Translations under genes and position numbers: made by a program
From: Sedimenticola hydrogenitrophicus
GTDB lineage: Bacteria; Pseudomonadota; Gammaproteobacteria; Chromatiales; Chromatiaceae
Assembly (NCBI RefSeq): GCF_025175675.1
Contig: NZ_JANIOA010000029.1
Span: 1-60,954 of the forward strand
Reading direction: 5' to 3'
Length of the DNA: 60,954 nt
Notes under the pieces: model-generated
The model's database searches: none
The model's input: only the letters and a program-made list of their open reading frames with translations
What the model was told of the DNA's origin: nothing
In this document: piece after piece, positions 1 through 60,954 of the stretch
How positions within the stretch are numbered: position 1 is the first letter of the stretch
Layout: each line of letters starts with the position of its first letter

Positions 1-5
1 AGCAT

Positions 6-162
6 GTAGGATGGGTGGAGGCGCGGCACCCTTGTTTGACGGCTGTGCGCGGTGGTCGGGCGCGCCGTAACCCATCTTCGGATGCGGATGCAGGTGCGCG
101 ATGGGTTGCGCGCCGGGGACGGAGCCGGCGGAGAGTTCATGGGGGCGCTCCACCCATCCTAC
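6..162. repeat. Palindromic intergenic element (GTAGGATGGGT ends)
   Basis: A 157-bp stretch bounded by perfect 15-bp inverted termini, GTAGGATGGGTGGAG at 6-20 and its reverse complement at 148-162. The interior contains further GGGTT/AACCC arms. It belongs to the same loose group as the GTAGGGTGGGTTA elements at 8556, 37555, 43250 and 44506. No gene is seen in positions 1-203. Confidence 0.75.
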
Positions 163-203
163 GTCCGGAAGCAGTCCGGCCCCCTTACGGGTAAAGGGTA
201 GGC

Positions 204-770
204 TTAGCCCCGAATCACCCGGCCGCTGGCGCCGTCGCGGATGGTGGAGGGGGCTCGGCTGCCGCCCAGTGGCGCATGGAGGAGGCAGTCGACGCGGCTA
301 CCCAGACGCAGACGCACCTGTAGCGCGGAGCGGGCCGGGTGTTGGCCGCTGCGGTTGGCACTGGTGGAGACGATCGGGGAGTCGCAGGCACGGCAGAGGG
401 CGGCAGCCAGGGGAAGGGCGGTGACCCGTACGGCAAGGGAGCTATGCACCCCGGTGAGCCAGAACGGCAGCCAGTCGGCGGCCGGCAACAACCAGGTGTG
501 GGGTCCCGGCCAGCTGGCCAGGATCGGCTGCATCAACGGATCGGCCAGGGGTTTCACAAAGGGTCGCAGCTGCTCGAAATCGGCGGCAATCAGGATCACC
601 CCCTTCTCCGCAGGACGCTGTTTCAGCGCCAGCAGTGCCTCCATGGCGGATTCGTTCAGGGGGTCGCAACCAAGGCCGTAGACCGCCTCGGTGGGGTAGG
701 CAATGAGGCCGCCGCGCCGAAAACAGCGGGCGGCCTCACGCAGTTTCCAGGGGATGACAGGGTGACGCAT
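204..770 (-). CDS. tsaC: Threonylcarbamoyl-AMP synthase TsaC
   Basis: Makes L-threonylcarbamoyl-AMP from threonine, bicarbonate and ATP, the first step of t6A37 tRNA modification in the cytoplasm. The 188-residue protein is the length of single-domain TsaC (YrdC/Sua5 fold) and lacks the extra C-terminal Sua5 domain. Family motifs are visible: GGLIAYPTEAVYGLGCDP near residues 20-37, the KQRP segment near 50, WPGPHTWLLPA near 87-97, and SPIVSTSANRSGQ near 131-143. It lies 12 bp downstream of purE and is probably co-transcribed with it. purK, often placed next to purE in gammaproteobacteria, is absent here. Confidence 0.93.
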   Translation of the reverse strand: MRHPVIPWKLREAARCFRRGGLIAYPTEAVYGLGCDPLNESAMEALLALKQRPAEKGVILIAADFEQLRPFVKPLADPLMQPILASWPGPHTWLLPAADWLPFWLTGVHSSLAVRVTALPLAAALCRACDSPIVSTSANRSGQHPARSALQVRLRLGSRVDCLLHAPLGGSRAPSTIRDGASGRVIRG

Positions 771-782
771 CCGTTCCCGGGC

Positions 783-1283
783 TCAGAGGGATGCCTGCAG
801 TTTGGCGTCCTTCTCCATGACCTCGGCGGCGTTTCTTTCCCGGTCCGCGCGGATCCTGGCCGCCAGATCGGGGTCCGACAGGGCCAGGATCTGCGCGGCC
901 AGATAGCCGGCGTTCTTGGCACCGGCCTTGCCCACCGCCACGGTGGCCACGGGGATGCCGCCCGGCATCTGCACGGTGGAGAGCAGGGCATCCATCCCCT
1001 GCAGGGGACCGCTGTCCAGCGGGATGCCGATAACCGGTTTCAGGGTCAGACCGGCCACGGTGCCGGCCAGATGCGCCGCCAGCCCGGCGGCGCAGATAAA
1101 GGCGGCGCAGCCACGGGCATCGGCATCCTTCACATAGCTGTGGGTCGCATCCGGGGTGCGGTGCGCGGAGGTGATCTTCGCCTCAAACGGGATGCCGAGG
1201 GAGTTGAGAACATCCATCGTAGACTGAAGTACCGGCAGGTCCGAGTCGGAACCCATCAGAACTGCGATAAAAGCTTTGCCCAT
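783..1283 (-). CDS. purE: N5-carboxyaminoimidazole ribonucleotide mutase PurE (class I)
   Basis: Converts N5-CAIR to CAIR in de novo purine synthesis. It has 166 residues, typical for bacterial class I PurE. The N-terminal signature [10 protein letters not shown] (residues 8-17) holds the phosphate-binding Ser-Asp residues. SAHRTPD (39-45) carries the catalytic His, and the [10 protein letters not shown] and [18 protein letters not shown] segments are family hallmarks. The start ATG at 1283 is the only reasonable one. It is the first gene of a likely two-gene unit with tsaC. Confidence 0.96.
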
Positions 1284-1492
1284 GGTTCACTACCCAAAAT
1301 CGAATAAAAAATGAGCAGGCCACAATACCGGATTTTGTTTTGCCCGGCTATCTCCATGCGTCATTCATTTCCCAGTAAAGAACAAAATTCCTTATGATTT
1401 ATCAATGCGCGATCCGGGTCTTCTCTGGTGGTATAGGAAAAACCGAGTCCGGCCGGGCTTCCCGCGCCGGCCGATGAATCCAGGAACTGCAG

Positions 1493-3208
1493 ATGATTAT
1501 GATAAAACAGCGATGGGTCGGCCCGATCTTCCCGCTTCTGGCTCTGCTGCTCGCCAGCCTGTTGAGCCAGGCCGAAGCCCGGGCGACGGAGGCGGTCGAG
1601 CTCGGCATCACGGAATACGCCGATACCAGCCAGGCCCACCGGGTATCGCCCGGCGACCCCCCGGCCGCCGTGCGGGTGAACAACTCCACCGCCGATCACG
1701 CGGAGTTCAAGGAGCTGCGGGGACCCTTCAGCAGCGGTCCCGAGGTGACCCGGGCGTGCCTGGACTGTCACAACCAGGCGGGTCACCAGTTCATGCAGGG
1801 CATCCACTGGACCTGGGAATACAAACACCCGGTGACCGGGCAGCTCCTGGGCAAGAAGCACCTGGTCAACAACTTCTGCACCAATGCCCGGGGCAACGAG
1901 GGGATGTGCGCCCAGTGCCATGCCGGCTACGGCTGGAAGGACGACAGCTTCGATTTCAGCAATCAGGACAACATCGATTGCCTGGTATGTCACGACGCCA
2001 CCGGCAGCTACTACCGTACCCCCAACTCCAAGGGCAACGCCGCCTGCTCCATCATGTTCGAGGACAAACCCGAGCTCGACCTGGCCAAGGTGGCGCAGAG
2101 CGTGGCCCTGCCCAGCCGCTCCAACTGCGGCACCTGCCACTTTTACGGTGGCGGCGGCGACGGGGTCAAGCATGGCGATATGGACTCGTCCCTGAAACAG
2201 CCCGACAAGGCGCTGGATGTGCACATGGATGCCCACGGCCTCGACTTCGGTTGCACCGAGTGTCATCAGGGCGAGGGGCATCAGTGGTCCGGCAGCCGCT
2301 ACCACCTGGAGGCCCGGGACAACGCGGGCACCGGCAAGCCGGGACAACGCCGCCAGGTGGCCACCTGCGAGAGCTGCCACGGCGACACCCCGCATCCGGG
2401 CAACCACCTGAAGGCGCTGAAGTTGAACGGACACACCGACCGGGTCGCCTGCCAGACCTGCCACATTCCCACCTTCGCGCGTGGCGGTGTGGCCACCAAG
2501 ACCGATTGGGCCTGGCGTACCGCCGGCCGGCTGAAGGACGGTGAAGGCTTCAAGCTGAAGGAGTACACCCAGGGCAACGGCGAACACCGGGCCACCTACA
2601 AATCGATCAAGGGGGATTTCAAGTACGGGGAAAACCTCAAGCCCAGCTATGCCTGGTTTGACGGGGTGATGAACTACACCACCATCGATACCAAATTCGA
2701 TCCCCAGGCGGGCGCGGTGAAAATCAACGCCTTCAGCGGCGCCCATGACGATCCGGACTCGCGCATCTGGCCGTTCAAGCAGATGCACACCACCCAACCC
2801 TACGACAAGGGCAACAACACCCTGGTCTACATGCACCTGTGGGGCGACGACGCGGATGCCTATTGGGGCAACTACGATTTCGGCCGCGCCATCAAGGTGG
2901 GCATGGAGAAGAACGGCAAACCCTACTCCGGGGAGTATGGCTTCGTCGAAACCGTCTCCTATTGGCCCATCACCCACATGGTGGCGCCCAGGGAGGATGC
3001 GCTGGCCTGTGCCGAGTGCCACGCCAGGGAGGGTCGGCTGAGTGAACTGCGCGGCTTCTACATGCCGGGGCGCGACGGCTTCGGCTGGCTCGACATGCTC
3101 GGTTACCTGGCGGTGATCGGCGCACTGCTGCTGGTCCTGGGCCACGCCGTGGTGCGGATGGTGATGTGCAAAAAGCGGGTGACCGAACACTGCAGGGGCG
3201 AGGAGTAG
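1493..3208 (+). CDS. Octaheme tetrathionate reductase-family c-type cytochrome, membrane anchored
   Basis: The 571-residue exported multiheme cytochrome has exactly eight CXXCH haem sites: Cys89, 139, 163, 212, 254, 292, 320 and 506, counting the first Cys of each. The long gap before the last site is typical of octahaem tetrathionate reductase (Otr)-type proteins. An N-terminal signal peptide (about 1-31) and a C-terminal transmembrane helix (about 533-556, LGYLAVIGALLLVLGHAVV) place the haem domain in the periplasm, tethered to the membrane. The next gene is a cytochrome b starting 5 bp after the stop, so electrons probably pass from quinol through cytochrome b to this protein or the reverse. 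The substrate is not shown by sequence; tetrathionate, nitrite or hydroxylamine are possible from family knowledge. Confidence 0.88.
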   Translation: MIMIKQRWVGPIFPLLALLLASLLSQAEARATEAVELGITEYADTSQAHRVSPGDPPAAVRVNNSTADHAEFKELRGPFSSGPEVTRACLDCHNQAGHQFMQGIHWTWEYKHPVTGQLLGKKHLVNNFCTNARGNEGMCAQCHAGYGWKDDSFDFSNQDNIDCLVCHDATGSYYRTPNSKGNAACSIMFEDKPELDLAKVAQSVALPSRSNCGTCHFYGGGGDGVKHGDMDSSLKQPDKALDVHMDAHGLDFGCTECHQGEGHQWSGSRYHLEARDNAGTGKPGQRRQVATCESCHGDTPHPGNHLKALKLNGHTDRVACQTCHIPTFARGGVATKTDWAWRTAGRLKDGEGFKLKEYTQGNGEHRATYKSIKGDFKYGENLKPSYAWFDGVMNYTTIDTKFDPQAGAVKINAFSGAHDDPDSRIWPFKQMHTTQPYDKGNNTLVYMHLWGDDADAYWGNYDFGRAIKVGMEKNGKPYSGEYGFVETVSYWPITHMVAPREDALACAECHAREGRLSELRGFYMPGRDGFGWLDMLGYLAVIGALLLVLGHAVVRMVMCKKRVTEHCRGEE

Positions 3209-3213
3209 ACGAC

Positions 3214-3879
3214 ATGGCAAAACGAGAGCAACACGCGGTTACCATCTATACCCGCTACGAACGGTTCTGGCACTGGAGCCAGGCGGCGCTGATCTTCCTG
3301 TTGGCGATCACCGGCTTCGGCCTGCACGGCACCCACGACCTGCTGCCCTTCGACAAGGGGGTGATGCTGCACACCTTCGCCGCCCTGGGGCTGATCCTGT
3401 TGTGGATCTTCACCACCTTCTGGAACTTCACTACCGGCAACTGGCGGCAGTTTCTGCCCAATACCAAGGGGCTGTTCGCGGTGATCCGCTACTACGCCTG
3501 GGGCATTCTGTTCGGCGAGGATCATCCGCACAAAAAGACCCTGCGGCGCAAGCAGAACGCCCTCCAGGGCTTGGCCTATCTCACCTTCATGGTACTGATC
3601 GGCCCGGCGCTCTGGTTCACCGGCATCATCTACCTGTTCTACGATCTGTGGAACGAGATACCCGGTGCGGCCGACGGCCTGTTCTGGGTCGCCTTCCTGC
3701 ACACCGCGGCGGCGTTTTTGATGGTCACCTTCGTCATCATCCACATCTACATGACCACCACCGGCAAGACCCCGCTGCATTACATCAAGACCATGATCAG
3801 CGGTGTGGAGCGCGTCGAACTGACCGAGGTGGAGCGCGCCTACCTGGCCGAGGAGCATCCGGAGCGGCTGAAGGAGTAG
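3214..3879 (+). CDS. Cytochrome b/b6-type membrane subunit
   Basis: A 221-residue integral membrane protein with four hydrophobic helices and helix-embedded histidines, resembling the formate dehydrogenase gamma / cytochrome b561-type quinol-interacting subunits. Examples are RFWHWSQAALIFLLAITGF near the N terminus, LHTFAALGLILLWIFTTFWN, and LHTAAAFLMVTFVIIHIYM near the C terminus. The start at 3214 is chosen because GAGGAG lies just upstream and the longer reading frame would overlap the preceding gene. It forms a two-gene operon with the octahaem cytochrome and is the likely quinone-linked redox partner. Confidence 0.85.
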   Translation: MAKREQHAVTIYTRYERFWHWSQAALIFLLAITGFGLHGTHDLLPFDKGVMLHTFAALGLILLWIFTTFWNFTTGNWRQFLPNTKGLFAVIRYYAWGILFGEDHPHKKTLRRKQNALQGLAYLTFMVLIGPALWFTGIIYLFYDLWNEIPGAADGLFWVAFLHTAAAFLMVTFVIIHIYMTTTGKTPLHYIKTMISGVERVELTEVERAYLAEEHPERLKE

Positions 3880-4044
3880 CGGATCCCCTCACTATGCCCA
3901 CGGCCGCAGTAACGCCGGCGGCGGCACGGTACGGCATGTTCCCCTCTCTGTCAGGGCTACGGGGAGTATCCCAGGGGGGCGGGCTGCATCCGCCTTTCGG
4001 AACGGACTATGCTTAGGCATATTCCGTGACGACAAGGAGCTGCG

Positions 4045-4419
4045 ATGAGTACAACAGATCAGCGACCACTGCTCTGGGTGGGCCATATTTTCCTGGCCAC
4101 CACGCGGATTGCCCAGTCGGCTGAGTTCATGGGTCAGATCGGCATGCGCCTGGTGGATCAGGGGGATGACTACGCAGTATTCGAGCTGCGGGGCGGCACC
4201 CACCTGATTCTCACTCAGGTCAGGCAGTTTACCCCGGGTGAAGCCGATTTCGATCTGATGGTCGATGATCTGAAGGCAACCCACCGCCAGTTTGCCACCC
4301 TCGGGCTCGATCCATCGCCCATCGAACCGGGTCACATCCACTCCAGCTTCAACATCAAGGAGCCGGGCGGCAACATGATCCGGGTACTCTCCAGTCATGT
4401 GGGCGATAAACCGGTCTAG
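4045..4419 (+). CDS. VOC-superfamily (glyoxalase/dioxygenase fold) protein
   Basis: A 124-residue single-domain vicinal-oxygen-chelate protein. Visible features are the first beta strand WVGHIFLATTRIAQSAEFM, the middle FELRGGTHLILTQ, and the C-terminal SSFNIKEPGGNMIRVLSSH in place of the usual DPDGN turn. It starts 11 nt after AAGGAG. It ends 14 bp before the oxygenase gene, whose ribosome site (AGGAGG) overlaps this stop region, so the two are likely co-transcribed. The substrate is unknown. Confidence 0.8.
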   Translation: MSTTDQRPLLWVGHIFLATTRIAQSAEFMGQIGMRLVDQGDDYAVFELRGGTHLILTQVRQFTPGEADFDLMVDDLKATHRQFATLGLDPSPIEPGHIHSSFNIKEPGGNMIRVLSSHVGDKPV

Positions 4420-4433
4420 GAGGGCGACGCATC

Positions 4434-5075
4434 ATGAACGGACAGCCGGCCTGGATGGAGAAGGTGGAGCAGCTCAGTCTGTTCCCGACTCCGGTCTGGA
4501 CATTCCATCTGACAGCGGATGCGCGCGCCCGGGTGCACGGCGAGATGATGCCCCTGCTTGACCGCCTCCGCCCGGATGCCGAGGCGCGGCCGGCGGGCCA
4601 GGGCTGGCAGTCGCCACGGGATCTGCAGCGGCACCCCGAGTGTGCCACCCTGATCGGCCATATCGATGAGAGTATCGGCAACATCCTGCGCTATCTGAAG
4701 ATCGGCTACCAGGCGTTCGAGATCACCGGCTGCTGGGCCAACGTCAACCCCCCGGGGGTGGCCCACCGCAGCCACAGCCACCCCAACAACTACCTCAGCG
4801 GCGTCTACTACCTGCAGGCCCCGGCGGGCGCCGATAGCATCAACTTCCACGATCCCCGGGTGCAGGCCGCCATCATTCGCCCGCCGGTCACGGAGCTGAC
4901 CGCGGCCAATACCGACCAGGTGGTGGTGCGGGTCGAGCCCGGCACCCTGTTGCTGTTTCCCGCCTGGCTGCAACACTCGGTCGAGGCCAACGGCAGCGAC
5001 GCTGAACGCATCAGCATCAGCTTCAACATGATGTTTTCCGCCTATGCCGAGCAGCTGGGCAAGCCCCTGTGGTGA
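4434..5075 (+). CDS. Putative 2-oxoglutarate/Fe(II)-dependent oxygenase (TIGR02466-like)
   Basis: The 213-residue protein shows the double-stranded beta-helix pattern of this family. VNPPGVAHRSHSHPNNYLSG (near 103-122) supplies candidate metal His residues. SINFHDPR follows. GTLLLFPAWLQHSVEAN (near 166-182) gives the distal His, and RISISFN follows as the C-terminal strand with the 2-oxoglutarate-binding Arg. The substrate cannot be told from sequence. The gene is paired with the upstream VOC gene. Confidence 0.78.
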   Translation: MNGQPAWMEKVEQLSLFPTPVWTFHLTADARARVHGEMMPLLDRLRPDAEARPAGQGWQSPRDLQRHPECATLIGHIDESIGNILRYLKIGYQAFEITGCWANVNPPGVAHRSHSHPNNYLSGVYYLQAPAGADSINFHDPRVQAAIIRPPVTELTAANTDQVVVRVEPGTLLLFPAWLQHSVEANGSDAERISISFNMMFSAYAEQLGKPLW

Positions 5076-5112
5076 ACGGCGAAAGCGGATGGGTTCAGGG
5101 CATCGTTTAGGG

Positions 5113-5147
5113 GTAACTACTCACTTACAGACCGAGTGAGTAGTTAC
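5113..5147. terminator. Perfect 13-bp inverted repeat between convergent genes
   Basis: GTAACTACTCACT (5113-5125) and its exact reverse complement (5135-5147) form a strong hairpin between the convergent oxygenase (stop 5075) and helicase (stop 5150). There is no long T run, so bidirectional termination is inferred from position and stem strength only. Confidence 0.55.
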
Positions 5148-5149
5148 AT

Positions 5150-8100
5150 TCAGGGGCCGGTATCGGCCGCCAGCAGGGCGCTGATGGTGGCGGCATCCAG
5201 GAGTAACTCGTCCCCCGCCTTCTCTTTGCCGTAGACCCCGTTGGCCAACCGCTGTTTCTTCGCCTGCAGGGCCAGGATCTTCTCCTCGATGGTGCCCTCG
5301 GTGATCAGCTTGTAGACGAACACCGGCTTCTCCTGGCCGATGCGGTGGGCGCGATCGGTGGCCTGCATTTCCACGGCCGGGTTCCACCAGGGATCATAGT
5401 GGATCACGGTGTCGGCCTCGGTGAGGTTGAGCCCGACGCCACCGGTCTTGAGGCTGATGAGAAACAGGTCTACCTCGCCGTGGCGGAAGCTGTCGATCAC
5501 CTGGTCGCGCTTGCGGGTCTGCCCGGTCAGCTTGCAGTAGGGGATCCCCGCCCCCTGCAGCGCCTGCTCGATCAGGCTCAGCATGGAGGTGAACTGGGAG
5601 AACAGCAGGATGCGGCGCCCCTCTTCGAGCAGCTCCGGCAGCAGCTCCATCAACAAGTCCAGTTTCGCTGAACGGGCGTCCCTGCCGCTCCCGGTCCCCA
5701 CCGGCAGCAGGCGCGGGTCGCAGCAGACCTGGCGCAACTTGAGCAGCGCGTCGAGGATGGTGATGTGGCTGCGCGCCAGGCCCTTTTTGGCGATGGCGTC
5801 GCGCACCTTCTTTTCCATCGACAGGCGGATGCTCTCGTAGAGGGCGGCCTGCCTGCCCGCGATGGGCACGGTGCGCAGCAGTTCGCTCTTCGGCGGCAGC
5901 TCGCCGGCGACGACATCCTTGGTACGGCGCAGCATGAAAGGGGCGGTGCGCTGCGCGAGCCGCTGCAGCCGCGCTTGGTCGCCCTGTTTTTCGATCGGGG
6001 TGCGATAGCGGCGGGTGAACTGCTCGCGGCTGCCCAGGAAACCCGGCAGCAGGAAGTCGAACTGGGCCCACAGTTCGCCCAGGTGGTTCTCCATCGGCGT
6101 ACCCGTGAGACAGAGGCGGTGATTGGCCTTGATCGCCCGCACCAGTTGCGCCGCCTGGGCGCGGGGGTTCTTGATCTGCTGCGCCTCGTCGAGGATCAGG
6201 TAGTGGCAGGGTTGGGCGAGCAGCACCTCCCGGTCGCGCGGCAGCAACGGATAGGTGGTGAGGATGAGGTCGTACGCGTCCAGGGTGTGGAAATGCTCGT
6301 TCCGTCCGGGGCCGTGCAGCACCAGCACCTTGAGTCGCGGAGTGAAGCGCGCCGCCTCGCGTCGCCAGTTGCCCATCAGGCTGGTGGGGGCGATGATCAG
6401 GCTGGGGTGCTGCATCCGCCCGGCGCGCTTTTCCACCGCCAGGTGGGCCAGGGTCTGTACCGTCTTGCCCAGCCCCATGTCGTCGGCGAGAATGCCGGCC
6501 AGCTCATACTCGCGCAGGAACTGCAGCCAGTTCAGCCCCTGCTGCTGGTAACCGCGCAGTTCGCCCTTGAAGGTGCTGGGCGGCTTGACATGTTTGATCC
6601 CGGTAAAGCCGCGCAGTTTGTTCGCCAGGCGTTGCAGGGAGCGCGCGCCCCGGATCTCGATATCGCCCAGCTCCAGCAGGCGCGGCGCATCCAGGCGCGA
6701 CAGCCGCAGTTCACTGCCGCTCCCCAGGCTGTCAAAGAGCTCGATGATGTTCTGCAGGATCGGCTCGACCTGCTCCCGCGCCACCTCGACATAGTGACCC
6801 GCCGCATAGGGAAGATAGAGGGTGGGTGGCAGGGTGCCGGGGCGATAGCCGTCGATCAGCCCGCTGATCAGCGGCAGCAAGGGATACTTCCGGTCGCCAA
6901 TCTCGATATCGAAGCGCAGGCCGAACCAGTCGCTGTCCGACTCCTCCACCTCGGCGCTGATATCGGCGGCGCGGCTGAGGCTGAGGGTCGAATCCGCTGC
7001 CTGTTCCACCTGCCAGCCCTCGGCCTGCAGGCACGGCACCACCTCGCCGAGGAAGCGGAACCAGGCGCCCAGGGCGGCTTGGCGCGCGCCCGCGATGGGT
7101 AGCGGCGTGAAGCGACCCGGCCGCGCCGCGTCGCGCTGCAGGCCCTCGGCCATCAGCCGTTCGCCGGCCGCAGTCTCGGCGGTTGGGTCACGGTGGATGC
7201 GCAGCAGCCTGCCGTCCTGCTCCCGGGTGATCGTCGCCGCGCCGGGGGCGGGATCGATCAGCAGCTCGCCCCTCTCGCCCTTTCCACCATAGCGGAATTG
7301 CAGTTCCAGCGTGGAGTTGAGCGGCTCGCCACCGTCGAGGAACAGGGTGAGCCGCGGCAGCGGCGGTCCGCCGCCGAGATCGGTGATCTCGACCGGCTCG
7401 GGGGTGGGCAGTTGCGGGTGGTGTAGCGCCAGCAGGCGGCTGATCCGTCCGGCCTCGCCGCGCGGGACCGGCGGGGCCGAGGCGAGGGCGTGCAGGCGAT
7501 CGGCGTCGATCCCGTCGGGCAGCACCAGTGCCCCGGCCTCGTGGCGCGCCGGGTCGATATAGAGCGGCGGGGTGACGGGCACCATCAGCGCCGCATCCGC
7601 CAAGCCGAGCACCAGGCGCAGCAGGCGGCCTTCGTTTTCCCATCTCAATACGGCGTCGCGGACCGCGCCGTGCCGTAGCGGCCGCTCACGCTGCTCCCCC
7701 CAGAAGGCACGTCCGCTGTCGATCATCATGTCCAGCGCGGGGTTGCCGGCAGCTCCGCGCAGCAGCGCGCTGCCCCACTGATAGGCGTTGCTGGCATTCA
7801 GCAGGGCGATGATCTCCTCGTCGGCCGGCTGCAGGTAGCGCGGCGTCTGGTAGTGATTGCCGAGGCTTGCCAGGGTGACCCGGCGGCCCTTGCCGAAGTG
7901 GCCGTCACGCTTGCGCCGGGCAATGGTGAAGTTGACCTCGATGGCGCCCTTACTGCCTGGTGCCAAGGCATAGAGGAGCTGATCAACCGCGGCTCCACCA
8001 GCCCGCGTCCCGGGCTGTTGCGGTGACTGGAACCTTTCGAGCCAGTCGGCAAAGGCCGAGGCGTCGTCGGGCTGGACCCGGCCGGCTCCCTCGCGTTGCC

Positions 8101-8365
8101 GGCAGGCCAGGCAGGCGGCAACCACATGCTTGCAGTTATACCCCACCGGGCAGTCGCAGAAGCCCTCGATCTCGATGCCCTCTGGCGAGCGGTTGAGCCA
8201 GATATCCTGGTCGTAGAGCCGCTGGCCGCTGCCCCGGGTGGTGGTCAGCAGGCGGATGCCGGCGTCGTCCGACCGGATCACCTCGATGATCTCGACCCGT
8301 CCCTGGTGAAAATAACCGTTGCCGCGCTCGTAGGCGCCGGGGCCGCACTCCCTGCGCAGAAGCAT
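5150..8365 (-). CDS. SWIM zinc-finger SNF2-family helicase/ATPase
   Basis: A 1071-residue SNF2-type DNA translocase. The N-terminal SWIM zinc finger reads CDCPVGYNCKHV (CxC...CxH). The C-terminal half has the SNF2 motor: Walker A DDMGLGKTVQTL, DEAQ box LILDEAQQIKN, LTGTPMENHLGELW, LRRTKD, the FSQFTSML segment, and the motif V-VI region TGGVGLNL followed by ATDRAHRIGQ. The ATG at 8365 is chosen because AGGAG lies 9 nt upstream; the frame stays open further without another good site. The general role is DNA or nucleoprotein remodelling. The specific role is unknown; such genes occur both as housekeeping genes and near defence loci. Confidence 0.88.
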   Translation of the reverse strand: MLLRRECGPGAYERGNGYFHQGRVEIIEVIRSDDAGIRLLTTTRGSGQRLYDQDIWLNRSPEGIEIEGFCDCPVGYNCKHVVAACLACRQREGAGRVQPDDASAFADWLERFQSPQQPGTRAGGAAVDQLLYALAPGSKGAIEVNFTIARRKRDGHFGKGRRVTLASLGNHYQTPRYLQPADEEIIALLNASNAYQWGSALLRGAAGNPALDMMIDSGRAFWGEQRERPLRHGAVRDAVLRWENEGRLLRLVLGLADAALMVPVTPPLYIDPARHEAGALVLPDGIDADRLHALASAPPVPRGEAGRISRLLALHHPQLPTPEPVEITDLGGGPPLPRLTLFLDGGEPLNSTLELQFRYGGKGERGELLIDPAPGAATITREQDGRLLRIHRDPTAETAAGERLMAEGLQRDAARPGRFTPLPIAGARQAALGAWFRFLGEVVPCLQAEGWQVEQAADSTLSLSRAADISAEVEESDSDWFGLRFDIEIGDRKYPLLPLISGLIDGYRPGTLPPTLYLPYAAGHYVEVAREQVEPILQNIIELFDSLGSGSELRLSRLDAPRLLELGDIEIRGARSLQRLANKLRGFTGIKHVKPPSTFKGELRGYQQQGLNWLQFLREYELAGILADDMGLGKTVQTLAHLAVEKRAGRMQHPSLIIAPTSLMGNWRREAARFTPRLKVLVLHGPGRNEHFHTLDAYDLILTTYPLLPRDREVLLAQPCHYLILDEAQQIKNPRAQAAQLVRAIKANHRLCLTGTPMENHLGELWAQFDFLLPGFLGSREQFTRRYRTPIEKQGDQARLQRLAQRTAPFMLRRTKDVVAGELPPKSELLRTVPIAGRQAALYESIRLSMEKKVRDAIAKKGLARSHITILDALLKLRQVCCDPRLLPVGTGSGRDARSAKLDLLMELLPELLEEGRRILLFSQFTSMLSLIEQALQGAGIPYCKLTGQTRKRDQVIDSFRHGEVDLFLISLKTGGVGLNLTEADTVIHYDPWWNPAVEMQATDRAHRIGQEKPVFVYKLITEGTIEEKILALQAKKQRLANGVYGKEKAGDELLLDAATISALLAADTGP

Positions 8366-8555
8366 GGCGGTTATCTCCTGAAACTCGATATTCAATGGCG
8401 TACTCGTTGCGGGTTTGTTAGCAGTGGACTTAGGCAAAGGCGGCCATATTACTCCAGGGCGACGGTAGCGAGAACACCCTCCATTGATCCAGGGCGCCCC
8501 GAACATACATCCATGGCCCGGACTGGTAACTCGTGTATCGGAGCTCGCAGTACTT

Positions 8556-8720
8556 GTAGGGTGGGTTAGGCGCGCCCTGCGCCGGGGTTGGTCGTTTGCA
8601 TTGCATCGTGCGCGCGCCGTAACCCACCGTTTGGCGGTCGGGAAATCGGTGGGTTACGCGGCGCCCGGGTGTTGTAGCGGCCGGGCAGCGTGGTGCCTGT
8701 GCGCCGCTAACCCACCCTAC
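8556..8720. repeat. Composite palindromic element, full 165-bp form
   Basis: Starts GTAGGGTGGGTTAGG and ends with CTAACCCACCCTAC, with an internal junction of two hairpin halves (AACCCACCG followed by CGGTGGGTTA). A second full copy of identical length lies at 43250-43414. Single halves are at 37555-37628 and 44506-44579. It fills most of the 8366-8800 gap; the remainder shows no further gene. Confidence 0.8.
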
Positions 8721-8800
8721 GAATACTGATCCATCCCGGCGATGCACCGCGGCAACCATGCTGTTAGGATATAGGTTCAGTCACAATCAGGAGCATTACC

Positions 8801-10726
<1,926 letters not shown>

Positions 10727-10752
10727 TAATGAACTCGAATAAAGTTACTGAC

Positions 10753-10839
10753 GTAGGATGCCGGTGAGCTTGCGAACCGCATCATTTGCCGGGCGCCAGA
10801 GCCGGAATGATGCGATTCGTTTCACTCATCGCATCCTAC
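10753..10839. repeat. Palindromic element, GTAGGATGC...GCATCCTAC family
   Basis: An inverted repeat of about 87 bp that begins GTAGGATGCCGGTGAGC and ends CTCATCGCATCCTAC, with an inner pair GCGAACCGCATCAT / ATGATGCGATTCG. Related copies lie at 39160-39250 and 50321-50398. Function unknown. Confidence 0.8.
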
Positions 10840-10918
10840 GGGTCTATCCATAGAATGAGGATTTTAAGTAACGACTCACCCTGCGAGTAGTCACGATGGA
10901 TGATCAGAGCATGTGTGT

Positions 10919-10945
10919 AAATCCGGAGTTGAACTCCGGATTTTT
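10919..10945. terminator. Bidirectional intrinsic terminator between recQ-type gene and ligE
   Basis: AAATCCGGAG (10919-10928) and its exact complement CTCCGGATTT (10934-10943) form a hairpin followed by TT. The stem is flanked by A and T tracts on the two sides, as expected for termination of both convergent genes. Confidence 0.75.
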
Positions 10946-11009
10946 ACGCCCCGGTGCTGTTATAGGTAGCGTGGCTTTTCCCAGTTCATCCCTGTGTCAC
11001 GGCCGGCAC

Positions 11010-11858
11010 CTACGGTTTACGCATGCGCCAGAAGACCGGAAAACGCGGCTTGCCGTGGCGGGTCCAGCCGTGGTGCTTGAAGGTGATGGTGCTGCCGATC
11101 GGCGGCGGATCGCGCCGTTCGGCATCGCTCAGTCCCGAGCCGACGGCAAACCGGGTGCCGTCGGGCAGCACCACTTGCAGCGACCCCACCAGCCCCGCGT
11201 ACTTGCCCTGGCCGGGGTTGTAAGCCACCACTTCCGCCTCGCTGTCGTCGAAGCGCTTGTACTTGCGCAGGTGCTCGCTGCGGCCCGGCTGGTAGGGGGA
11301 GGCGGCGGCACGCAACATCACCCCCTCGCCACCCTGTGCCTCGATGGTGTCCAGCACCTGTTCCAGATGCGCCCGTCCGGTGCAGCGGGTCTGGGTCGCC
11401 AGGCCGATGGGGGAGGGCGGCCGTTGCGCCAGCCAGTGTTGCACCGCCTGCATCCGCGCCTCGAACGGCCCCGTCTGTGCCGGCGCATCGAAAATCAGAT
11501 AACGGATCTCATCCCAGCCCGGTCCGGGTGCATAATCACGCACGCTCGCCAGCGTTTGCGCGAAGCGGCCCCGCCCCGCCCACAGCTCGCCGTCGACCGG
11601 AAATGGCGGCAGGGCGGCGCGGAAGGCCGCGGGCAGGTTGATGGCTTCGCCGCCCCGGCTCAGCATACGCGTGCCGTCCCAGTAGCCGCGTACCCCGTCG
11701 TACTTCTCGCTCACCCACCAGCCGGTCGGATCGTCGCCCGAATGCCACAACGTCGCCAGCATCAGCCGGGGTGCCTCGGCCAGCGCATGACCGCCGGCCG
11801 CGAGCAGCCAGCACAGGCACAACAGTTTTACCGGGGATAAACGCAGCGGGATTCTCAT
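11010..11858 (-). CDS. ligE: Exported ATP-dependent DNA ligase (LigE type)
   Basis: A 282-residue minimal ATP-dependent ligase. The signal peptide is about residues 1-28 (LLCLCWLLAAGGHALA). The nucleotidyltransferase motif I SEKYDGVRGYWDG carries the adenylated Lys, then come FPVDGELWAGRG (motif III), EGVMLR (motif IV) and LRKYKRF (motif V). The OB-fold end is TITFKHHGWTRHGKPRFPVFWRMRKP. Start 11858 is supported by AAGGAG upstream. LigE ligases are known to be periplasmic and have been linked to DNA uptake or extracellular DNA. The gene stands alone here. Confidence 0.9.
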   Translation of the reverse strand: MRIPLRLSPVKLLCLCWLLAAGGHALAEAPRLMLATLWHSGDDPTGWWVSEKYDGVRGYWDGTRMLSRGGEAINLPAAFRAALPPFPVDGELWAGRGRFAQTLASVRDYAPGPGWDEIRYLIFDAPAQTGPFEARMQAVQHWLAQRPPSPIGLATQTRCTGRAHLEQVLDTIEAQGGEGVMLRAAASPYQPGRSEHLRKYKRFDDSEAEVVAYNPGQGKYAGLVGSLQVVLPDGTRFAVGSGLSDAERRDPPPIGSTITFKHHGWTRHGKPRFPVFWRMRKP

Positions 11859-12103
11859 GGCGTAACAAGCTCCTTTTGTTGCGCGATGTAAAAAGTGATG
11901 AGTTTTAAGCGGTATCCGAACCCGGGATGGCACGGCAACCGGGGCCCTCACTCCCAACAGTCTGGGCGGGCAGGCTTCCGGAACTATCGTGGACTGTCAC
12001 AGTTCCCTGGCCGAGGGACCGAGCATACCCCAGCTTGGTTGTGGGATAAAGAATAGGGTGGTTCAGGGGTGTTGCGTCTTCGGGAGGGATGGAAGTCCTC
12101 TCT

Positions 12104-12733
12104 CTATACCCAGTTTACCAATCGCAATCCAGGCACCCGCTCAAACTCTTTCATGTTGTTCGTAACCAGAATCAAACCCAGTGCTCTGGCATGCCCGGCA
12201 ATCATCATGTCGTAGGGACCTATTGGCTTTCCGATCTTGTACAACTCCGCTCTCAATTGCCCAAAGTGAGTCGCGGCCTGGTCATCGAAGGGAACAACCT
12301 CTAGCCTGGCCGCCAGTCCTTCGATATCGGCATGGCTCCTTTCCGGCCGGGAAGATCGCTCTCCCCAGGTAACAGATGATATACACATTCCTGATTACCC
12401 ACAATACTCAGCCATGGTCGAATACCGTTTATTTAAGCCGCGAATGAACGCGAATACACGCAAATAGTGATAAAGATAACCAACCGCTCAGGATTTAATA
12501 AGGACCGACACATGCCCGAAAATGGTCGGTACTCTCCAAACCAGCGGATAAGATGTTTACGAAATGACATTATTCGCGTTCATTTGCGTTTATTCGCGGC
12601 TAATATTTTCCTCAACACAGCTGAGTTTGATGGGTAATCAGGAAAACATTTGTCTTTCATGTTGGATGAAGGCTTGGCGCACCCGCTCTGGACGATTCTT
12701 TATTGTGTATATGACTAGGTTGGTGTCCAACAT
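12104..12733 (-). pseudogene. vapC toxin gene split by a MITE-like element
   Basis: The 5' part (12733 down to about 12646) encodes the PIN-domain start MLDTNLVIYTIKNRPE, with the first catalytic Asp. The 3' part (12389 down to 12104) encodes ISSVT, then SSRPE, IGPYDMMIAGHA with the distal acidic residue, LGLILVTNN and the typical VapC end VPGLRLVNWV. Between them is a 253-bp inverted-repeat element. Removing the element with one copy of the candidate 5-bp duplication rejoins the frame as ERQMCISSVT. The rejoined protein also seems to lack about six residues after SVTWGE, where relatives usually read LxYGV. The cognate antitoxin vapB lies directly upstream. Confidence 0.82.
12390..12642. mobile_element. 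MITE-like element, copy 1 (253 bp), inserted in vapC
   Basis: Perfect terminal inverted repeats CCTGATTACCCA (12390-12401) and TGGGTAATCAGG (12631-12642). Longer imperfect sub-terminal arms are rich in GCCGCGAATGAACGCGAAT. ACATT precedes the left end (12385-12389) and occurs again at 12646-12650, three bases beyond the right end, as a candidate target duplication. It has no transposase. Copy 2, at 58246-58498, is exactly the same length and highly similar. Confidence 0.88.
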
Positions 12734-12746
12734 ATATATTTGAGCA

Positions 12747-12983
12747 CTACGACATCTCCCTATCTTGATCTGCCGGTTGCTCTCTAACAGCCATAAAGTC
12801 ATCGGTCACGCCGGGACCATCGAACCACTCATCCCACGACCTTCCCGCAGGTGTGATAATACGAGTATTTCCTATCGCAACGATATCCACCTCTCGGATA
12901 TTTGCAGGTAAAGCCACGGGCTTTGGAAGCCTGACCGCTTGGCTTTGAATACTTTTGAATACTTTTGTGTGTACCGTCGCCAT
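12747..12983 (-). CDS. vapB: VapB-type antitoxin
   Basis: A 78-residue AbrB/SpoVT-fold antitoxin. It has the N-terminal swapped-hairpin segment KVFKSIQSQAVRLPKPVALP, then VDIVAIGNTRIITPAG, then the motif SWDEWFDGPGVTDDFM that wraps the toxin in VapB relatives. It ends 13 bp before the vapC start in the usual antitoxin-toxin order. Its toxin is interrupted, so the antitoxin appears orphaned and may simply autoregulate or counteract other VapC proteins. Confidence 0.82.
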   Translation of the reverse strand: MATVHTKVFKSIQSQAVRLPKPVALPANIREVDIVAIGNTRIITPAGRSWDEWFDGPGVTDDFMAVREQPADQDREMS

Positions 12984-13117
12984 ACCTTACCCTCCGATGT
13001 ATATCCACGGACATATTCAATACTAACCCATGCTAAGGATATGTCAGTCGTATATCCTAGCGCCCGCGTGGGGGGCGACTAGTACTCCGTAAATGTGATA
13101 ATTACGGATTCAGTTTC

Positions 13118-13206
13118 GTAGGGTGAATAAGCCGGTAGGCGCATGCCATCCTCGGGTCCGTAAACGGTACATCCATGTACCACTCCTCACCATTGCCGCT
13201 GACGCA
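13118..13206. repeat. Partial palindromic element with TACATCCATGTACC core
   Basis: Begins GTAGGGTGAATAAGCC and contains GGTCCGTAAACGGTACATC and ATGTACCACTCCTC, matching the full element at 49664-49776. The right terminus is missing or diverged. The same core occurs at 55481-55521 and 60848-60919. It lies in the 12984-13238 gap between vapB and mazF, where no gene is seen. Confidence 0.65.
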
Positions 13207-13238
13207 ATGAATTCATCATTTCCTCGGCAATGTCTGAT

Positions 13239-13553
13239 CTAGGCCAGCATTTCCATCAGGACCGGATGCCAGCTTTCCAGTTCGATGCTACCCATTTTTT
13301 CACCCAGGCGCTGCCGGTCCACCGAGCGGATCTGGTCGAGCAGGATGCGGGCCCGTCTGCCCTGGAATCGAATCTCGGGGCGACAGCCCAACGGCTGCCC
13401 CTTGCTGGTAAGTGGTGCGATAATTATCCGGGGCAACACCTGGTTCATATCGTCGGGCGAGACCACCAGCGCGGGCCTGATTTTTCTTATCTCGCTACCC
13501 CGTGTCGGGTCCGGGTGCACCCAGTAGACCTCGCCACGCTTTACCATTGCCAA
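13239..13553 (-). CDS. mazF: MazF/PemK-family endoribonuclease toxin
   Basis: A 104-residue toxin, predicted to cleave mRNA. Family features are the start VKRGEVYWVHPDPTRGSEIRK, the conserved RPALVVSP strand, IIIAPLTSK, and the segment ILLDQIRSVDRQRLGEKMGS. The length is typical for the family. The start overlaps the end of mazE by 13 bp, the standard coupled arrangement. Confidence 0.92.
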   Translation of the reverse strand: MAMVKRGEVYWVHPDPTRGSEIRKIRPALVVSPDDMNQVLPRIIIAPLTSKGQPLGCRPEIRFQGRRARILLDQIRSVDRQRLGEKMGSIELESWHPVLMEMLA

Positions 13554-13780
13554 TCCTTGTTCTCATTCCCGGTTTCGGCCAGGTCGGCCCAAACGTCCTC
13601 GTCGGCTTGCGGACGATAGCCATCAAACCAGCCCGTGCGTGGGGCACGGACCGCCTCGATGACGATACGCTTGCCATCGAGACGCAGCTCGATCTCGTTA
13701 TCGATCTCGCAAGCGGCGAGAAACGTGGCCGGGATCAGGACGCCACGGGAGTTGCCGACCTTTCGAAGGGTGCTTTTCAT
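13541..13780 (-). CDS. mazE: MazE-type antitoxin
   Basis: A 79-residue AbrB-fold antitoxin: MKSTLRKVGNSRGVLIPA is the canonical DNA-binding beta-hairpin start, followed by IDNEIELRLDGKRIVIEAV. The acidic C-terminal tail (ADEDVWADLAETGNE) is expected to mask the toxin. The internal Met at 13780 is chosen because homology begins there. It forms a complete pair with mazF. Confidence 0.9.
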   Translation of the reverse strand: MKSTLRKVGNSRGVLIPATFLAACEIDNEIELRLDGKRIVIEAVRAPRTGWFDGYRPQADEDVWADLAETGNENKDWQW

Positions 13781-13875
13781 TGTCGGTGACTCTGTTGAAG
13801 TATGTGATAACAATGTTAGTACCCCCCCGCCTTGTTTGGCACAACCCCGTGTTTGGTCAGAAACGACGCATCAAG

Positions 13876-14235
13876 ATGACACCATTTCCAGGTCCGTCTC
13901 TCCACCAGGTGAAAGGGCCTCATCATGTGGCCAGCCTGGATTTTGCTATCGATCGCAGCACCGTCGGGCACATACAGCGCAATCACGGTGATGAGGCTGT
14001 CGAGCGCGCCCGCCGTCAAAGGGCCGTCACGGCCGCTGACTATCAGCGCCTGCCCGGCCTCCTCAATGATTACTCCACAGAGCACCTGTCGGTCTCGCCC
14101 GACCTGACCGGCGCAGGTCTCCCGGCGATAGAGATCCGTAACAGGCCGGGTGATGAGGAGTGGGTGTCTGTCTGGGAGGAGCGTGAAGGCCGCCGTCGCC
14201 ACAATAGCCTGAGCATCAGGGTGGGTCGAGAGTGA
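13876..14235 (+). pseudogene. Fragment of a phage head protein C-terminal domain (PBECR-like)
   Basis: The frame encodes DFAIDRSTVGHIQRNHGDEA followed by VTAADYQRLPGLL and a C-terminal beta region (LPAIEIRNRP, WVSVWEEREGRRRHNSLSIR). This resembles the C-terminal Barnase/EndoU/ColicinE5/RelE-like domains fused to Mu-like minor head proteins. No upstream MuF part exists, so I read it as a prophage scrap. Assignment is by pattern recognition only. Confidence 0.5.
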
Positions 14236-14331
14236 CGCCCCGTCGCCTTATGTCCCTGACGCTCCCGCCCCCGAGGCGGGCGGCGACATGCTCGCCACTC
14301 TCGAAACCATTATATAAAGTAGATAGGCACC

Positions 14332-14445
14332 ATGATCAAGATCGATATCGACGACACCCAGGTACTGGCTGCTTTCAACCGGCTGATCGTGGCGGTTCTG
14401 GATATCCTCCATGAGTACCTGGAGCAGTCGCTGGATGGCGGCTAA
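14332..14445 (+). pseudogene. Mu-like virion morphogenesis (tail completion) protein, N-terminal fragment
   Basis: A 37-codon frame begins MIKIDIDDTQVLAAFNRL and ends ILHEYLEQSLDGG. It aligns with the N terminus of phage virion morphogenesis proteins, and with the second fragment at 15132-15300 (VQVEIDDTRVLAALYRL... IGEYLVLSTR). About fifteen internal residues are missing relative to that second copy. A decayed prophage gene. Confidence 0.55.
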
Positions 14446-14539
14446 AGTCATTTTCATAATCTGAAAATCTTGTTCATTTCCCCGCTCCGATATTTCCCGG
14501 CAAATCCCACAAAATCCTAAATAGCGCGCTTTTCCCCTC

Positions 14540-14634
14540 TCATTTATCTAGCGTGTAATCATCATCCAAAGGAACTCCATCGAACCGGATACGATAGCCC
14601 ACAAAATCACTCACAGGCTTGCTGGCTGCAACAA
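14540..14634 (-). other. Coding-like remnant without a start codon
   Basis: On the minus strand an open segment immediately after the orphan CRISPR-like repeat reads VSDFVGYRIRFDGVPLDDDY and then TLDK before TGA. The composition looks like real protein sequence, but there is no start codon and I do not recognise the family. It may be the 3' end of a gene truncated by the event that left the repeat. Confidence 0.3.
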
Positions 14635-14636
14635 CA

Positions 14637-14663
14637 GTTCATCCCTGCGGGTGCGGGGAACAC
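14637..14663 (-). repeat. Orphan type I-E-like CRISPR repeat (different class)
   Basis: Read on the minus strand this begins GTGTTCCCCGCACCCGC and ends AGGGATGAAC, nearly identical to a widespread type I-E repeat consensus. It is clearly different from the repeat of the large array in this window. Only one unit is present. It overlaps the last codons of the antitoxin at 14639-14902, which read SPHPQG because of it. Confidence 0.6.
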
Positions 14664-14902
14664 GCGTCACTTTCCAGTTCCGCGATGGAATTCAAAAGGC
14701 GGCTGGCATTTTTCGGACTGCGAAGAAGGTAGGCAGTCTCTTCCAGTGACTGGTAGTCGTCAAGTGAGATCATGACAACCGACCCGGCCCCCTTGCGGGT
14801 AATGATGACCGGGGAATGATCTTCACAAACCCGCTCCATTGTGCTCGCCAGATTGGCGCGGGCGGTGCTGTAGGAAATGGCGTCCACTGAGGGTTCCTTC
14901 AA
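14639..14902 (-). CDS. Phd/YefM-family antitoxin with altered C terminus
   Basis: An 87-residue Phd/YefM-fold protein. The DNA-binding N-terminal half is typical: ISYSTARANLASTMERVCED, then PVIITRKGAGSVVMISLDDYQSLEETAYLL. The last six or so residues (SPHPQG) are encoded by a CRISPR-like repeat, so the normal toxin-neutralising tail may be changed. No toxin gene follows on the same strand; only a short coding-like remnant is there. Possibly an orphan antitoxin. Confidence 0.75.
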   Translation of the reverse strand: MKEPSVDAISYSTARANLASTMERVCEDHSPVIITRKGAGSVVMISLDDYQSLEETAYLLRSPKNASRLLNSIAELESDACSPHPQG

Positions 14903-15079
14903 TATAATGTACTACTTATTGTATATCTGATGACCCTTGGATCAAACTGCTGCACAGCTCAACCAACCCAGCCGAGCTCATTAACGAGCACGATGTCTAC
15001 GTATGTCGTCCTGAATCCCGTTGTTGAGTATCTGTGCTGCCGGTGCGGCAGCAAACCCAAGCAGAACGGACAGTCAGTA

Positions 15080-15126
15080 AAAAAGGTGACAGATCTACAT
15101 TTCATAAATAAATCTGTTACCTTTTT
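15080..15126. repeat. AGGTGACAGAT hairpin, copy 1
   Basis: Left arm AAAAAGGTGACAGAT and right arm ATCTGTTACCTTTTT flank a short AT-rich loop with CATAAATAAA. It interrupts the tail-completion fragment just downstream of codon 55 or so. A second copy lies about 420 bp away at 15506-15547. Confidence 0.7.
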
Positions 15127-15131
15127 CACGG

Positions 15132-15300
15132 ATCCTATGGGATAACATCCGGCGGCCTCGCCGCGTTGGAATCTTTGACGGGTTGAGAGCACTAGGTACT
15201 CGCCGATATCCTCCAGTGGCGGCCTGACATCGGTTCCTGCATCGATCAGCCGATAGAGCGCGGCCAGTACCCGGGTGTCGTCGATTTCAACCTGTACCAT
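15132..15300 (-). pseudogene. Mu-like virion morphogenesis protein, N-terminal fragment 2
   Basis: Encodes VQVEIDDTRVLAALYRLIDA then PPLEDIGEYLVLSTRQRF and RGEAAGCYPIG. This is the N-terminal third of phage virion morphogenesis (tail completion) proteins. It is cut off by the hairpin element at 15080-15126. Together with 14332-14445 it marks two copies of the same gene start in opposite orientations, so the prophage region was rearranged before it decayed. Confidence 0.6.
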
Positions 15301-15505
15301 GGTGTGCTATATGTAGTGTGTCGTGAGTGCTGCATGTCGTCGGCTGGCTTGGGGCCAGGAGCGTTCCGGACGATGGGCGACGGGTATCACTCACGATGCA
15401 TCATCACCCACATAGTCTTGAGTGCCAACCGCTTCCCCGCGTACCTCCCACATCGTCACCAGTTCCTCCCGCCCATACCGTTTGCGGACCTCAACCATCA
15501 AAAAC

Positions 15506-15547
15506 AGGTGACAGATCTATATTGCATAAATAAATTTGTCACCTTTT
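15506..15547. repeat. AGGTGACAGAT hairpin, copy 2
   Basis: AGGTGACAGATCTATA and AATTTGTCACCT flank a CATAAATAAA-rich loop, matching the copy at 15080-15126. The region 15301-15606 otherwise contains no recognisable gene. Confidence 0.65.
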
Positions 15548-15550
15548 TCG

Positions 15551-15573
15551 ATCCCCACTAGCGCGGGGGAACC
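15551..15573 (-). repeat. Second orphan, degenerate type I-E-like repeat
   Basis: On the minus strand this reads GGTTCCCCCGCGC, then TAGTGGGGAT. It resembles the GCGCCAGC-core type I-E repeats, with mismatches and one extra C. It is single and imperfect, so chance similarity cannot be excluded, but it lies only 0.9 kb from the cleaner orphan repeat. Confidence 0.35.
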
Positions 15574-15606
15574 GTCGTCCCACCGTATAGGGCTAGGTCC
15601 GATCCG

Positions 15607-15713
15607 GGCAAACCCCGCTTTTACCCACTCAGTCGCTGACGTTGGCTTCTATGAAGAATTTCTTCTGGTAAGGAGTCGCGGCAAATAATCGCGGATTTTC
15701 GTCGGCACTTACA
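15607..15713 (-). mobile_element. Stub of an IS21-family left end
   Basis: Reading the minus strand from 15713, the sequence begins TGTAAGTGCCGACGAAAATC and continues for about 107 nt with only scattered differences from the left end of the full IS21-type element at 18402. Similarity stops near GCGGGGTTTGCC. No transposase genes remain. The outer end sits 32 nt before the first CRISPR repeat, suggesting this older copy truncated the array. Confidence 0.8.
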
Positions 15714-15745
15714 ACCCCCGCCGGGTCTCCACCAACACATCATCG

Positions 15746-18395
15746 GAAACACCCCCACGGGCGTGGGGAAGACTCATTCAGTCGCAGGCCGGACCCGTAG
15801 AGCAGAGAAACACCCCCACGGGCGTGGGGAAGACAATACCGCCACGGTTCATGCCAGCGATACAGGGGAAACACCCCCACGGGCGTGGGGAAGACCGGGA
15901 ACGCCATCTACGCCTGCCTCATGCTAAGGAAACACCCCCACGGGCGTGGGGAAGACGACAGCCAGCACGGCCAGAGTCATACCGATTGAGAAACACCCCC
16001 ACGGGCGTGGGGAAGACCCTACACCTACTGGGATGATGTACGGATAACTGGAAACACCCCCACGGGCGTGGGGAAGACGAGATCAATCCGAACGATCCGG
16101 CCGCCTTTTTGGAAACACCCCCACGGGCGTGGGGAAGACGCAACCCGCGTGGGGTAGCCCATGTGTCGTAGAGAAACACCCCCACGGGCGTGGGGAAGAC
16201 TCATTACTCAGCGCATCCTTGAGCTCGTGGACGGAAACACCCCCACGGGCGTGGGGAAGACGTGATCAGCACCGGAGCACCGCTCTGCGCCTCGGAAACA
16301 CCCCCACGGGCGTGGGGAAGACCCGGTATCGCTGGCCAAGATAGTGCCGGTATTGGAAACACCCCCACGGGCGTGGGGAAGACATGATCGAGAGATACGG
16401 CGCGCCCTGGTCGACAGAAACACCCCCACGGGCGTGGGGAAGACCGCCCAGGCGGTTATAGATATCGCGGATCGCGGGAAACACCCCCACGGGCGTGGGG
16501 AAGACTCCCAGCGGCCGCAAGAGATAGACAAAACCCTGGAAACACCCCCACGGGCGTGGGGAAGACCCGAGTAACACCGCATGGCACTGAAAGACCGCAG
16601 AAACACCCCCACGGGCGTGGGGAAGACGCTGCGGTCCGCCCAATCCTTGAGACATAACCAGAAACACCCCCACGGGCGTGGGGAAGACTCTAACCCGCCG
16701 TTTTCATACGTACCTATGCCGGAAACACCCCCACGGGCGTGGGGAAGACAACAAGGGGAACAAAAAATGTCTTTAAGCACAAGAAACACCCCCACGGGCG
16801 TGGGGAAGACTATTTACGGCCCACACGGATCAACTGTCCCCAGGAAACACCCCCACGGGCGTGGGGAAGACTGATCTGAAGCAACGGCGCCAGCACATCG
16901 GCAGGAAACACCCCCACGGGCGTGGGGAAGACACCGTCGACCGCTTTGACGGAGACCTGGAACCAGAAACACCCCCACGGGCGTGGGGAAGACGGGATGA
17001 AGCTGATCCATGATGGGTCTTTGTCGGAAACACCCCCACGGGCGTGGGGAAGACTTCACCGACCCACCATCCCCACTCATAGAAACAGAAACACCCCCAC
17101 GGGCGTGGGGAAGACCTCAACCGGCGCACCCGTACCGGCAATGAAATAGAAACACCCCCACGGGCGTGGGGAAGACCGTGTACCAGGATCACCCGCCCCT
17201 TGGGCTGGTGAAACACCCCCACGGGCGTGGGGAAGACGCGGCCCAGGGCCTTGGCTTCATCGGCGACGAGGAAACACCCCCACGGGCGTGGGGAAGACCA
17301 TCTCAGCCGCTCTTGCGGATGGGTGCATCCAGAAACACCCCCACGGGCGTGGGGAAGACTCGGGGACTACTCGAGCCCGGTTGCTCCCCTTGGAAACACC
17401 CCCACGGGCGTGGGGAAGACTGTGCAATACTCTCCGGGTAAGTCTGTGTTTAAGAAACACCCCCACGGGCGTGGGGAAGACAGTTTGACATCCAGTGACC
17501 GTTTATCGGTTTCGGAAACACCCCCACGGGCGTGGGGAAGACAATCCATTGGGTATATCAACCCCAGTGAAGCTAGAAACACCCCCACGGGCGTGGGGAA
17601 GACTCTCTGAATGTGACTGCACTATGAACCACCCCAGAAACACCCCCACGGGCGTGGGGAAGACACTGGATATGAGAGGTTCAGTGGGGTTATTGGGGAA
17701 ACACCCCCACGGGCGTGGGGAAGACCGCTAGCGCATCTCTAAGGGAGACCGTTGCTGAGAAACACCCCCACGGGCGTGGGGAAGACTCTCTGTATGTGAC
17801 TGCAGTATGAACCAATCCAGAAACACCCCCACGGGCGTGGGGAAGACCGTCCTGCAGGGATGCAATGATCTGTTTCCGGGGAAACACCCCCACGGGCGTG
17901 GGGAAGACAGCGGGTTGCCGTTTTCATCGTGCAGGTAGACAGAAACACCCCCACGGGCGTGGGGAAGACGGGGGGTTGGGCGCACTGGTCGCACTCGCTC
18001 AAGAAACACCCCCACGGGCGTGGGGAAGACCTAAAGCCGGCACTCTGAAGAGTGATGCCGCCGAAACACCCCCACGGGCGTGGGGAAGACGTCGATCCCC
18101 AACCGCAACACAAGCACCCGTTGGAAACACCCCCACGGGCGTGGGGAAGACCCAGGATCGGCGGGAATACGAACACGCTTTACAGAAACACCCCCACGGG
18201 CGTGGGGAAGACAACCCGGCTACCCGGCTACCTATCCACTGGGTAGAAACACCCCCACGGGCGTGGGGAAGACCTGTTTGCGGGGTAATTTCAGCACTGG
18301 TCACTGGAAACACCCCCACGGGCGTGGGGAAGACACTGCACAGGCCCGACACAAGCCGCGCAGGATGGAAACACCCCCACGGGCGTGGGGAAGAC
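15746..18395 (-). CRISPR. Type I-E CRISPR array, leader-distal half (44 repeats, 43 spacers)
   Basis: Forty-four copies of a 28-nt repeat. In crRNA sense (minus strand) it begins GTCTTCCCC, has a CCCCACG/CGTGGGG hairpin, and ends GTGTTTC. No repeat variants were seen. Spacing is 61 nt throughout (33-nt spacers) except one 32-nt spacer at 18031-18062. The sense is inferred from alignment to the E. coli I-E repeat and from the cas gene direction. This block was continuous with 21839-24794 before the IS21 insertion and no longer has its own leader. Near-duplicate spacers occur at 17604-17636 and 17787-17819. Confidence 0.98.
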
Positions 18396-18704
18396 ACGTG
18401 GTGTAAGTGCCGACGAAAATCCGCGATTATTTGCCGCGACTGCCTACCAGAAGAAGTTCTGCAGAGAAGCCAACGTCAGTGACTGAGTGGGTAAAAGCGG
18501 GGTTTACCAGGAAGCTGAATCGCTTTAATCGGGTGACAGACCTTTGGAATATTGCTAAGACAAGCTGGCCGAGGAGACAGGCGTAACGCCAGCTAAGATT
18601 GACCGTCACCACTGACGCTACGCCCCAAACCGTGCTTTCGCACAGCCGTGTCAGTGTCGCACCAGACGCGGTTTTTATCCAGCCCTCATCGGCCTTTCGT
18701 GCCG

Positions 18705-19163
18705 ATGAACACCAGTGCTCGTCTTTACCACTGTGCCCGCTGCCATTGCCAAGTCTTTATCTGTCGGCGGTGCGACCGGGGGAATGTCTATTGCGCAGGC
18801 GGCTGTGCCGAACATGCCCGCCAGGCCTCACTACGCCGAGCGGGATCTCGTTACCGTTGCACCCGCCATGGTCGTCTGACCAACGCGGCTCGCCAGCAGC
18901 GGTTCCGGGACCGCCAAAAACAAAAAGTAACGCATCAGGGTTCCCCACCGCCGGTCGCGCTTGTTTTACTGCTGCTCGCATTAAAACCACCGGAAAGTCC
19001 ACGGGAATACGCGCACCGTAAAGACCTTGCCGTCATTCGTTGCCGGTTTTGTGGTCGTGAATGCGAACCCTGCTTGAGACAGGACTTTCTGCGACCCAAC
19101 GAACGCGCTCGATGGTCAAGATCACCGTGCGTGAGCAACGCCCGAGCAGGAGACCGCCATTGA
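18705..19163 (+). CDS. IS21-associated cysteine-rich accessory protein
   Basis: A frame of about 152 codons starting MNTSARLYHCARCHCQVFIC. It has paired Cys motifs CARC, CRRC, YCAGGC and later CRFCGRECEPC, consistent with zinc binding, and a basic middle (RQQRFRDRQKQKVTHQG). Similar small proteins occur upstream of istA in some IS21 elements. Its stop overlaps the proposed istA start by 4 nt, which argues that it is translated. No function is known to me. Confidence 0.6.
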   Translation: MNTSARLYHCARCHCQVFICRRCDRGNVYCAGGCAEHARQASLRRAGSRYRCTRHGRLTNAARQQRFRDRQKQKVTHQGSPPPVALVLLLLALKPPESPREYAHRKDLAVIRCRFCGRECEPCLRQDFLRPNERARWSRSPCVSNARAGDRH

Positions 19164-20689
19164 CCATCGACAAAGCACTCGAAGCAAAGATTCTTCGCTA
19201 TCACTTCGTGGAACAGTGGGGCGTGAACACCATTGCCCGACAGCTGGGTATTCACCATTCTGCCGTTGACCGCGTGCTTGCTCAGGCGGGCTTGCCCAAG
19301 GCCGAACGCACCCGCCAAGCCTCGATTGTCGACCCCTACCACCCGATGATCATCGAGACGCTCGCCCAGTATCCCCGGCTCACCGCCGCGCGCCTGTATT
19401 CCATGGCGCAGGCGCGTGGCTACACCGGGGGGGCGAGCCAGTTTCGGGCGCATGTCGCGCAACTGCGCCCGCGCAGGCCCAGCGAGGCATATCTGCGGCT
19501 GAAGACGCTGCCGGGTGAACAAGGACAAATTGACTGGGGACACTTCGGTCACGTACAGATTGGCCGGGCAAAGCGCCCCCTGATGGCCTTCGTGATGGTG
19601 TTGAGTTGGAGCCGGCAGATCTTCCTGCGCTTCTATCTCAACCAGCGCATGGACAACTTCCTGCGTGGTCATGTGGCGGCGTTCAACGCCTGTGCCGGCG
19701 TGCCCAGGGTACTGCTGTACGATAATTTACGCTCCGCCGTACTCGAACGACAGGGTGATGCGATCCGCTTTCATCCCACCCTGTTGGACCTGTCGGCGCA
19801 CTATCGCTTCGAACCGCGTCCGGTGGCGCCGGCGCGGGGTAATGAAAAAGGCCGTGTCGAGCGGGCAATCCGCTATATCCGCGACAGCTTCTTTGCCGGG
19901 CGTCCCTGGTCGGATGTTGACGACTTGAATGCGCAAGCCGACGCCTGGTGCTCAGGCTTTAGTGCCAATCGCCCCTGTCCGGAAGATCCAAGTATCAGCG
20001 TGCGCGAAGCCTTCGAACAGGAGCGCAGGCAACTGATCGGATTGCCGGATAATCCCTATCCGAGCGACGAACGTCTCGAAGTGAGTGTCGGCAAGACCCC
20101 GTATGTTCGCTTTGATCTCAATGACTACAGTGTGCCGCACACACAGGTACGACGCGCCTTGACGGTACAGGCTTCACTGAATCAGGTGCGGGTGCTGGCA
20201 GGCACTGAGGTGATCGCCGAACATCCACGCGCTTATGGCAAGGGCGAGCAGATCGAAGACCCAGCCCATCTCGAAGCGCTGGTCAGCGCCAAACGCGCCG
20301 CGCGTCATCATCGCGGCCAGGATCGACTGGCACAGGCCGCCCCATCCAGTCGTGCGCTGTTACAACAGGCCGCACACCGCGGCACCCCGCTGTCACGTGC
20401 CACCGCCGAGCTGGTGCAACTGCTCGATGACTACGGCGCGAGCGAACTTGAGCAGGCCATCGCCGAGGCGCTCAACAACGATGTACCCCATCCCAGCGGT
20501 GTGCGGCAAGTCCTCGAACGCCGGCGTGAGCTACGCGATCGACCACCACCGATCACGCTGACGCTGCCCGACAACGATAAGGCGCGCAACATCGTTGTGC
20601 GTGCGCCTTCGTTGGCGCTCTATGACCAACTCAACCCCGATACCGATGATGACCCTGAACCGGAGCAAACTGATGACGACATCCTCTGA
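19160..20689 (+). CDS. istA: IS21-family transposase IstA
   Basis: The DDE recombinase of the element. An N-terminal helix-turn-helix (TIARQLGIHHSAVDRVLAQ) is followed by the catalytic core: first Asp in GEQGQIDWGHFG, second Asp in VLLYDNLRSAV, Glu in GNEKGRVERAIRY, and a C-terminal beta-barrel region. TTG at 19160 is preferred because AGGAG lies about 8 nt upstream and the codon overlaps the accessory gene stop. ATG codons at 19061 and 19112 are alternatives. It overlaps istB by 17 nt. Length about 509 residues, normal for the family. Confidence 0.92.
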   Translation: MTIDKALEAKILRYHFVEQWGVNTIARQLGIHHSAVDRVLAQAGLPKAERTRQASIVDPYHPMIIETLAQYPRLTAARLYSMAQARGYTGGASQFRAHVAQLRPRRPSEAYLRLKTLPGEQGQIDWGHFGHVQIGRAKRPLMAFVMVLSWSRQIFLRFYLNQRMDNFLRGHVAAFNACAGVPRVLLYDNLRSAVLERQGDAIRFHPTLLDLSAHYRFEPRPVAPARGNEKGRVERAIRYIRDSFFAGRPWSDVDDLNAQADAWCSGFSANRPCPEDPSISVREAFEQERRQLIGLPDNPYPSDERLEVSVGKTPYVRFDLNDYSVPHTQVRRALTVQASLNQVRVLAGTEVIAEHPRAYGKGEQIEDPAHLEALVSAKRAARHHRGQDRLAQAAPSSRALLQQAAHRGTPLSRATAELVQLLDDYGASELEQAIAEALNNDVPHPSGVRQVLERRRELRDRPPPITLTLPDNDKARNIVVRAPSLALYDQLNPDTDDDPEPEQTDDDIL

Positions 20690-21497
20690 TGCTGATCCGA
20701 TCTTACGCGGCGACCTAAGGCAACGCGCTGCCGCGCTGAAACTGCATGGCCTGCTGGCCCACTGGGATGAGACACCCGAGGCCGAATGGCCCTGGGTGCG
20801 CAGCCTCATTGAATGGGAAGAGATCGAGCGCAAGCGTCGCGGACTTGAACGGCGCCTCAGTGCGGCGCACATCGGGCGCTTCAAGCCGCTGGCCGACTTC
20901 GATTGGGGTTGGCCGACACAGTGCGACCAGGCCGCTGTATCCGGGTTCATGACCCTGGGCTTTATCCAGCAGACCGCCAACCTCATCCTGGTTGGACCCA
21001 ACGGCGTCGGCAAATCCATGATCGCACAGAACATCGCCCACCACGCCGTGATGCAAGGACATAGCGCGTTGTTCGTCAACGCCGCCCAGATGCTGGGCGA
21101 CCTGGCGGCGCAGGATGGTGACAACGCACTGCGGCGTCGGCTGAAACACTATGCCCACCCGGACGTCCTGGTGATCGACGAGATCGGTTATCTCTCCTAC
21201 GGCAATCGCCACGCCGATCTGTTGTTCAACATCATCAACCGCCGTTACGAACTCAAACCCACGATCGTGACCACGAATCGACCGTTTGCCGAATGGAGCG
21301 AGGTGTTCCCGAACGCCGCCTGCGTCGTGTCAATTGTCGACCGACTGGTGCATCACTCAGAAATCCTCGTCATCGAGGGTGGGTCGTATCGCATGAAAGA
21401 GGCCAAGGAGCGCGCCACCAGGAAGAAGAAATCGCCCAAACCCCGACGGGCCGTTCCCGCGAAGGCGACGGACAAATCTCCGGCAGGAGAAAAATGA
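20673..21497 (+). CDS. istB: IS21-family helper ATPase IstB
   Basis: AAA+ ATPase that helps IstA assemble on target DNA. Walker A NLILVGPNGVGKSMIAQN, Walker B VLVIDEIGYLSYG, and the sensor segment TIVTTNRPFAEWSEVFPNA are all present. The tail is strongly basic (RKKKSPKPRR). ATG 20673 follows the coupled overlap with istA; upstream in-frame ATGs exist. 274 residues, normal length. Confidence 0.93.
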   Translation: MTTSSDADPILRGDLRQRAAALKLHGLLAHWDETPEAEWPWVRSLIEWEEIERKRRGLERRLSAAHIGRFKPLADFDWGWPTQCDQAAVSGFMTLGFIQQTANLILVGPNGVGKSMIAQNIAHHAVMQGHSALFVNAAQMLGDLAAQDGDNALRRRLKHYAHPDVLVIDEIGYLSYGNRHADLLFNIINRRYELKPTIVTTNRPFAEWSEVFPNAACVVSIVDRLVHHSEILVIEGGSYRMKEAKERATRKKKSPKPRRAVPAKATDKSPAGEK

Positions 21498-21703
21498 CCA
21501 TGTCGATGAAAGTGACCCGCTTATACACTTACTGGTCGCCCGCCGAAGCTCAGACCATCATCGAGTTCCTGGATCGATTGCGAGATCAGCTCTGGGATAC
21601 CTACGGTGACCAGATCATCAGTCTCCTGCAGGAAGCTTCCGTCTCTCAGGACGTTGACGAACTACAGGCCAAGCTTGAGTTCGACGACGACATCGAGTTC
21701 TAG
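21494..21703 (+). CDS. Small IS21-associated ORF (69 aa)
   Basis: Starts in an ATGA overlap with the istB stop, which implies translational coupling. Sequence features: LYTYWSPAEAQTIIEFLDRL and an acidic tail LEFDDDIEF. It is predicted mostly helical with no signal peptide or membrane segment. Function unknown; the position inside the element suggests a transposition accessory or passenger. Confidence 0.6.
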   Translation: MTMSMKVTRLYTYWSPAEAQTIIEFLDRLRDQLWDTYGDQIISLLQEASVSQDVDELQAKLEFDDDIEF

Positions 21704-21838
21704 CCAGGACGGCTAACGTGCGCGAACGATGGTGTCAGTGAGCCACCATGCCTAGAGGCGGAAACAGGTCGCGGCAAATAGTCGCGGTTTTACTCCGGCA
21801 ACAACACGTGGTCACCCCCAAAATGAGTACCCTCTCGA

Positions 21839-24794
21839 GAAACACCCCCACGGGCGTGGGGAAGACCCATTTATTTTATGTTTAATCTTAATCATTGAAG
21901 AAACACCCCCACGGGCGTGGGGAAGACGTGAGCGCGCTTGTAGGTTTCCGATGCTGCCCGGAAACACCCCCACGGGCGTGGGGAAGACATTGATCCCGCA
22001 CCCCGGACAATACACGTAGTAGAAACACCCCCACGGGCGTGGGGAAGACGGGCGCACTGTCACCACAGTAAAAAAGGGTTCAGAAACACCCCCACGGGCG
22101 TGGGGAAGACTTGGGGGTGACCACGTATGGTCGCAGTGTCACCGAAACACCCCCACGGGCGTGGGGAAGACTCGCCGGGGTGGTCATAATCGGCGGACTG
22201 ATCAGAAACACCCCCACGGGCGTGGGGAAGACCGGGTGGCAGGCAGCACCAAGCACCGAAAGATGGAAACACCCCCACGGGCGTGGGGAAGACACGGCCG
22301 GCGGCTCGTCGTGGCGGAAGATCACGGAAACACCCCCACGGGCGTGGGGAAGACCGGTAGATGAAAATCAACTTCGAGAGGTACTCAGAAACACCCCCAC
22401 GGGCGTGGGGAAGACGGGCTGGCGGCAATCGTGCCGGAGTCCTATAAGGAAACACCCCCACGGGCGTGGGGAAGACTGGGGTGGTATATAGTGCAGTCAC
22501 ACACACACAGAAACACCCCCACGGGCGTGGGGAAGACTTCCGACCGCTACCAGAATCGGTAATCACGCAAGAAACACCCCCACGGGCGTGGGGAAGACTT
22601 TACGGGTCGGGTCTGTCTGAACGCCGCCTTGGAAACACCCCCACGGGCGTGGGGAAGACGTGAGTACCAACCCCATCAAAGTACTCGACCTGGAAACACC
22701 CCCACGGGCGTGGGGAAGACAGGGGTGACCGGTAGGTTTTGGAGGCCGGGTCGGAAACACCCCCACGGGCGTGGGGAAGACACAACTACATCAAAGCAAC
22801 CCGAAAGCAGATCAGAAACACCCCCACGGGCGTGGGGAAGACCCGTTTCGTATCGTCCAGAAGGACATAATTATAGAAACACCCCCACGGGCGTGGGGAA
22901 GACGCGGGGAGCTGGCCGACGACCTCCAGTAGATCGGAAACACCCCCACGGGCGTGGGGAAGACGGTGACCAGCAGCGCTTGTAGGGCGTTTTTCAGGAA
23001 ACACCCCCACGGGCGTGGGGAAGACTCGACAAAATCACCCGCGACAACATCATAGACAGAAACACCCCCACGGGCGTGGGGAAGACCGCCACTTCACCCC
23101 GGTTCCGCCCCTTGCCTTGGAAACACCCCCACGGGCGTGGGGAAGACCTTTACTGGACACATTGGTATTGCTTCAGGATAGAAACACCCCCACGGGCGTG
23201 GGGAAGACCGGTGGTAGTCAATGATACAGCCGGCGTATGTAGAAACACCCCCACGGGCGTGGGGAAGACCCGCCTGGCTGCCTAGTACCTGTCTGGAGGT
23301 AAGAAACACCCCCACGGGCGTGGGGAAGACTACGGCGTGGCCCTGCTCTCGCAGATAGCGATAGAAACACCCCCACGGGCGTGGGGAAGACTGGAAAGAG
23401 GTTGCATATACCGACCTTAGCTAAGAAACACCCCCACGGGCGTGGGGAAGACTCCGCGCCGCTGATGGCCCGCCGCCTGGTGGTGGAAACACCCCCACGG
23501 GCGTGGGGAAGACTAAAAGAGCTAGGGCTACAGAAAACCGTATGTAGAAACACCCCCACGGGCGTGGGGAAGACTCTGCCTTATCAGCCCGAGCTTTTGC
23601 AGCCTCGGAAACACCCCCACGGGCGTGGGGAAGACGGACCATTGTTTTCCACCGTTCAATAGAACATAGAAACACCCCCACGGGCGTGGGGAAGACACCA
23701 CCATCAGGACAAGTGGCATAGTATGTTAAGAAACACCCCCACGGGCGTGGGGAAGACCTGGGCTTGATCTCACGGAGGTCCTTTTCGTAAGAAACACCCC
23801 CACGGGCGTGGGGAAGACCCAGGAGACCGGGTTAATGCCGTTGCTTGCAGGGAAACACCCCCACGGGCGTGGGGAAGACGAAAAATATAGCTCTTGCCAG
23901 CAAACGCCATCGGAAACACCCCCACGGGCGTGGGGAAGACTTGGCGCAGTATCGACCAGCCCCGTTCCTTATGGAAACACCCCCACGGGCGTGGGGAAGA
24001 CCCAGCAACGCCTGGAAAGGCATGGTAAGCGTAAGAAACACCCCCACGGGCGTGGGGAAGACCAGGAAAAATATAGCTCTTGCCAGCTAACGTCAGAAAC
24101 ACCCCCACGGGCGTGGGGAAGACCTCACAGCGGCAATGTGGGCCGCCATTGCCGCAGAAACACCCCCACGGGCGTGGGGAAGACATTTGAGAAGAGGCGC
24201 TGACCCGGTCGAACGTGGAAACACCCCCACGGGCGTGGGGAAGACACCTCCAGGGCCCAGGCCTCATAGTCGGCGCTAGAAACACCCCCACGGGCGTGGG
24301 GAAGACCAGGCGGCCATCCAGACGGAGCTGGCCGATCTGGAAACACCCCCACGGGCGTGGGGAAGACCCGGCTGCCGACCGTTCGGCGGTAAAGCGGATG
24401 GAAACACCCCCACGGGCGTGGGGAAGACTTGACGATAAAGGCGAGTTGCTGTGGATCTTGAGAAACACCCCCACGGGCGTGGGGAAGACCCATATATCAG
24501 GCATGTTCGGATCACCACCACGGAAACACCCCCACGGGCGTGGGGAAGACGGCGCCACCATGCGGGTCACGTTGCGGTTGATGGAAACACCCCCACGGGC
24601 GTGGGGAAGACTGAGTCCGGCGTTGCGGGTGGTGCTGTGATGGGGAAACACCCCCACGGGCGTGGGGAAGACGATTGATCGGTTGGTCAATGCGATCACC
24701 GGGCGGAAACACCCCCACGGGCGTGGGGAAGACGTGAACACCATCGGCGCCCGCCACGCCTTCGCGGAAACACCCCCACGGGCGTGGGGAAGAC
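21839..24794 (-). CRISPR. Type I-E CRISPR array, leader-proximal half (49 repeats, 48 spacers)
   Basis: Same 28-nt repeat as the block at 15746, at a constant 61-nt period, with all 48 spacers 33 nt long. The leader-proximal repeat is 24767-24794, next to cas2. With the IS removed, the combined array has 93 repeats and 92 spacers. Related spacers include 23880-23912 with 24063-24095 (offset by 3 nt), 22477-22509 (opposite-strand relative of 17604-17636), and 22111-22143 (overlapping the IS-split spacer on the opposite strand). Confidence 0.98.
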
Positions 24795-24841
24795 ACCAAC
24801 ATATTGTTAAAGATCTCAGCCTCAAACACAAGATAGGCTAT
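24795..24841 (-). promoter_or_regulatory. Short CRISPR leader between cas2 and the array
   Basis: Only 47 bp, AT-rich, lie between the cas2 stop and the first repeat. In transcript sense it ends GATCTTTAACAATATGTTGGT next to the first repeat. A weak IHF-like match (TATCTTGTGTTTG, two mismatches to the consensus) is present. Any promoter would have to lie here or inside the cas2 3' end, or the array may be read through from the cas operon. Confidence 0.6.
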
Positions 24842-25129
24842 TTAGAGGGATTTCAGGGTTTCAACTACCAGTTGTAGCCCTGACAAGGTTGTAAGATTCT
24901 TTTTCGTCGGCCCGATAGTTCTTATTTCATACCCTGGCGCGGTTGGTAGTGAGCGAAACATGACTATTCCGGATTCAGGAGGACAATGTCTGTACAGATA
25001 ATCAATGACGGTTGAGGCGACCGAATCCCTAATACCGGATACGAATACATTTGGCTTTGGCTCGACAAACCAGAGCTTCATACGTCCGCGCACGGCGGGG
25101 GGAAGATCATTTGCGATAACGACGAGCAC
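24842..25129 (-). CDS. cas2: CRISPR-associated protein Cas2e
   Basis: A 95-residue type I-E Cas2, the central dimer of the Cas1-Cas2 spacer integration complex. It shows the subtype start MLVVIANDLPPAVRGRMKLW and the strand NVFVSGI. The segment GYEIRTIGPTKKNLTTLSGL matches the I-E-specific C-terminal region. The start overlaps the end of cas1 by 23 bp. Last gene before the leader. Confidence 0.94.
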   Translation of the reverse strand: MLVVIANDLPPAVRGRMKLWFVEPKPNVFVSGIRDSVASTVIDYLYRHCPPESGIVMFRSLPTAPGYEIRTIGPTKKNLTTLSGLQLVVETLKSL

Positions 25130-25982
25130 GCTTATCCCCCAGCACGTCTGGTATGTCTTCGGCCAGTTTCGCCAGCAGGTCCATCTCGATAACCCGCTGA
25201 CGAAAGGCAGCAGATACCTTGTGCTTATCGTACCGGCCTGCCAGATCGCGAGTTAGGGAGAAGGCAAGATCAATACATAGGTGTTCCTTGTACAGGTCGG
25301 CCAGGTCATAGACTAACGGCAAGGGACTTCCCGAGTGGATAAAGCCAACATGGGGCAGGTAGCCCATGCTGTGCACCGCAGAACAGAGAATACCGTACAA
25401 CGCGGCATTGGCGGCGGTGAGCACCTGATTGGTGATGTCACTCAGGTCGAACTTTCCGGGGGTGAAGTTACGACCTTTCCAGCCAACCTGATACTCCTCG
25501 GCCTTTTGTTGGTAGAGAGCACGGACACGGTGACCCTCCATCCCCATCATCTCCTTGAGGCCTTTGCCATCCAGATCGGCTTCGGGAAAGCGGCGGGCAA
25601 ACATTCTGCGCGCCACTTCCAGTGACTTTTTCGGGTTGGCCGACAATTCAATCTGGTGCCTGAGGTTGCGGGTATCCGCTGTGGGTAGAAAACCCGCAGC
25701 ATAGAACAGTAGCGTATCCTCACCCACCCAACAGACTGAGCAGTTAGCCGCCACCGCTGTTTTGATCGCATCGTGTGTGACCGTGGTGCCGGGTCCGAGG
25801 AGCAGGGTATTGAGGGTCGCCACCGGCAGGGGTACAACGTTTCGATCGGCATCTATCCATTTGATGCTGCTGTCGTCGATCTCCAGCCTCCCACGCTCCA
25901 GGTAGATAAACGGATATTTATCCTTGACCCGCGGTAGGGAATCCCGTGTTACCTTGACGAACAGACGCTGTCCCGCTGCCAT
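25107..25982 (-). CDS. cas1: CRISPR-associated integrase Cas1e
   Basis: A 291-residue type I-E Cas1. The metal-binding residues of the family are present: Glu149 in MMGMEGHRVRALY, and His216 with Asp226 and Asp229 in GFIHSGSPLPLVYDLADLYK. The N-terminal beta domain (FIYLERGRLEIDD) and the helical catalytic domain are complete. It lies 5 bp after the cas5 stop. The adaptation genes look functional. Confidence 0.96.
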   Translation of the reverse strand: MAAGQRLFVKVTRDSLPRVKDKYPFIYLERGRLEIDDSSIKWIDADRNVVPLPVATLNTLLLGPGTTVTHDAIKTAVAANCSVCWVGEDTLLFYAAGFLPTADTRNLRHQIELSANPKKSLEVARRMFARRFPEADLDGKGLKEMMGMEGHRVRALYQQKAEEYQVGWKGRNFTPGKFDLSDITNQVLTAANAALYGILCSAVHSMGYLPHVGFIHSGSPLPLVYDLADLYKEHLCIDLAFSLTRDLAGRYDKHKVSAAFRQRVIEMDLLAKLAEDIPDVLGDKRARRYRK

Positions 25983-25987
25983 GGCAA

Positions 25988-26698
25988 TTACTCCCTTTTT
26001 TGAACCGTAACCCGCCGATCCCGATATTTTTTCCGTTCCCCAAATTGCAGAGGCACGTCATTCAGGATCAACACCTCACCATCGTGTTCACCCTGTAGTA
26101 CCCGGAAGACAAACGAACGGTTCTTCTCAGCAGATAGCACCTCAGCGGCTTGCAGTGCCTCGGCTGCAGTGTCAAATACACCTTGGCCAATGAATTCGGT
26201 TGGCGCACAGTTCTTGCGACCCAGGTAGAGATCCCAGACCGGGCTGGACAGCGCTTGTACTACCTCATCGACCATTGCCAGCGGGGCCTGCAGGGCGACG
26301 GCATAAGCCATCTCCTGCAGGTAGTAGCGGTAGGTCATTTTTGTGCCACCGCCAACGGCCTTTTTCCCCTCGCTGGTTTTCGGGATCAACAGACCTTCCC
26401 ACGGGTCACGGTCATCATAGCCGCTGCCAACCATGTGAAAATCCCTTAGCAGTGGCTGCCGGTGCTGCGTGTTGCCATTCCTGTCCTTCGGCACATAGGC
26501 AACCAGTTGCATGTCCAGATCGGCCCACGCACTGAGCCATTGCGCTTCCTCGCCACCAGCGCCGCGGGCACAACAGAGTAGGCCCAACACGCCGGACTTG
26601 GTAGGAAAATCGAGGCTGTCGCGACGGCCAAATTTCGAGTCATGCCCCCATGACTGCAAGGGCGCTTCCAGCCAGAGGAGCAGATAGGGATCGCTCAT
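25988..26698 (-). CDS. cas5e: Cascade subunit Cas5e (CasD)
   Basis: A Cas5e of about 236 residues, the subunit that holds the crRNA 5' handle. The start LLLWLEAPLQSWGHDSKFGR and the segment DSLDFPTKSGVLGLLCCA are the family signature, and the C-terminal part DVPLQFGERKKYRDRRV closes the RAMP fold. ATG 26698 is preferred, with AGGTG upstream; a GTG at 26710 overlapping the cas7 stop is possible. Confidence 0.94.
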   Translation of the reverse strand: MSDPYLLLWLEAPLQSWGHDSKFGRRDSLDFPTKSGVLGLLCCARGAGGEEAQWLSAWADLDMQLVAYVPKDRNGNTQHRQPLLRDFHMVGSGYDDRDPWEGLLIPKTSEGKKAVGGGTKMTYRYYLQEMAYAVALQAPLAMVDEVVQALSSPVWDLYLGRKNCAPTEFIGQGVFDTAAEALQAAEVLSAEKNRSFVFRVLQGEHDGEVLILNDVPLQFGERKKYRDRRVTVQKRE

Positions 26699-26706
26699 AG
26701 GGCACC

Positions 26707-27735
26707 TCACTGAACATGGCTTTGCAGTGCGGTGACGAGGTCATCGATGCTGAAATTTTCATCCTCACCCCAGTCATAGCTGGCCTGCTTGCCAAATAGG
26801 GAGCCAGAGAGTTTCTCCTTCTTGTCCAGGTAACTCTTGAGAGTCTCGATGCTGGGTTGCGAATAGCCGCCATCCTTCGCCTTGACTGCCGTTTCAAACG
26901 GCACCTGCAGGCGCTGCCCCTTGCGTACCATGACCCGTGCAAACTCCCAGGGGCTAGCGCCGGACTGGGTGGTTTGGCGGGCACTGGGGACGGCGACATA
27001 AAGTGCCTGGGTAAATGCCGCAATGGCTTTTTTGAGGTCATCCTCACCCAAAGACTGGGCCAGTTGTCCCAGGTCGAGGCTGATATAGCGGTAATAGGTC
27101 GCAGAATTGAACTCCAGGCTGCCCATATGCGCCGAGCCTGGCTCGGTTTGCAGGTCATCCAGGGCGGTGAAAAATTCCACCTCATTACTCACTTTGTGGG
27201 TGGAGATGGCATGGGCGAAGGAGGCGGCCGCCTCGACGTTCATATCGGCTGCCTTGGCTACCATGCGGCCAAACAGGGCGATATCCAATGCGTCCACCGC
27301 TGGGTTGATCGCTTTCTTTGCAACTTTGGCGAGCTCTTTTTCTTTTAGCGTGGATTCATCAAACTCATGTTCTTTGGCATATTCGGCGAAGGCCTTGGCC
27401 TCTGTTCCGCTGATAAACAGCAAGGTATCATCAATCAACAGATCGGCCATCTTCTTTCCGCATGCCGCTGCCTTTTCCTCGTCGGCCCCGGACTCAAGGC
27501 AGGCTTGAGTGAAAAGCCCTTGGGCCTGTTTGGTACGCGCCGCTAGCTTGACGCCAAATTTCTGCATCTCCTGACGAACCTGCCGTTTCCAACACTGCGA
27601 GCTGACGCGGGCGCGGGTCACCCCACCCACGATGGCGGTCTTCGGCGCCCCCACGTCATCACGGTTTAGACAAGTGACGGGGAAGGATTGCAGGATATGG
27701 TATTCGAAGCGGGTGTTGGTATATGCGTTAGTCAT
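26707..27735 (-). CDS. cas7e: Cascade backbone subunit Cas7e (CasC/Cse4)
   Basis: A 342-residue backbone protein that polymerises along the crRNA. The typical N terminus is present: FEYHILQSFPVTCLNRDD, then GAPKTAIVGGVTRARVSSQC. Also seen are a Lys/Glu-rich thumb and a late GASPWEFARVMVRKGQRLQ region. Length is normal. It follows cas6e by 14 bp, which differs from the E. coli order, where cas7 follows cse2. Confidence 0.95.
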   Translation of the reverse strand: MTNAYTNTRFEYHILQSFPVTCLNRDDVGAPKTAIVGGVTRARVSSQCWKRQVRQEMQKFGVKLAARTKQAQGLFTQACLESGADEEKAAACGKKMADLLIDDTLLFISGTEAKAFAEYAKEHEFDESTLKEKELAKVAKKAINPAVDALDIALFGRMVAKAADMNVEAAASFAHAISTHKVSNEVEFFTALDDLQTEPGSAHMGSLEFNSATYYRYISLDLGQLAQSLGEDDLKKAIAAFTQALYVAVPSARQTTQSGASPWEFARVMVRKGQRLQVPFETAVKAKDGGYSQPSIETLKSYLDKKEKLSGSLFGKQASYDWGEDENFSIDDLVTALQSHVQ

Positions 27736-27749
27736 ATTGAATTTCCTTT

Positions 27750-28394
27750 TCAGGCAAAGGGATTGTCGATAAGAGGCACGATCTGCAGCAGACCGCAGCC
27801 AAAAGTGCGGGCGCGGCCAATGCCCTGAGTGAAACTGTTGCGAAACTGTTCTCGATCGGTAACACGGAGTTGGCCTTGCACGTGTGCTTGGGCGATGGTG
27901 ACGGGATTATGCTGTTTGTCGTTGAAATTCAGCACTTCAACTTTATCCACCTGCAGGTGTTGTGGCGACACACGAAAGCCCCAGCTCTGTTGCGCCCGTT
28001 CCGTGAACCATTCACCAATCGCCTCGCGCCCCTTGATCGGCAACAGCTTGCGGCTGGCGCTATCGCGCCGTGTCGGGTTGACGATGATCTTGAAGCGATA
28101 GTGGTCATGATCGAGAAAACCGTTCGCCACCGGCCTGCTCTGTACCTCGCCGTACAGGCCGCCAATACAATCGGCGGGTGCACGGTTTGCCAGCAAAAGG
28201 ATGCGACGACCGGAAAAATCGCCGCCCTGGTCAGCAAACAGGATGCCGCTACTCTGGCTCGCGCTTTTCTCCCTGGCTTCACGCACATCCTCATACAGGC
28301 TGTAGACCACCCGATGCAGGGAGTAGGGGTCAGTGATTCGCAGCGCCTTGACCGCCTTGCGATCGAGGTGCAGCACGCTGGCGATCATGCTCAT
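27750..28394 (-). CDS. cas6e: Pre-crRNA endoribonuclease Cas6e (CasE/Cse3)
   Basis: A 214-residue tandem-ferredoxin RAMP nuclease that cuts at the base of the repeat hairpin. The catalytic-region His is in DPYSLHRVVYSLY (about residue 27). The Gly-rich loop is GIGRARTFGCGLLQIVP near the C terminus. The ATG overlaps the cse2 stop (ATGA). Its placement between cse2 and cas7 is the notable feature of this operon. Confidence 0.93.
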   Translation of the reverse strand: MSMIASVLHLDRKAVKALRITDPYSLHRVVYSLYEDVREAREKSASQSSGILFADQGGDFSGRRILLLANRAPADCIGGLYGEVQSRPVANGFLDHDHYRFKIIVNPTRRDSASRKLLPIKGREAIGEWFTERAQQSWGFRVSPQHLQVDKVEVLNFNDKQHNPVTIAQAHVQGQLRVTDREQFRNSFTQGIGRARTFGCGLLQIVPLIDNPFA

Positions 28395-28945
28395 GTGCCT
28401 TCCTCCTGTGCGTTTTCATTCACCGGCTGGCTGTAAAACTCCTGTGCCCACTGCGCTTTGACCTGCTGATCATTAAATGAAAAGCGGTGTAACTGCCCGA
28501 GCAGGCGAATGAAGTCGAGCGGCTGTCTGGCCTTGCTGTCGATGAGCGAAAAGAGCGAGCGCAGGATTCGGCTCACTTCGGCCAGGTCAGAGCAGGCCAG
28601 CAAGCGTCTGAGTCGTGCCTTAGCCTGGCTGCTTTCCCGGCCCTCCTCATAGCAGGCGGCGATTGCCCTGCCCAGAGACAGTGTACCGTTGCGCTCCGCC
28701 TTGGACTTGGCAATCGCCGCTGCGATGGCGACAAACGGTAACCGTTGATATTCACGCTCAAGGTCGATGCCATACGAAGCCAGCAGTTCCCAGCTTTGGT
28801 ATTCAGTTGCCGGGTTATCCGCCCGCCGCAGGCGTGCGGCAAGCCCTTTATCCTGCTGGCACTGCTGGACGACACCATTGACGAAACGCATCTCCCACTC
28901 GTGATATTTATCACTGCTTTGCTTTTGGGTTTCTACCGCTTCCAT
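28391..28945 (-). CDS. cse2: Cascade small subunit Cse2 (CasB)
   Basis: A 184-residue all-helical small subunit, present as a dimer in Cascade, that stabilises the displaced strand. Recognisable features: LAARLRRADNPATEYQSWELL and a C-terminal basic helix with FIRLLGQLHRFSFNDQQVKAQWAQEFY. It starts 4 bp after cas8e ends, indicating tight operon packing. Confidence 0.9.
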   Translation of the reverse strand: MEAVETQKQSSDKYHEWEMRFVNGVVQQCQQDKGLAARLRRADNPATEYQSWELLASYGIDLEREYQRLPFVAIAAAIAKSKAERNGTLSLGRAIAACYEEGRESSQAKARLRRLLACSDLAEVSRILRSLFSLIDSKARQPLDFIRLLGQLHRFSFNDQQVKAQWAQEFYSQPVNENAQEEGT

Positions 28946-28949
28946 TCCC

Positions 28950-30458
28950 TCACGCCTCCTGTTTCAGGTATTTGCTATTACTCGGTCGGCACTTGGCCCA
29001 GGCATCAAGCTGTCGTGCGGTTTCTTTTGGGCAGTACTGGTCGTAGGCTTGCTGAATGTTGCCGGCAAAGCGTTTGCGCAGTCGCTGCCGTTGCAGACGG
29101 CCCTGCTCGTTAGGGTCACAACTATCCACCAGCGCCTGAAAATTGCGCTCGCAGAGTTGCCAGAAGAGGTGGGTTGCCTGCGCGGCAAGTTTGCCACCAC
29201 TATTTTTTGCGTCGACACTCAGTTCCTTGTAAAAGCCGATCACTCGACCATAGAGCCCTTTGGCCAGCTCATTGAGGGCATTCATCTCCGCCTTGAGCTG
29301 TGCAAACCAGCTGTCACCCAGCATGTCGCTATGCAGCCAGATCGTTGACTCGACAAAGTCATCACTTCCGGAGGCATACTGCTCACCGGCATTGCTGCTG
29401 ACTCGCAACCCACCTGACCAGATGGCAAAGGTTGCTGTACTATCGCGTGCGCGATCTAAGCCGGCACTGATCTGTCTGCTTTGAAACCCCTGGATTTGCT
29501 CATGTCCGATAAAGCCCAGTAGTGAAGTCAGCTCGCGCCAGGGGCGTTTTTCTGGATTAACCCAGAGTGCCTTTGGCTCTTTTCCTGAATTATTCACGGC
29601 GACGGTTGGGTCAGTGACACCTTCCTTGTGGCTGGCATGTGTTAGACCTTCAGAGTAATGCAGCCCTTCATCGGCTAAGAGGCAAAAACGGCATAACGGC
29701 ACTAGCCTCCCCATGAGTGATTGCTTTAACCTCTGCGCCACTGGGCAATCTTCCCCAACCGGCATCAGCTCCCAGGGTGCGCCGCCGATGCCATGCGAGA
29801 AAATGTTGGTCTGTTCAATCTGCCGTGATGTCAGTAGATTGAGCCAGAGTGTTTGCTGTATAGCGTCACCAAGGAAATAGTTGTGCAATAGTCCCATGTG
29901 CGCGACCGACGGACCGGGCTTGCTGGAGGACGGCTTGCCCTTATCATTCCGCTTTCCCTGATAGCTTGGTGTCAGCGTTATGCTGTTGTCGGTTTTTTTC
30001 CCCGCCAGGGCAAACCCCATCAGACTGACCAGCAACACCGCCTTGTCGGCATCATCCAGTGGTCGTTGCACCTGAGTCTGACTTAGCACCGTGGTGTTCC
30101 CGGTGGACACCTCCGGCAGGACGGCGCCATAGCTCTGTAGCGCCGCCGCCGCAATGGCCGGCATCTGCAAAAACGGTCGTTCACCATAGAGATAGAAGCG
30201 GTCATGCCACTTCTCCAGGTACTCTGCGCAACGGCGAGACAGCCCCTCAGCCCCAAGAGCCTTCCACTCACGGTCATCCTCCGGTGTCACCGCCGCCTGG
30301 GCGATGGCCAGCAACAGCTTCATCAGGGCGATCTTCTGCACCGGGTTGCCACCCAGACTCCTATATTCCGGATGGGTGAATATCTGCCGCAAGCCGGCCC
30401 GGCCGACATCCGCCACTGGTATCCAGGGTTCATCCACCAGATTGAAACGGTTTTCCAT
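28950..30458 (-). CDS. cas8e: Cascade large subunit Cas8e (Cse1/CasA)
   Basis: A 502-residue protein, the PAM-sensing large subunit of the interference complex. The family start FNLVDEPWIPVADVGRAGL, the segment YGERPFLQMPAIAA, and the C-terminal four-helix bundle region are visible. The predicted PAM preference is discussed in the findings. Same length range as E. coli CasA. Confidence 0.94.
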   Translation of the reverse strand: MENRFNLVDEPWIPVADVGRAGLRQIFTHPEYRSLGGNPVQKIALMKLLLAIAQAAVTPEDDREWKALGAEGLSRRCAEYLEKWHDRFYLYGERPFLQMPAIAAAALQSYGAVLPEVSTGNTTVLSQTQVQRPLDDADKAVLLVSLMGFALAGKKTDNSITLTPSYQGKRNDKGKPSSSKPGPSVAHMGLLHNYFLGDAIQQTLWLNLLTSRQIEQTNIFSHGIGGAPWELMPVGEDCPVAQRLKQSLMGRLVPLCRFCLLADEGLHYSEGLTHASHKEGVTDPTVAVNNSGKEPKALWVNPEKRPWRELTSLLGFIGHEQIQGFQSRQISAGLDRARDSTATFAIWSGGLRVSSNAGEQYASGSDDFVESTIWLHSDMLGDSWFAQLKAEMNALNELAKGLYGRVIGFYKELSVDAKNSGGKLAAQATHLFWQLCERNFQALVDSCDPNEQGRLQRQRLRKRFAGNIQQAYDQYCPKETARQLDAWAKCRPSNSKYLKQEA

Positions 30459-30469
30459 AATCTCTGTCC

Positions 30470-33073
30470 TTAGTCTTTTATAACCCGGTAACCCAAGTCA
30501 TCCCGATAATCCAAGCGATGCTCTTGGTGAACACTGGCACCTTGTAAGCCTTGCAGTGTACCTGTTTCATCCACCAGGGCCACCCGCAATATCGCTTCAT
30601 CCTGCTCCGGATGGCCGAGGTAGAAACAGTGGTGTAAACCAACTTTCATCAGTTCGTCGATACGCAACTTCGTGGGGGCGTCCTGTATGCGCGCCGGCAC
30701 AATCTGGCGCATCAGCTTCACACTAAGCCTACGCCACTCGCGCTTGCGTAACCTGTGACGATCCCACGGCAATAGTAACTGCTCCCCGTCCAGCAAGGTC
30801 AGACGACTGGCGCGCTGTTCAGGCAGGAATGCCAAACTACGCAGCAGCAACACCTCGTGGCTATCCGTTTCGCTGTAGCGGGTCTGTGCCTTGCTCTCGG
30901 GCAGGGTTTTGCCTGATTCAGCCAGGGTTACACGCGCCAACTGATGCAAGGCCTTGCGACCAGTACGCCAACGCGTGCCGTTGTCCAGCTCATCCAGCCA
31001 TTTGGCCATGTAGTCAATTTCATCACGTTGGACGTAGGTCTGCTCAATCAGTGTTCGTATATCACCCGGCAGGTTGATGGACGGCCGCTGCTGCCAGACC
31101 CCCAGAGTGCGGCACAGCACATAGGGGCTGTATACAAAGGCGGTGTTGCCAAAGGCCTGTTGTGGCGCTGCCACGGCCTGCTCAAGGGCTGGAGTCAGCA
31201 GCCAGGCTTCACACACGGCAGCGGGACATCTGGGGGTATCGGCGTGGCGCCACAGGCGGCCCGTGCGTTGCAGCAACATGTCGGTGGGCGCAAAGCGACT
31301 GACCAGAAAGTCAGCATCGATATCCAGCGACTGCTCTAGTACCTGGGTACCTACAAGGATGCGCCCTTGCCGCTGGCGCTGCGGCCAGCCCGGTTTGCCG
31401 TAGAGGTTGACCCAGTGGTCTTCAATCCGCTGACGATCGTCGGCGGTGTAGCGCGAGTGCAGCAAACCACAGGTTAGTCCCAACTCACAGGCCCGCGCGG
31501 CCAGATCAAGATAGCGTTGCTGGGCTTCTACTACCGTATTTTCGATCCACAACACCTGCTGTCCCTGGAGCGCGCGGTCGATGGCTTCATTGATGGCGCT
31601 CATGTCACTCTCGACCATGCTGATGGCGACAGTCTGATGAGCGACTATGGGTACATAGATTTCGGCCACCTCTTGCTGCCGAGGTGCGGAAGTGATCAGA
31701 GGGTATTCGTCGCTTTTCAGATCACACCCCAGCATTTGCCGACGACGATCCCGGTTCAAAGTTGCGCTGAGGATAATTACCGTGCAGTGCAGCTCTCGTA
31801 ACAGCTCAACCAGCGCATCAAGTAGTGTGCCGGTATAGGCGTCGTATGTATGCACCTCGTCCAGAATGACTACCTTACCGGCCAAGCCAAAGGCACGGAC
31901 GAAACCGTGCTTGACATTCATTGCCGCCATCAACGCCTGGTCAATGGTGCCGACCGCAAAGGGTGCCAACAGACCACGCTTGGCATGGTTGAACCATGCA
32001 CCACCCGGCCGTCCCTCCTCGCCCATTTCGTTTTCTTCAAGCATCCATGCTTTGCCATGCAGCAGCAAGGAGCGGTGAGCACAATTTGGCGCCAGTATCA
32101 CTTTAAGAAAATCATTGAAGCGCTCATAAATCTTGTTCGAGGTGAGTTGCGTGGGTAGGGCAAAATAGATCCCACTCGCCTGCCCGCTGTCGAGCATGTG
32201 ATAGGCGGCGTACAGCGCGGCCTCAGTTTTTCCCAGTCCCATGGGTGCCTCAAGAACGTATACTCCCGGCGATATGACCTGCTGTATAAGTTGATGTTGA
32301 GCGGGGCGTGGCTCAAAACTGAACACCTGACTGAACGACAGATTCGAGTGATATTTCGGAGGGATAAAACCGGCGGCGTCCAATGCACGGAAGATCTTCT
32401 CTTGCCATGGTGAAGCGGGGTCTTCAAAAAACTCACCTGAGCCGATCCAGTCAGCAACGGAAGTCAGCCCAGCCAACAGTCGCGCTTGGGGGAGAGATTC
32501 AACGACAGGCCAGTCAGTACCAAGTAATTTCTTGAGTTCTTCGACCAGAGCCTTGCGTTCGGCCTGCCATGATGCCCCGCCAAATACCTCATCGTCAGCC
32601 CTTTTCCCGCCGACCGGTGGCGAGTAGCCATGGTGCTGCCCCAGGATCTCAGGTACAAAATCAGGGGCGCCGAGTGCCTTGGCCGTTACCTGACTCACTC
32701 CGGCGTGACCACCCCAGTCATATTCCAGCGTCAAGTTGATGTTTGGCTGTGCCGGAAGTTCGCTAGTGCCCGTAGTGCAATTTCTACGGATTCTTTCAAA
32801 AAAATAGGGGCTGACCTTTCCAATGTCATGGCTAGCCGGTGCCATCGGTGCCCCTGGTGGGAAAAGGCGTTTACTCAAATTCTGCGGAAAACGGGCAATG
32901 ATCTCCCTGGCGACCTCACCAACAATCTGGCAGTGGTTAAGTACACTACGGCCCGGACGCACTTCACCCGTCATGTCCCGAAATGTTTTCGCGGGGCATT
33001 GATCAAAAGGAACGGTGCATTGCTCCCCAGAATTTGTATTTTTCTCTCTTCCCAGCACAACATCTCCAATCAA
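30470..33073 (-). CDS. cas3: Cas3 nuclease-helicase
   Basis: An 867-residue single-chain Cas3. The N-terminal HD nuclease has His47, His82-Asp83 in SHDIGKVSPYFFE, His123 and HHG at 147-149. The helicase has Walker A APMGLGKTEAAL (about 277-288), the DEVH box at 405-408 (VVILDEVHTYDAYTG) and LSATLNRDRR as motif III. It degrades the target strand after Cascade recruitment. ATG 33073 is the first in frame; Met34 is an alternative that still keeps His47. First cas gene; the 156-bp gap upstream of it probably holds the operon promoter. Confidence 0.94.
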   Translation of the reverse strand: MIGDVVLGREKNTNSGEQCTVPFDQCPAKTFRDMTGEVRPGRSVLNHCQIVGEVAREIIARFPQNLSKRLFPPGAPMAPASHDIGKVSPYFFERIRRNCTTGTSELPAQPNINLTLEYDWGGHAGVSQVTAKALGAPDFVPEILGQHHGYSPPVGGKRADDEVFGGASWQAERKALVEELKKLLGTDWPVVESLPQARLLAGLTSVADWIGSGEFFEDPASPWQEKIFRALDAAGFIPPKYHSNLSFSQVFSFEPRPAQHQLIQQVISPGVYVLEAPMGLGKTEAALYAAYHMLDSGQASGIYFALPTQLTSNKIYERFNDFLKVILAPNCAHRSLLLHGKAWMLEENEMGEEGRPGGAWFNHAKRGLLAPFAVGTIDQALMAAMNVKHGFVRAFGLAGKVVILDEVHTYDAYTGTLLDALVELLRELHCTVIILSATLNRDRRRQMLGCDLKSDEYPLITSAPRQQEVAEIYVPIVAHQTVAISMVESDMSAINEAIDRALQGQQVLWIENTVVEAQQRYLDLAARACELGLTCGLLHSRYTADDRQRIEDHWVNLYGKPGWPQRQRQGRILVGTQVLEQSLDIDADFLVSRFAPTDMLLQRTGRLWRHADTPRCPAAVCEAWLLTPALEQAVAAPQQAFGNTAFVYSPYVLCRTLGVWQQRPSINLPGDIRTLIEQTYVQRDEIDYMAKWLDELDNGTRWRTGRKALHQLARVTLAESGKTLPESKAQTRYSETDSHEVLLLRSLAFLPEQRASRLTLLDGEQLLLPWDRHRLRKREWRRLSVKLMRQIVPARIQDAPTKLRIDELMKVGLHHCFYLGHPEQDEAILRVALVDETGTLQGLQGASVHQEHRLDYRDDLGYRVIKD

Positions 33074-33229
33074 CGGTTATCTGTACTGCTATACGCCGCC
33101 ACTATTCGATCCAAGGCTCCATCTCCATTATTGGTATGTCGTTCCTCTTCTTGTCTTCGACTTTCAGTCCATGAGAGCATCAACTCTAACCGATAACTGG
33201 CTCATATATTGACCCTGCTGCCATCCGGG

Positions 33230-34195
33230 TTACGGTTTTTGGTAGTGCTGCAGCGCCTGGAGCAGTCGCTCCTCCACCTTGGCACTGAGCGCCGCCGGCC
33301 CCACCACCTCTACATCCGGGCCATATTTGAGGATGTCCATCAGCAGCTCCGTGGGATTGGCATAAGGGACATGCAGCTCATAGCATTCGCCAAGCCACTT
33401 CCCGACCTGTTTGGGATGCCACTGTTCGTCGGCGACCCAACGGGACATGCGCGGCGAAAAGCGCAGCACCGCCCAGTCGCTCGCTTCATCAGTGAAGATG
33501 CCGAAGCCCGCATCGAGGTGGTGCTTGAGCGCTGCTTCGTCTATCTGGCGCTGCGGAATGGCCTGGATATGGGTATCCGTGATCCGGTCCAGCGAGAAGG
33601 TGCGCAGTGCATCCGCCGACTCACACCAGGCGATGGCATACCAGTTATCGCGGTAGTGGAGCAGACGATAGGGGTGGATCCGTCGCCGGGTCCGTTCTCC
33701 CTTCCCCCTGCCGTGGTAGTCGATATCGAGCACATTGCCATCCAGCACGGCGCCGGCGACGGTGCCGAAACAGTGGCTTTCCAGGCCACGGCTGCCCATC
33801 GGCTGCAGCACGATGCGGGAGGTGACGGTGTTGCTGGTATGGCCGCTCTTCTCCAGCAGGGCGCGGATGCGTGTCTTCAGCGGGCCGATGTGAGGGCCGA
33901 GGAACCCGGGCTGTACGCTCTCCAGCAACTGCTCACTGGCAAGCAGGGCGTAGAGTTCGCTTTTATTGAACCAGAGTCCCGGAAGCTCGAATTCACCTTG
34001 CCCGGTATCGTAGTAGTAGGCATTGTCGTGCCGGTCGTAGATCAGCGGCGCCCCAAGTTGATCGCGCAGCAGGTCCAGATCGCGTTTGATGGTAGCCCTG
34101 GAGACCTCGAGACGCTCCATCATCCGCTGCAGCGAGAGACGGCGTTCCTTTTTCAGGAGCTGGTGTAACTGGAATATTCGGCTGGTGACGCCCAC
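33230..34195 (-). CDS. WYL-domain transcriptional regulator upstream of cas3
   Basis: A 321-residue protein with an N-terminal winged helix-turn-helix (RIFQLHQLLKKERRLSLQRM, EVSRATIKRDLDLLRDQLGA). A WYL domain follows (YRLLHYRDNWYAIAWCESAD then LRTFSLDRI), and then a C-terminal WCX-like part. WYL regulators commonly sense nucleic-acid ligands and are enriched at CRISPR and defence loci. It is on the same strand and 156 bp upstream of cas3, so it is the best candidate regulator of this locus (inference). Confidence 0.88.
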   Translation of the reverse strand: MGVTSRIFQLHQLLKKERRLSLQRMMERLEVSRATIKRDLDLLRDQLGAPLIYDRHDNAYYYDTGQGEFELPGLWFNKSELYALLASEQLLESVQPGFLGPHIGPLKTRIRALLEKSGHTSNTVTSRIVLQPMGSRGLESHCFGTVAGAVLDGNVLDIDYHGRGKGERTRRRIHPYRLLHYRDNWYAIAWCESADALRTFSLDRITDTHIQAIPQRQIDEAALKHHLDAGFGIFTDEASDWAVLRFSPRMSRWVADEQWHPKQVGKWLGECYELHVPYANPTELLMDILKYGPDVEVVGPAALSAKVEERLLQALQHYQKP

Positions 34196-34468
34196 GGTCG
34201 ATCCCTGGTTTATTGTTGTTATCTCTGGCGGCCGCCGGTATTAAGCGAGCTACCTCCCTGACCAGCGGAAATAACCTCGTAAAGTGCTGAGGAATTCGAT
34301 TCATTTTAGCTGGCGACCACAATACACACGAACACCATGCCTGTTCAAGACTTCGACCGCCCTCGTTAACTGATTCCGGCTCCACGATGGGCTTGCGGCA
34401 GAGACAGGGGTTCAGAAAAGGCCAGGGGGGATCACAGTGGCATTCCCACGCCACCCTTTTTTACAACT

Positions 34469-34606
34469 CAAGTTTCGGAGTTCATTTCACAAAGCCCGAA
34501 TCGCTGAATTCGAGGGAGGATAAGCATCAGCGCATCCACAATGAATCGGATGGCGGTGGATGCGCAAGCTTATCCACCCTACAAGTACTGCGAACTCCGA
34601 AACTTG
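34469..34606. repeat. CAAGTTTCGGAGTTC palindromic element, copy 1 (138 bp)
   Basis: Terminal inverted repeats CAAGTTTCGGAGTTC and GAACTCCGAAACTTG. Inside lies a smaller palindrome, GGATAAGCATCAGCGCATCC with its partner ATGCGCAAGCTTATCC. Copy 2 is at 46418-46557. It occupies the centre of the gene-free stretch 34196-34823; I see nothing else firm there. Confidence 0.85.
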
Positions 34607-34823
34607 ATTTACAATTGCGATTGCGTTGGAACTATCCTTTCTGCCTGCGGCCTTGGTGATCCCGAGGGGGCTTGTTGGTGAAAACCACTATCTCTTGTTG
34701 AGACGATCTGAAGATATACTGCGGTCATGTCCTCACGGATGCCGGGTGTATTGAAGATCGGCCGGTGGGGCTTGTGCACAGATAACTAGAAAAGCGTGCG
34801 GCGGTTGAGGAGGAGGTGTGATG

Positions 34824-35366
34824 ATGCGACTTATGCAACGGCTCGGTCTGGGCCTGGTACTCTCGCTGGCGGTGCTGGCGGCCCAGGGCGGCACTCCGCG
34901 CGATCCCGGCCGGTACTTTTTCGACCAGACGCTGGGGGATTTCAGCGAGGAGCTGGAAACGGCCCGGCAGGACGGCAAAAAGGCCATTCTGATCATGTTC
35001 GAGATGGATGAGTGCCCCTTTTGTCATCGCATGAAGCAGACGGTGCTCAATCAGCCGGAGATCCAGGATTACTTCAAACAGCACTTCCTGGTGTTGAGTG
35101 TCGATATCGAGGGCGATGTCGAGATCACCGACTTCAAGGGTCAACTAACCACCGAGAAGGATTTTGCCTTCAAGGGCAACCGGGTCCGCGCGACTCCGGT
35201 GTTCGCCTTCTTCGATCTCAACGGCGATCCGATCAAGGGTGCCCGCTACACCGGGGCCACCAACGGCCCGGAGGAGTTCCAGTGGTTTGGCGAATATGTG
35301 GTCGATGAGGTGTTCCGGGAGATGAGTTTCACCCGCTATAAGCGCGCCAGACAACAAGCCAACTGA
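34824..35366 (+). CDS. Exported thioredoxin-fold protein (SoxW/DsbD-gamma-like)
   Basis: A protein of about 180 residues with a signal peptide (LGLGLVLSLAVLAAQG). The thioredoxin-type site is MFEMDECPFCHRMKQTVL, with CPFC redox cysteines. The cis-Pro segment is RATPVFAFFDLNG. Single-domain periplasmic thioredoxins of this shape serve thiol reduction, in some sulfur oxidisers within Sox systems, but no sox gene is nearby. AGGAGG precedes two adjacent ATGs (34821, 34824); the second has the better spacing. Confidence 0.82.
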   Translation: MRLMQRLGLGLVLSLAVLAAQGGTPRDPGRYFFDQTLGDFSEELETARQDGKKAILIMFEMDECPFCHRMKQTVLNQPEIQDYFKQHFLVLSVDIEGDVEITDFKGQLTTEKDFAFKGNRVRATPVFAFFDLNGDPIKGARYTGATNGPEEFQWFGEYVVDEVFREMSFTRYKRARQQAN

Positions 35367-35385
35367 ACGCTGCCGGAGCGCATAA

Positions 35386-36705
35386 ATGAAGCATAAACAG
35401 CTGCTCAAGCGACTGCTGCCTCTGGCGATGTTTCCAATGGCGCTGCTGCTGGCGCCCGCCCTGGCCGCCGAGGAGGCCCGGCTCCCGGAACCCCTGACCC
35501 TGGAATACGCCCTGTCGCTGGCCGATGAGGCCCACCCGGCGCTGACCCTGCGGCAGGCGCGGGTGGATGAGCGCCGGGCGATTCGGGAGCTGACCGAGGC
35601 GGAGGGTGGCTGGCATGTCGGGCTCACGGGCTCACTGCGCGTGGTGGACCCCTCCCACCGCTCCCTCGACGGCACCAACAACGACAGCAGCCTGCGCCTG
35701 AAGATGCGCAAGCGGCTGTACGATTTTGGTTACAGCGAGGCGGCGCAACAGGCCACCGATGCCGCGCTGGAGGGCAGTGAGTGGTCCTATCTGGAGGCGC
35801 GCCAGCAACGCCGCCTGTCCATCATGCGCGACTATTTCGATGTGCTGCTGGCGGACCTGCGCTACATCCGTGACAACGAAGCGATGACCATGGGTTACCT
35901 GCACTGGGACAAGGCCCGGCAGCGTCAAGAGCAGGGGCAGCTTTCCGATATCGAGGTGCTGGAGCTGGAGAGCCTGTTTCAGCAGCGGCGCACGGAGTGG
36001 CAGCGCAGCCGCAATCAACAGCGCGCCAGCCGTCTGAAGCTGGCCATCAGCCTGAATCGTCCCGAACAACTCTCCGGTACCCTGGCCGCGCCGCCGTTAG
36101 CGCTTGAGCGGGAGCTGCCCGAGGTGGCCCCGTTGACCGAGGAGGCGCTGAACAACAACCCGCGCCTGCGTGCCCTGCGCCGCCAGGTGGAGGCGGCCCA
36201 GGCCGAGGTGCGGGCGGCACGCTCCTACTATGGCCCCACCATCCATGGCGAGGTGGAGGCGGCGGCGTACAACCGGGTCACCAGTACCCGCGACCCGCTG
36301 GCGGCGGCGCTGGTGATCGAGGTGCCGCTGTTCAGCAGCACGTACGACGCCGCGCTGGCCAAACAGATCGCCCGGCTGCATCAGCAGCAGGCGCTGCTTG
36401 CCAACGGTGAGCTGGAGCTGCGCCAGGCGGTGCTGGATCTCTGGCTGGAGATCCAGGTCCTGCGGGACAAGCAGAAGGAGATGGCGGCGTTGGGCGCCTA
36501 CCGCGATCTCTATATCGACCGCAGCCGCGCCCTCTATGAGCTGGAGGTGAAGTCGGACCTGGGGGATGCGCAGGCGCAGATTTCCGACTATCAATTGCAG
36601 CAGGCGATGGCGGACTACGAGCTGGCCATGGCCTGGGCCAATCTCGATGCCCTGCGCGGGACACTTATAGAACATGAGGCAAGGGCTGTGGAGGAACAAC
36701 AATAA
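35386..36705 (+). CDS. TolC-family outer-membrane efflux/secretion channel
   Basis: A 439-residue outer-membrane factor. The signal peptide ends around ALAAEEA, then come two repeated OEP halves of long helices (LTLEYALSLADEAHPALTLRQ and later LTEEALNNNPRLRALRRQVE). A beta segment YDFGYSEAAQQATDAA follows the first helical pair. It starts 19 bp after the thioredoxin gene and overlaps the adaptor gene by 1 nt (TAATG), so the three may be one transcript. Confidence 0.85.
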   Translation: MKHKQLLKRLLPLAMFPMALLLAPALAAEEARLPEPLTLEYALSLADEAHPALTLRQARVDERRAIRELTEAEGGWHVGLTGSLRVVDPSHRSLDGTNNDSSLRLKMRKRLYDFGYSEAAQQATDAALEGSEWSYLEARQQRRLSIMRDYFDVLLADLRYIRDNEAMTMGYLHWDKARQRQEQGQLSDIEVLELESLFQQRRTEWQRSRNQQRASRLKLAISLNRPEQLSGTLAAPPLALERELPEVAPLTEEALNNNPRLRALRRQVEAAQAEVRAARSYYGPTIHGEVEAAAYNRVTSTRDPLAAALVIEVPLFSSTYDAALAKQIARLHQQQALLANGELELRQAVLDLWLEIQVLRDKQKEMAALGAYRDLYIDRSRALYELEVKSDLGDAQAQISDYQLQQAMADYELAMAWANLDALRGTLIEHEARAVEEQQ

Positions 36706-37472
36706 TGAAGCGGATACTGCTAGTGCTGGCGACGCTGCTGATGCACACGGCGGCGGCTGAAGAGCTGAACGCCACCCTGGACTGGAGTCAGCGGGTCGGC
36801 CTGGGGCTGACCGTCTCGGGGGTGATCGCCGACGTTGCCGTCAAGCCCGGCCAGCGGGTGGAAAAAGGTCAACTGTTGGTGACCCTGGACGACAGCCATC
36901 TGCGGGCGCGGATTGTCCGGGCCGAGGCCGAACTCGAAGAGGCGCGGCAGAACCGGGACGAGGGGGCGCGGGAGCTGGAGCGCGCCACCGAGCTGTATGA
37001 CCGCACGGTGCTGTCGGATCATGACCTGCAGTTGGCCCAGATCGGCGAGGCACGTGCCAAGGCGACTTGGCACAAGGCCCGGGCCGACCTGGCCGAGGCG
37101 CGTATCCTGCTGCGGCAGAGCCGTATCGAGGCGCCCTTTTCCGGGCTGGTGATTCATGTGGCTGCCCAGCCGGGTCAGGCGGTGATCAACGGCCTGCGTG
37201 CCGAGACCCTGATCGAGCTGGCGCGGGACGACCGGCTGGTCGCCCGCGCGGCCATCGGTGCCGAATTGGCTGCACGCCTGGAGAGCGGTGCCGGGGCCAG
37301 CGTGGAGCTGAGCGGGCAGCGGCTCGAGGCGCGGATAGACCGGGTCGGACTGGAGCCGGTGGAGACGGCCGGCAACGGGGCGCCGCTGTATGAATTGCGC
37401 GTGGTGTTCGATCGTCCCGAGGGGCTGTCGGCACGGACCGGCCTGCCGCTGGTGATCCGCACCCTGGAGTAA
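36705..37472 (+). CDS. Periplasmic adaptor (membrane-fusion) protein of RND/HlyD type
   Basis: A 255-residue adaptor with a signal peptide (LLVLATLLMHTAAA). The lipoyl-like half-motif is VIADVAVKPGQRVEKGQLLVTL, a coiled-coil hairpin spans about 70-130, and the second half-motif IEAPFSGLVIHVAAQPGQAV pairs with the first. A beta-barrel follows. No inner-membrane pump gene follows, so the pump must be elsewhere or lost. Confidence 0.82.
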   Translation: MKRILLVLATLLMHTAAAEELNATLDWSQRVGLGLTVSGVIADVAVKPGQRVEKGQLLVTLDDSHLRARIVRAEAELEEARQNRDEGARELERATELYDRTVLSDHDLQLAQIGEARAKATWHKARADLAEARILLRQSRIEAPFSGLVIHVAAQPGQAVINGLRAETLIELARDDRLVARAAIGAELAARLESGAGASVELSGQRLEARIDRVGLEPVETAGNGAPLYELRVVFDRPEGLSARTGLPLVIRTLE

Positions 37473-37554
37473 GGGGCGAGCCGGTCATGTTGATGGGTCA
37501 GGTTGTCCCTTCCCCCCCCCGCCGACGATTGTGGATGATGCGACCGGCGCTCCC

Positions 37555-37628
37555 GTAGGGTGGGTTAGGCGCGCCGGGCGCGGGGGGTGGCCGTTTGCAT
37601 GGTACCGTGCGCGCGCCGTAACCCACCG
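37555..37628. repeat. Half-form of the GTAGGGTGGGTTA element
   Basis: GTAGGGTGGGTTAGGCGCGC at the left and CGTAACCCACCG at the right form one hairpin. It corresponds to the left half of the 165-bp element at 8556-8720. It lies 82 bp after the adaptor stop and just beyond the TIR gene end, so it could act as a transcription boundary. Confidence 0.75.
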
Positions 37629-37637
37629 CCACCCTTG

Positions 37638-38645
37638 TCACGGCGCTGCATCACCGGCCGGTTGGCCGCACTGGATACAGAAGCGGTTGCCCGCAACCAG
37701 CTCGGCACCGCAGTGGATGCAGAACTTTTGCTGTGCGGTGGGTTGCGCCGCCCCGGACGGTGACAGGCTCTTGCCGAGTTCCTCGATCAGCCGGTCGACG
37801 CCGTAATGGAAGTAGGGTTCGCCCGGGATGATGATGGCGTTGCGATAGGCCAGCGGTTGCAGGCTCTCCGGCAACTCGTCGGCATCGGGCATCCGGCTGT
37901 TCTTCACCAGCACCGGGATTACCGGGATGCCCTTGTTCAGGGCGGTCTCGATTTCGACCCGCAGCGGATCGCCGGCCAGCTCCAGGCGGCGTTCACCCTT
38001 TGCATTTTTCGCCTCCAGCCATTGGTTGCCGATGATCGCCACCAGCACGTTGCAGTGGTCGATGGTGTTGCCGATGTGTTGGCGAAAATCGACCCCGGCG
38101 GGGATCGAATCCACGTCGCGAAATACCGTCTCCTTGCCGAACTCGCCGTTCAGCCGGTCACAGATCCGGCCGGTGATCTCACGACTGTCTTCACGCCGAT
38201 AGGAGACCAAGATACTGCCGGAACGCCTTTTTCGCGCCGCCGCGGCCGGCGGTCGGGCAGGCGTCGCGGCGCTGCGCGCCGGCGGGGGAGGTGGCCGCGC
38301 CTCACCCAGTTCGACATAGAGATACTGGCTGGGCTTGACCACGGCGTTGATCGATTTCTCAAACCCCTTCAGGCTGAAGACCTCTTTCAGGTTCTCTGGT
38401 GAACGGTCACCACAGCGTAGCGCCAGCTCCTGCTCCGGCTGCAGCAGGATGGACAGCGGTTGGCTTTTGTAGAAGTCCAGTTTGACCGCGATGAGATGGG
38501 GTCCGGCAGGCACCTTGAACTGTTTGGTCTGGCCCGACTTGATCTTGCCGATGGACCGGTTGTCCAGGGTGATGGTGAACTGGCGCAGCTGATTGGAACT
38601 GGTCCGGGTACGCTGCAGCGTGATAATGGCGGAGGCGTTGCTCAT
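37638..38645 (-). CDS. TIR-domain protein with C-terminal zinc ribbon
   Basis: A 335-residue protein in three parts. Residues 1-120 are a beta-rich domain (RQFTITLDNRSIGKIKSGQT, then VPAGPHLIAVKLDF) resembling PEGA-like folds. After a Pro/Ala linker, the TIR domain (about 141-270) has SILVSYRREDSREITGRICD, VFRDVDSIPAGVDFRQHI, and LRVEIETALNKGIPVIPVLV, which contains a candidate catalytic Glu for NAD cleavage. The C terminus is a double-Cys zinc ribbon (CIHCG ... CIQCG). It is preceded by a zinc-ribbon membrane protein 21 bp upstream. Bacterial TIR proteins often act in antiphage immunity; that role is inferred. Confidence 0.83.
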   Translation of the reverse strand: MSNASAIITLQRTRTSSNQLRQFTITLDNRSIGKIKSGQTKQFKVPAGPHLIAVKLDFYKSQPLSILLQPEQELALRCGDRSPENLKEVFSLKGFEKSINAVVKPSQYLYVELGEARPPPPPARSAATPARPPAAAARKRRSGSILVSYRREDSREITGRICDRLNGEFGKETVFRDVDSIPAGVDFRQHIGNTIDHCNVLVAIIGNQWLEAKNAKGERRLELAGDPLRVEIETALNKGIPVIPVLVKNSRMPDADELPESLQPLAYRNAIIIPGEPYFHYGVDRLIEELGKSLSPSGAAQPTAQQKFCIHCGAELVAGNRFCIQCGQPAGDAAP

Positions 38646-38666
38646 CGACTCACCTGTTGCGTCCGG

Positions 38667-38993
38667 CTACAGGTCGCCGCTGATGATCAGATAGAAGACC
38701 ATGATAGCGATACTGGCGTAAAGCCAGAGCTTGCCGGCATCCTTCTTCGCCTCCGACTCGCCCTGCACCAGGTAGAGGATGCCCATGACCAGGCCGATGA
38801 ACGGGATGAACAGGGTGGCGATCAGGATGCCGTACTTCAGGCCATTCGGGACCGTTCCCTGCGGCTCGGCGCCAAGCTCGACCACCGGGCTCCCCGCGTG
38901 CCCGCCACCGGCCGGGCTGGCCAACGGATGGCGGCAGTTGCCACAGAAGCGGGCGTTGTCTGGGTTCTCTGTTCCGCACTCCGGACAAAACAT
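38667..38993 (-). CDS. Small zinc-ribbon membrane protein
   Basis: A 108-residue protein. The N-terminal zinc ribbon reads MFCPECGTENPDNARFCGNC. Two hydrophobic helices follow: YGILIATLFIPFIGLVMGI and LWLYASIAIMVFYLIISGDL. The start is supported by GGAGAGG upstream. It is the first gene of a pair with the TIR protein, which carries the same kind of ribbon at its C terminus, so the two may interact. Confidence 0.8.
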   Translation of the reverse strand: MFCPECGTENPDNARFCGNCRHPLASPAGGGHAGSPVVELGAEPQGTVPNGLKYGILIATLFIPFIGLVMGILYLVQGESEAKKDAGKLWLYASIAIMVFYLIISGDL

Positions 38994-39159
38994 GTTGCGC
39001 CTCTCCCTGTTGATTGATGGAGTGATCGCTCCATCCACCCGGCCCCGAAGCTCGACATCCGTGGGGCCAACCTGCCGTGCGCCGGCAGTTAAAATTGTAG
39101 ACCACCGGACCCGTCGCGGCAGGCGGCGTGGCCAAAGGGCGTCCGACTCTACTCAGGAC

Positions 39160-39250
39160 GTAGGATGCGGTGAGTGAAACGAACCGCATCGAGGGGTGCT
39201 GTAGTTTCCGATGCGGCTTGGTGCGGTTCGCGGGCTCACCGGCACCCTAC
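39160..39250. repeat. Palindromic element, GTAGGATGC family, copy 2
   Basis: Begins GTAGGATGCGGTGAGTG and ends GGGCTCACCGGCACCCTAC, with inner arms GAACCGCATCG / GATGCGGCTTGG. It lies in the 445-bp gap between the divergent zinc-ribbon and patatin genes. No other feature is evident in that gap. Confidence 0.75.
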
Positions 39251-39438
39251 GTCCGGAAAGTGGGCCGAAGGGGTGGCCCAATGCTTCCCTTTGATTGCGA
39301 GGCCGGTTCCCCGGTCTCACGGTTCTGTTCGGCACGTTGCGGCAGCACGCCTGGGCCAAAGGCGCTTGACTATACTCAGCTTGTAAATCGGCGGCTAGAC
39401 GTCGGGTCCGGTTCCCGGCACAGGGAGTTTGCCTCACC

Positions 39439-42174
39439 ATGGATAAACGCAAGGAGACCAATTCAGCACTGGTGGGCCGGGCGCGGGCGGTCCTGCGCGG
39501 CCAGGCGATGGAGGCAGGGGAGGTGGACCGGTTGGCCCGGGAGCTGATCGCGGCCGATCTCCACTACTGGGCACGGCGCCTGTTGCTGAAAGTGCTGGCG
39601 CGCGGCGATATTGAGCGCGCCCAGCGCATCCGCCTGGTGCAGGCCCTGGCCCTGGCCACCTACAAGGACCACAGCCTGTTGCAGCTGCAGGCGTTTGACC
39701 GGGCGCTGGAGTTGCTGGCGGCGGAATTCGATCTCCCCACCACCCGGGACCAGGAGACCCTCGGCCTGGTCGGTGCGCTCTACAAGCGACGCTGGCGTAT
39801 CGACAGCCGCCGCCAGTGGCTGGAGCAGTCGCTGCACTACTATCGGCGCGGCTTCGAGTGCGGGGTGGCCGGTGACGCGGGCTACACGGCGATCAACGCC
39901 GCCTATATCCAGGATGTGCTGGCCTGGCTGGAGACTGGCAGTCACCAAGCCAACACCACCATGGACAGCACCCGGGCGCAGCGTGAGGATGCCCTGGCGA
40001 TACGGCGCCAGGTGATCGAGGTCCTTACCGAGCATCTGCCGCCTCCCGCCCAGGTGACCACGGCGGATTACTGGTTGCTGGCGACCCTGGCGGAGGCTCA
40101 CCTGGGGGTGGGTGACAGTGAACGTGCCGACAGCCTGCTGGCGCAGGCCGCCCGGCTGCACGGGGTGCCGGACTGGTGGCGCAAAAGCACGGTGGAGCAG
40201 CTGGTCCATCTGGTTCAGGTGCAAGCGCCGCTGGAGGATCCCGACGCCATCCGCGACACGCCCGCGTGGCGGGCGCTCATCCCGCTGCTCGGCGAGTCGT
40301 CCGCCCGGGCGGCGCATACCCTGGCCGCGGGCAAGGTGGGGCTGGCCCTCTCCGGCGGCGGCTTCCGCGCCTCGTTTTATCATCTGGGGGTGCTGGCGCG
40401 ACTGGCCGAGCTGGACATGCTGCGCCACCTCGAAGTGCTCTCCTGTGTCTCCGGCGGCTCCATCGTCGGCGCCCACTACTACCTGGAGCTGCGCCGCCTG
40501 CTGCAGTTCACCCGGCACCGCGACGATCCGGCCCGGCGCGGCCTGGGCGATGCCGAGATCAGCCAGCGCGACTACCTCGACCTGGTGGACAAGCTGATCG
40601 ACGATTTCCTCGACGGGGTGCAGAAGAATCTGCGCATGCGGGTGCTGGCCAATCCCCTGGCCAATCTCAAGATGCTGTTCCTGCCCACCTACTCGCGCAC
40701 CGAGTATCTGGGCGAGCTGTATGAGCAGCATCTCTACAGCCGGGTCGATGACGACGGCGCGCCGCGGCGTTACCTGGATGAGCTGGCCATCCGGCCGCCG
40801 GACGAGGCCGAGGGCTTTCGCCCCGGTGATGTCAACTGGCGGCGCTGCCACAAGATCCCCCAACTGGTGCTCAACGCCACCACCCTCAACACCGGCCATC
40901 TGTGGCAGTTCACCGTCAGCTGGATGGGCGAGTCGCCCAATATCGTCAACCGGGAGTTCGACAAGAACCCGCGCCTGCGCCGGCTCTATTACCAGGAGGC
41001 GCCGGAACCGCGCTATCGCCACTTCCGGCTCGGCCACGCGGTGGCGGCCTCCTCCTGCGTGCCCGGCCTGTTCGAGCCGCTCGAACTGCCGCGGCTGTAT
41101 GCGCGGAGCAACATCCGCCTGGTGGACGGCGGGGTGTATGACAATCTGGGGGTGGCCGCGCTCACCGAGCAGGACTGCGCGGTGATGATCGTCAGCGATG
41201 CCAGCGGCCAGCTCAGCGCCGACGATGATCCCGCCGGCGGAATCCTGGGGCCGGTATTGCGCAGCATGTCGGTGATGATGGGGCGGATACGCGGCAGCGA
41301 ATACGAGGATCTGCACGCCCGCAAGGAGAGTGTGCTGCTCAAGGGCATGACCTATGTGCACCTGACCCAGGGGCTGGAGGGGCGCGAGCTCGACTGGAAG
41401 GGGAGCGGGGTGCCGGCGGATCCCGCCGCGGCGGCGCCGGTCACCCGTTATGGCATCCGCAAAGAGGTACAGCAACGCCTGGCCATGATGCGCACCGACC
41501 TGGATTCGTTCACCGACGTGGAGGCGTTTGCGCTGATGAACAGCGGTTACCACGCCATGTCCGCGGCGGCCGGCGAGTTGCGCGCGTTTCCCCTGGCGCG
41601 GGATATCACCCGTCCCTGGCCGTTCCGCGAACTGGACGCGGCCATGCAATCGACCAACGCATCCGGCACCGGGCTCGGTGCCGCCGCGCTGGACCGGCAC
41701 CTGGCGGTCTCGCACCTGAAGTTTTTCAAGGTGTGGCACCTCAGCGCCGCGCTCAAGACACTGGCGGTTGCGCTGGCCCTGTTGCTGCTGGGCGGTGTCG
41801 GTTACTGGTTTATCGACGGACTGCGCAACCATCCGCAACTGAGCCTGATGGAGACGGCACCGATGCGGGCGCTGTGGGGCTGGCTGGTCAACGCCCTCAC
41901 CCTGCGGAACCTGGCCGGCGGTGGCGTGCTGTTGCTGGTCGGCTACCTGGTCCTGGCGCTGTTCGGGCAGCGTTTCGGTAAACGTATTATGCAATTTTTC
42001 CGCCTGCGTTCGATCCTGCAGCGGGCCGCCATCGGGGTGGGTATCGGCCTGATCGGGTGGACACTTCCCATGCTGCATCTGGCGCTGTTCGACCGCCTGT
42101 TCCTGCGCCTCGGTCGGCTGCGTTCAGCGCCGCGCAAGGGCGCTGTCATGACATCAGTAGACGGAACTCCCTGA
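39439..42174 (+). CDS. Large patatin-like phospholipase with membrane C terminus
   Basis: A 911-residue protein. Residues 1-290 are helical and repeat-like (a TPR-like tally of residents and queues, e.g. LLKVLARGDIERAQRIRLVQ). The patatin domain has the oxyanion GGGFR (about 306-310), the nucleophile Ser in SCVSGGSIVG (about 338) and the catalytic Asp in LVDGGVYDNLG (about 563). Three or four hydrophobic helices close the protein (LAVALALLLLGGVGYWFI, then GVLLLVGYLVLALFG). Likely a membrane-attached lipid acyl hydrolase. It stands opposite a TIR/zinc-ribbon pair; TIR and patatin effectors both occur in antiphage systems, so a joint role is possible but unproved. Confidence 0.82.
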   Translation: MDKRKETNSALVGRARAVLRGQAMEAGEVDRLARELIAADLHYWARRLLLKVLARGDIERAQRIRLVQALALATYKDHSLLQLQAFDRALELLAAEFDLPTTRDQETLGLVGALYKRRWRIDSRRQWLEQSLHYYRRGFECGVAGDAGYTAINAAYIQDVLAWLETGSHQANTTMDSTRAQREDALAIRRQVIEVLTEHLPPPAQVTTADYWLLATLAEAHLGVGDSERADSLLAQAARLHGVPDWWRKSTVEQLVHLVQVQAPLEDPDAIRDTPAWRALIPLLGESSARAAHTLAAGKVGLALSGGGFRASFYHLGVLARLAELDMLRHLEVLSCVSGGSIVGAHYYLELRRLLQFTRHRDDPARRGLGDAEISQRDYLDLVDKLIDDFLDGVQKNLRMRVLANPLANLKMLFLPTYSRTEYLGELYEQHLYSRVDDDGAPRRYLDELAIRPPDEAEGFRPGDVNWRRCHKIPQLVLNATTLNTGHLWQFTVSWMGESPNIVNREFDKNPRLRRLYYQEAPEPRYRHFRLGHAVAASSCVPGLFEPLELPRLYARSNIRLVDGGVYDNLGVAALTEQDCAVMIVSDASGQLSADDDPAGGILGPVLRSMSVMMGRIRGSEYEDLHARKESVLLKGMTYVHLTQGLEGRELDWKGSGVPADPAAAAPVTRYGIRKEVQQRLAMMRTDLDSFTDVEAFALMNSGYHAMSAAAGELRAFPLARDITRPWPFRELDAAMQSTNASGTGLGAAALDRHLAVSHLKFFKVWHLSAALKTLAVALALLLLGGVGYWFIDGLRNHPQLSLMETAPMRALWGWLVNALTLRNLAGGGVLLLVGYLVLALFGQRFGKRIMQFFRLRSILQRAAIGVGIGLIGWTLPMLHLALFDRLFLRLGRLRSAPRKGAVMTSVDGTP

Positions 42175-43132
42175 ACCAGCGGGCCAGGCGCTCGTGGTAA
42201 TGATGGGCGGCGTATTGCGGGCCATTGTAAAAGCGCGCCACCTGATGAAAGTCCGCTTCGGCGGGGTCGCGCTTGCGGGTCTGGGCCTGTTTCGGTTTCA
42301 GGAAGCGGGCCACATAGGCCACCTGTTCATCCAGCGGTGCCGTGAACAGCGTACCGGCATCGGGCGCGCCCACCGCGCGGTAATTGCTGCCCATGATCTG
42401 GCCCAGCCCCAGGCTCATCGAGCGCATGCGCAGCTCCGCCAGGTCGCCATCCGGATGGGCGCGATTGAGCCGGGAGAGGTAGTGCTGTTCGAAGCGCGGC
42501 CGGATGATCCCCGCCGTCTCCTGGCGGATGATGGAGAGTATCCATTCGGGTCTCACCTCGACACTCTCGGTGTCCCGCAGGCGACGCGAGGCGGACTCGG
42601 CCGCGGCACCGTAGCGCTCCAGGATCGCCCGGCAATCAAGGAAGCGGTTTTGCTGCAGGGCATTGAGATGAAAGAGCGCCAACTCGAAATCCCCCGCCAT
42701 GATCAGCTGCTGTTCGCAGCGCCGGATCGCCTCCTGCAGCATCGCCCGCAATGTGACCTGGTCGAGGGTGGCGTCGGGGATGCTGTCGATCAGGCGGCGG
42801 GCGCTGTTCCACTGGCAGGGATAACACAAGTCAGCGCGGAGGATTTCCCCGCTGAGACGATGCTCGTATTTGAACTGGGCGATGCCCCGGTTGGTGCCGC
42901 GGCCGAAGTCGCCGTCGATCAGGAAGGCGCCGCTGGCCGCGGTGGAGTAACCGAGAAAGATCATCAGCCGCTGCAGCGCGCCGATGGCCGACTCGCCGGC
43001 CGATTGCCGGGTCAGGCGGACGTCGGCGGCGAGGAACCGCGCCAGCGCGGCGCGCCAGGCGCTGCCGTCATCTTCGGGGTGGGTGAGGATCCGCTGGACG
43101 CGGGGGTCATTGATCAGGGTGACAAAATCCAT
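42146..43132 (-). CDS. Peptidoglycan-binding N-acetylmuramidase-like protein
   Basis: A protein of about 328 residues with no clear signal peptide. The N-terminal part resembles a peptidoglycan-binding-1 fold (FLIDGDFGRGTNRGIAQFKY). The C-terminal part resembles DUF3380 muramidases: WILSIIRQETAGIIRPRFEQ with a candidate catalytic Glu, SLGLGQIMGSNYRAVG, and HQVARFYNGPQYAAHHYHER. The 3' end overlaps the patatin 3' end by 29 bp on the opposite strand. The internal Met at 43132 is chosen because homology starts there. Cell-wall cleavage is inferred. Confidence 0.68.
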   Translation of the reverse strand: MDFVTLINDPRVQRILTHPEDDGSAWRAALARFLAADVRLTRQSAGESAIGALQRLMIFLGYSTAASGAFLIDGDFGRGTNRGIAQFKYEHRLSGEILRADLCYPCQWNSARRLIDSIPDATLDQVTLRAMLQEAIRRCEQQLIMAGDFELALFHLNALQQNRFLDCRAILERYGAAAESASRRLRDTESVEVRPEWILSIIRQETAGIIRPRFEQHYLSRLNRAHPDGDLAELRMRSMSLGLGQIMGSNYRAVGAPDAGTLFTAPLDEQVAYVARFLKPKQAQTRKRDPAEADFHQVARFYNGPQYAAHHYHERLARWFREFRLLMS

Positions 43133-43249
43133 TTCCAAGGTCCGGCCTGCACGGCAGTACAGGGGAAAGTATGGCACAGCCGGGGGTAGGTCGTGTTAGC
43201 CGAAGGCGTAACCCCAGCGACTGGAACCGCGGCGAGAGACGTAGCTCCC

Positions 43250-43414
43250 GTAGGGTGGGTTAGGCGCGCTTGGCGCAGGGGATGTCCGTCTGCATTGCAC
43301 CCTGCGCGCGCCGTAATCCACCGTTTGGCGGTTGCGTAATCGGTGGGTTACGCGGCGCCTAAGCGTTGTCACGGTCTGGAAGTGGAGTGCCTGTGCGCCG
43401 CTAACCCACCCTAC
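43250..43414. repeat. Composite palindromic element, full 165-bp form, copy 2
   Basis: Same termini and exactly the same length as 8556-8720: GTAGGGTGGGTTAGG at the left and CGCTAACCCACCCTAC at the right, with the two-hairpin junction in the middle. Fills the gap between the muramidase-like and PGDYG genes. Confidence 0.85.
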
Positions 43415-43432
43415 GATGGCGGCCGTAGTCAG

Positions 43433-43828
43433 CTATTCGGCGTCATCGGGCGCATACATGGCGTGAAACCGCTCCGCCGCCATGCAGTAGCCATCGGTTT
43501 CGTCGGCCTGGTTGAACACCAGGTAGTCCCCCGCCGCGTAGTGTGACTCGCCCTCCCGGGTGGGTAGCGTCCCGGCGGTCTGCGCCCGACGTGCCCACAC
43601 CGGCGTGGTCTTGATATAACGGCCGGGGGCAACCTCCCGGTAGGTGCGGGCAAACACATCGGCGGCGACGGTATAGACGTCACCCCGGTTGTCGACCAGC
43701 CAGTCGCCCGCCCGAGCCCATTGCTCGGCCCCCCATTTGTGATAACGGAGACCCTCGGTGTCCAGCTCCAGGCGGATGGCGGTGACCGCCTGGTCAGGAC
43801 GTTTGCGGTAGCGGCGAAGGGTGATCAT
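43433..43828 (-). CDS. PGDYG-like domain protein
   Basis: A protein of about 131 residues with two related segments, RAGDWLVDNRGDVYTVAADVF and AGDYLVFNQADETDGYCMAAE (each cut to its core here), similar to the small PGDYG family of unknown function. No signal or membrane segment. ATG 43828 is chosen at the start of the conserved part (MITLRRYRKRPDQAV); ATG 43846 is possible. Confidence 0.6.
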   Translation of the reverse strand: MITLRRYRKRPDQAVTAIRLELDTEGLRYHKWGAEQWARAGDWLVDNRGDVYTVAADVFARTYREVAPGRYIKTTPVWARRAQTAGTLPTREGESHYAAGDYLVFNQADETDGYCMAAERFHAMYAPDDAE

Positions 43829-43986
43829 AGACTCAATTTGGATCATGCCGGGGTCGGAGTCAAGCCGCTCGACCCGGAGCGTTTCCCCAGGTTTATGTAG
43901 ACTGTCGGTATATGATTTCAATCATACGTGCGGCCTGGTCCCCGCTCCTAGAATGGTGCTTTTCCAGAGATCTCGCGAGGCGTCCC

Positions 43987-44415
43987 ATGTCCAGTTCATA
44001 CCGCTTGGCAGTTGTCCTGCTCTCCTTTTTGCTGGTTGCCCCGGTCCACGCCGAGCCGGACACCCGGGTGATGGTGGAACTGCCGGCGCCGATGAAGGCG
44101 CACATGCTGCAGAATATGCGCGGCCACCTGGTGGTGATCGACCGGCTGTTGCTGCAGCTGGCCGAGGGGCGGCTGGATGAGGCCGCCGAGTTGGCCGAGG
44201 CGGAGCTGGGTATGAGCTCCCTGGACAAGCACGGAGCCAGCCATATCGCCCCGTTCTACCCGGAGGGGATGCGCCAGGCGGGCACCCGGATGCACGGGGC
44301 CGCCAGCCGTTTTTCCCGCACCGCCCAGGAGGGCGATGCGATGGCGGCGTACCAGGCGCTGCAACAGGTCACCGCGGCCTGTGTCGGCTGCCATGCGGGC
44401 TACCGGGTGCAGTAA
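43987..44415 (+). CDS. Cytochrome c' / c556-like haem protein
   Basis: A 142-residue exported protein with signal peptide (LAVVLLSFLLVAPVHA). It has helical-bundle character and a single C-terminal haem site CVGCHAGYRVQ, the layout of class II cytochromes c. Start 43987 is chosen at MSSSYRLAV because the longer frame adds no homology. Cytochromes c' bind NO and similar gases in the periplasm. Transcribed divergently from the PGDYG gene. Confidence 0.82.
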   Translation: MSSSYRLAVVLLSFLLVAPVHAEPDTRVMVELPAPMKAHMLQNMRGHLVVIDRLLLQLAEGRLDEAAELAEAELGMSSLDKHGASHIAPFYPEGMRQAGTRMHGAASRFSRTAQEGDAMAAYQALQQVTAACVGCHAGYRVQ

Positions 44416-44505
44416 ACGGGGGGGCGTGATGCCATCGCCGCGCTGTCACCCCGTTTTGTTGATGGGTTACGTCGTTCCTCCTCCACCCATCCTGCGTCCG
44501 CCATC

Positions 44506-44579
44506 GTAGGGTGGGTTAACGGCGCACAGGCACGCCACTTTCAGACCGTGACAACGCTTAGGCGCCGTGTAACCCACCG
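44506..44579. repeat. Half-form of the GTAGGGTGGGTTA element (second half)
   Basis: GTAGGGTGGGTTAACGGCGC at the left and GTGTAACCCACCGA at the right. It is the reverse complement of the right half of the 43250-43414 copy, including the internal GACCGTGACAACGCTTAGGC. It lies in the 44416-44804 gap, which otherwise shows no gene. Confidence 0.8.
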
Positions 44580-44804
44580 ATGCCGCAACCACCATTGAGG
44601 GTTCGACCGACCGGGTGAACCCACCGTGACCCCGACAAGCATACTTTCTCCATGTTGTTACCCGCCGATTCCCTGTCTAGTATTGATCTGTAGTCCCCGC
44701 CCGATTCTAATCGCCCGTGCAGCATCGTCCGGTGGCCGGTTTGGGCGGGATGGAGGAGTTGGCAAAATTGCGTCAGGTCGATACGCGGTTACAAGGAGAG
44801 AATA

Positions 44805-45227
44805 ATGAAAACGCTCAGAGCCCCGCTGCTGCTTTTACTGCTGTTGGTTTCCAGCCTTGCCGTTGCACAGATGCAGCGTACCCCCGCGCCGCAGGAGGCG
44901 TCGGTCTACATCATTTCGCCGGCGGATGGCGAGACGGTGCCGACCACGTTCAGCGTGATCTTTGGATTAAGGGGGATGGGGGTGGCGCCCGCCGGTACCG
45001 AGAAGGAGAGCACCGGCCACCACCACCTGATGGTGGACGGTGAGATGATGCCCGCTATGGATCAGCCCCTGAGCCAGGAGATCAAGCACTTCGGTGGCGG
45101 GCAGACCGAGGCCGAGCTCACCCTCAGTCCCGGCAAGCACACCCTGCAGCTGATTCTCGGTGACAAGGCGCACATTCCCCATGAACCGCCGGTGGTCTCC
45201 GACCCGATCACCATCACCGTGAAGTGA
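44805..45227 (+). CDS. DUF4399 periplasmic protein
   Basis: A 140-residue exported protein (signal peptide LLLLLLLVSSLAVAQ). It shows the DUF4399 pattern: VYIISPADGETVPTTFSVIF, then GLRGMGVAPAGTE, GHHHLMVDG with its three His residues, and LSPGKHTLQLILGDKAHIPH. Family function is unknown; the His-rich motif may bind a metal. AAGGAG precedes the start. Confidence 0.88.
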   Translation: MKTLRAPLLLLLLLVSSLAVAQMQRTPAPQEASVYIISPADGETVPTTFSVIFGLRGMGVAPAGTEKESTGHHHLMVDGEMMPAMDQPLSQEIKHFGGGQTEAELTLSPGKHTLQLILGDKAHIPHEPPVVSDPITITVK

Positions 45228-45427
45228 TCCTCCCACACCGACGGCCAGGCTGCCCGTGGAAAGCGGCAGACTGGCCGTTCCTATCCGGCCCGTAATCCAC
45301 CTGAGTCAGCAGCGCGCGCACGGATCCTGCCGTATGTAGGGGCAGGCCCCCGTGCCTGCCTGGGTCGGCAGCGCTCGCGCGGATCCTGCGCCGGTTTGAA
45401 GCAGACCGGGGCACGAGCTGTATGGCG

Positions 45428-45446
45428 GTGCACAAAACTTGTGCAC
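45428..45446. promoter_or_regulatory. Perfect 8-3-8 palindrome upstream of the TorF porin
   Basis: GTGCACAA and TTGTGCAC separated by three bases, about 207 bp upstream of the TorF-family start. The symmetry and spacing fit a dimeric regulator site. The rest of the 45228-45653 gap has only a GGGGCAGGCCCCCGTGCCTG-type low-complexity repeat and no gene. Confidence 0.35.
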
Positions 45447-45653
45447 GGCGTCTGGCCCCGTTTCCGCAATTCATTGCCAACTCGTTGTATTATCAGGTCT
45501 TTTAGGATTTGGCACAGGGCGTGCTGAGTGATCGGCAGCCAACCGCGCCCACGTGTCCCGTTTGTCCAGGGAGGGAGAGCGAAGCAGGAAGCCAGAGCCG
45601 AGGGAGGTGCGGGCGTGTTTGATCCATCACACTACTAATGAAAGGTTGATCCA

Positions 45654-46298
45654 ATGAAGCTGAAAAAAATTTCCATCGCCTGCTGTTTCATGGTGGGTTC
45701 ATACAGCGGTCTGGCCCTGGCCGAGGGTCCGATCAGCGGCAACGTGGCGTTGACTTCCGACTATGTCTGGCGGGGTACCTCGCAGACCGATAATGGACCG
45801 GCCATCCAGGGCGGCTTTGCTTATGCCCATGCCAGCGGGTTCTATGTCGGGGTATGGGGTTCCAATGTCGATTTCAAAAGCGATGCCAATGTGGAGCTGG
45901 ATCTCTACGGCGGTTACAGCACCGAACTCGGCAATGGCCTCGGTGTCGACGTGGGCGTGATTCACTACGACTATCCCGGTGAGTCCAACCTAAACTTCGA
46001 GGAGGTCTATCTGGGTCTGAGTTACGACTTCCTCAGTGCCAAGGTCTCCCATGACCCGGACAACGACAACACCTACTGGGAGGCGGGGGCCGATTTCGCC
46101 CTGCCGCAGGATTTCAGTCTCGGGTTGCATGTCGGTTATACCGATCCGGATGCCGGCAATGAGGTGACGGACTGGAAAGTGGGCGTCAGCAAATCCGCCT
46201 TCGGGGTCGACTTCGAACTGGCCTATACCGATACCGACAGCGATAACAACTCCCTGGCAGATGGCCGGGGTATCTTCACCGTCTCGAAGAGTTTCTGA
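45654..46298 (+). CDS. TorF-family putative outer-membrane porin
   Basis: A 214-residue protein with signal peptide (ending GLALAEGP). It has the family start ISGNVALTSDYVWRGTSQTD followed by alternating amphipathic beta strands (GFYVGVWGSNVDF, VELDLYGGYSTELG) and an aromatic last residue, VSKSF, typical of outer-membrane barrels. Such porins often sit beside ammonium-transport genes, but none is next to it here. Confidence 0.87.
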   Translation: MKLKKISIACCFMVGSYSGLALAEGPISGNVALTSDYVWRGTSQTDNGPAIQGGFAYAHASGFYVGVWGSNVDFKSDANVELDLYGGYSTELGNGLGVDVGVIHYDYPGESNLNFEEVYLGLSYDFLSAKVSHDPDNDNTYWEAGADFALPQDFSLGLHVGYTDPDAGNEVTDWKVGVSKSAFGVDFELAYTDTDSDNNSLADGRGIFTVSKSF

Positions 46299-46311
46299 TC
46301 CTTTCCAGACC

Positions 46312-46333
46312 AGGGGCGGCGTCCGCCGCCCCT
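46312..46333 (+). terminator. GC-rich hairpin after the TorF gene
   Basis: AGGGGCGGCG and CGCCGCCCCT with a 2-nt loop, 13 bp after the stop codon. There is no T tract, so it is a weak terminator candidate. Confidence 0.4.
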
Positions 46334-46417
46334 ACCCCGCTTCGTGAAATGAAGCATCTTCAATGTCCCGATAAGAATATGATAAAGATTCTGTACGATC
46401 GGCCGCTCTCCTTAACT

Positions 46418-46557
46418 CAAGTTTTCGGAGTTCATTTCACAAAGCCCAAATCGCTGAATTTGTAGGGTGGATAAGCATCAGCACATCCACCATGAATCGG
46501 ATGGTGGTGGATGCGCAAGCTTATCCGCCCTACAAGCACTGCGAACTCCGAAACTTG
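46418..46557. repeat. CAAGTTTCGGAGTTC palindromic element, copy 2 (140 bp)
   Basis: CAAGTTTTCGGAGTTC and GAACTCCGAAACTTG termini with an inner GTAGGGTGGATAAGC / GCTTATCCGCCCTAC palindrome. The inner termini match those of the 49664-49776 element, so this is a nested composite. It lies in the 46299-46612 gap upstream of the chemoreceptor. Confidence 0.85.
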
Positions 46558-46612
46558 AGTCCTTAACAAATCGGCCAACCATTACGGCTGATATTCCAGC
46601 GAGGGAGTACGC

Positions 46613-48190
46613 ATGCAAGTCAATCACCCTGTCACGGATGTGGAAAAGGATTTCAACGGTGATGCCAACATACTGTCCACCACCGATTTGAAAGGGGCCA
46701 TTTCCTATATCAACCCGGATTTCAGCGCTGTCAGCGGTTTCACGGAAGAGGAGCTGCTGCACCACAACCACAATATTGTGCGTCACCCGGATATGCCGCC
46801 GGCCGCATTCCAATCACTCTGGGATACCATAAGGGCCGGCAGGCCCTGGATGGGGTTGGTTAAAAATCGCTGCAAAAATGGTGATTATTACTGGGTGGAT
46901 GCGCTGGTTACCCCTATCGAACGACATGGCCAGACGGTCGAATATCAATCGGTGCGTTACAAGCCGGGGCGGGAAGGCGTTGCGCGTGCCATACCCCTCT
47001 ACAAGAAACTGAGTGAAGGGAAAACAGTAGCGCTTAGCTGGCGTGCTCGGCTGGGGCTGCGGAATTTGCTGATCCTGGGTAATTTGCTGGCGCTGCTGCC
47101 GGCGACGGCCTTCACTCAGATAGCTGCCGTCCAGCCATTCAGTCTCGGCGGGCTGGTAGTGAGTGCCGTGCTGATTGTGGTGGTCAATAGCGTACTGATG
47201 CAGCCGATGGGCGTGCTGATAACACATGCCAAGAGCATTTTCGACAATCCGCTGATGAGTCGGGTCTACAGCAACCGGGATGATGAGTTCGGTCAGATAC
47301 AGTTGGCGCTGCGCATGCGCCGGTCGCAACTCAATGCGGTGGTCGGCCGGCTGTCGGATACCACCAGGATCTTGCGTGAGACGGCGGATGCGACAGCGGA
47401 TGCGGCGCAAAATACCAGCGCTGGCGTAGCCGCTCAACAAATTGGGATTGCCCAGGTCGCCACGGCGATGACGGAGATGTCCGCGACTGTCCAGGAGGTC
47501 GCCCGTAATGCCGCCATGACGGCGAGACACACGGCGGCGGGTCAGGAGGAGAGCCAGGCCGGCCAGGTGGTTGTGGAGGAGACCATCAGCGCGATGCACG
47601 GTCTCAGCGATGAGATCAAGCGAGCATCCGGTGTAATCGAGCAGCTTTCCGGTTACAGCGAAAATATCGGTAGCATCCTGGCGGTGATCAAGGGCATTGC
47701 CGAGCAGACCAACCTGCTGGCACTCAACGCCGCCATCGAGGCGGCACGGGCCGGTGAACAGGGGCGTGGCTTTGCCGTGGTGGCCGATGAAGTCAGGACC
47801 CTGGCCAGCCGTACCCAGGAGTCGACGCAAGCGATCGAGAAGATGATTGAACACCTGCAGAGTGGGGCGAAGCAGGCGGTGCAGGTCATGGAGTGCAGTC
47901 AGGAGAGTGCCGGCAGTTGTGTTGATATTGCCGCACGGGCGGGAGATGCGCTGCGAACCCTGACCGGCACGATAGACAGGATCAGTGAAATGAATCACCA
48001 GATCGCGACCGCCTCGGAAGAGCAGAGCGCGGTGGCGGAAGATATCCAAAAGAGTGTCATTAATATCAGCCTGGCGGCTGAAGAGACGTCACTGGGGGCG
48101 GGGAAGAGCGCGAAGGTGGCCGAGGAGATCGTGCACTCCATTATCCAATTGGATAGCCTGGTCGAGCAGTTCATGGACAAGCGCGGTTGA
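46613..48190 (+). CDS. PAS-domain methyl-accepting chemotaxis protein (Aer-like)
   Basis: A 525-residue receptor. The N-terminal PAS domain (about 10-120) has [20 protein letters not shown] and [20 protein letters not shown], the redox/oxygen-sensing Aer type. Two close hydrophobic segments follow at about 145-195. A long signalling domain ends the protein, with the hairpin tip [20 protein letters not shown] then [15 protein letters not shown]. There is no periplasmic domain, so it senses an internal signal such as redox state. GAGGGAG precedes the start. No che genes are nearby. Confidence 0.9.
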
Positions 48191-48474
48191 GGCATGGCGC
48201 ACAGGCATGAAACCCCGTTGTGGTTCGCAGGCTCACCCCAACCTTGTATGTTTTGTTCCAAGGTCAGCATAGCCGTGTCAGGCGGTCGGTGAGTTGACCT
48301 GGGTTCCGGCTATATTCCGCCGACAGTCACCGATCTGCCGCTTGGCACGGGCCCTGTTGCGGGCAGTTTTCCGCTGCTATACGCCCATATAGCGCTGCTG
48401 TGGGCGGATGCTGAGTGCATTTGCCCTCTATTCCACTATCCTTACCCGAAAGACAGCATCGCAGGAGGTTATGG

Positions 48475-48882
48475 ATGAAACCGAGAATCAGCATGATCAC
48501 CCTGGGTGTCCGGGATCTGCAGGCGTCGGTGCGGTTCTATGAGCAGGGGCTGGGCCTGCCGCGCATGGAATCGCCGCCGGAAGTGGCATTCTTTACCCTG
48601 AACGGCAGCTGGCTCGGGCTGTACGGGCGCGAGGCGCTGGCCGAGGATGCCCAGGTTTCGCCGGAGGGCAGTGGATTCGCCGGCTTCGCCCTGGCGCACA
48701 ACGTGGAGAGCGAGGCCGAGGTGGATCAACTGCTGGCACAGGCGGAGACCGCTGGGGCGACCCTGGTGAAACCGGGCCAGAAGGTTTTCTGGGGCGGCTA
48801 TTCAGGTTACTTTAAGGACCCCGACGGCCACCTCTGGGAGATCGCCCACAATCCGTTCTTCTGGGTCGGGCCGAGGGACTGA
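48475..48882 (+). CDS. VOC-family protein (glyoxalase-like)
   Basis: A 135-residue single-domain protein. ISMITLGVRDLQASVRFYEQ starts the first half, EVAFFTLNGSWLGLYGR follows, and the C-terminal GGYSGYFKDPDGHLWEIAHN has the conserved DPDGHxWE turn. AGGAGG lies 7 nt before the chosen ATG. Substrate unknown. Confidence 0.88.
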   Translation: MKPRISMITLGVRDLQASVRFYEQGLGLPRMESPPEVAFFTLNGSWLGLYGREALAEDAQVSPEGSGFAGFALAHNVESEAEVDQLLAQAETAGATLVKPGQKVFWGGYSGYFKDPDGHLWEIAHNPFFWVGPRD

Positions 48883-48894
48883 TGGGTCTCCTCC

Positions 48895-48966
48895 AGGGGT
48901 CGGAGTCAAACCGCCCGCAGGTGGTGGCTTTTGCGGAGAACTTGGGGCGGTTTGACTCCGACCCCT
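48895..48966. repeat. GGTCGGAGTCAAACCG hairpin, copy 1
   Basis: Perfect 19-bp arms, AGGGGTCGGAGTCAAACCG and its complement, around a 34-nt loop, right after the VOC gene. A sister copy lies at 56912-56984. A half arm also occurs near 43851. Confidence 0.85.
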
Positions 48967-48996
48967 CATGCACAAGATCCACCAACAGGAAAACCT

Positions 48997-49506
48997 ATGC
49001 AGCAGAGTGAATCCGTTTCGAACGGCGTCTTTCCGGAGATGATCTGGTTCGAGGACTTCGCCGTCGGCCAGGTGTTCGAGTATGGCGACTGGGTGATGCG
49101 CCGCGACCAGATGATCGCCTTTGCCACCCTGTATGACCCGGAGCCGTTCCACCTGGACGAGGCGGCGGCGGTGGCCCAGGGGTGGGGCGGTCTGATCGCC
49201 TCCGGTCCGCAGGTGGCGGCGATCTGGCGACGCCTCAGCAAAGAGGCGTTCCCCAACGCCGAAACGGTGATCTCGCCCGGTTGGGACAATATCCGCTGGC
49301 TGAAACCGGTGTTTGCCGGTGACCGGCTTTCGGCCCGCACCGAGATCGCCGAGGCCCGGGAGCTGGGCAGTCGTCCGGGCGAGGGTATGCTCAAGCTGCG
49401 GAATGAGATCCGTCGCCAGGGCGGCGAGCTGGTGGCCACCCTCAGCTCCACCTGGTTTGTGCGGCGGCGTCCCGGCTGGGAGGAACGAGCTAACCACTCC
49501 GACTGA
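48997..49506 (+). CDS. MaoC-family dehydratase (hot-dog fold)
   Basis: A 169-residue protein of the MaoC-like type. IWFEDFAVGQVFEYGDWVM begins the fold, ATLYDPEPFHLDEAAAVAQG holds the catalytic Asp/His pair (D-x4-H), and GLIASGPQVAAIWRR follows. The C terminus is VATLSSTWFVRRRP. Predicted to act on acyl-CoA or a similar thioester. ATG 48997 is chosen at the start of the conserved region. It may be co-transcribed with the VOC gene, although a hairpin lies between them. Confidence 0.85.
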   Translation: MQQSESVSNGVFPEMIWFEDFAVGQVFEYGDWVMRRDQMIAFATLYDPEPFHLDEAAAVAQGWGGLIASGPQVAAIWRRLSKEAFPNAETVISPGWDNIRWLKPVFAGDRLSARTEIAEARELGSRPGEGMLKLRNEIRRQGGELVATLSSTWFVRRRPGWEERANHSD

Positions 49507-49663
49507 CGGACAGGCGGCCTATACTTTTAGCTGAAAGGCTGTAGCGGTTGGATCGAAATCGGGAGTGACTTGACCATGTTGTCTCATGAAGAACTTGGCG
49601 CTGAGTCATTGATTCTTAGTTTACGTCAGGTGAACGCAGCCCCCCTGCGGCTGGGAAGTAGAG

Positions 49664-49776
49664 GTAGGGTGGATAAGCCAGAGACGCATGCCATCCTCAG
49701 GTCCGTGAACGGTACATCCATGTACCACTCCTCATCAGTGCTACGGTGGATGCGCCTACCGGCTTATCCACCCTAC
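49664..49776. repeat. GTAGGGTGGATAAGCC palindromic element, complete copy
   Basis: Perfect 16-bp termini GTAGGGTGGATAAGCC and GGCTTATCCACCCTAC enclose the GGTACATCC/ATGTACC core. Partial relatives are at 13118, 55481 and 60848. It runs into the upstream part of the next open reading frame. Confidence 0.88.
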
Positions 49777-50292
49777 AAAAATATCACGTGCTCTTGCTTG
49801 ATCCAGGTCCGCGTAGCAGGGCGTTGTGCCCGCAAGGCCGTAATCGTCTTATTGTGTCTGTTGCTGGCGCTGGTCGGCTGTGCCTCGGTGCAGGAGCTGC
49901 GGGATCGGCGCATTGCCGAGAACCAGGCGTTGTTCGACTCATTCCCGGCGGATATCCAGGAGCAGGTGCGTCAGGGGCAGGTCGAGGTCGGTTTTAACGC
50001 CGATATGGTGCGGCTCGCCTGGGGGCCGCCGGACCAGGTCTTCACCCGCACCAGCCGTGACCGGCACGCCACGGTCTGGGGCTATACCCGGGTCAGGCAC
50101 TATCCCTACACGGACCGTATGAGCATCCCGGTCTATTTCCTCGACAGCCAGGGTCGGCGACACATCTCCTTCCACAGTGTCTGGATCAACTCGGAGACCC
50201 GTGAGGAGTACACGGTGGCACGGGTCGAATTCGTAGAGGGGCGGGTTTCGGCCTTCGAACAATTACAGACGGATGACGGGTACGGGTTCTAG
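49750..50292 (+). CDS. Putative lipoprotein of unknown function
   Basis: The mature part follows a lipobox LALVGC and begins CASVQELRDRRIAENQALFD. A small conserved-looking domain follows: GFNADMVRLAWGPPDQVFTR, then WGYTRVRHYPYTDR and FHSVWINSETREEYTVARVE. Predicted to be lipid-anchored in the envelope. The true start is uncertain. ATG 49750 lies inside the palindromic repeat; TTG 49798, just after it, gives a compact signal peptide (VIVLLCLLLALVG) and may be the real start. Confidence 0.65.
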   Translation: MRLPAYPPYKNITCSCLIQVRVAGRCARKAVIVLLCLLLALVGCASVQELRDRRIAENQALFDSFPADIQEQVRQGQVEVGFNADMVRLAWGPPDQVFTRTSRDRHATVWGYTRVRHYPYTDRMSIPVYFLDSQGRRHISFHSVWINSETREEYTVARVEFVEGRVSAFEQLQTDDGYGF

Positions 50293-50320
50293 GCATCGGT
50301 CGGACAAGCCCAACCGCACT

Positions 50321-50398
50321 GTAGGATGCTGGTGAGCTTGCGAACCGCATCATTCTCGGAAAGACTTGATGCGGTTCGTGTTACTCACCGCATCCTAC
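50321..50398. repeat. Palindromic element, GTAGGATGC family, copy 3
   Basis: GTAGGATGCTGGTGAGC at the left and CTCACCGCATCCTAC at the right, with inner arms GCGAACCGCATCATT / TGATGCGGTTCG. Located between the convergent lipoprotein and DUF294 genes, where it may help end transcription from both sides. Confidence 0.8.
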
Positions 50399-50423
50399 TA
50401 CGCTACGTGGCCACCCTACGCGA

Positions 50424-51905
50424 CTAAATGCCGTGCTGCAGTTTCAGCCGCAGCTGCAGTTTCTTGGCCTGTTTGAACGCCTCTTTGAGCATCAGCCGAT
50501 GCAGCTCGTTCAGGTCATCGGGGTTGATGCGGTTGGTGTCGTCCGGGTCCTCCGCCAGCAGCTGCTGGCGAAAGCGGAAGCGCTGGATCAGGTAGAACGA
50601 CTCCACCTCCCCGGCCACCTGTTCGGCGGACAGGCGCAGCGGTTCCGCCACCGCCCGCAGCCGGTCCCCGGTGCTGGTGGCCCAGACTCCGTACATCAGG
50701 CTCCAGATCCGCGCCGCGTCGACGAACGGCCGCGCTCCGAAGCGTTTCAGGTCGATGCTGTGGGGGTGTTCCACGCCGCCGTCAAAGACAAAACCGCCGG
50801 TCCAGCCGAGCGGCGGCCCGCAGGTCAGCGCCTCTTCCGCCAGGGCGCGCAGAAAGCGGGGATGCTCCGGGGGTTGCGGCAGCAGCCAGTTGCGCAGTGC
50901 ATCCACCAGCTCATAACGACCATACAGCGGGCGGAAATCGAAGAAGATGGTGCTGTTCAGCAGCGCCTTGGGGTCGGGGGTACGCATCCATTCGCTGAAG
51001 CGCCCCTTCCACTCGTCCAGGCTCAGGCACCAGGCCGGATTGCCCGCCATGATGCCGCCGCGGCAGAGGCTGAAGCCGCAGGCGTCCAGCCCCTTGTTGA
51101 CGGCCCGGGCAAAGGGCAGAAACGCCTGGCGCAGCGCGGCGGCGGCACCGGCGTCGTCGGCCTGGAACACCAGGCCGTTGTCCTGGTCGGTGGCGAAGGT
51201 CTGCTCCAGCCGCCCCTCGGAGCCCATCACCATCCAGCACCAGGGTACGGCGGGGAGGTCGAATTCGTCCTCGATCAGCTCGATGACGCGCATCACCACC
51301 AGGTCGTTGAGGGCCGACATCCAGTGGCAGATGGCCTCGGCGTTCATGCCGCCGCTGAACAGCTCGGCGCCGCGCTGGCGGATGGCGGTGGCGGCCAGGG
51401 CCATGTGCGCCACATCCATGGCGGCGGTGACGCCCTCGGCCAGCAGGTCGGCGCCGCCACCGCGCAGACCGAACAGGTCGGCCCGGGAGATGACGTTGCA
51501 GAGGTGGCCGTCCGGCTCCAGCAGCACGATATGCCGCACCCCCCGTTTTGCCATCAGCACGGTGGCCCGATGCGCCGGGGCGTCGGCCGGCAGGCTCAGG
51601 GGGGCGGCCGTCATCATACCGGCGACCGGCTCATCGAGGCCGCCGCCGTCCAGGGTGATGGCATACACCAGGTCGTTCAGGGTGACGATGCCGAGCGGCA
51701 GACTCGCCTGCTCATCCACCACCACCAGGGTGTCGGCCTGCATCTGGTTCAGCCCGGCCAGCGCCTCGCGCACCGTGGCGGAGGGGGGCAGGGTGAGGGG
51801 TGGCCGCTGCACCAGCTGGCGCAGCGGGCCCTCGACGAATCCCGGGCCGGCCGCCTGGCTGTAGCCGCCGCTCATCTCCAGGCGTGTTTCGCTGTCGTGC
51901 TCCAT
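50424..51905 (-). CDS. CBS-domain / DUF294 nucleotidyltransferase-like protein
   Basis: A protein of about 493 residues. Two CBS repeats (about 30-150: LPPSATVREALAGLNQMQAD and later GVRHIVLLEPDGHLCNVISR) precede a DUF294-type nucleotidyltransferase-like core with MVMGSEGRLEQTFATDQDNG, i.e. GSxGR and DxD-like residues. The DUF294 C-terminal helical domain follows. Start 51905 has AGGAGG nearby. It lies 14 bp after a response-regulator gene and near an SLC5-kinase. Such proteins are often found with acetate or short-chain-acid uptake genes. Confidence 0.86.
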   Translation of the reverse strand: MEHDSETRLEMSGGYSQAAGPGFVEGPLRQLVQRPPLTLPPSATVREALAGLNQMQADTLVVVDEQASLPLGIVTLNDLVYAITLDGGGLDEPVAGMMTAAPLSLPADAPAHRATVLMAKRGVRHIVLLEPDGHLCNVISRADLFGLRGGGADLLAEGVTAAMDVAHMALAATAIRQRGAELFSGGMNAEAICHWMSALNDLVVMRVIELIEDEFDLPAVPWCWMVMGSEGRLEQTFATDQDNGLVFQADDAGAAAALRQAFLPFARAVNKGLDACGFSLCRGGIMAGNPAWCLSLDEWKGRFSEWMRTPDPKALLNSTIFFDFRPLYGRYELVDALRNWLLPQPPEHPRFLRALAEEALTCGPPLGWTGGFVFDGGVEHPHSIDLKRFGARPFVDAARIWSLMYGVWATSTGDRLRAVAEPLRLSAEQVAGEVESFYLIQRFRFRQQLLAEDPDDTNRINPDDLNELHRLMLKEAFKQAKKLQLRLKLQHGI

Positions 51906-51919
51906 GTGGGTGGGCCTCC

Positions 51920-52294
51920 TCATGTCGTCGGTTGCAACAGCGCCTTCACCTGACTGACCAGCTCCCGGGTGGCGAACGGCTTGGTGATATAGGCATCGGC
52001 TCCCAGCGCCAGCCCCTTCTCTTTCTCCGCGTCGCGCCCCTTGGCGGTGAGCATGACGATGCGCACCCCGGCCAGTTCCGGGTCCTGGCGTACCGCCTCG
52101 CACACCTCGAAACCGTTCAGTTTCGGCATCATGATATCGAGCAGCACCAGGTCCGGCCGGTCGTCGCGGATCCGCCGCAACCCCTCCTCGCCGTCATGGG
52201 CCACCGAGACCTCGTAGCCCTCCCGCCGCAACAGGTAGTCAACGGAGATGGCGATGTTCTTTTCATCATCCACGATCAATATATGCTGGCTCAT
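51920..52294 (-). CDS. Single-domain response regulator
   Basis: A 124-residue CheY-like receiver with no output domain. ILIVDDEKNIAISVDYLLRR has the acidic pair, LVLLDIMMPKLNGFEVCEAV the phosphorylated Asp, MLTAKGR the conserved Thr, and DAYITKPFATRELV the conserved Lys. Start 52294 overlaps the kinase 3' end by 29 bp, so the two are translationally coupled. The output must be by protein contact. Confidence 0.92.
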   Translation of the reverse strand: MSQHILIVDDEKNIAISVDYLLRREGYEVSVAHDGEEGLRRIRDDRPDLVLLDIMMPKLNGFEVCEAVRQDPELAGVRIVMLTAKGRDAEKEKGLALGADAYITKPFATRELVSQVKALLQPTT

Positions 52295-55049
52295 CACTCG
52301 ATCCTGTCTCGCTTGCCGGCAGCTTGGCGCTGCCTTTTGGCATCCTAAAGGAGAAGATAGCACCCTTTCCGGGAGGGCTTTCCACCCACAGGTGGCCGCC
52401 GAAGTGTTCGATGATCTGGCGGCTGATCGGCAGCCCCAGGCCGGTGCCCATGGGGTTGGCCAGGTTGTCGCCGTCGCCGCGCTGGAATTTCTCGAAGATC
52501 TGCTCCTGCTGTCCGGCGGAGATGCCGGGACCGTTATCCGCCACGCTCACCTGGTAATCCTCGTCGCCGCCGCTCAGCGTGATGATAATGCGGCCGCTGC
52601 CGGCGGGGACGAACTTGACCGCGTTGGAGAGCAGGTTGAGCATCACCTGCAGCAGCCGGTCGCGGTCCGCCCAGACGCGGAAATCGCCCTCGGGGATGCG
52701 CGTTTCCACCTCCGTCCCCTTGTCGCGGAACAGCTGGCCGGTGGTTTCGATGGACTGGCGGATCAGTTGCGCCAGATCCACCTCGCCGGTCGTCCACTCG
52801 CCGCGTCCCGATTCGATCCTGGCCAGGTCCAGCACCTGATTGACCAGCCGGGTCAGGCGCTCGGTTTCGCCGACGATGATGCCCAGGAAACGTTTGCGGT
52901 CGTCCAGCTTGATGCGTGGGTCATCCAGCAGCATCTCCGAGAAGGCGCGGATCGAGGTGAGGGGGGTGCGCAGCTCATGAGTGACCGAGGACATGAAGTC
53001 GTCCTTCAACTGGTCCAGCTCCTGCAGCCGGGTGTTGGCCTCGCGCAGTTCGGCGGTGGCCGCCTCCAGCTCCCGCGACTTCTGCTCCAGCTCCTTGCTG
53101 TAGGCGCGTATGCGCGAGGCCTCGTCGAGGATGCCCATCACCTCCTCCAGGCCCAGCGGCTCCTCCTGGGCCACCGAGGCCACCATCACCCGCGCCGAGG
53201 CGCTGCCGATGGCGCCGGTCAGCAGGGTCTCGGCGAAGTGCACCGTCTCCGCATCGGCCGGCTGGGCCGGGTTATAGCCGGTGCCCCGGTTCCGGGAGAA
53301 TTCGGCAAACGCCGTGTCAACCTTGTCGCGGCCGAGAAAGCGGCTGGCCAGCCGCTTCAGCTCGGTGACCTCGGCATTGCCGCGCCACAGGCCGATCGCC
53401 GGGCGGTCGTATTTCATGGCATCCACGAACAGGCTGGCCTGGGCGGTCTCCTCGGCATTGGGCGGTCGTAGCAGGGAGACCGTCAGGTAGGCGCCGATAT
53501 TGGCGGTCAGGCTCCAGAACAGGGTGTGACTGATCTCGTTCATCCCCTGCAGACCGAACAGTGCCTGGGGCGCCAGCAGGTTGATGCCGAAGGGTCCGGA
53601 ATCCAGAAACGTCATCGGCAGCCAGCCGGACTTGGCGAACGAGGGCAGCAGCAGGGTGTAGAGCCAGATCGTGAAACCGGCGCCCAGTCCGGCCAGGGCG
53701 CCCGCCTCGGTGCCGCCGCGCCAGTACAGGCCGCCGATCATGGTGGGGGCGAACTGGGCCACCGCGGCAAAACTGATCAGGCCGATGGAGACCAGGGCGT
53801 AGGCCTCTCCGGCGACGTGGAAGTAGGTGTAGCCGAGCAGCAGGATGCCGAAGATCGCCCCGCGGCGCACCCGCAGCAGTACCGCCGTGAGGTCGGCCGG
53901 TACGCTGCGGGTGCGCCAGTGGCGCAGTAGCACCGGCATCACCAGGTCGTTGCAGACCATGGTGGAGAGGGCGATGGTCTCGACGATCACCATGCCGGTG
54001 GCGGCCGACAGCCCGCCCAGGTAGGAGAACATGGCCAGCCACTCCTGGCCGTGGGCGATTGGCAGGGTCAGCACGAAGGTGTCGGCATCGACGCGGCCGT
54101 CGGGAAACGCCAGCTGACCGGCCAGGGCGATGGGCAGGACGAAGATGTTGATCAGCAGCAGGTAGAGGGGAAACAGCCAGACCGCGCGGGAGATGTGGCG
54201 CTCGCTGCTGTTCTCCACCACCGCCACCTGGAACTGGCGCGGTAGCAGGATTACCGCCATGGCGGCGAGAAAGGAGAAGGTGAACCAGTTCTGGTCGGAG
54301 ACCGAGGTGGCATTCATCATCGACTGCAGCAGCCCGGCCTCCTGAGCCTGCTGCATGATGTCGGCGAAGCCGCCATAGAGGCCGAAGGTGACGAACAGGC
54401 CGACCGCGGTCAGCGCCACCAGTTTCACAATCGACTCGAAGGCGATGGCCGCCACCAGTCCCTCATGGCGTTCGCTGGCGTCCAGGTGGCGGGTACCGAA
54501 CAGGATGGTGAACAGCGCCAGCAGCAGCGCCACATAGAGCGCGGTGTCCTGCCAGATCGGCAGGGCGGTGGCACTGCCCGGCATGGTGATGTCCGGGTAG
54601 TGCATGAGGATGGTGAAGCTGTTGGAGACCGCCTTCAGTTGCAGGGCGATGTAGGGCACCACGCCGACCACCGCGATGACGGTGACCAGCCCGCCCAGCA
54701 GGTGGCTCTTGCCGTGGCGCGAGGAGATGAAATCGGCGATCGAGGTGATGCGCTGGGACTTGCTCACGCGGATCATCTTCAGCAGCAGGAACACCCAGAG
54801 CGCCGCCCCCAGGGTGGGTCCGAGGTAGATGGGCAGGAAACCGATGCCGCTCTGCACGGCGCGGCCGACGCTGCCGTAATAGGTCCAGGCGGTGCAGTAG
54901 ACCGCCAGCGAGAGGGCGTAGACCGTGGGGTGGGCGATCACCGAGCGCCCCTGGTCGGCGCGCCGGTCGGCCCAGTAGGCGATAGCGAACAACAGGCCCA
55001 GATAGAGGAAGGAAGTGACGACGATGAGCGGGCCGCCGAGCATGCTCAA
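52266..55049 (-). CDS. SLC5-like transporter fused to a histidine kinase (CbrA/CrbS type)
   Basis: A 927-residue sensor. The N-terminal ~500 residues have about 13 membrane helices of the sodium:solute symporter fold (AYWADRRADQGRSVIAHPTV, then ADFISSRHGKSHLLGGLVTV). A coiled-coil linker (LEQKSRELEAATAELREANT) leads to the H-box SSVTHELRTPLTSIRAFSEM and an ATPase domain with NLLSNAVKF, DNGPGI and GTGLGLPISRQIIEHF. It senses a carbon source or its transport. A separate PAS domain is not obvious. Its partner is the short receiver encoded just downstream. Confidence 0.92.
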   Translation of the reverse strand: MSMLGGPLIVVTSFLYLGLLFAIAYWADRRADQGRSVIAHPTVYALSLAVYCTAWTYYGSVGRAVQSGIGFLPIYLGPTLGAALWVFLLLKMIRVSKSQRITSIADFISSRHGKSHLLGGLVTVIAVVGVVPYIALQLKAVSNSFTILMHYPDITMPGSATALPIWQDTALYVALLLALFTILFGTRHLDASERHEGLVAAIAFESIVKLVALTAVGLFVTFGLYGGFADIMQQAQEAGLLQSMMNATSVSDQNWFTFSFLAAMAVILLPRQFQVAVVENSSERHISRAVWLFPLYLLLINIFVLPIALAGQLAFPDGRVDADTFVLTLPIAHGQEWLAMFSYLGGLSAATGMVIVETIALSTMVCNDLVMPVLLRHWRTRSVPADLTAVLLRVRRGAIFGILLLGYTYFHVAGEAYALVSIGLISFAAVAQFAPTMIGGLYWRGGTEAGALAGLGAGFTIWLYTLLLPSFAKSGWLPMTFLDSGPFGINLLAPQALFGLQGMNEISHTLFWSLTANIGAYLTVSLLRPPNAEETAQASLFVDAMKYDRPAIGLWRGNAEVTELKRLASRFLGRDKVDTAFAEFSRNRGTGYNPAQPADAETVHFAETLLTGAIGSASARVMVASVAQEEPLGLEEVMGILDEASRIRAYSKELEQKSRELEAATAELREANTRLQELDQLKDDFMSSVTHELRTPLTSIRAFSEMLLDDPRIKLDDRKRFLGIIVGETERLTRLVNQVLDLARIESGRGEWTTGEVDLAQLIRQSIETTGQLFRDKGTEVETRIPEGDFRVWADRDRLLQVMLNLLSNAVKFVPAGSGRIIITLSGGDEDYQVSVADNGPGISAGQQEQIFEKFQRGDGDNLANPMGTGLGLPISRQIIEHFGGHLWVESPPGKGAIFSFRMPKGSAKLPASETGSSDEPAYIDRG

Positions 55050-55083
55050 TGTCCCGCCCGTTGTTGTGGGGTACGGACCGGCA

Positions 55084-55284
55084 TCACTTTTGACTACTGC
55101 TGATGATCAGGGCCATGGCGGCGATCAGGATGGCCCAGACACTGAACAGGTAGAGGTAGATCATCGGGATGCCAAGCCAGAACAGCGGCCGGTCGAACAG
55201 CGACACGATGGGAGAGAACAGCAGCAGCATGCCGGTCAGGAAGACCGCCAGCAGCCGTTGACTGGTGAGAATGGCCCGTCGCAT
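55084..55284 (-). CDS. Small two-helix membrane protein upstream of the SLC5-kinase
   Basis: A 66-residue protein with two hydrophobic helices: LAVFLTGMLLLFSPIVSLF, then FWLGIPMIYLYLFSVWAILI. It lies 34 bp upstream of the kinase on the same strand, the position held by the small CbrX-type protein upstream of CbrA in pseudomonads. That likeness is by position and size only. Confidence 0.65.
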   Translation of the reverse strand: MRRAILTSQRLLAVFLTGMLLLFSPIVSLFDRPLFWLGIPMIYLYLFSVWAILIAAMALIISSSQK

Positions 55285-55418
55285 GCCAGCCCTCTTGGTA
55301 GTGACTTTTATTCACCCAAGTATAGGACAAAGCCATGCCGGGGGGCAGTGGCATGGGGAACGACTCGTTCCGGGCCGAAATTGCGGCGGAAACACCGCGC
55401 GCCGCCCGTACCAGCGTA

Positions 55419-55597
55419 TTCAACCGCGAAGGACGCAAAGTGCGCAAAGAGGTACCATGGCTTACCTTCATTTCCGTCCTCAGGTCCGTAAACGGTGCAT
55501 CCTTGCACCACTCCTCCGGTCCAACCCGGCTGGTGAAGGATTGGGAGAATACAAGTCGGTGTTTTCCTTCGTGTTCTTTGCGTCCTTAGCGGTTGAA
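55419..55597. repeat. AACCGC...GCGGTTGAA inverted-repeat element, copy 1
   Basis: TTCAACCGCGAAGGACGCAA at the left pairs imperfectly with CTTTGCGTCCTTAGCGGTTG at the right end. The core contains the GGTCCGTAAACGGTGCATCC motif of another family. It fills the 55285-55612 gap upstream of the membrane protein; no gene is seen there. Copy 2 is at 56039-56176, on the other side of gloA. Confidence 0.75.
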
Positions 55598-55612
55598 ATG
55601 AGATTTTTAGGT

Positions 55613-55996
55613 TCAGCGTGCGCCGATCAACTCGATGGGGTAGCCGTCCGGGTCCTCGACAAAGGCGATGACGGTGTGGCCGGCGTTCATCGGCCCGGCC
55701 TCGCGCAGGATCCGGCCGCCCTGCGCCTTGATCTGCTCGGTGGCCTGGTAGACATCATCCACCTCGATGGCGATATGGCCGTAGCCATTGCCCAGGTCGT
55801 AGGAGTCCACGCCCCAGTTGTAGGTCAGCTCGATGACGCTCTGTGTCGATTCGTCGCCGTAGCCGAGAAAGGCGAGGGTGAATTCACCCTCCGGGTAATC
55901 CTGCTGGCGCAGCAGCCGCATCCCCAGGATCCGGGTATAGAAGTCGATGGCGCGCTGCAGGTCGCCGGTACGCAGCATGGTGTGGAGTATTCTCAT
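55613..55996 (-). CDS. gloA: Lactoylglutathione lyase (glyoxalase I)
   Basis: A 127-residue single-domain GloA that converts the methylglyoxal-glutathione hemithioacetal to lactoylglutathione. The four metal ligands fall at the classical positions: His5 (MRILHTML), Glu56 ([10 protein letters not shown]), His74 (GYGHIAIEV) and Glu122 (GYPIELI). The length suggests the Ni-dependent bacterial type. The start is the internal Met at 55996. It is flanked on both sides by members of one repeat family. Confidence 0.94.
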
Positions 55997-56038
55997 CGGT
56001 CTGCTCCTTGGGTGGTGGTGAATGATTTTATAAACCTC

Positions 56039-56176
56039 AATTAACCGCGAAGAGTGCAAAGTACACAAAGAGATACAGCGGTGTATCCCCATCTTCGATC
56101 CAACCAGGAAGGTGAAGGTCCAGGAGAATGCAAGTCAAAGTTTTACTTCGCGTTCCTTGCGTCCTTGGCGGTTGAA
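56039..56176. repeat. AACCGC...GCGGTTGAA inverted-repeat element, copy 2
   Basis: TTAACCGCGAAGAGTGCAAA at the left and CCTTGCGTCCTTGGCGGTTG at the right. The middle differs from copy 1 but keeps GTCCAACC-like and GGAGAAT(A/G)CAAGTC segments. It separates gloA from plsC. Confidence 0.7.
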
Positions 56177-56199
56177 ATGCGGTTTCTGGGAAAGTTACG

Positions 56200-56841
56200 T
56201 CATTGTGCCTCGCGTGGCTGGGGCAACGGGTCCTCCAGCTCCTCATGCAGGCGGATCGGCGTGTGGTTCTCCGGGCGCGCGCCGGTGGCGTCGGCATAAT
56301 AGGCGCGGATGCGCGCCATGTCGGCCGCTATATCGCCCGTCGGCACGAAGCAGAGGCCGATCCGCGCGGTCTTGCTGGCGTAATCCAGGGAGCCGCACAG
56401 CAGCGGTACCCCGGTCGCCAGGGCGATGCGGTAGAAGCCGGACTTCCAGTACTCCCGGCGGCTGCGGGTGCCGTCCGGGGTGATCGCCAACACCATGCGG
56501 TCCGCGGCTTGAAGCTGCCGGCCCAGCTGTGCGGCGACGCCGCTCGGGTGCCCGCGATCGACGGGGATCCCGCCCAGCCAGCGCATGAGGCCGCCATAAG
56601 GCCGGCGGAACAGGATGTGTTTGCCGACCCAGTGGATTCGCAACCGCAGTACATAGGTGGCGGCGATGCCGATGGGAAAGTCCCAGTTGCTGGTATGGGG
56701 GGCGCCGATCAGCAGGAACTTGTTACCCGGGGGGATCTCCCCCTCCACCTTCCAGCCCATCAGGGTCAGGATGAGGCGGCCGATCCAGTAGCTGATCAGG
56801 TTGGTGGTCGGACAATCGTGGGTGATTCGAGCACTGCGCAT
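56200..56841 (-). CDS. 1-acylglycerol-3-phosphate acyltransferase-like (PlsC fold)
   Basis: A protein of about 213 residues. The acyltransferase motif is GAPHTSNWDFPIG, with His-x4-Asp catalytic residues (HTSNWD). LGGIPVDRG follows as the substrate motif and ITPDGTRSRREYWKSGFYRI as the later conserved block. Start 56841 (AAGGT upstream) is chosen over an upstream Met. It may act on lipids other than lysophosphatidate; the short PlsC type found in proteobacteria is less well characterised. Confidence 0.85.
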   Translation of the reverse strand: MRSARITHDCPTTNLISYWIGRLILTLMGWKVEGEIPPGNKFLLIGAPHTSNWDFPIGIAATYVLRLRIHWVGKHILFRRPYGGLMRWLGGIPVDRGHPSGVAAQLGRQLQAADRMVLAITPDGTRSRREYWKSGFYRIALATGVPLLCGSLDYASKTARIGLCFVPTGDIAADMARIRAYYADATGARPENHTPIRLHEELEDPLPQPREAQ

Positions 56842-56911
56842 GGGCACCTTTGCGGCTCCCGGGAGCCGGTTTAAATAAATAAATTTGGAATCCATGCCCA
56901 TAAAACTACGG

Positions 56912-56984
56912 AGGTGTCGGAGTCAAACCGGGCCCGGTCCGGTGAACCGATGCACGGTAGGGAGCCGGTTTGACTCCGACACCT
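56912..56984. repeat. GGTGTCGGAGTCAAACCG hairpin, copy 2
   Basis: AGGTGTCGGAGTCAAACCG and its exact complement flank a 35-nt loop. Same family as 48895-48966. Located between plsC and the DUF1285 gene. Confidence 0.85.
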
Positions 56985-57042
56985 GTGGGTATCATGCTCA
57001 TGATACCGGTTCAATATTGGCTGCGCCCCCCCGATTCGCCGG

Positions 57043-57600
57043 TTACTCCTCGATGCAGCCCAGGTCGAAGCGGATCCCCTGGCTGGTGACTCCGAGGTGG
57101 GGCTGGCCGTCCCGTTCAAACGGCTCGCCCAGCTCCACCAGCGCCAGGTAGACGCTGCGGCTGATCAGCGCATCCAGGTTGTCGCGAAAGTGGATATAGG
57201 GGCGCGGTTCGCCGCTGGCGGGATCGAACAGCACGCGGATCGGATGGTCCGCATCCGCCACGATCTGTTCGCCCAGGTTGGTGGTGAACAGCAGGCTGGG
57301 TTGCGGCTCCGTGAGCCGCTCCAGCTGCACCGCGACAAAGGGGGCGTCGTCCACCCGGATACGCATCTTCTCGGCCGGGGTCAGCAGGTAGTATTCACCG
57401 TCCGCCTCGTGCCGCAACACCGAGGCGAACAGTTTCACCAGTGACTCGCGGTGGATCGGGCTGCCCTCGTGATACCAGGTGCCGTCACGGGCAATGCGGA
57501 TATCGATATCGCCGCACAGTGATGGCTGCCACGGCTGCCGGGCGGTGCTGTGGGCTTCCCGGGTCTTGATCTGTTCAAGGATCTGGTCGAGTCTGGACAT
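57043..57600 (-). CDS. DUF1285 family protein
   Basis: A 185-residue protein with the DUF1285 pattern: LCGDIDIRIARDGTWYHEGS, then PIHRESLVKLFASVLRHEAD, YYLLTPAEKMRIRVDDAPFV and a C-terminal YLALVELGEPFERDGQPHLG. Cytoplasmic, function unknown. Met at 57600 is chosen at the start of similarity; 57630 is an alternative. Confidence 0.86.
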   Translation of the reverse strand: MSRLDQILEQIKTREAHSTARQPWQPSLCGDIDIRIARDGTWYHEGSPIHRESLVKLFASVLRHEADGEYYLLTPAEKMRIRVDDAPFVAVQLERLTEPQPSLLFTTNLGEQIVADADHPIRVLFDPASGEPRPYIHFRDNLDALISRSVYLALVELGEPFERDGQPHLGVTSQGIRFDLGCIEE

Positions 57601-57727
57601 CCAATGGTTGCCTGTGGTGGCCGTAATCATACGGATTATCTCAAAGAATAGCCGACACCGGGATGGTGCATCGGTCCCCCGTGGGCTTCGGGACTGGGGG
57701 GGATGCGCCCACCGGTCTGCCCCCCCG

Positions 57728-58168
57728 TCATCGGGTCCGGGGCGTGAGCCGGCGGCACAGGACGACAGCCTCCGCGGGACAGAGGTCGGCGAACTGGCGG
57801 GTCTGGCGGATGCTGGCCGGCGTCGCGTCACGGGCCACTTCGTGAAACCCCCGGCGGCGGAAATAGTCGGCGGCCGAGGTGGTCAACAGATAGAGCGTCG
57901 ACGCCCCCTGCCCGGTGGCGACGTGCTGGATATGCCGGACCAAACCAGCCGCCAGCCCCCGGCCCCGGTATTCGGGATCCACCACCAGGGAGCGCAGCAG
58001 AGCCTCCTGCCCATGGCACTCGATTCCGGCCAGGGCGACGGCCTCGCCCTCCAGCTCGATCAGGTAGAAGCGGGCCTGCGGATTGAGGCCCACATCCCCG
58101 GTCGGCAAGCCGGCGGAGCGCAGCAGATGCCTCACGCTATCAAGATCGGTTGCGGGTATGATGTGCAT
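57728..58168 (-). CDS. GNAT acetyltransferase, ArsN2-like
   Basis: A 146-residue GNAT-fold enzyme. The acetyl-CoA loop is LRSLVVDPEYRGRGLAAGLV (R-G-x-G-x-A type). The segment STLYLLTTSAADYFRRRGFH and the tail TRQFADLCPAEAVVLCRRL match arsenic-resistance N-acetyltransferase ArsN2. No ars genes are nearby, so resistance is only suggested. Start is the Met at 58168. Confidence 0.82.
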   Translation of the reverse strand: MHIIPATDLDSVRHLLRSAGLPTGDVGLNPQARFYLIELEGEAVALAGIECHGQEALLRSLVVDPEYRGRGLAAGLVRHIQHVATGQGASTLYLLTTSAADYFRRRGFHEVARDATPASIRQTRQFADLCPAEAVVLCRRLTPRTR

Positions 58169-58245
58169 CGGTTTTCCTCGGTCCGCCGGGGGAAGGCACC
58201 CACTCGCAGGGACGGCCGGCATGGCCACTGGTTGTTTTGAGATTT

Positions 58246-58498
58246 CCTGATTACCCACCAGACTCAGCCATGGCCGAATACCGTCTATTTAAGCCGCGAA
58301 TGAACGCGAATACACGCAAATATTGATTAAGACAACCACCCGCTCAGGATTTAAGCAGGACCGACACATGCCCGAAAATGATCGGTACTCCCCAAACCAG
58401 CGGATAAGATGTTTACGAAATGACATTATCCGCGTTCATTTGCGTTCATTCGCGGCTAATATTTTCCGCAACTCAGCTGAGTTAAATGGGTAATCAGG
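58246..58498. mobile_element. MITE-like element, copy 2 (253 bp)
   Basis: CCTGATTACCCA at the left (58246-58257) and TGGGTAATCAGG at the right (58487-58498), with the same interior as the vapC insertion (12390-12642). Identical length and few substitutions. No clear target duplication. It lies between the acetyltransferase and the MATE pump, ending 12 bp before the pump start codon. Confidence 0.88.
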
Positions 58499-58510
58499 TG
58501 AAATTTTGCT

Positions 58511-59875
58511 ATGCCGCAACGTTTGAGTCTATGGCGACGCGAAGCCACCCCCACCCTGCTGCTGGCGGGGCCCCTGGTGGTGGCCCAGCTGCTGCAGGTG
58601 GGGATGGGTTTCATCGACACGGTGATGGCCGGACGCCTCGGCGCCTCGGCACTGGCCGCGGTCGGCCTCGGCTCCTCGCTCTGGGGGCTGATGCTGCTCG
58701 CCTGTATCGGTGCCACCCTGGCGATCTCGCCCCTGGTGGCCCATCTGAACGGCGCCGGCAATGACCGGGCGATCGCCGCCGAGTTCCATCAGGGGCTCTG
58801 GGTAGCCGTTCTGGTTGGGGTGGTGGCGGTCCCGCTGACCTACGGCATGGCGGCGGCGCTGCCGCTGCTGGCGATCGATCCGGAAATCGCCCCCCTGGCC
58901 GCCGACTATCTGCGAATCAGCGCCTGGGGCATGCCGGGACTCTGTCTCTACCTCGCTCCGCGCTATCTGAACGAGGGGCTGAGCAACACCAAGCCAGTGA
59001 TGCTGGTGCAGGCGCTGCTGCTGCCGCTCAATATTCTGGGCAACTACTTGTTCATGTATGGGTTCATGTTCGGCGGTTTCGGCTTTCCGGCCATGGGGGC
59101 CGCCGGGGCGGCGCTGTCGACCGCTATCGGCCTCTGGCTGGGGGCGCTGATGATGTTTGGCTATCTTGCGCGCAGCCGGCGCTTCCGGGATCTGGCGCTG
59201 TTTGTGGCGTTCTCCGGACCGCGCCCGAAGGAGATCGCGCGCATCCTCAGACTGGGTCTGCCGATTGCCGTCTCCATCATTATGGAGGTGGGCATGTTCA
59301 GCGCCGTGGCGATCCTCATGGGCCGCCTGGGCAAGGTGGAGATGGCGGCCCATCAGATCGCCCTCAACTACGCGGCCATGATGTTCATGCTGCCGCTGAG
59401 CATCGCCCAGGCGATCACCATCCGGGTCGGCCATGCCGCCGGCGCCGGGGACTATGCGCTGGCGCTGATCCGGGGGCGGGTCGGGATTGTCATGGCCGGC
59501 GGCATCATGGCGCTCTCCGCCACGCTGCTGCTGCTGTTTCCGGAACTGATTGTCGCCCTCTACACCCGTGACAGCGGCGTCGCCGAGATGGCCATGACCC
59601 TGCTGTTTGCCGCAGCGCTGTTTCAGTTCTCCGATGGCCTGCAGGTCTCCGCCTCCGGCGCCCTGCGCGGACTGAAAGACACCGCCGTGCCCATGTTCAT
59701 CACCATGTTCTCCTATTGGGGTGTCGGCTTTCCCTCCGCCTGGATCATCGGTATCGAATGGGGCGTGGGGCCACAGGGCCTGTGGGGTGGATTGGCGGTG
59801 GGCCTGACCACCGCCGCGCTATTGCTCAACCTGCGTTTTTATCTGCTGGGGCGCAAGCGGGTGATGCGCGAGTGA
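58511..59875 (+). CDS. norM: MATE-family multidrug efflux pump (NorM type)
   Basis: A 454-residue protein with twelve membrane helices in two homologous halves. The conserved starts are GPLVVAQLLQVGMGFIDTVM, then AGRLGASALAAVGLGSSLWG in the first half, and LGLPIAVSIIMEVGMFSAVA in the second. It exports cationic drugs in exchange for Na+ or H+. The upstream MITE ends 12 bp before the ATG, and its last bases (AGGTG) may serve as part of the ribosome site. Confidence 0.94.
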   Translation: MPQRLSLWRREATPTLLLAGPLVVAQLLQVGMGFIDTVMAGRLGASALAAVGLGSSLWGLMLLACIGATLAISPLVAHLNGAGNDRAIAAEFHQGLWVAVLVGVVAVPLTYGMAAALPLLAIDPEIAPLAADYLRISAWGMPGLCLYLAPRYLNEGLSNTKPVMLVQALLLPLNILGNYLFMYGFMFGGFGFPAMGAAGAALSTAIGLWLGALMMFGYLARSRRFRDLALFVAFSGPRPKEIARILRLGLPIAVSIIMEVGMFSAVAILMGRLGKVEMAAHQIALNYAAMMFMLPLSIAQAITIRVGHAAGAGDYALALIRGRVGIVMAGGIMALSATLLLLFPELIVALYTRDSGVAEMAMTLLFAAALFQFSDGLQVSASGALRGLKDTAVPMFITMFSYWGVGFPSAWIIGIEWGVGPQGLWGGLAVGLTTAALLLNLRFYLLGRKRVMRE

Positions 59876-59942
59876 AGGCGGGGTGGCGCATGCCATCTGC
59901 AGGGCGCCGTGCCGGAATCGCGAATCGGCATAAAGTCGAATA

Positions 59943-59980
59943 GACCTAAGTCTAATCCTCCCCGCGGCTCGACTTAGGTC
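59943..59980. other. Hairpin with GACCTAAGTC arms
   Basis: GACCTAAGTC (59943-59952) and GACTTAGGTC (59971-59980) form a 10-bp perfect stem with an 18-nt loop, between norM and the DUF1097 gene. It could be a terminator or an operator for the downstream gene. Confidence 0.4.
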
Positions 59981-60113
59981 CAATGAACTAATTGCCAACA
60001 GTAAAAAATCCCAGTCCGCACATTATATCCCTGTTCCCATTGCCGCATGCCGGGACTTATTTCTGCGCGAGCCGTTAAATCGCGTATCACAAATATAACA
60101 GGAGGATTTAGGT

Positions 60114-60650
60114 ATGAGTTTACTCATTGCGTTATCAATCAGCATCAGTCTGCTTGGCGGGATTGCCACCTGGGCATTTTTGTCAGCCTGGAGCGGGCCC
60201 GTACTGATCTGGGCGGCGTTTGTCGCCTGGGGTTGTTTCTATCATTCCGGCGGTGACGATGCCGCGCTCAAGAACACCATCGTCGGCAATATCTTCGGTG
60301 TGGTTTGCGCCTGGACCGCGGCAGTGGTCATTCTCCTGATCCCGCTGGCCGCCGCGCTGACCTTGCCGGTGTGGGCAGGGATTGTGGTGGGGACTACCGT
60401 ACTGGTCGTGGTCCTGGCCGCCCACATCCCGGCCTTCTCGGTCATTCCCGCTTCCGTTTACGGTTATGCATCGACCTTTGCCTTCCTGCTGCAGACCCCA
60501 CAGGCGTTGACAGTGGAAAGCCTGACTGCGTTGAATTTCGGCAATGCCCTGCTGATTGTCCCGGCTTCCATGATCCTCGGCGCACTCTTCGGTTATGCCT
60601 CGGCCAAACTCGGTGGCGCCCTGGTCGGCAAAGCACCGGCCACCGCCTGA
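60114..60650 (+). CDS. DUF1097 inner-membrane protein
   Basis: A 178-residue protein with five or six hydrophobic helices (SLLIALSISISLLGGIATWA, GNIFGVVCAWTAAVVILLIP, NALLIVPASMILGALFGYAS). FVAWGCFYHSGGD and HIPAFSVIPASVYGYAS are family signatures. Function unknown. AGGAGG lies 9 nt before the start. Confidence 0.88.
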   Translation: MSLLIALSISISLLGGIATWAFLSAWSGPVLIWAAFVAWGCFYHSGGDDAALKNTIVGNIFGVVCAWTAAVVILLIPLAAALTLPVWAGIVVGTTVLVVVLAAHIPAFSVIPASVYGYASTFAFLLQTPQALTVESLTALNFGNALLIVPASMILGALFGYASAKLGGALVGKAPATA

Positions 60651-60689
60651 CGGTAAAATCGGGCTTCACTATCCGAGCGCCGGCGAAAC

Positions 60690-60719
60690 GACGGAACCTG
60701 GCAGCCGCTGGGTTCCGTC
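60690..60719 (+). terminator. Hairpin after the DUF1097 gene
   Basis: GACGGAACC and GGTTCCGTC stem with a 12-nt loop, followed by ATTTG. Plausible intrinsic terminator about 40 bp after the stop. Confidence 0.5.
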
Positions 60720-60847
60720 ATTTGCTGTTGGTCAGGGCTAATACGATCAGTCCCTTCTCCACTACGCGAAGGGTGTGTCGAAAGGGTACCGGTTCGAAAG
60801 GCACTTAACTTAAGGCGAATTGCAGGGTTTTCGTCATTCCATCCTTA

Positions 60848-60919
60848 GGTCCGTAACCGGTGCATGGCATCCTCGGCTCCGTAAATGGTACATCCCTGTA
60901 CCACTCCTCCTGCACCACT
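60848..60919. repeat. Partial, tandem GGTCCGTAA...CACTCCTC repeat
   Basis: Two overlapping copies of the core seen at 49664: TTAGGTCCGTAACCGGTGCA and then GGCTCCGTAAATGGTACATC followed by two CACTCCTCC units. The gene-free end 60651-60954 holds only this and the hairpin at 60690. Confidence 0.6.
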
Positions 60920-60954
60920 CCTCCGGCCTGCGCCGGGAAGACGGTGGTTCTTGG

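Follow-up and report, generated by a model that had tools for sequence, protein, structure and literature searches.

An IS21-family insertion within spacer 49 of a long type I-E CRISPR array, between the older spacers and a leader with a boxA-like motif, in Sedimenticola hydrogenitrophicus

The 60,954-nt stretch of Sedimenticola hydrogenitrophicus DNA analysed here (contig NZ_JANIOA010000029.1, hereafter the window) very probably records a single transposition of an IS21-family element into spacer 49 of a long CRISPR array of type I-E, by which the older spacers came to lie 3.4 kb farther from the leader; the insertion, taken alone, is near certain. An earlier note had claimed that an IS21 element lies within a CRISPR spacer and splits one array of 93 repeats, and the repeat count, the target-site duplication, the inverted ends and the IstA and IstB matches all agree with it. 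Its description of the left 43 spacers as older ones, cut off from the leader by 3.4 kb that carry genes on the opposite strand, holds as well, their age being assigned by the usual polarity of arrays.

The array consists of 93 perfect copies of the 28-nt repeat GAAACACCCCCACGGGCGTGGGGAAGAC, all in one orientation, between positions 15746 and 24794, and the whole draft genome (4.71 Mb) contains exactly these repeats, with none further at up to 3 mismatches. A leader-proximal block of 49 repeats and 48 spacers (21839-24794, minus strand) is separated from a leader-distal block of 44 repeats and 43 spacers (15746-18395, minus strand), in which none of the 44 repeats has decayed; 6399 bp lie between repeat 1 and this left block. 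Among the 91 full spacers, 90 measure 33 nt and one 32 nt. Type I-E arrays have repeats of about 28-29 nt and spacers of 32-33 nt, with a unit of 61 nt, and the lengths found here match this expectation.

The array reads leftward, with its leader at the right beside cas2. The adjoining cas operon (24842-33073, minus strand), recognized from its open reading frames and Pfam and NCBIfam matches, has the complete type I-E gene set: cas3 (30470-33073), cse1 (28950-30458; Cse1, 232 bits), cse2 (28391-28945), a cas6e-like gene (27750-28394), cas7 (26707-27735), cas5 (25988-26710), cas1e (25107-25982; Cas1e, 320 bits) and cas2e (24842-25129; Cas2e, 94 bits), all on the minus strand. The three scores given are above their cut-offs, and cse2, the cas6e-like gene, cas7 and cas5 were matched by Pfam only.

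Between the last repeat of the left block (18368-18395) and the first of the right block (21839-21866) lie, in order, ACGTGG (18396-18401), the element (18402-21806), CGTGG (21807-21811) and 27 nt (21812-21838), the duplicated target CGTGG thus occupying 18397-18401 on the left and 21807-21811 on the right. Once the element and one duplication are removed, a 33-nt spacer remains, number 49 counting from the leader; the earlier sum of 6 nt plus 27 nt, giving a spacer of standard length, was confirmed to the coordinate. Since a 5-bp duplication and TGT...ACA ends coincide with the recovery of a spacer whose length is exactly standard, the arrangement is not a product of chance. The restored spacer begins with a pyrimidine in the crRNA sense, as do 90 of the 93 spacer units (a set that includes spacer 49 itself and the terminal piece). 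In addition, it has 16 nt, spanning the duplication, in common with spacer 44 (22111-22143), while 20 rounds of within-spacer shuffling yielded no pair of 13 nt or longer. Spacers 40 and 44, both closer to the leader, overlap the target sequence of spacer 49. At the leader-side joint, the terminal base of the element, the duplication and the 27 nt together make up a full 33-nt copy of spacer 49 (21806-21838, minus strand).

Members of the IS21 family have terminal inverted repeats that start with TGT and finish with ACA, and duplicate about 4-8 bp of their target. The element inserted here, 3405 bp on the plus strand and thus pointing against the leftward reading of the array, has these traits, namely IstA, IstB, TGT...ACA ends and a 5-bp duplication. 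Its left terminal inverted repeat (18402-18440) starts TGTAAGTGCC and the right one (21768-21806) has ACA as its final bases; the two agree at 80% over 40 nt, counting one flanking base. The transposase gene istA (19061-20689; 542 aa) matches NF033546 with 254 bits against a cut-off of 160, and the helper ATPase gene istB (20673-21497; 274 aa, with its ATG at 20673) matches NF038214 with 203 bits against a cut-off of 200, as well as PF01695. istB lies downstream of istA, and the reading frames of the element are open. Two further plus-strand frames were noted: an accessory one of 171 aa (18648-19163), Cys-rich by eye, for which NCBIfam gave no match, nor did a Pfam search with the overlapping frame 18599-19018; and a small one 3' of istB (21500-21703, in the frame of the ORF at 21293-21703), for which Pfam and NCBIfam searches of 21503-21700 returned no family.

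A second trace of the same element is found at the trailer end, where 111 bp from its left end, inverted and 93% identical, occupy 15603-15713 (minus strand). A 32-nt spacer-like piece (15714-15745, minus strand) joins the last perfect repeat to this relic, and past it local alignment places a possible, weak degenerate terminal repeat (15549-15574, minus strand), whose scores against three repeats were equalled by 31, 43 and 60 of 1000 shuffles. Both joints, of the full element and of the relic, fall exactly 32 nt after a repeat. For two independent events the chance of this is about 1 in 61, a coincidence that is only suggestive, because it was spotted after the fact.

Complexes of the boxA type are reported to shield untranslated RNA from Rho. 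The leader, 47 bp from the cas2 stop to repeat 1 and upstream of repeat 1 in the crRNA sense (24795-24841, minus strand), contains a boxA-like antitermination motif, GATCTTTAACA (24805-24815, minus strand), which matches GCTCTTTAACA at 10 of 11 positions. The comparison covered the window and 36 related loci, in 13 of which an array of this repeat kind was not detected: a motif of at least 9/11 occurs in 22 of the 24 leaders, this one included, and at the same offset in 21, against 0.185 expected from shuffled leaders. The exceptions are two leaders without the motif and one that has it at another place. Shared descent of the leaders, for which the shuffles do not control, can partly explain this conservation. 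CRISPR arrays are reportedly antiterminated via a boxA upstream of the array, a finding ascribed to Stringer et al. (eLife, 2020) in papers citing that work; the present array resembles theirs in the position of its boxA, which is recognized here as a sequence motif.

These observations bear on whether the older spacers are still read. Transcription would proceed leftward from the short boxA-bearing leader, and spacers 1-48 are expected to be expressed as before the insertion. Spacer 49 is whole on the leader side, but with the loss of the repeat after it, a crRNA of this spacer would have no 3' end made by Cas6e. Spacers 50-92 would require RNA polymerase to run 3.4 kb antisense across istB and istA. 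We tentatively lean, at somewhat less than even confidence, toward crRNA from these 43 spacers being reduced yet nonzero; the protection against Rho that boxA-type complexes give to untranslated RNA leads us to suspect that some transcription crosses the element. Given the boxA-like motif in the leader, the silence of nearly half of the immune memory, which the earlier note expected if transcription cannot cross, should not be assumed. In this regard, stretches richer in C than G, a crude sign of Rho sites, are no more frequent on the antisense strand of the element than in the array: 78-nt windows with a C/G ratio of at least 1.5 make up 2.8% of that strand, 10.4% of the right block and 5.1% of the left block.

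That transcription instead stops at the element, leaving spacers 50-92 practically silent and protection to 48 spacers, perhaps with spacer 49, is a serious though doubtful possibility as judged from the sequence. The 3.4 kb of antisense reading against the direction of the genes and the 6399 bp from repeat 1 would favour such a stop, as would terminator-like sites, of which 18200-22000 contains 9 against 4.1 expected, in a scan where CRISPR repeats themselves score as such sites; five are inside the element, three of these on the reading strand of the array, and one site stands at the left end of the element, directly before the left block (TCGCGGCAAATAATCGCGG ATTTTC). The array strand also offers no sigma-70-like promoter in the left block or the element. 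Against a silent left block stand the boxA-like motif and the 44 undecayed repeats, although a recent insertion explains the latter equally well.

It is unlikely that the left block is read from a new start, either an outward promoter at the left end of the element or one borne by a spacer, as has been proposed in the consulted part of the work on the IS-split CRISPR2 of Escherichia coli ATCC 8739 (PMC2886076). Our consensus scan, which covers promoters of the sigma-70 type, found none in 18200-22000, nor any within the left block on its minus strand; it finds none at the leader either and may therefore miss real promoters.

Among the nine genomes of the genus compared (its own included, none from a closer strain), an uninterrupted allele was not found. 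The repeat occurs in two of the nine, this genome and one other, whose short array, at the start of a contig, has no 14-mer in common with the present spacers; likewise, the 93 spacer units and the first 20 kb of two array-bearing contigs of the genus have no 14-mer in common. A relative in the family, G117, contains six copies of a cousin IS21 element with target duplications of 5 or 6 bp, one of them with CRISPR array on both sides. This cousin resembles the present case in its IstA (66% identical) and in the presence of GATCTTTAACA in the apparent leader, there about 62 nt ahead of repeat 1; in contrast, it sits inside a repeat, in its loop, and that repeat has a different sequence, with the 6-bp duplication CGCTCG. 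Overall, among 59 other IS21 copies examined, one is located in an array (one among the 21 whose IstA is at least 57% identical, none among 38 in a wider set), a count with no control IS family beside it. It was built from 12 other copies in the family (one in an array), 9 in the class (none) and the 38 wider ones (none), the last drawn from 40 regions hand-picked among the matches listed for IS21, mainly in complete genomes, two of which repeated earlier loci. Thirty loci (L114-L143) had no array flag and were left out of the count because their flanks may not leave the element. Of the flagged candidates, L157 proved to be a different kind of short tandem repeat, and L173 and L179 had too few flagged positions for an array (8 and 4). 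We consider improbable the combined reading that the lineage is drawn to CRISPR arrays, here to a point 32 nt after a repeat that keeps the leader-side spacer whole, and that the boxA leader carries RNA polymerase across the element with little loss of memory to the host, the IS and the array tolerating each other.

More improbable still is that the insertion was selected since it disabled spacer 49 or those beyond it, as with ISC1359 in Sulfolobus under plasmid challenge (consulted parts of PMC4390879 and PMC3839810). All 33 nt of spacer 49 persist on the leader side and spacers 40 and 44 cover the same target sequence, so that disabling spacer 49 would gain little. Nor was a target found: the right and left blocks had no match at E 0.1 among 50,697 phage records, and three spacer-derived patterns had none in viral_contigs. 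Against plasmids, the right block matched 24 records, each of them at 60-80%, and the left block 26, three at 90-95%; the matches listed resemble further CRISPR arrays whose repeats are similar. Within the rest of the window, the 93 spacer units gave one 15-mer (spacer 10, at 50823), which we put down to chance. Finally, two separate arrays flanking an IS by accident, or a misassembly, which the draft state of the assembly (132 contigs) might invite, are hardly credible in view of the target duplication, the restored standard spacer, identical repeats in the same orientation on both sides and a genome with only one full copy of the element.

Precedents for parts of this arrangement are already known. 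In Xanthomonas citri pv. citri, the consulted part of PMC6889575 describes an IS21-family (ISRso19-like) insertion within spacer Xcc_18 of strain LG097, and a second one in the repeat between Xcc_20 and Xcc_21 in four strains; the array is short (23 ancestral spacers) and the IS ends occur 42 times in one draft genome. The IS family and the choice of a spacer are the same, whereas here the array has 93 repeats, the full IS is single and a second relic lies in the array. In E. coli ATCC 8739 an IS interrupts CRISPR2, an array of 32 repeats, and the study describing it raises an effect on transcription of distal spacers and suggests that the IS may supply regulatory signals (PMC2886076, in part); in contrast, no promoter-like site was found here and the leader has a boxA-like motif. 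ISC1359 of Sulfolobus solfataricus likewise inserted in a spacer, under plasmid challenge, and the review with that case, in its consulted part, describes it as very rare there for elements to transpose into CRISPR loci (PMC4390879); unlike the present element, it is archaeal and comes from a selection experiment. In the consulted portions of the literature searched, we found no description of an IS interrupting an array with a boxA, or of boxA antitermination across an antisense IS. Beyond the earlier note, the analysis adds the trailer relic, the whole leader-side spacer 49, the boxA-like leader and the cousin IS21 in the G117 array.

Long CRISPR arrays present many kilobases to be transcribed without translation. 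An array cut midway by a 3.4-kb antisense element behind a boxA leader would be a natural test of the range of boxA antitermination, and the same locus would show how an IS affects old immune memory. Apart from this, the event is an ordinary transposition, of use in strain typing.

Positions 15746-24794 of the window are taken up by a single CRISPR array, whose 28-nt repeat recurs 93 times without change. Allowing up to 3 mismatches, a scan of the entire draft genome (4,713,368 bases in 132 contigs) recovered only these 93 repeats. Full spacers measure 33 nt in 90 of 91 cases and 32 nt in the other. Between the 44th and 45th repeats lies a 3405-bp IS21-family element (18402-21806), flanked on both sides by CGTGG (18397-18401 and 21807-21811); the spacer remnants, 6 nt to the left of the element and 27 nt to the right of the duplication, add up to 33 nt. 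Taken together, the duplication, the inverted ends and the restored spacer length agree that the split arose by one insertion event into one array. The earlier note had described an IS21 element inside a spacer of a 93-repeat array; our re-count bears out its coordinates and its repeat and spacer numbers, and confirms the element, the duplication and the 6 + 27 nt.

The element encodes istA (19061-20689, 542 aa; NCBIfam IS21 family, 254 bits against a cut-off of 160) and istB (20673-21497, 274 aa; same family, 203 bits against 200), and its ends, TGT...ACA, are 80% complementary over 40 nt including one flanking base. IS21 elements typically span 2-2.5 kb, a size that the present one, at 3.4 kb, exceeds. 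Two additional ORFs (18648-19163 and 21500-21703) gave no match in NCBIfam, nor in Pfam for the parts submitted. Besides the one full copy, the genome holds two pieces of the element's left end: a fragment of 413 bp on a different contig, 96% identical, and a relic of 111 bp, 93% identical. The latter (15603-15713), opposite in orientation to the full element, bounds the array at its trailer end. It lies 32 nt from the last perfect repeat, and the full element likewise starts 32 nt past the preceding repeat; by chance, two insertions would fall at the same phase of the 61-nt unit about once in 61 times, and as the coincidence was spotted post hoc we take it as a lead only. Past the relic, a degenerate terminal repeat may be present at 15549-15574, but 31, 43 and 60 of 1000 shuffles score as well.

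A single copy of another I-E-like repeat, GTGTTCCCCGCACCCGCGGGGATGAACC, with 3 changes, is found at 14635-14663. Next to it, a 219-bp piece (14668-14886) shares 83% identity with part of the cas-like gene region of the genus relative G006, those genes having been recognised by eye in the list of ORFs. An array of the GTGTTCCCCGCACCCGCGGGGATGAACC-type repeat occupies the same place in G006, and the right flank (33191-37480 in the window) is 94% identical. The traces at 14635-14886 resemble a scar left when one I-E system took the place of another. In a second genus relative (locus L065, G001:C4, 159-857), which has the same repeat as the window, the last, trailer repeat is of the other system's type, GTCTTCCCCGCACCTGCGGGGATGAACC. 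Additionally, an element of about 80 bp (~13109-13199) has dozens of copies, most of them 84-98% identical, among the matches listed in this genome and G006. At 15080-15126 and 15502-15548 stand two palindromic elements of 47 nt (GGTGACAGATC...), 74% complementary; the first overlaps a minus-strand ORF (14962-15300) whose phage tail match falls below the Pfam cut-off.

To the right of the array, the minus strand carries cas3, cse1, cse2, a cas6e-like gene, cas7, cas5, cas1e and cas2e. The cas2 stop lies 47 bp from the nearest repeat, which places the leader at the right-hand end and gives the array a leftward reading direction. The cas6e-like gene (27750-28394) sits between cse2 and cas7, unlike in E. 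coli, where cas6e comes after cas5. The leader contains GATCTTTAACA, its first base 21 nt upstream of repeat 1. The comparison of leaders covered 36 related loci, all drawn from a single scan of genome contigs, in addition to the window; setting aside 13 loci without a detected array of this repeat kind left 24 leaders, including the window's. GCTCTTTAACA is matched at 9 or more of 11 places in 22 of them, 21 of these with the same offset; the expectation from shuffling the leaders, which does not control for shared descent, is 0.185. We take this motif to be boxA, the site of the rRNA antitermination complex. Papers that cite Stringer et al. (2020) state that CRISPR arrays, in E. coli or Gammaproteobacteria, are protected by such complexes.

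A point absent from the earlier note is that a complete 33-nt copy of the split spacer (spacer 49) survives in the leader-side joint (21806-21838): the duplication stops 1 nt short of the repeat, and the IS ends in the same base as the spacer. What this spacer has lost is the following repeat, so that its crRNA would lack the 3' end made by Cas6e. In crRNA sense, C or T is the first base in 90 of 93 spacer units, the restored spacer among them; the three others are 22111-22143, 18031-18062 and 17177-17209, and the first may reflect back-to-front integration. That unit, spacer 44, overlaps the restored spacer by 16 nt in opposite sense, across the duplication, while 20 rounds of shuffled spacers gave no pair of at least 13 nt. 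Spacer 40 shares, by eye in the spacer list, the stretch next to this overlap, with a one-base gap; because of the overlap and this stretch, spacers 40, 44 and 49 seem to sample one unseen target. Near-identical spacers at 17604-17636 and 17787-17819 in the left block and 22477-22509 in the right block also sample one sequence, the last in opposite sense and the same register, and those at 23880-23912 and 24063-24095 are near-identical with a 3-nt shift. Among loci L028 onward, own-array loci set aside, the only match of at least 18 nt is an exact 18-nt one of spacer 58 at L054 19523 (Nitrosospira sp. Nsp11).

Regarding the left block, we lean, tentatively, toward reduced but nonzero expression. 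Practical silence is a somewhat less favoured possibility: 3.4 kb must be crossed antisense, no promoter-like site was found on the array strand within the IS or the left block (the same scan finds none at the leader either), and the element has five terminator-like sites, of which three are on the reading strand, including one at the element's left end. The boxA in the leader speaks against silence, as do C-rich windows, by a crude measure rarer on the IS antisense strand (2.8%) than in the right (10.4%) or left block (5.1%). The terminator scan (9 sites in the stretch examined against 4.1 expected) separates little, because the repeats themselves score as terminator-like: the left stretch has 31 such sites where 5.1 are expected and the right stretch 34 where 5.8 are expected, and most of these are repeats. 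The perfect state of all 44 left repeats tells us only that the block is being kept or that the insertion happened recently. Near-normal expression takes the small remaining probability, and expression from a new promoter is quite improbable.

IstA relatives number 12 beyond the window's copy in 7 of 193 other genomes of the family (E 1e-120) and 9 in 5 of 368 other genomes of the class (E 1e-130). One copy, in the family relative G117, has an IstA 66% identical to the window's; it interrupts a CRISPR repeat and is flanked by a duplication of 6 bp, and GATCTTTAACA occurs ~62 nt upstream of the first repeat found there. At that locus (L099, G117:C1, 6863-13105), the cousin IS21 splitting the array reads against the array's apparent direction. 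None of 38 further IS21-family matches, hand-picked from those listed and mainly from complete genomes, is in a CRISPR array. With arrays taking up ~0.1% of the genome (5.6 kb of 4.7 Mb in the window's), 1 of 59 other IS21 copies is more than expected, yet this is one uncontrolled observation.

A Sulfolobales review describes such insertions as very rare (PMC4390879). Published cases include an IS21-family insertion into a CRISPR spacer of Xanthomonas citri (PMC6889575), an IS-split array of E. coli with a remark on distal spacers (PMC2886076) and, in Sulfolobus, an IS within a spacer under challenge (PMC4390879); IS insertions are also known in cas genes (PMC10359306). Since IS insertions into CRISPR are already published, the split array described here is a further case of a known phenomenon, of value as a natural experiment on the reach of boxA.
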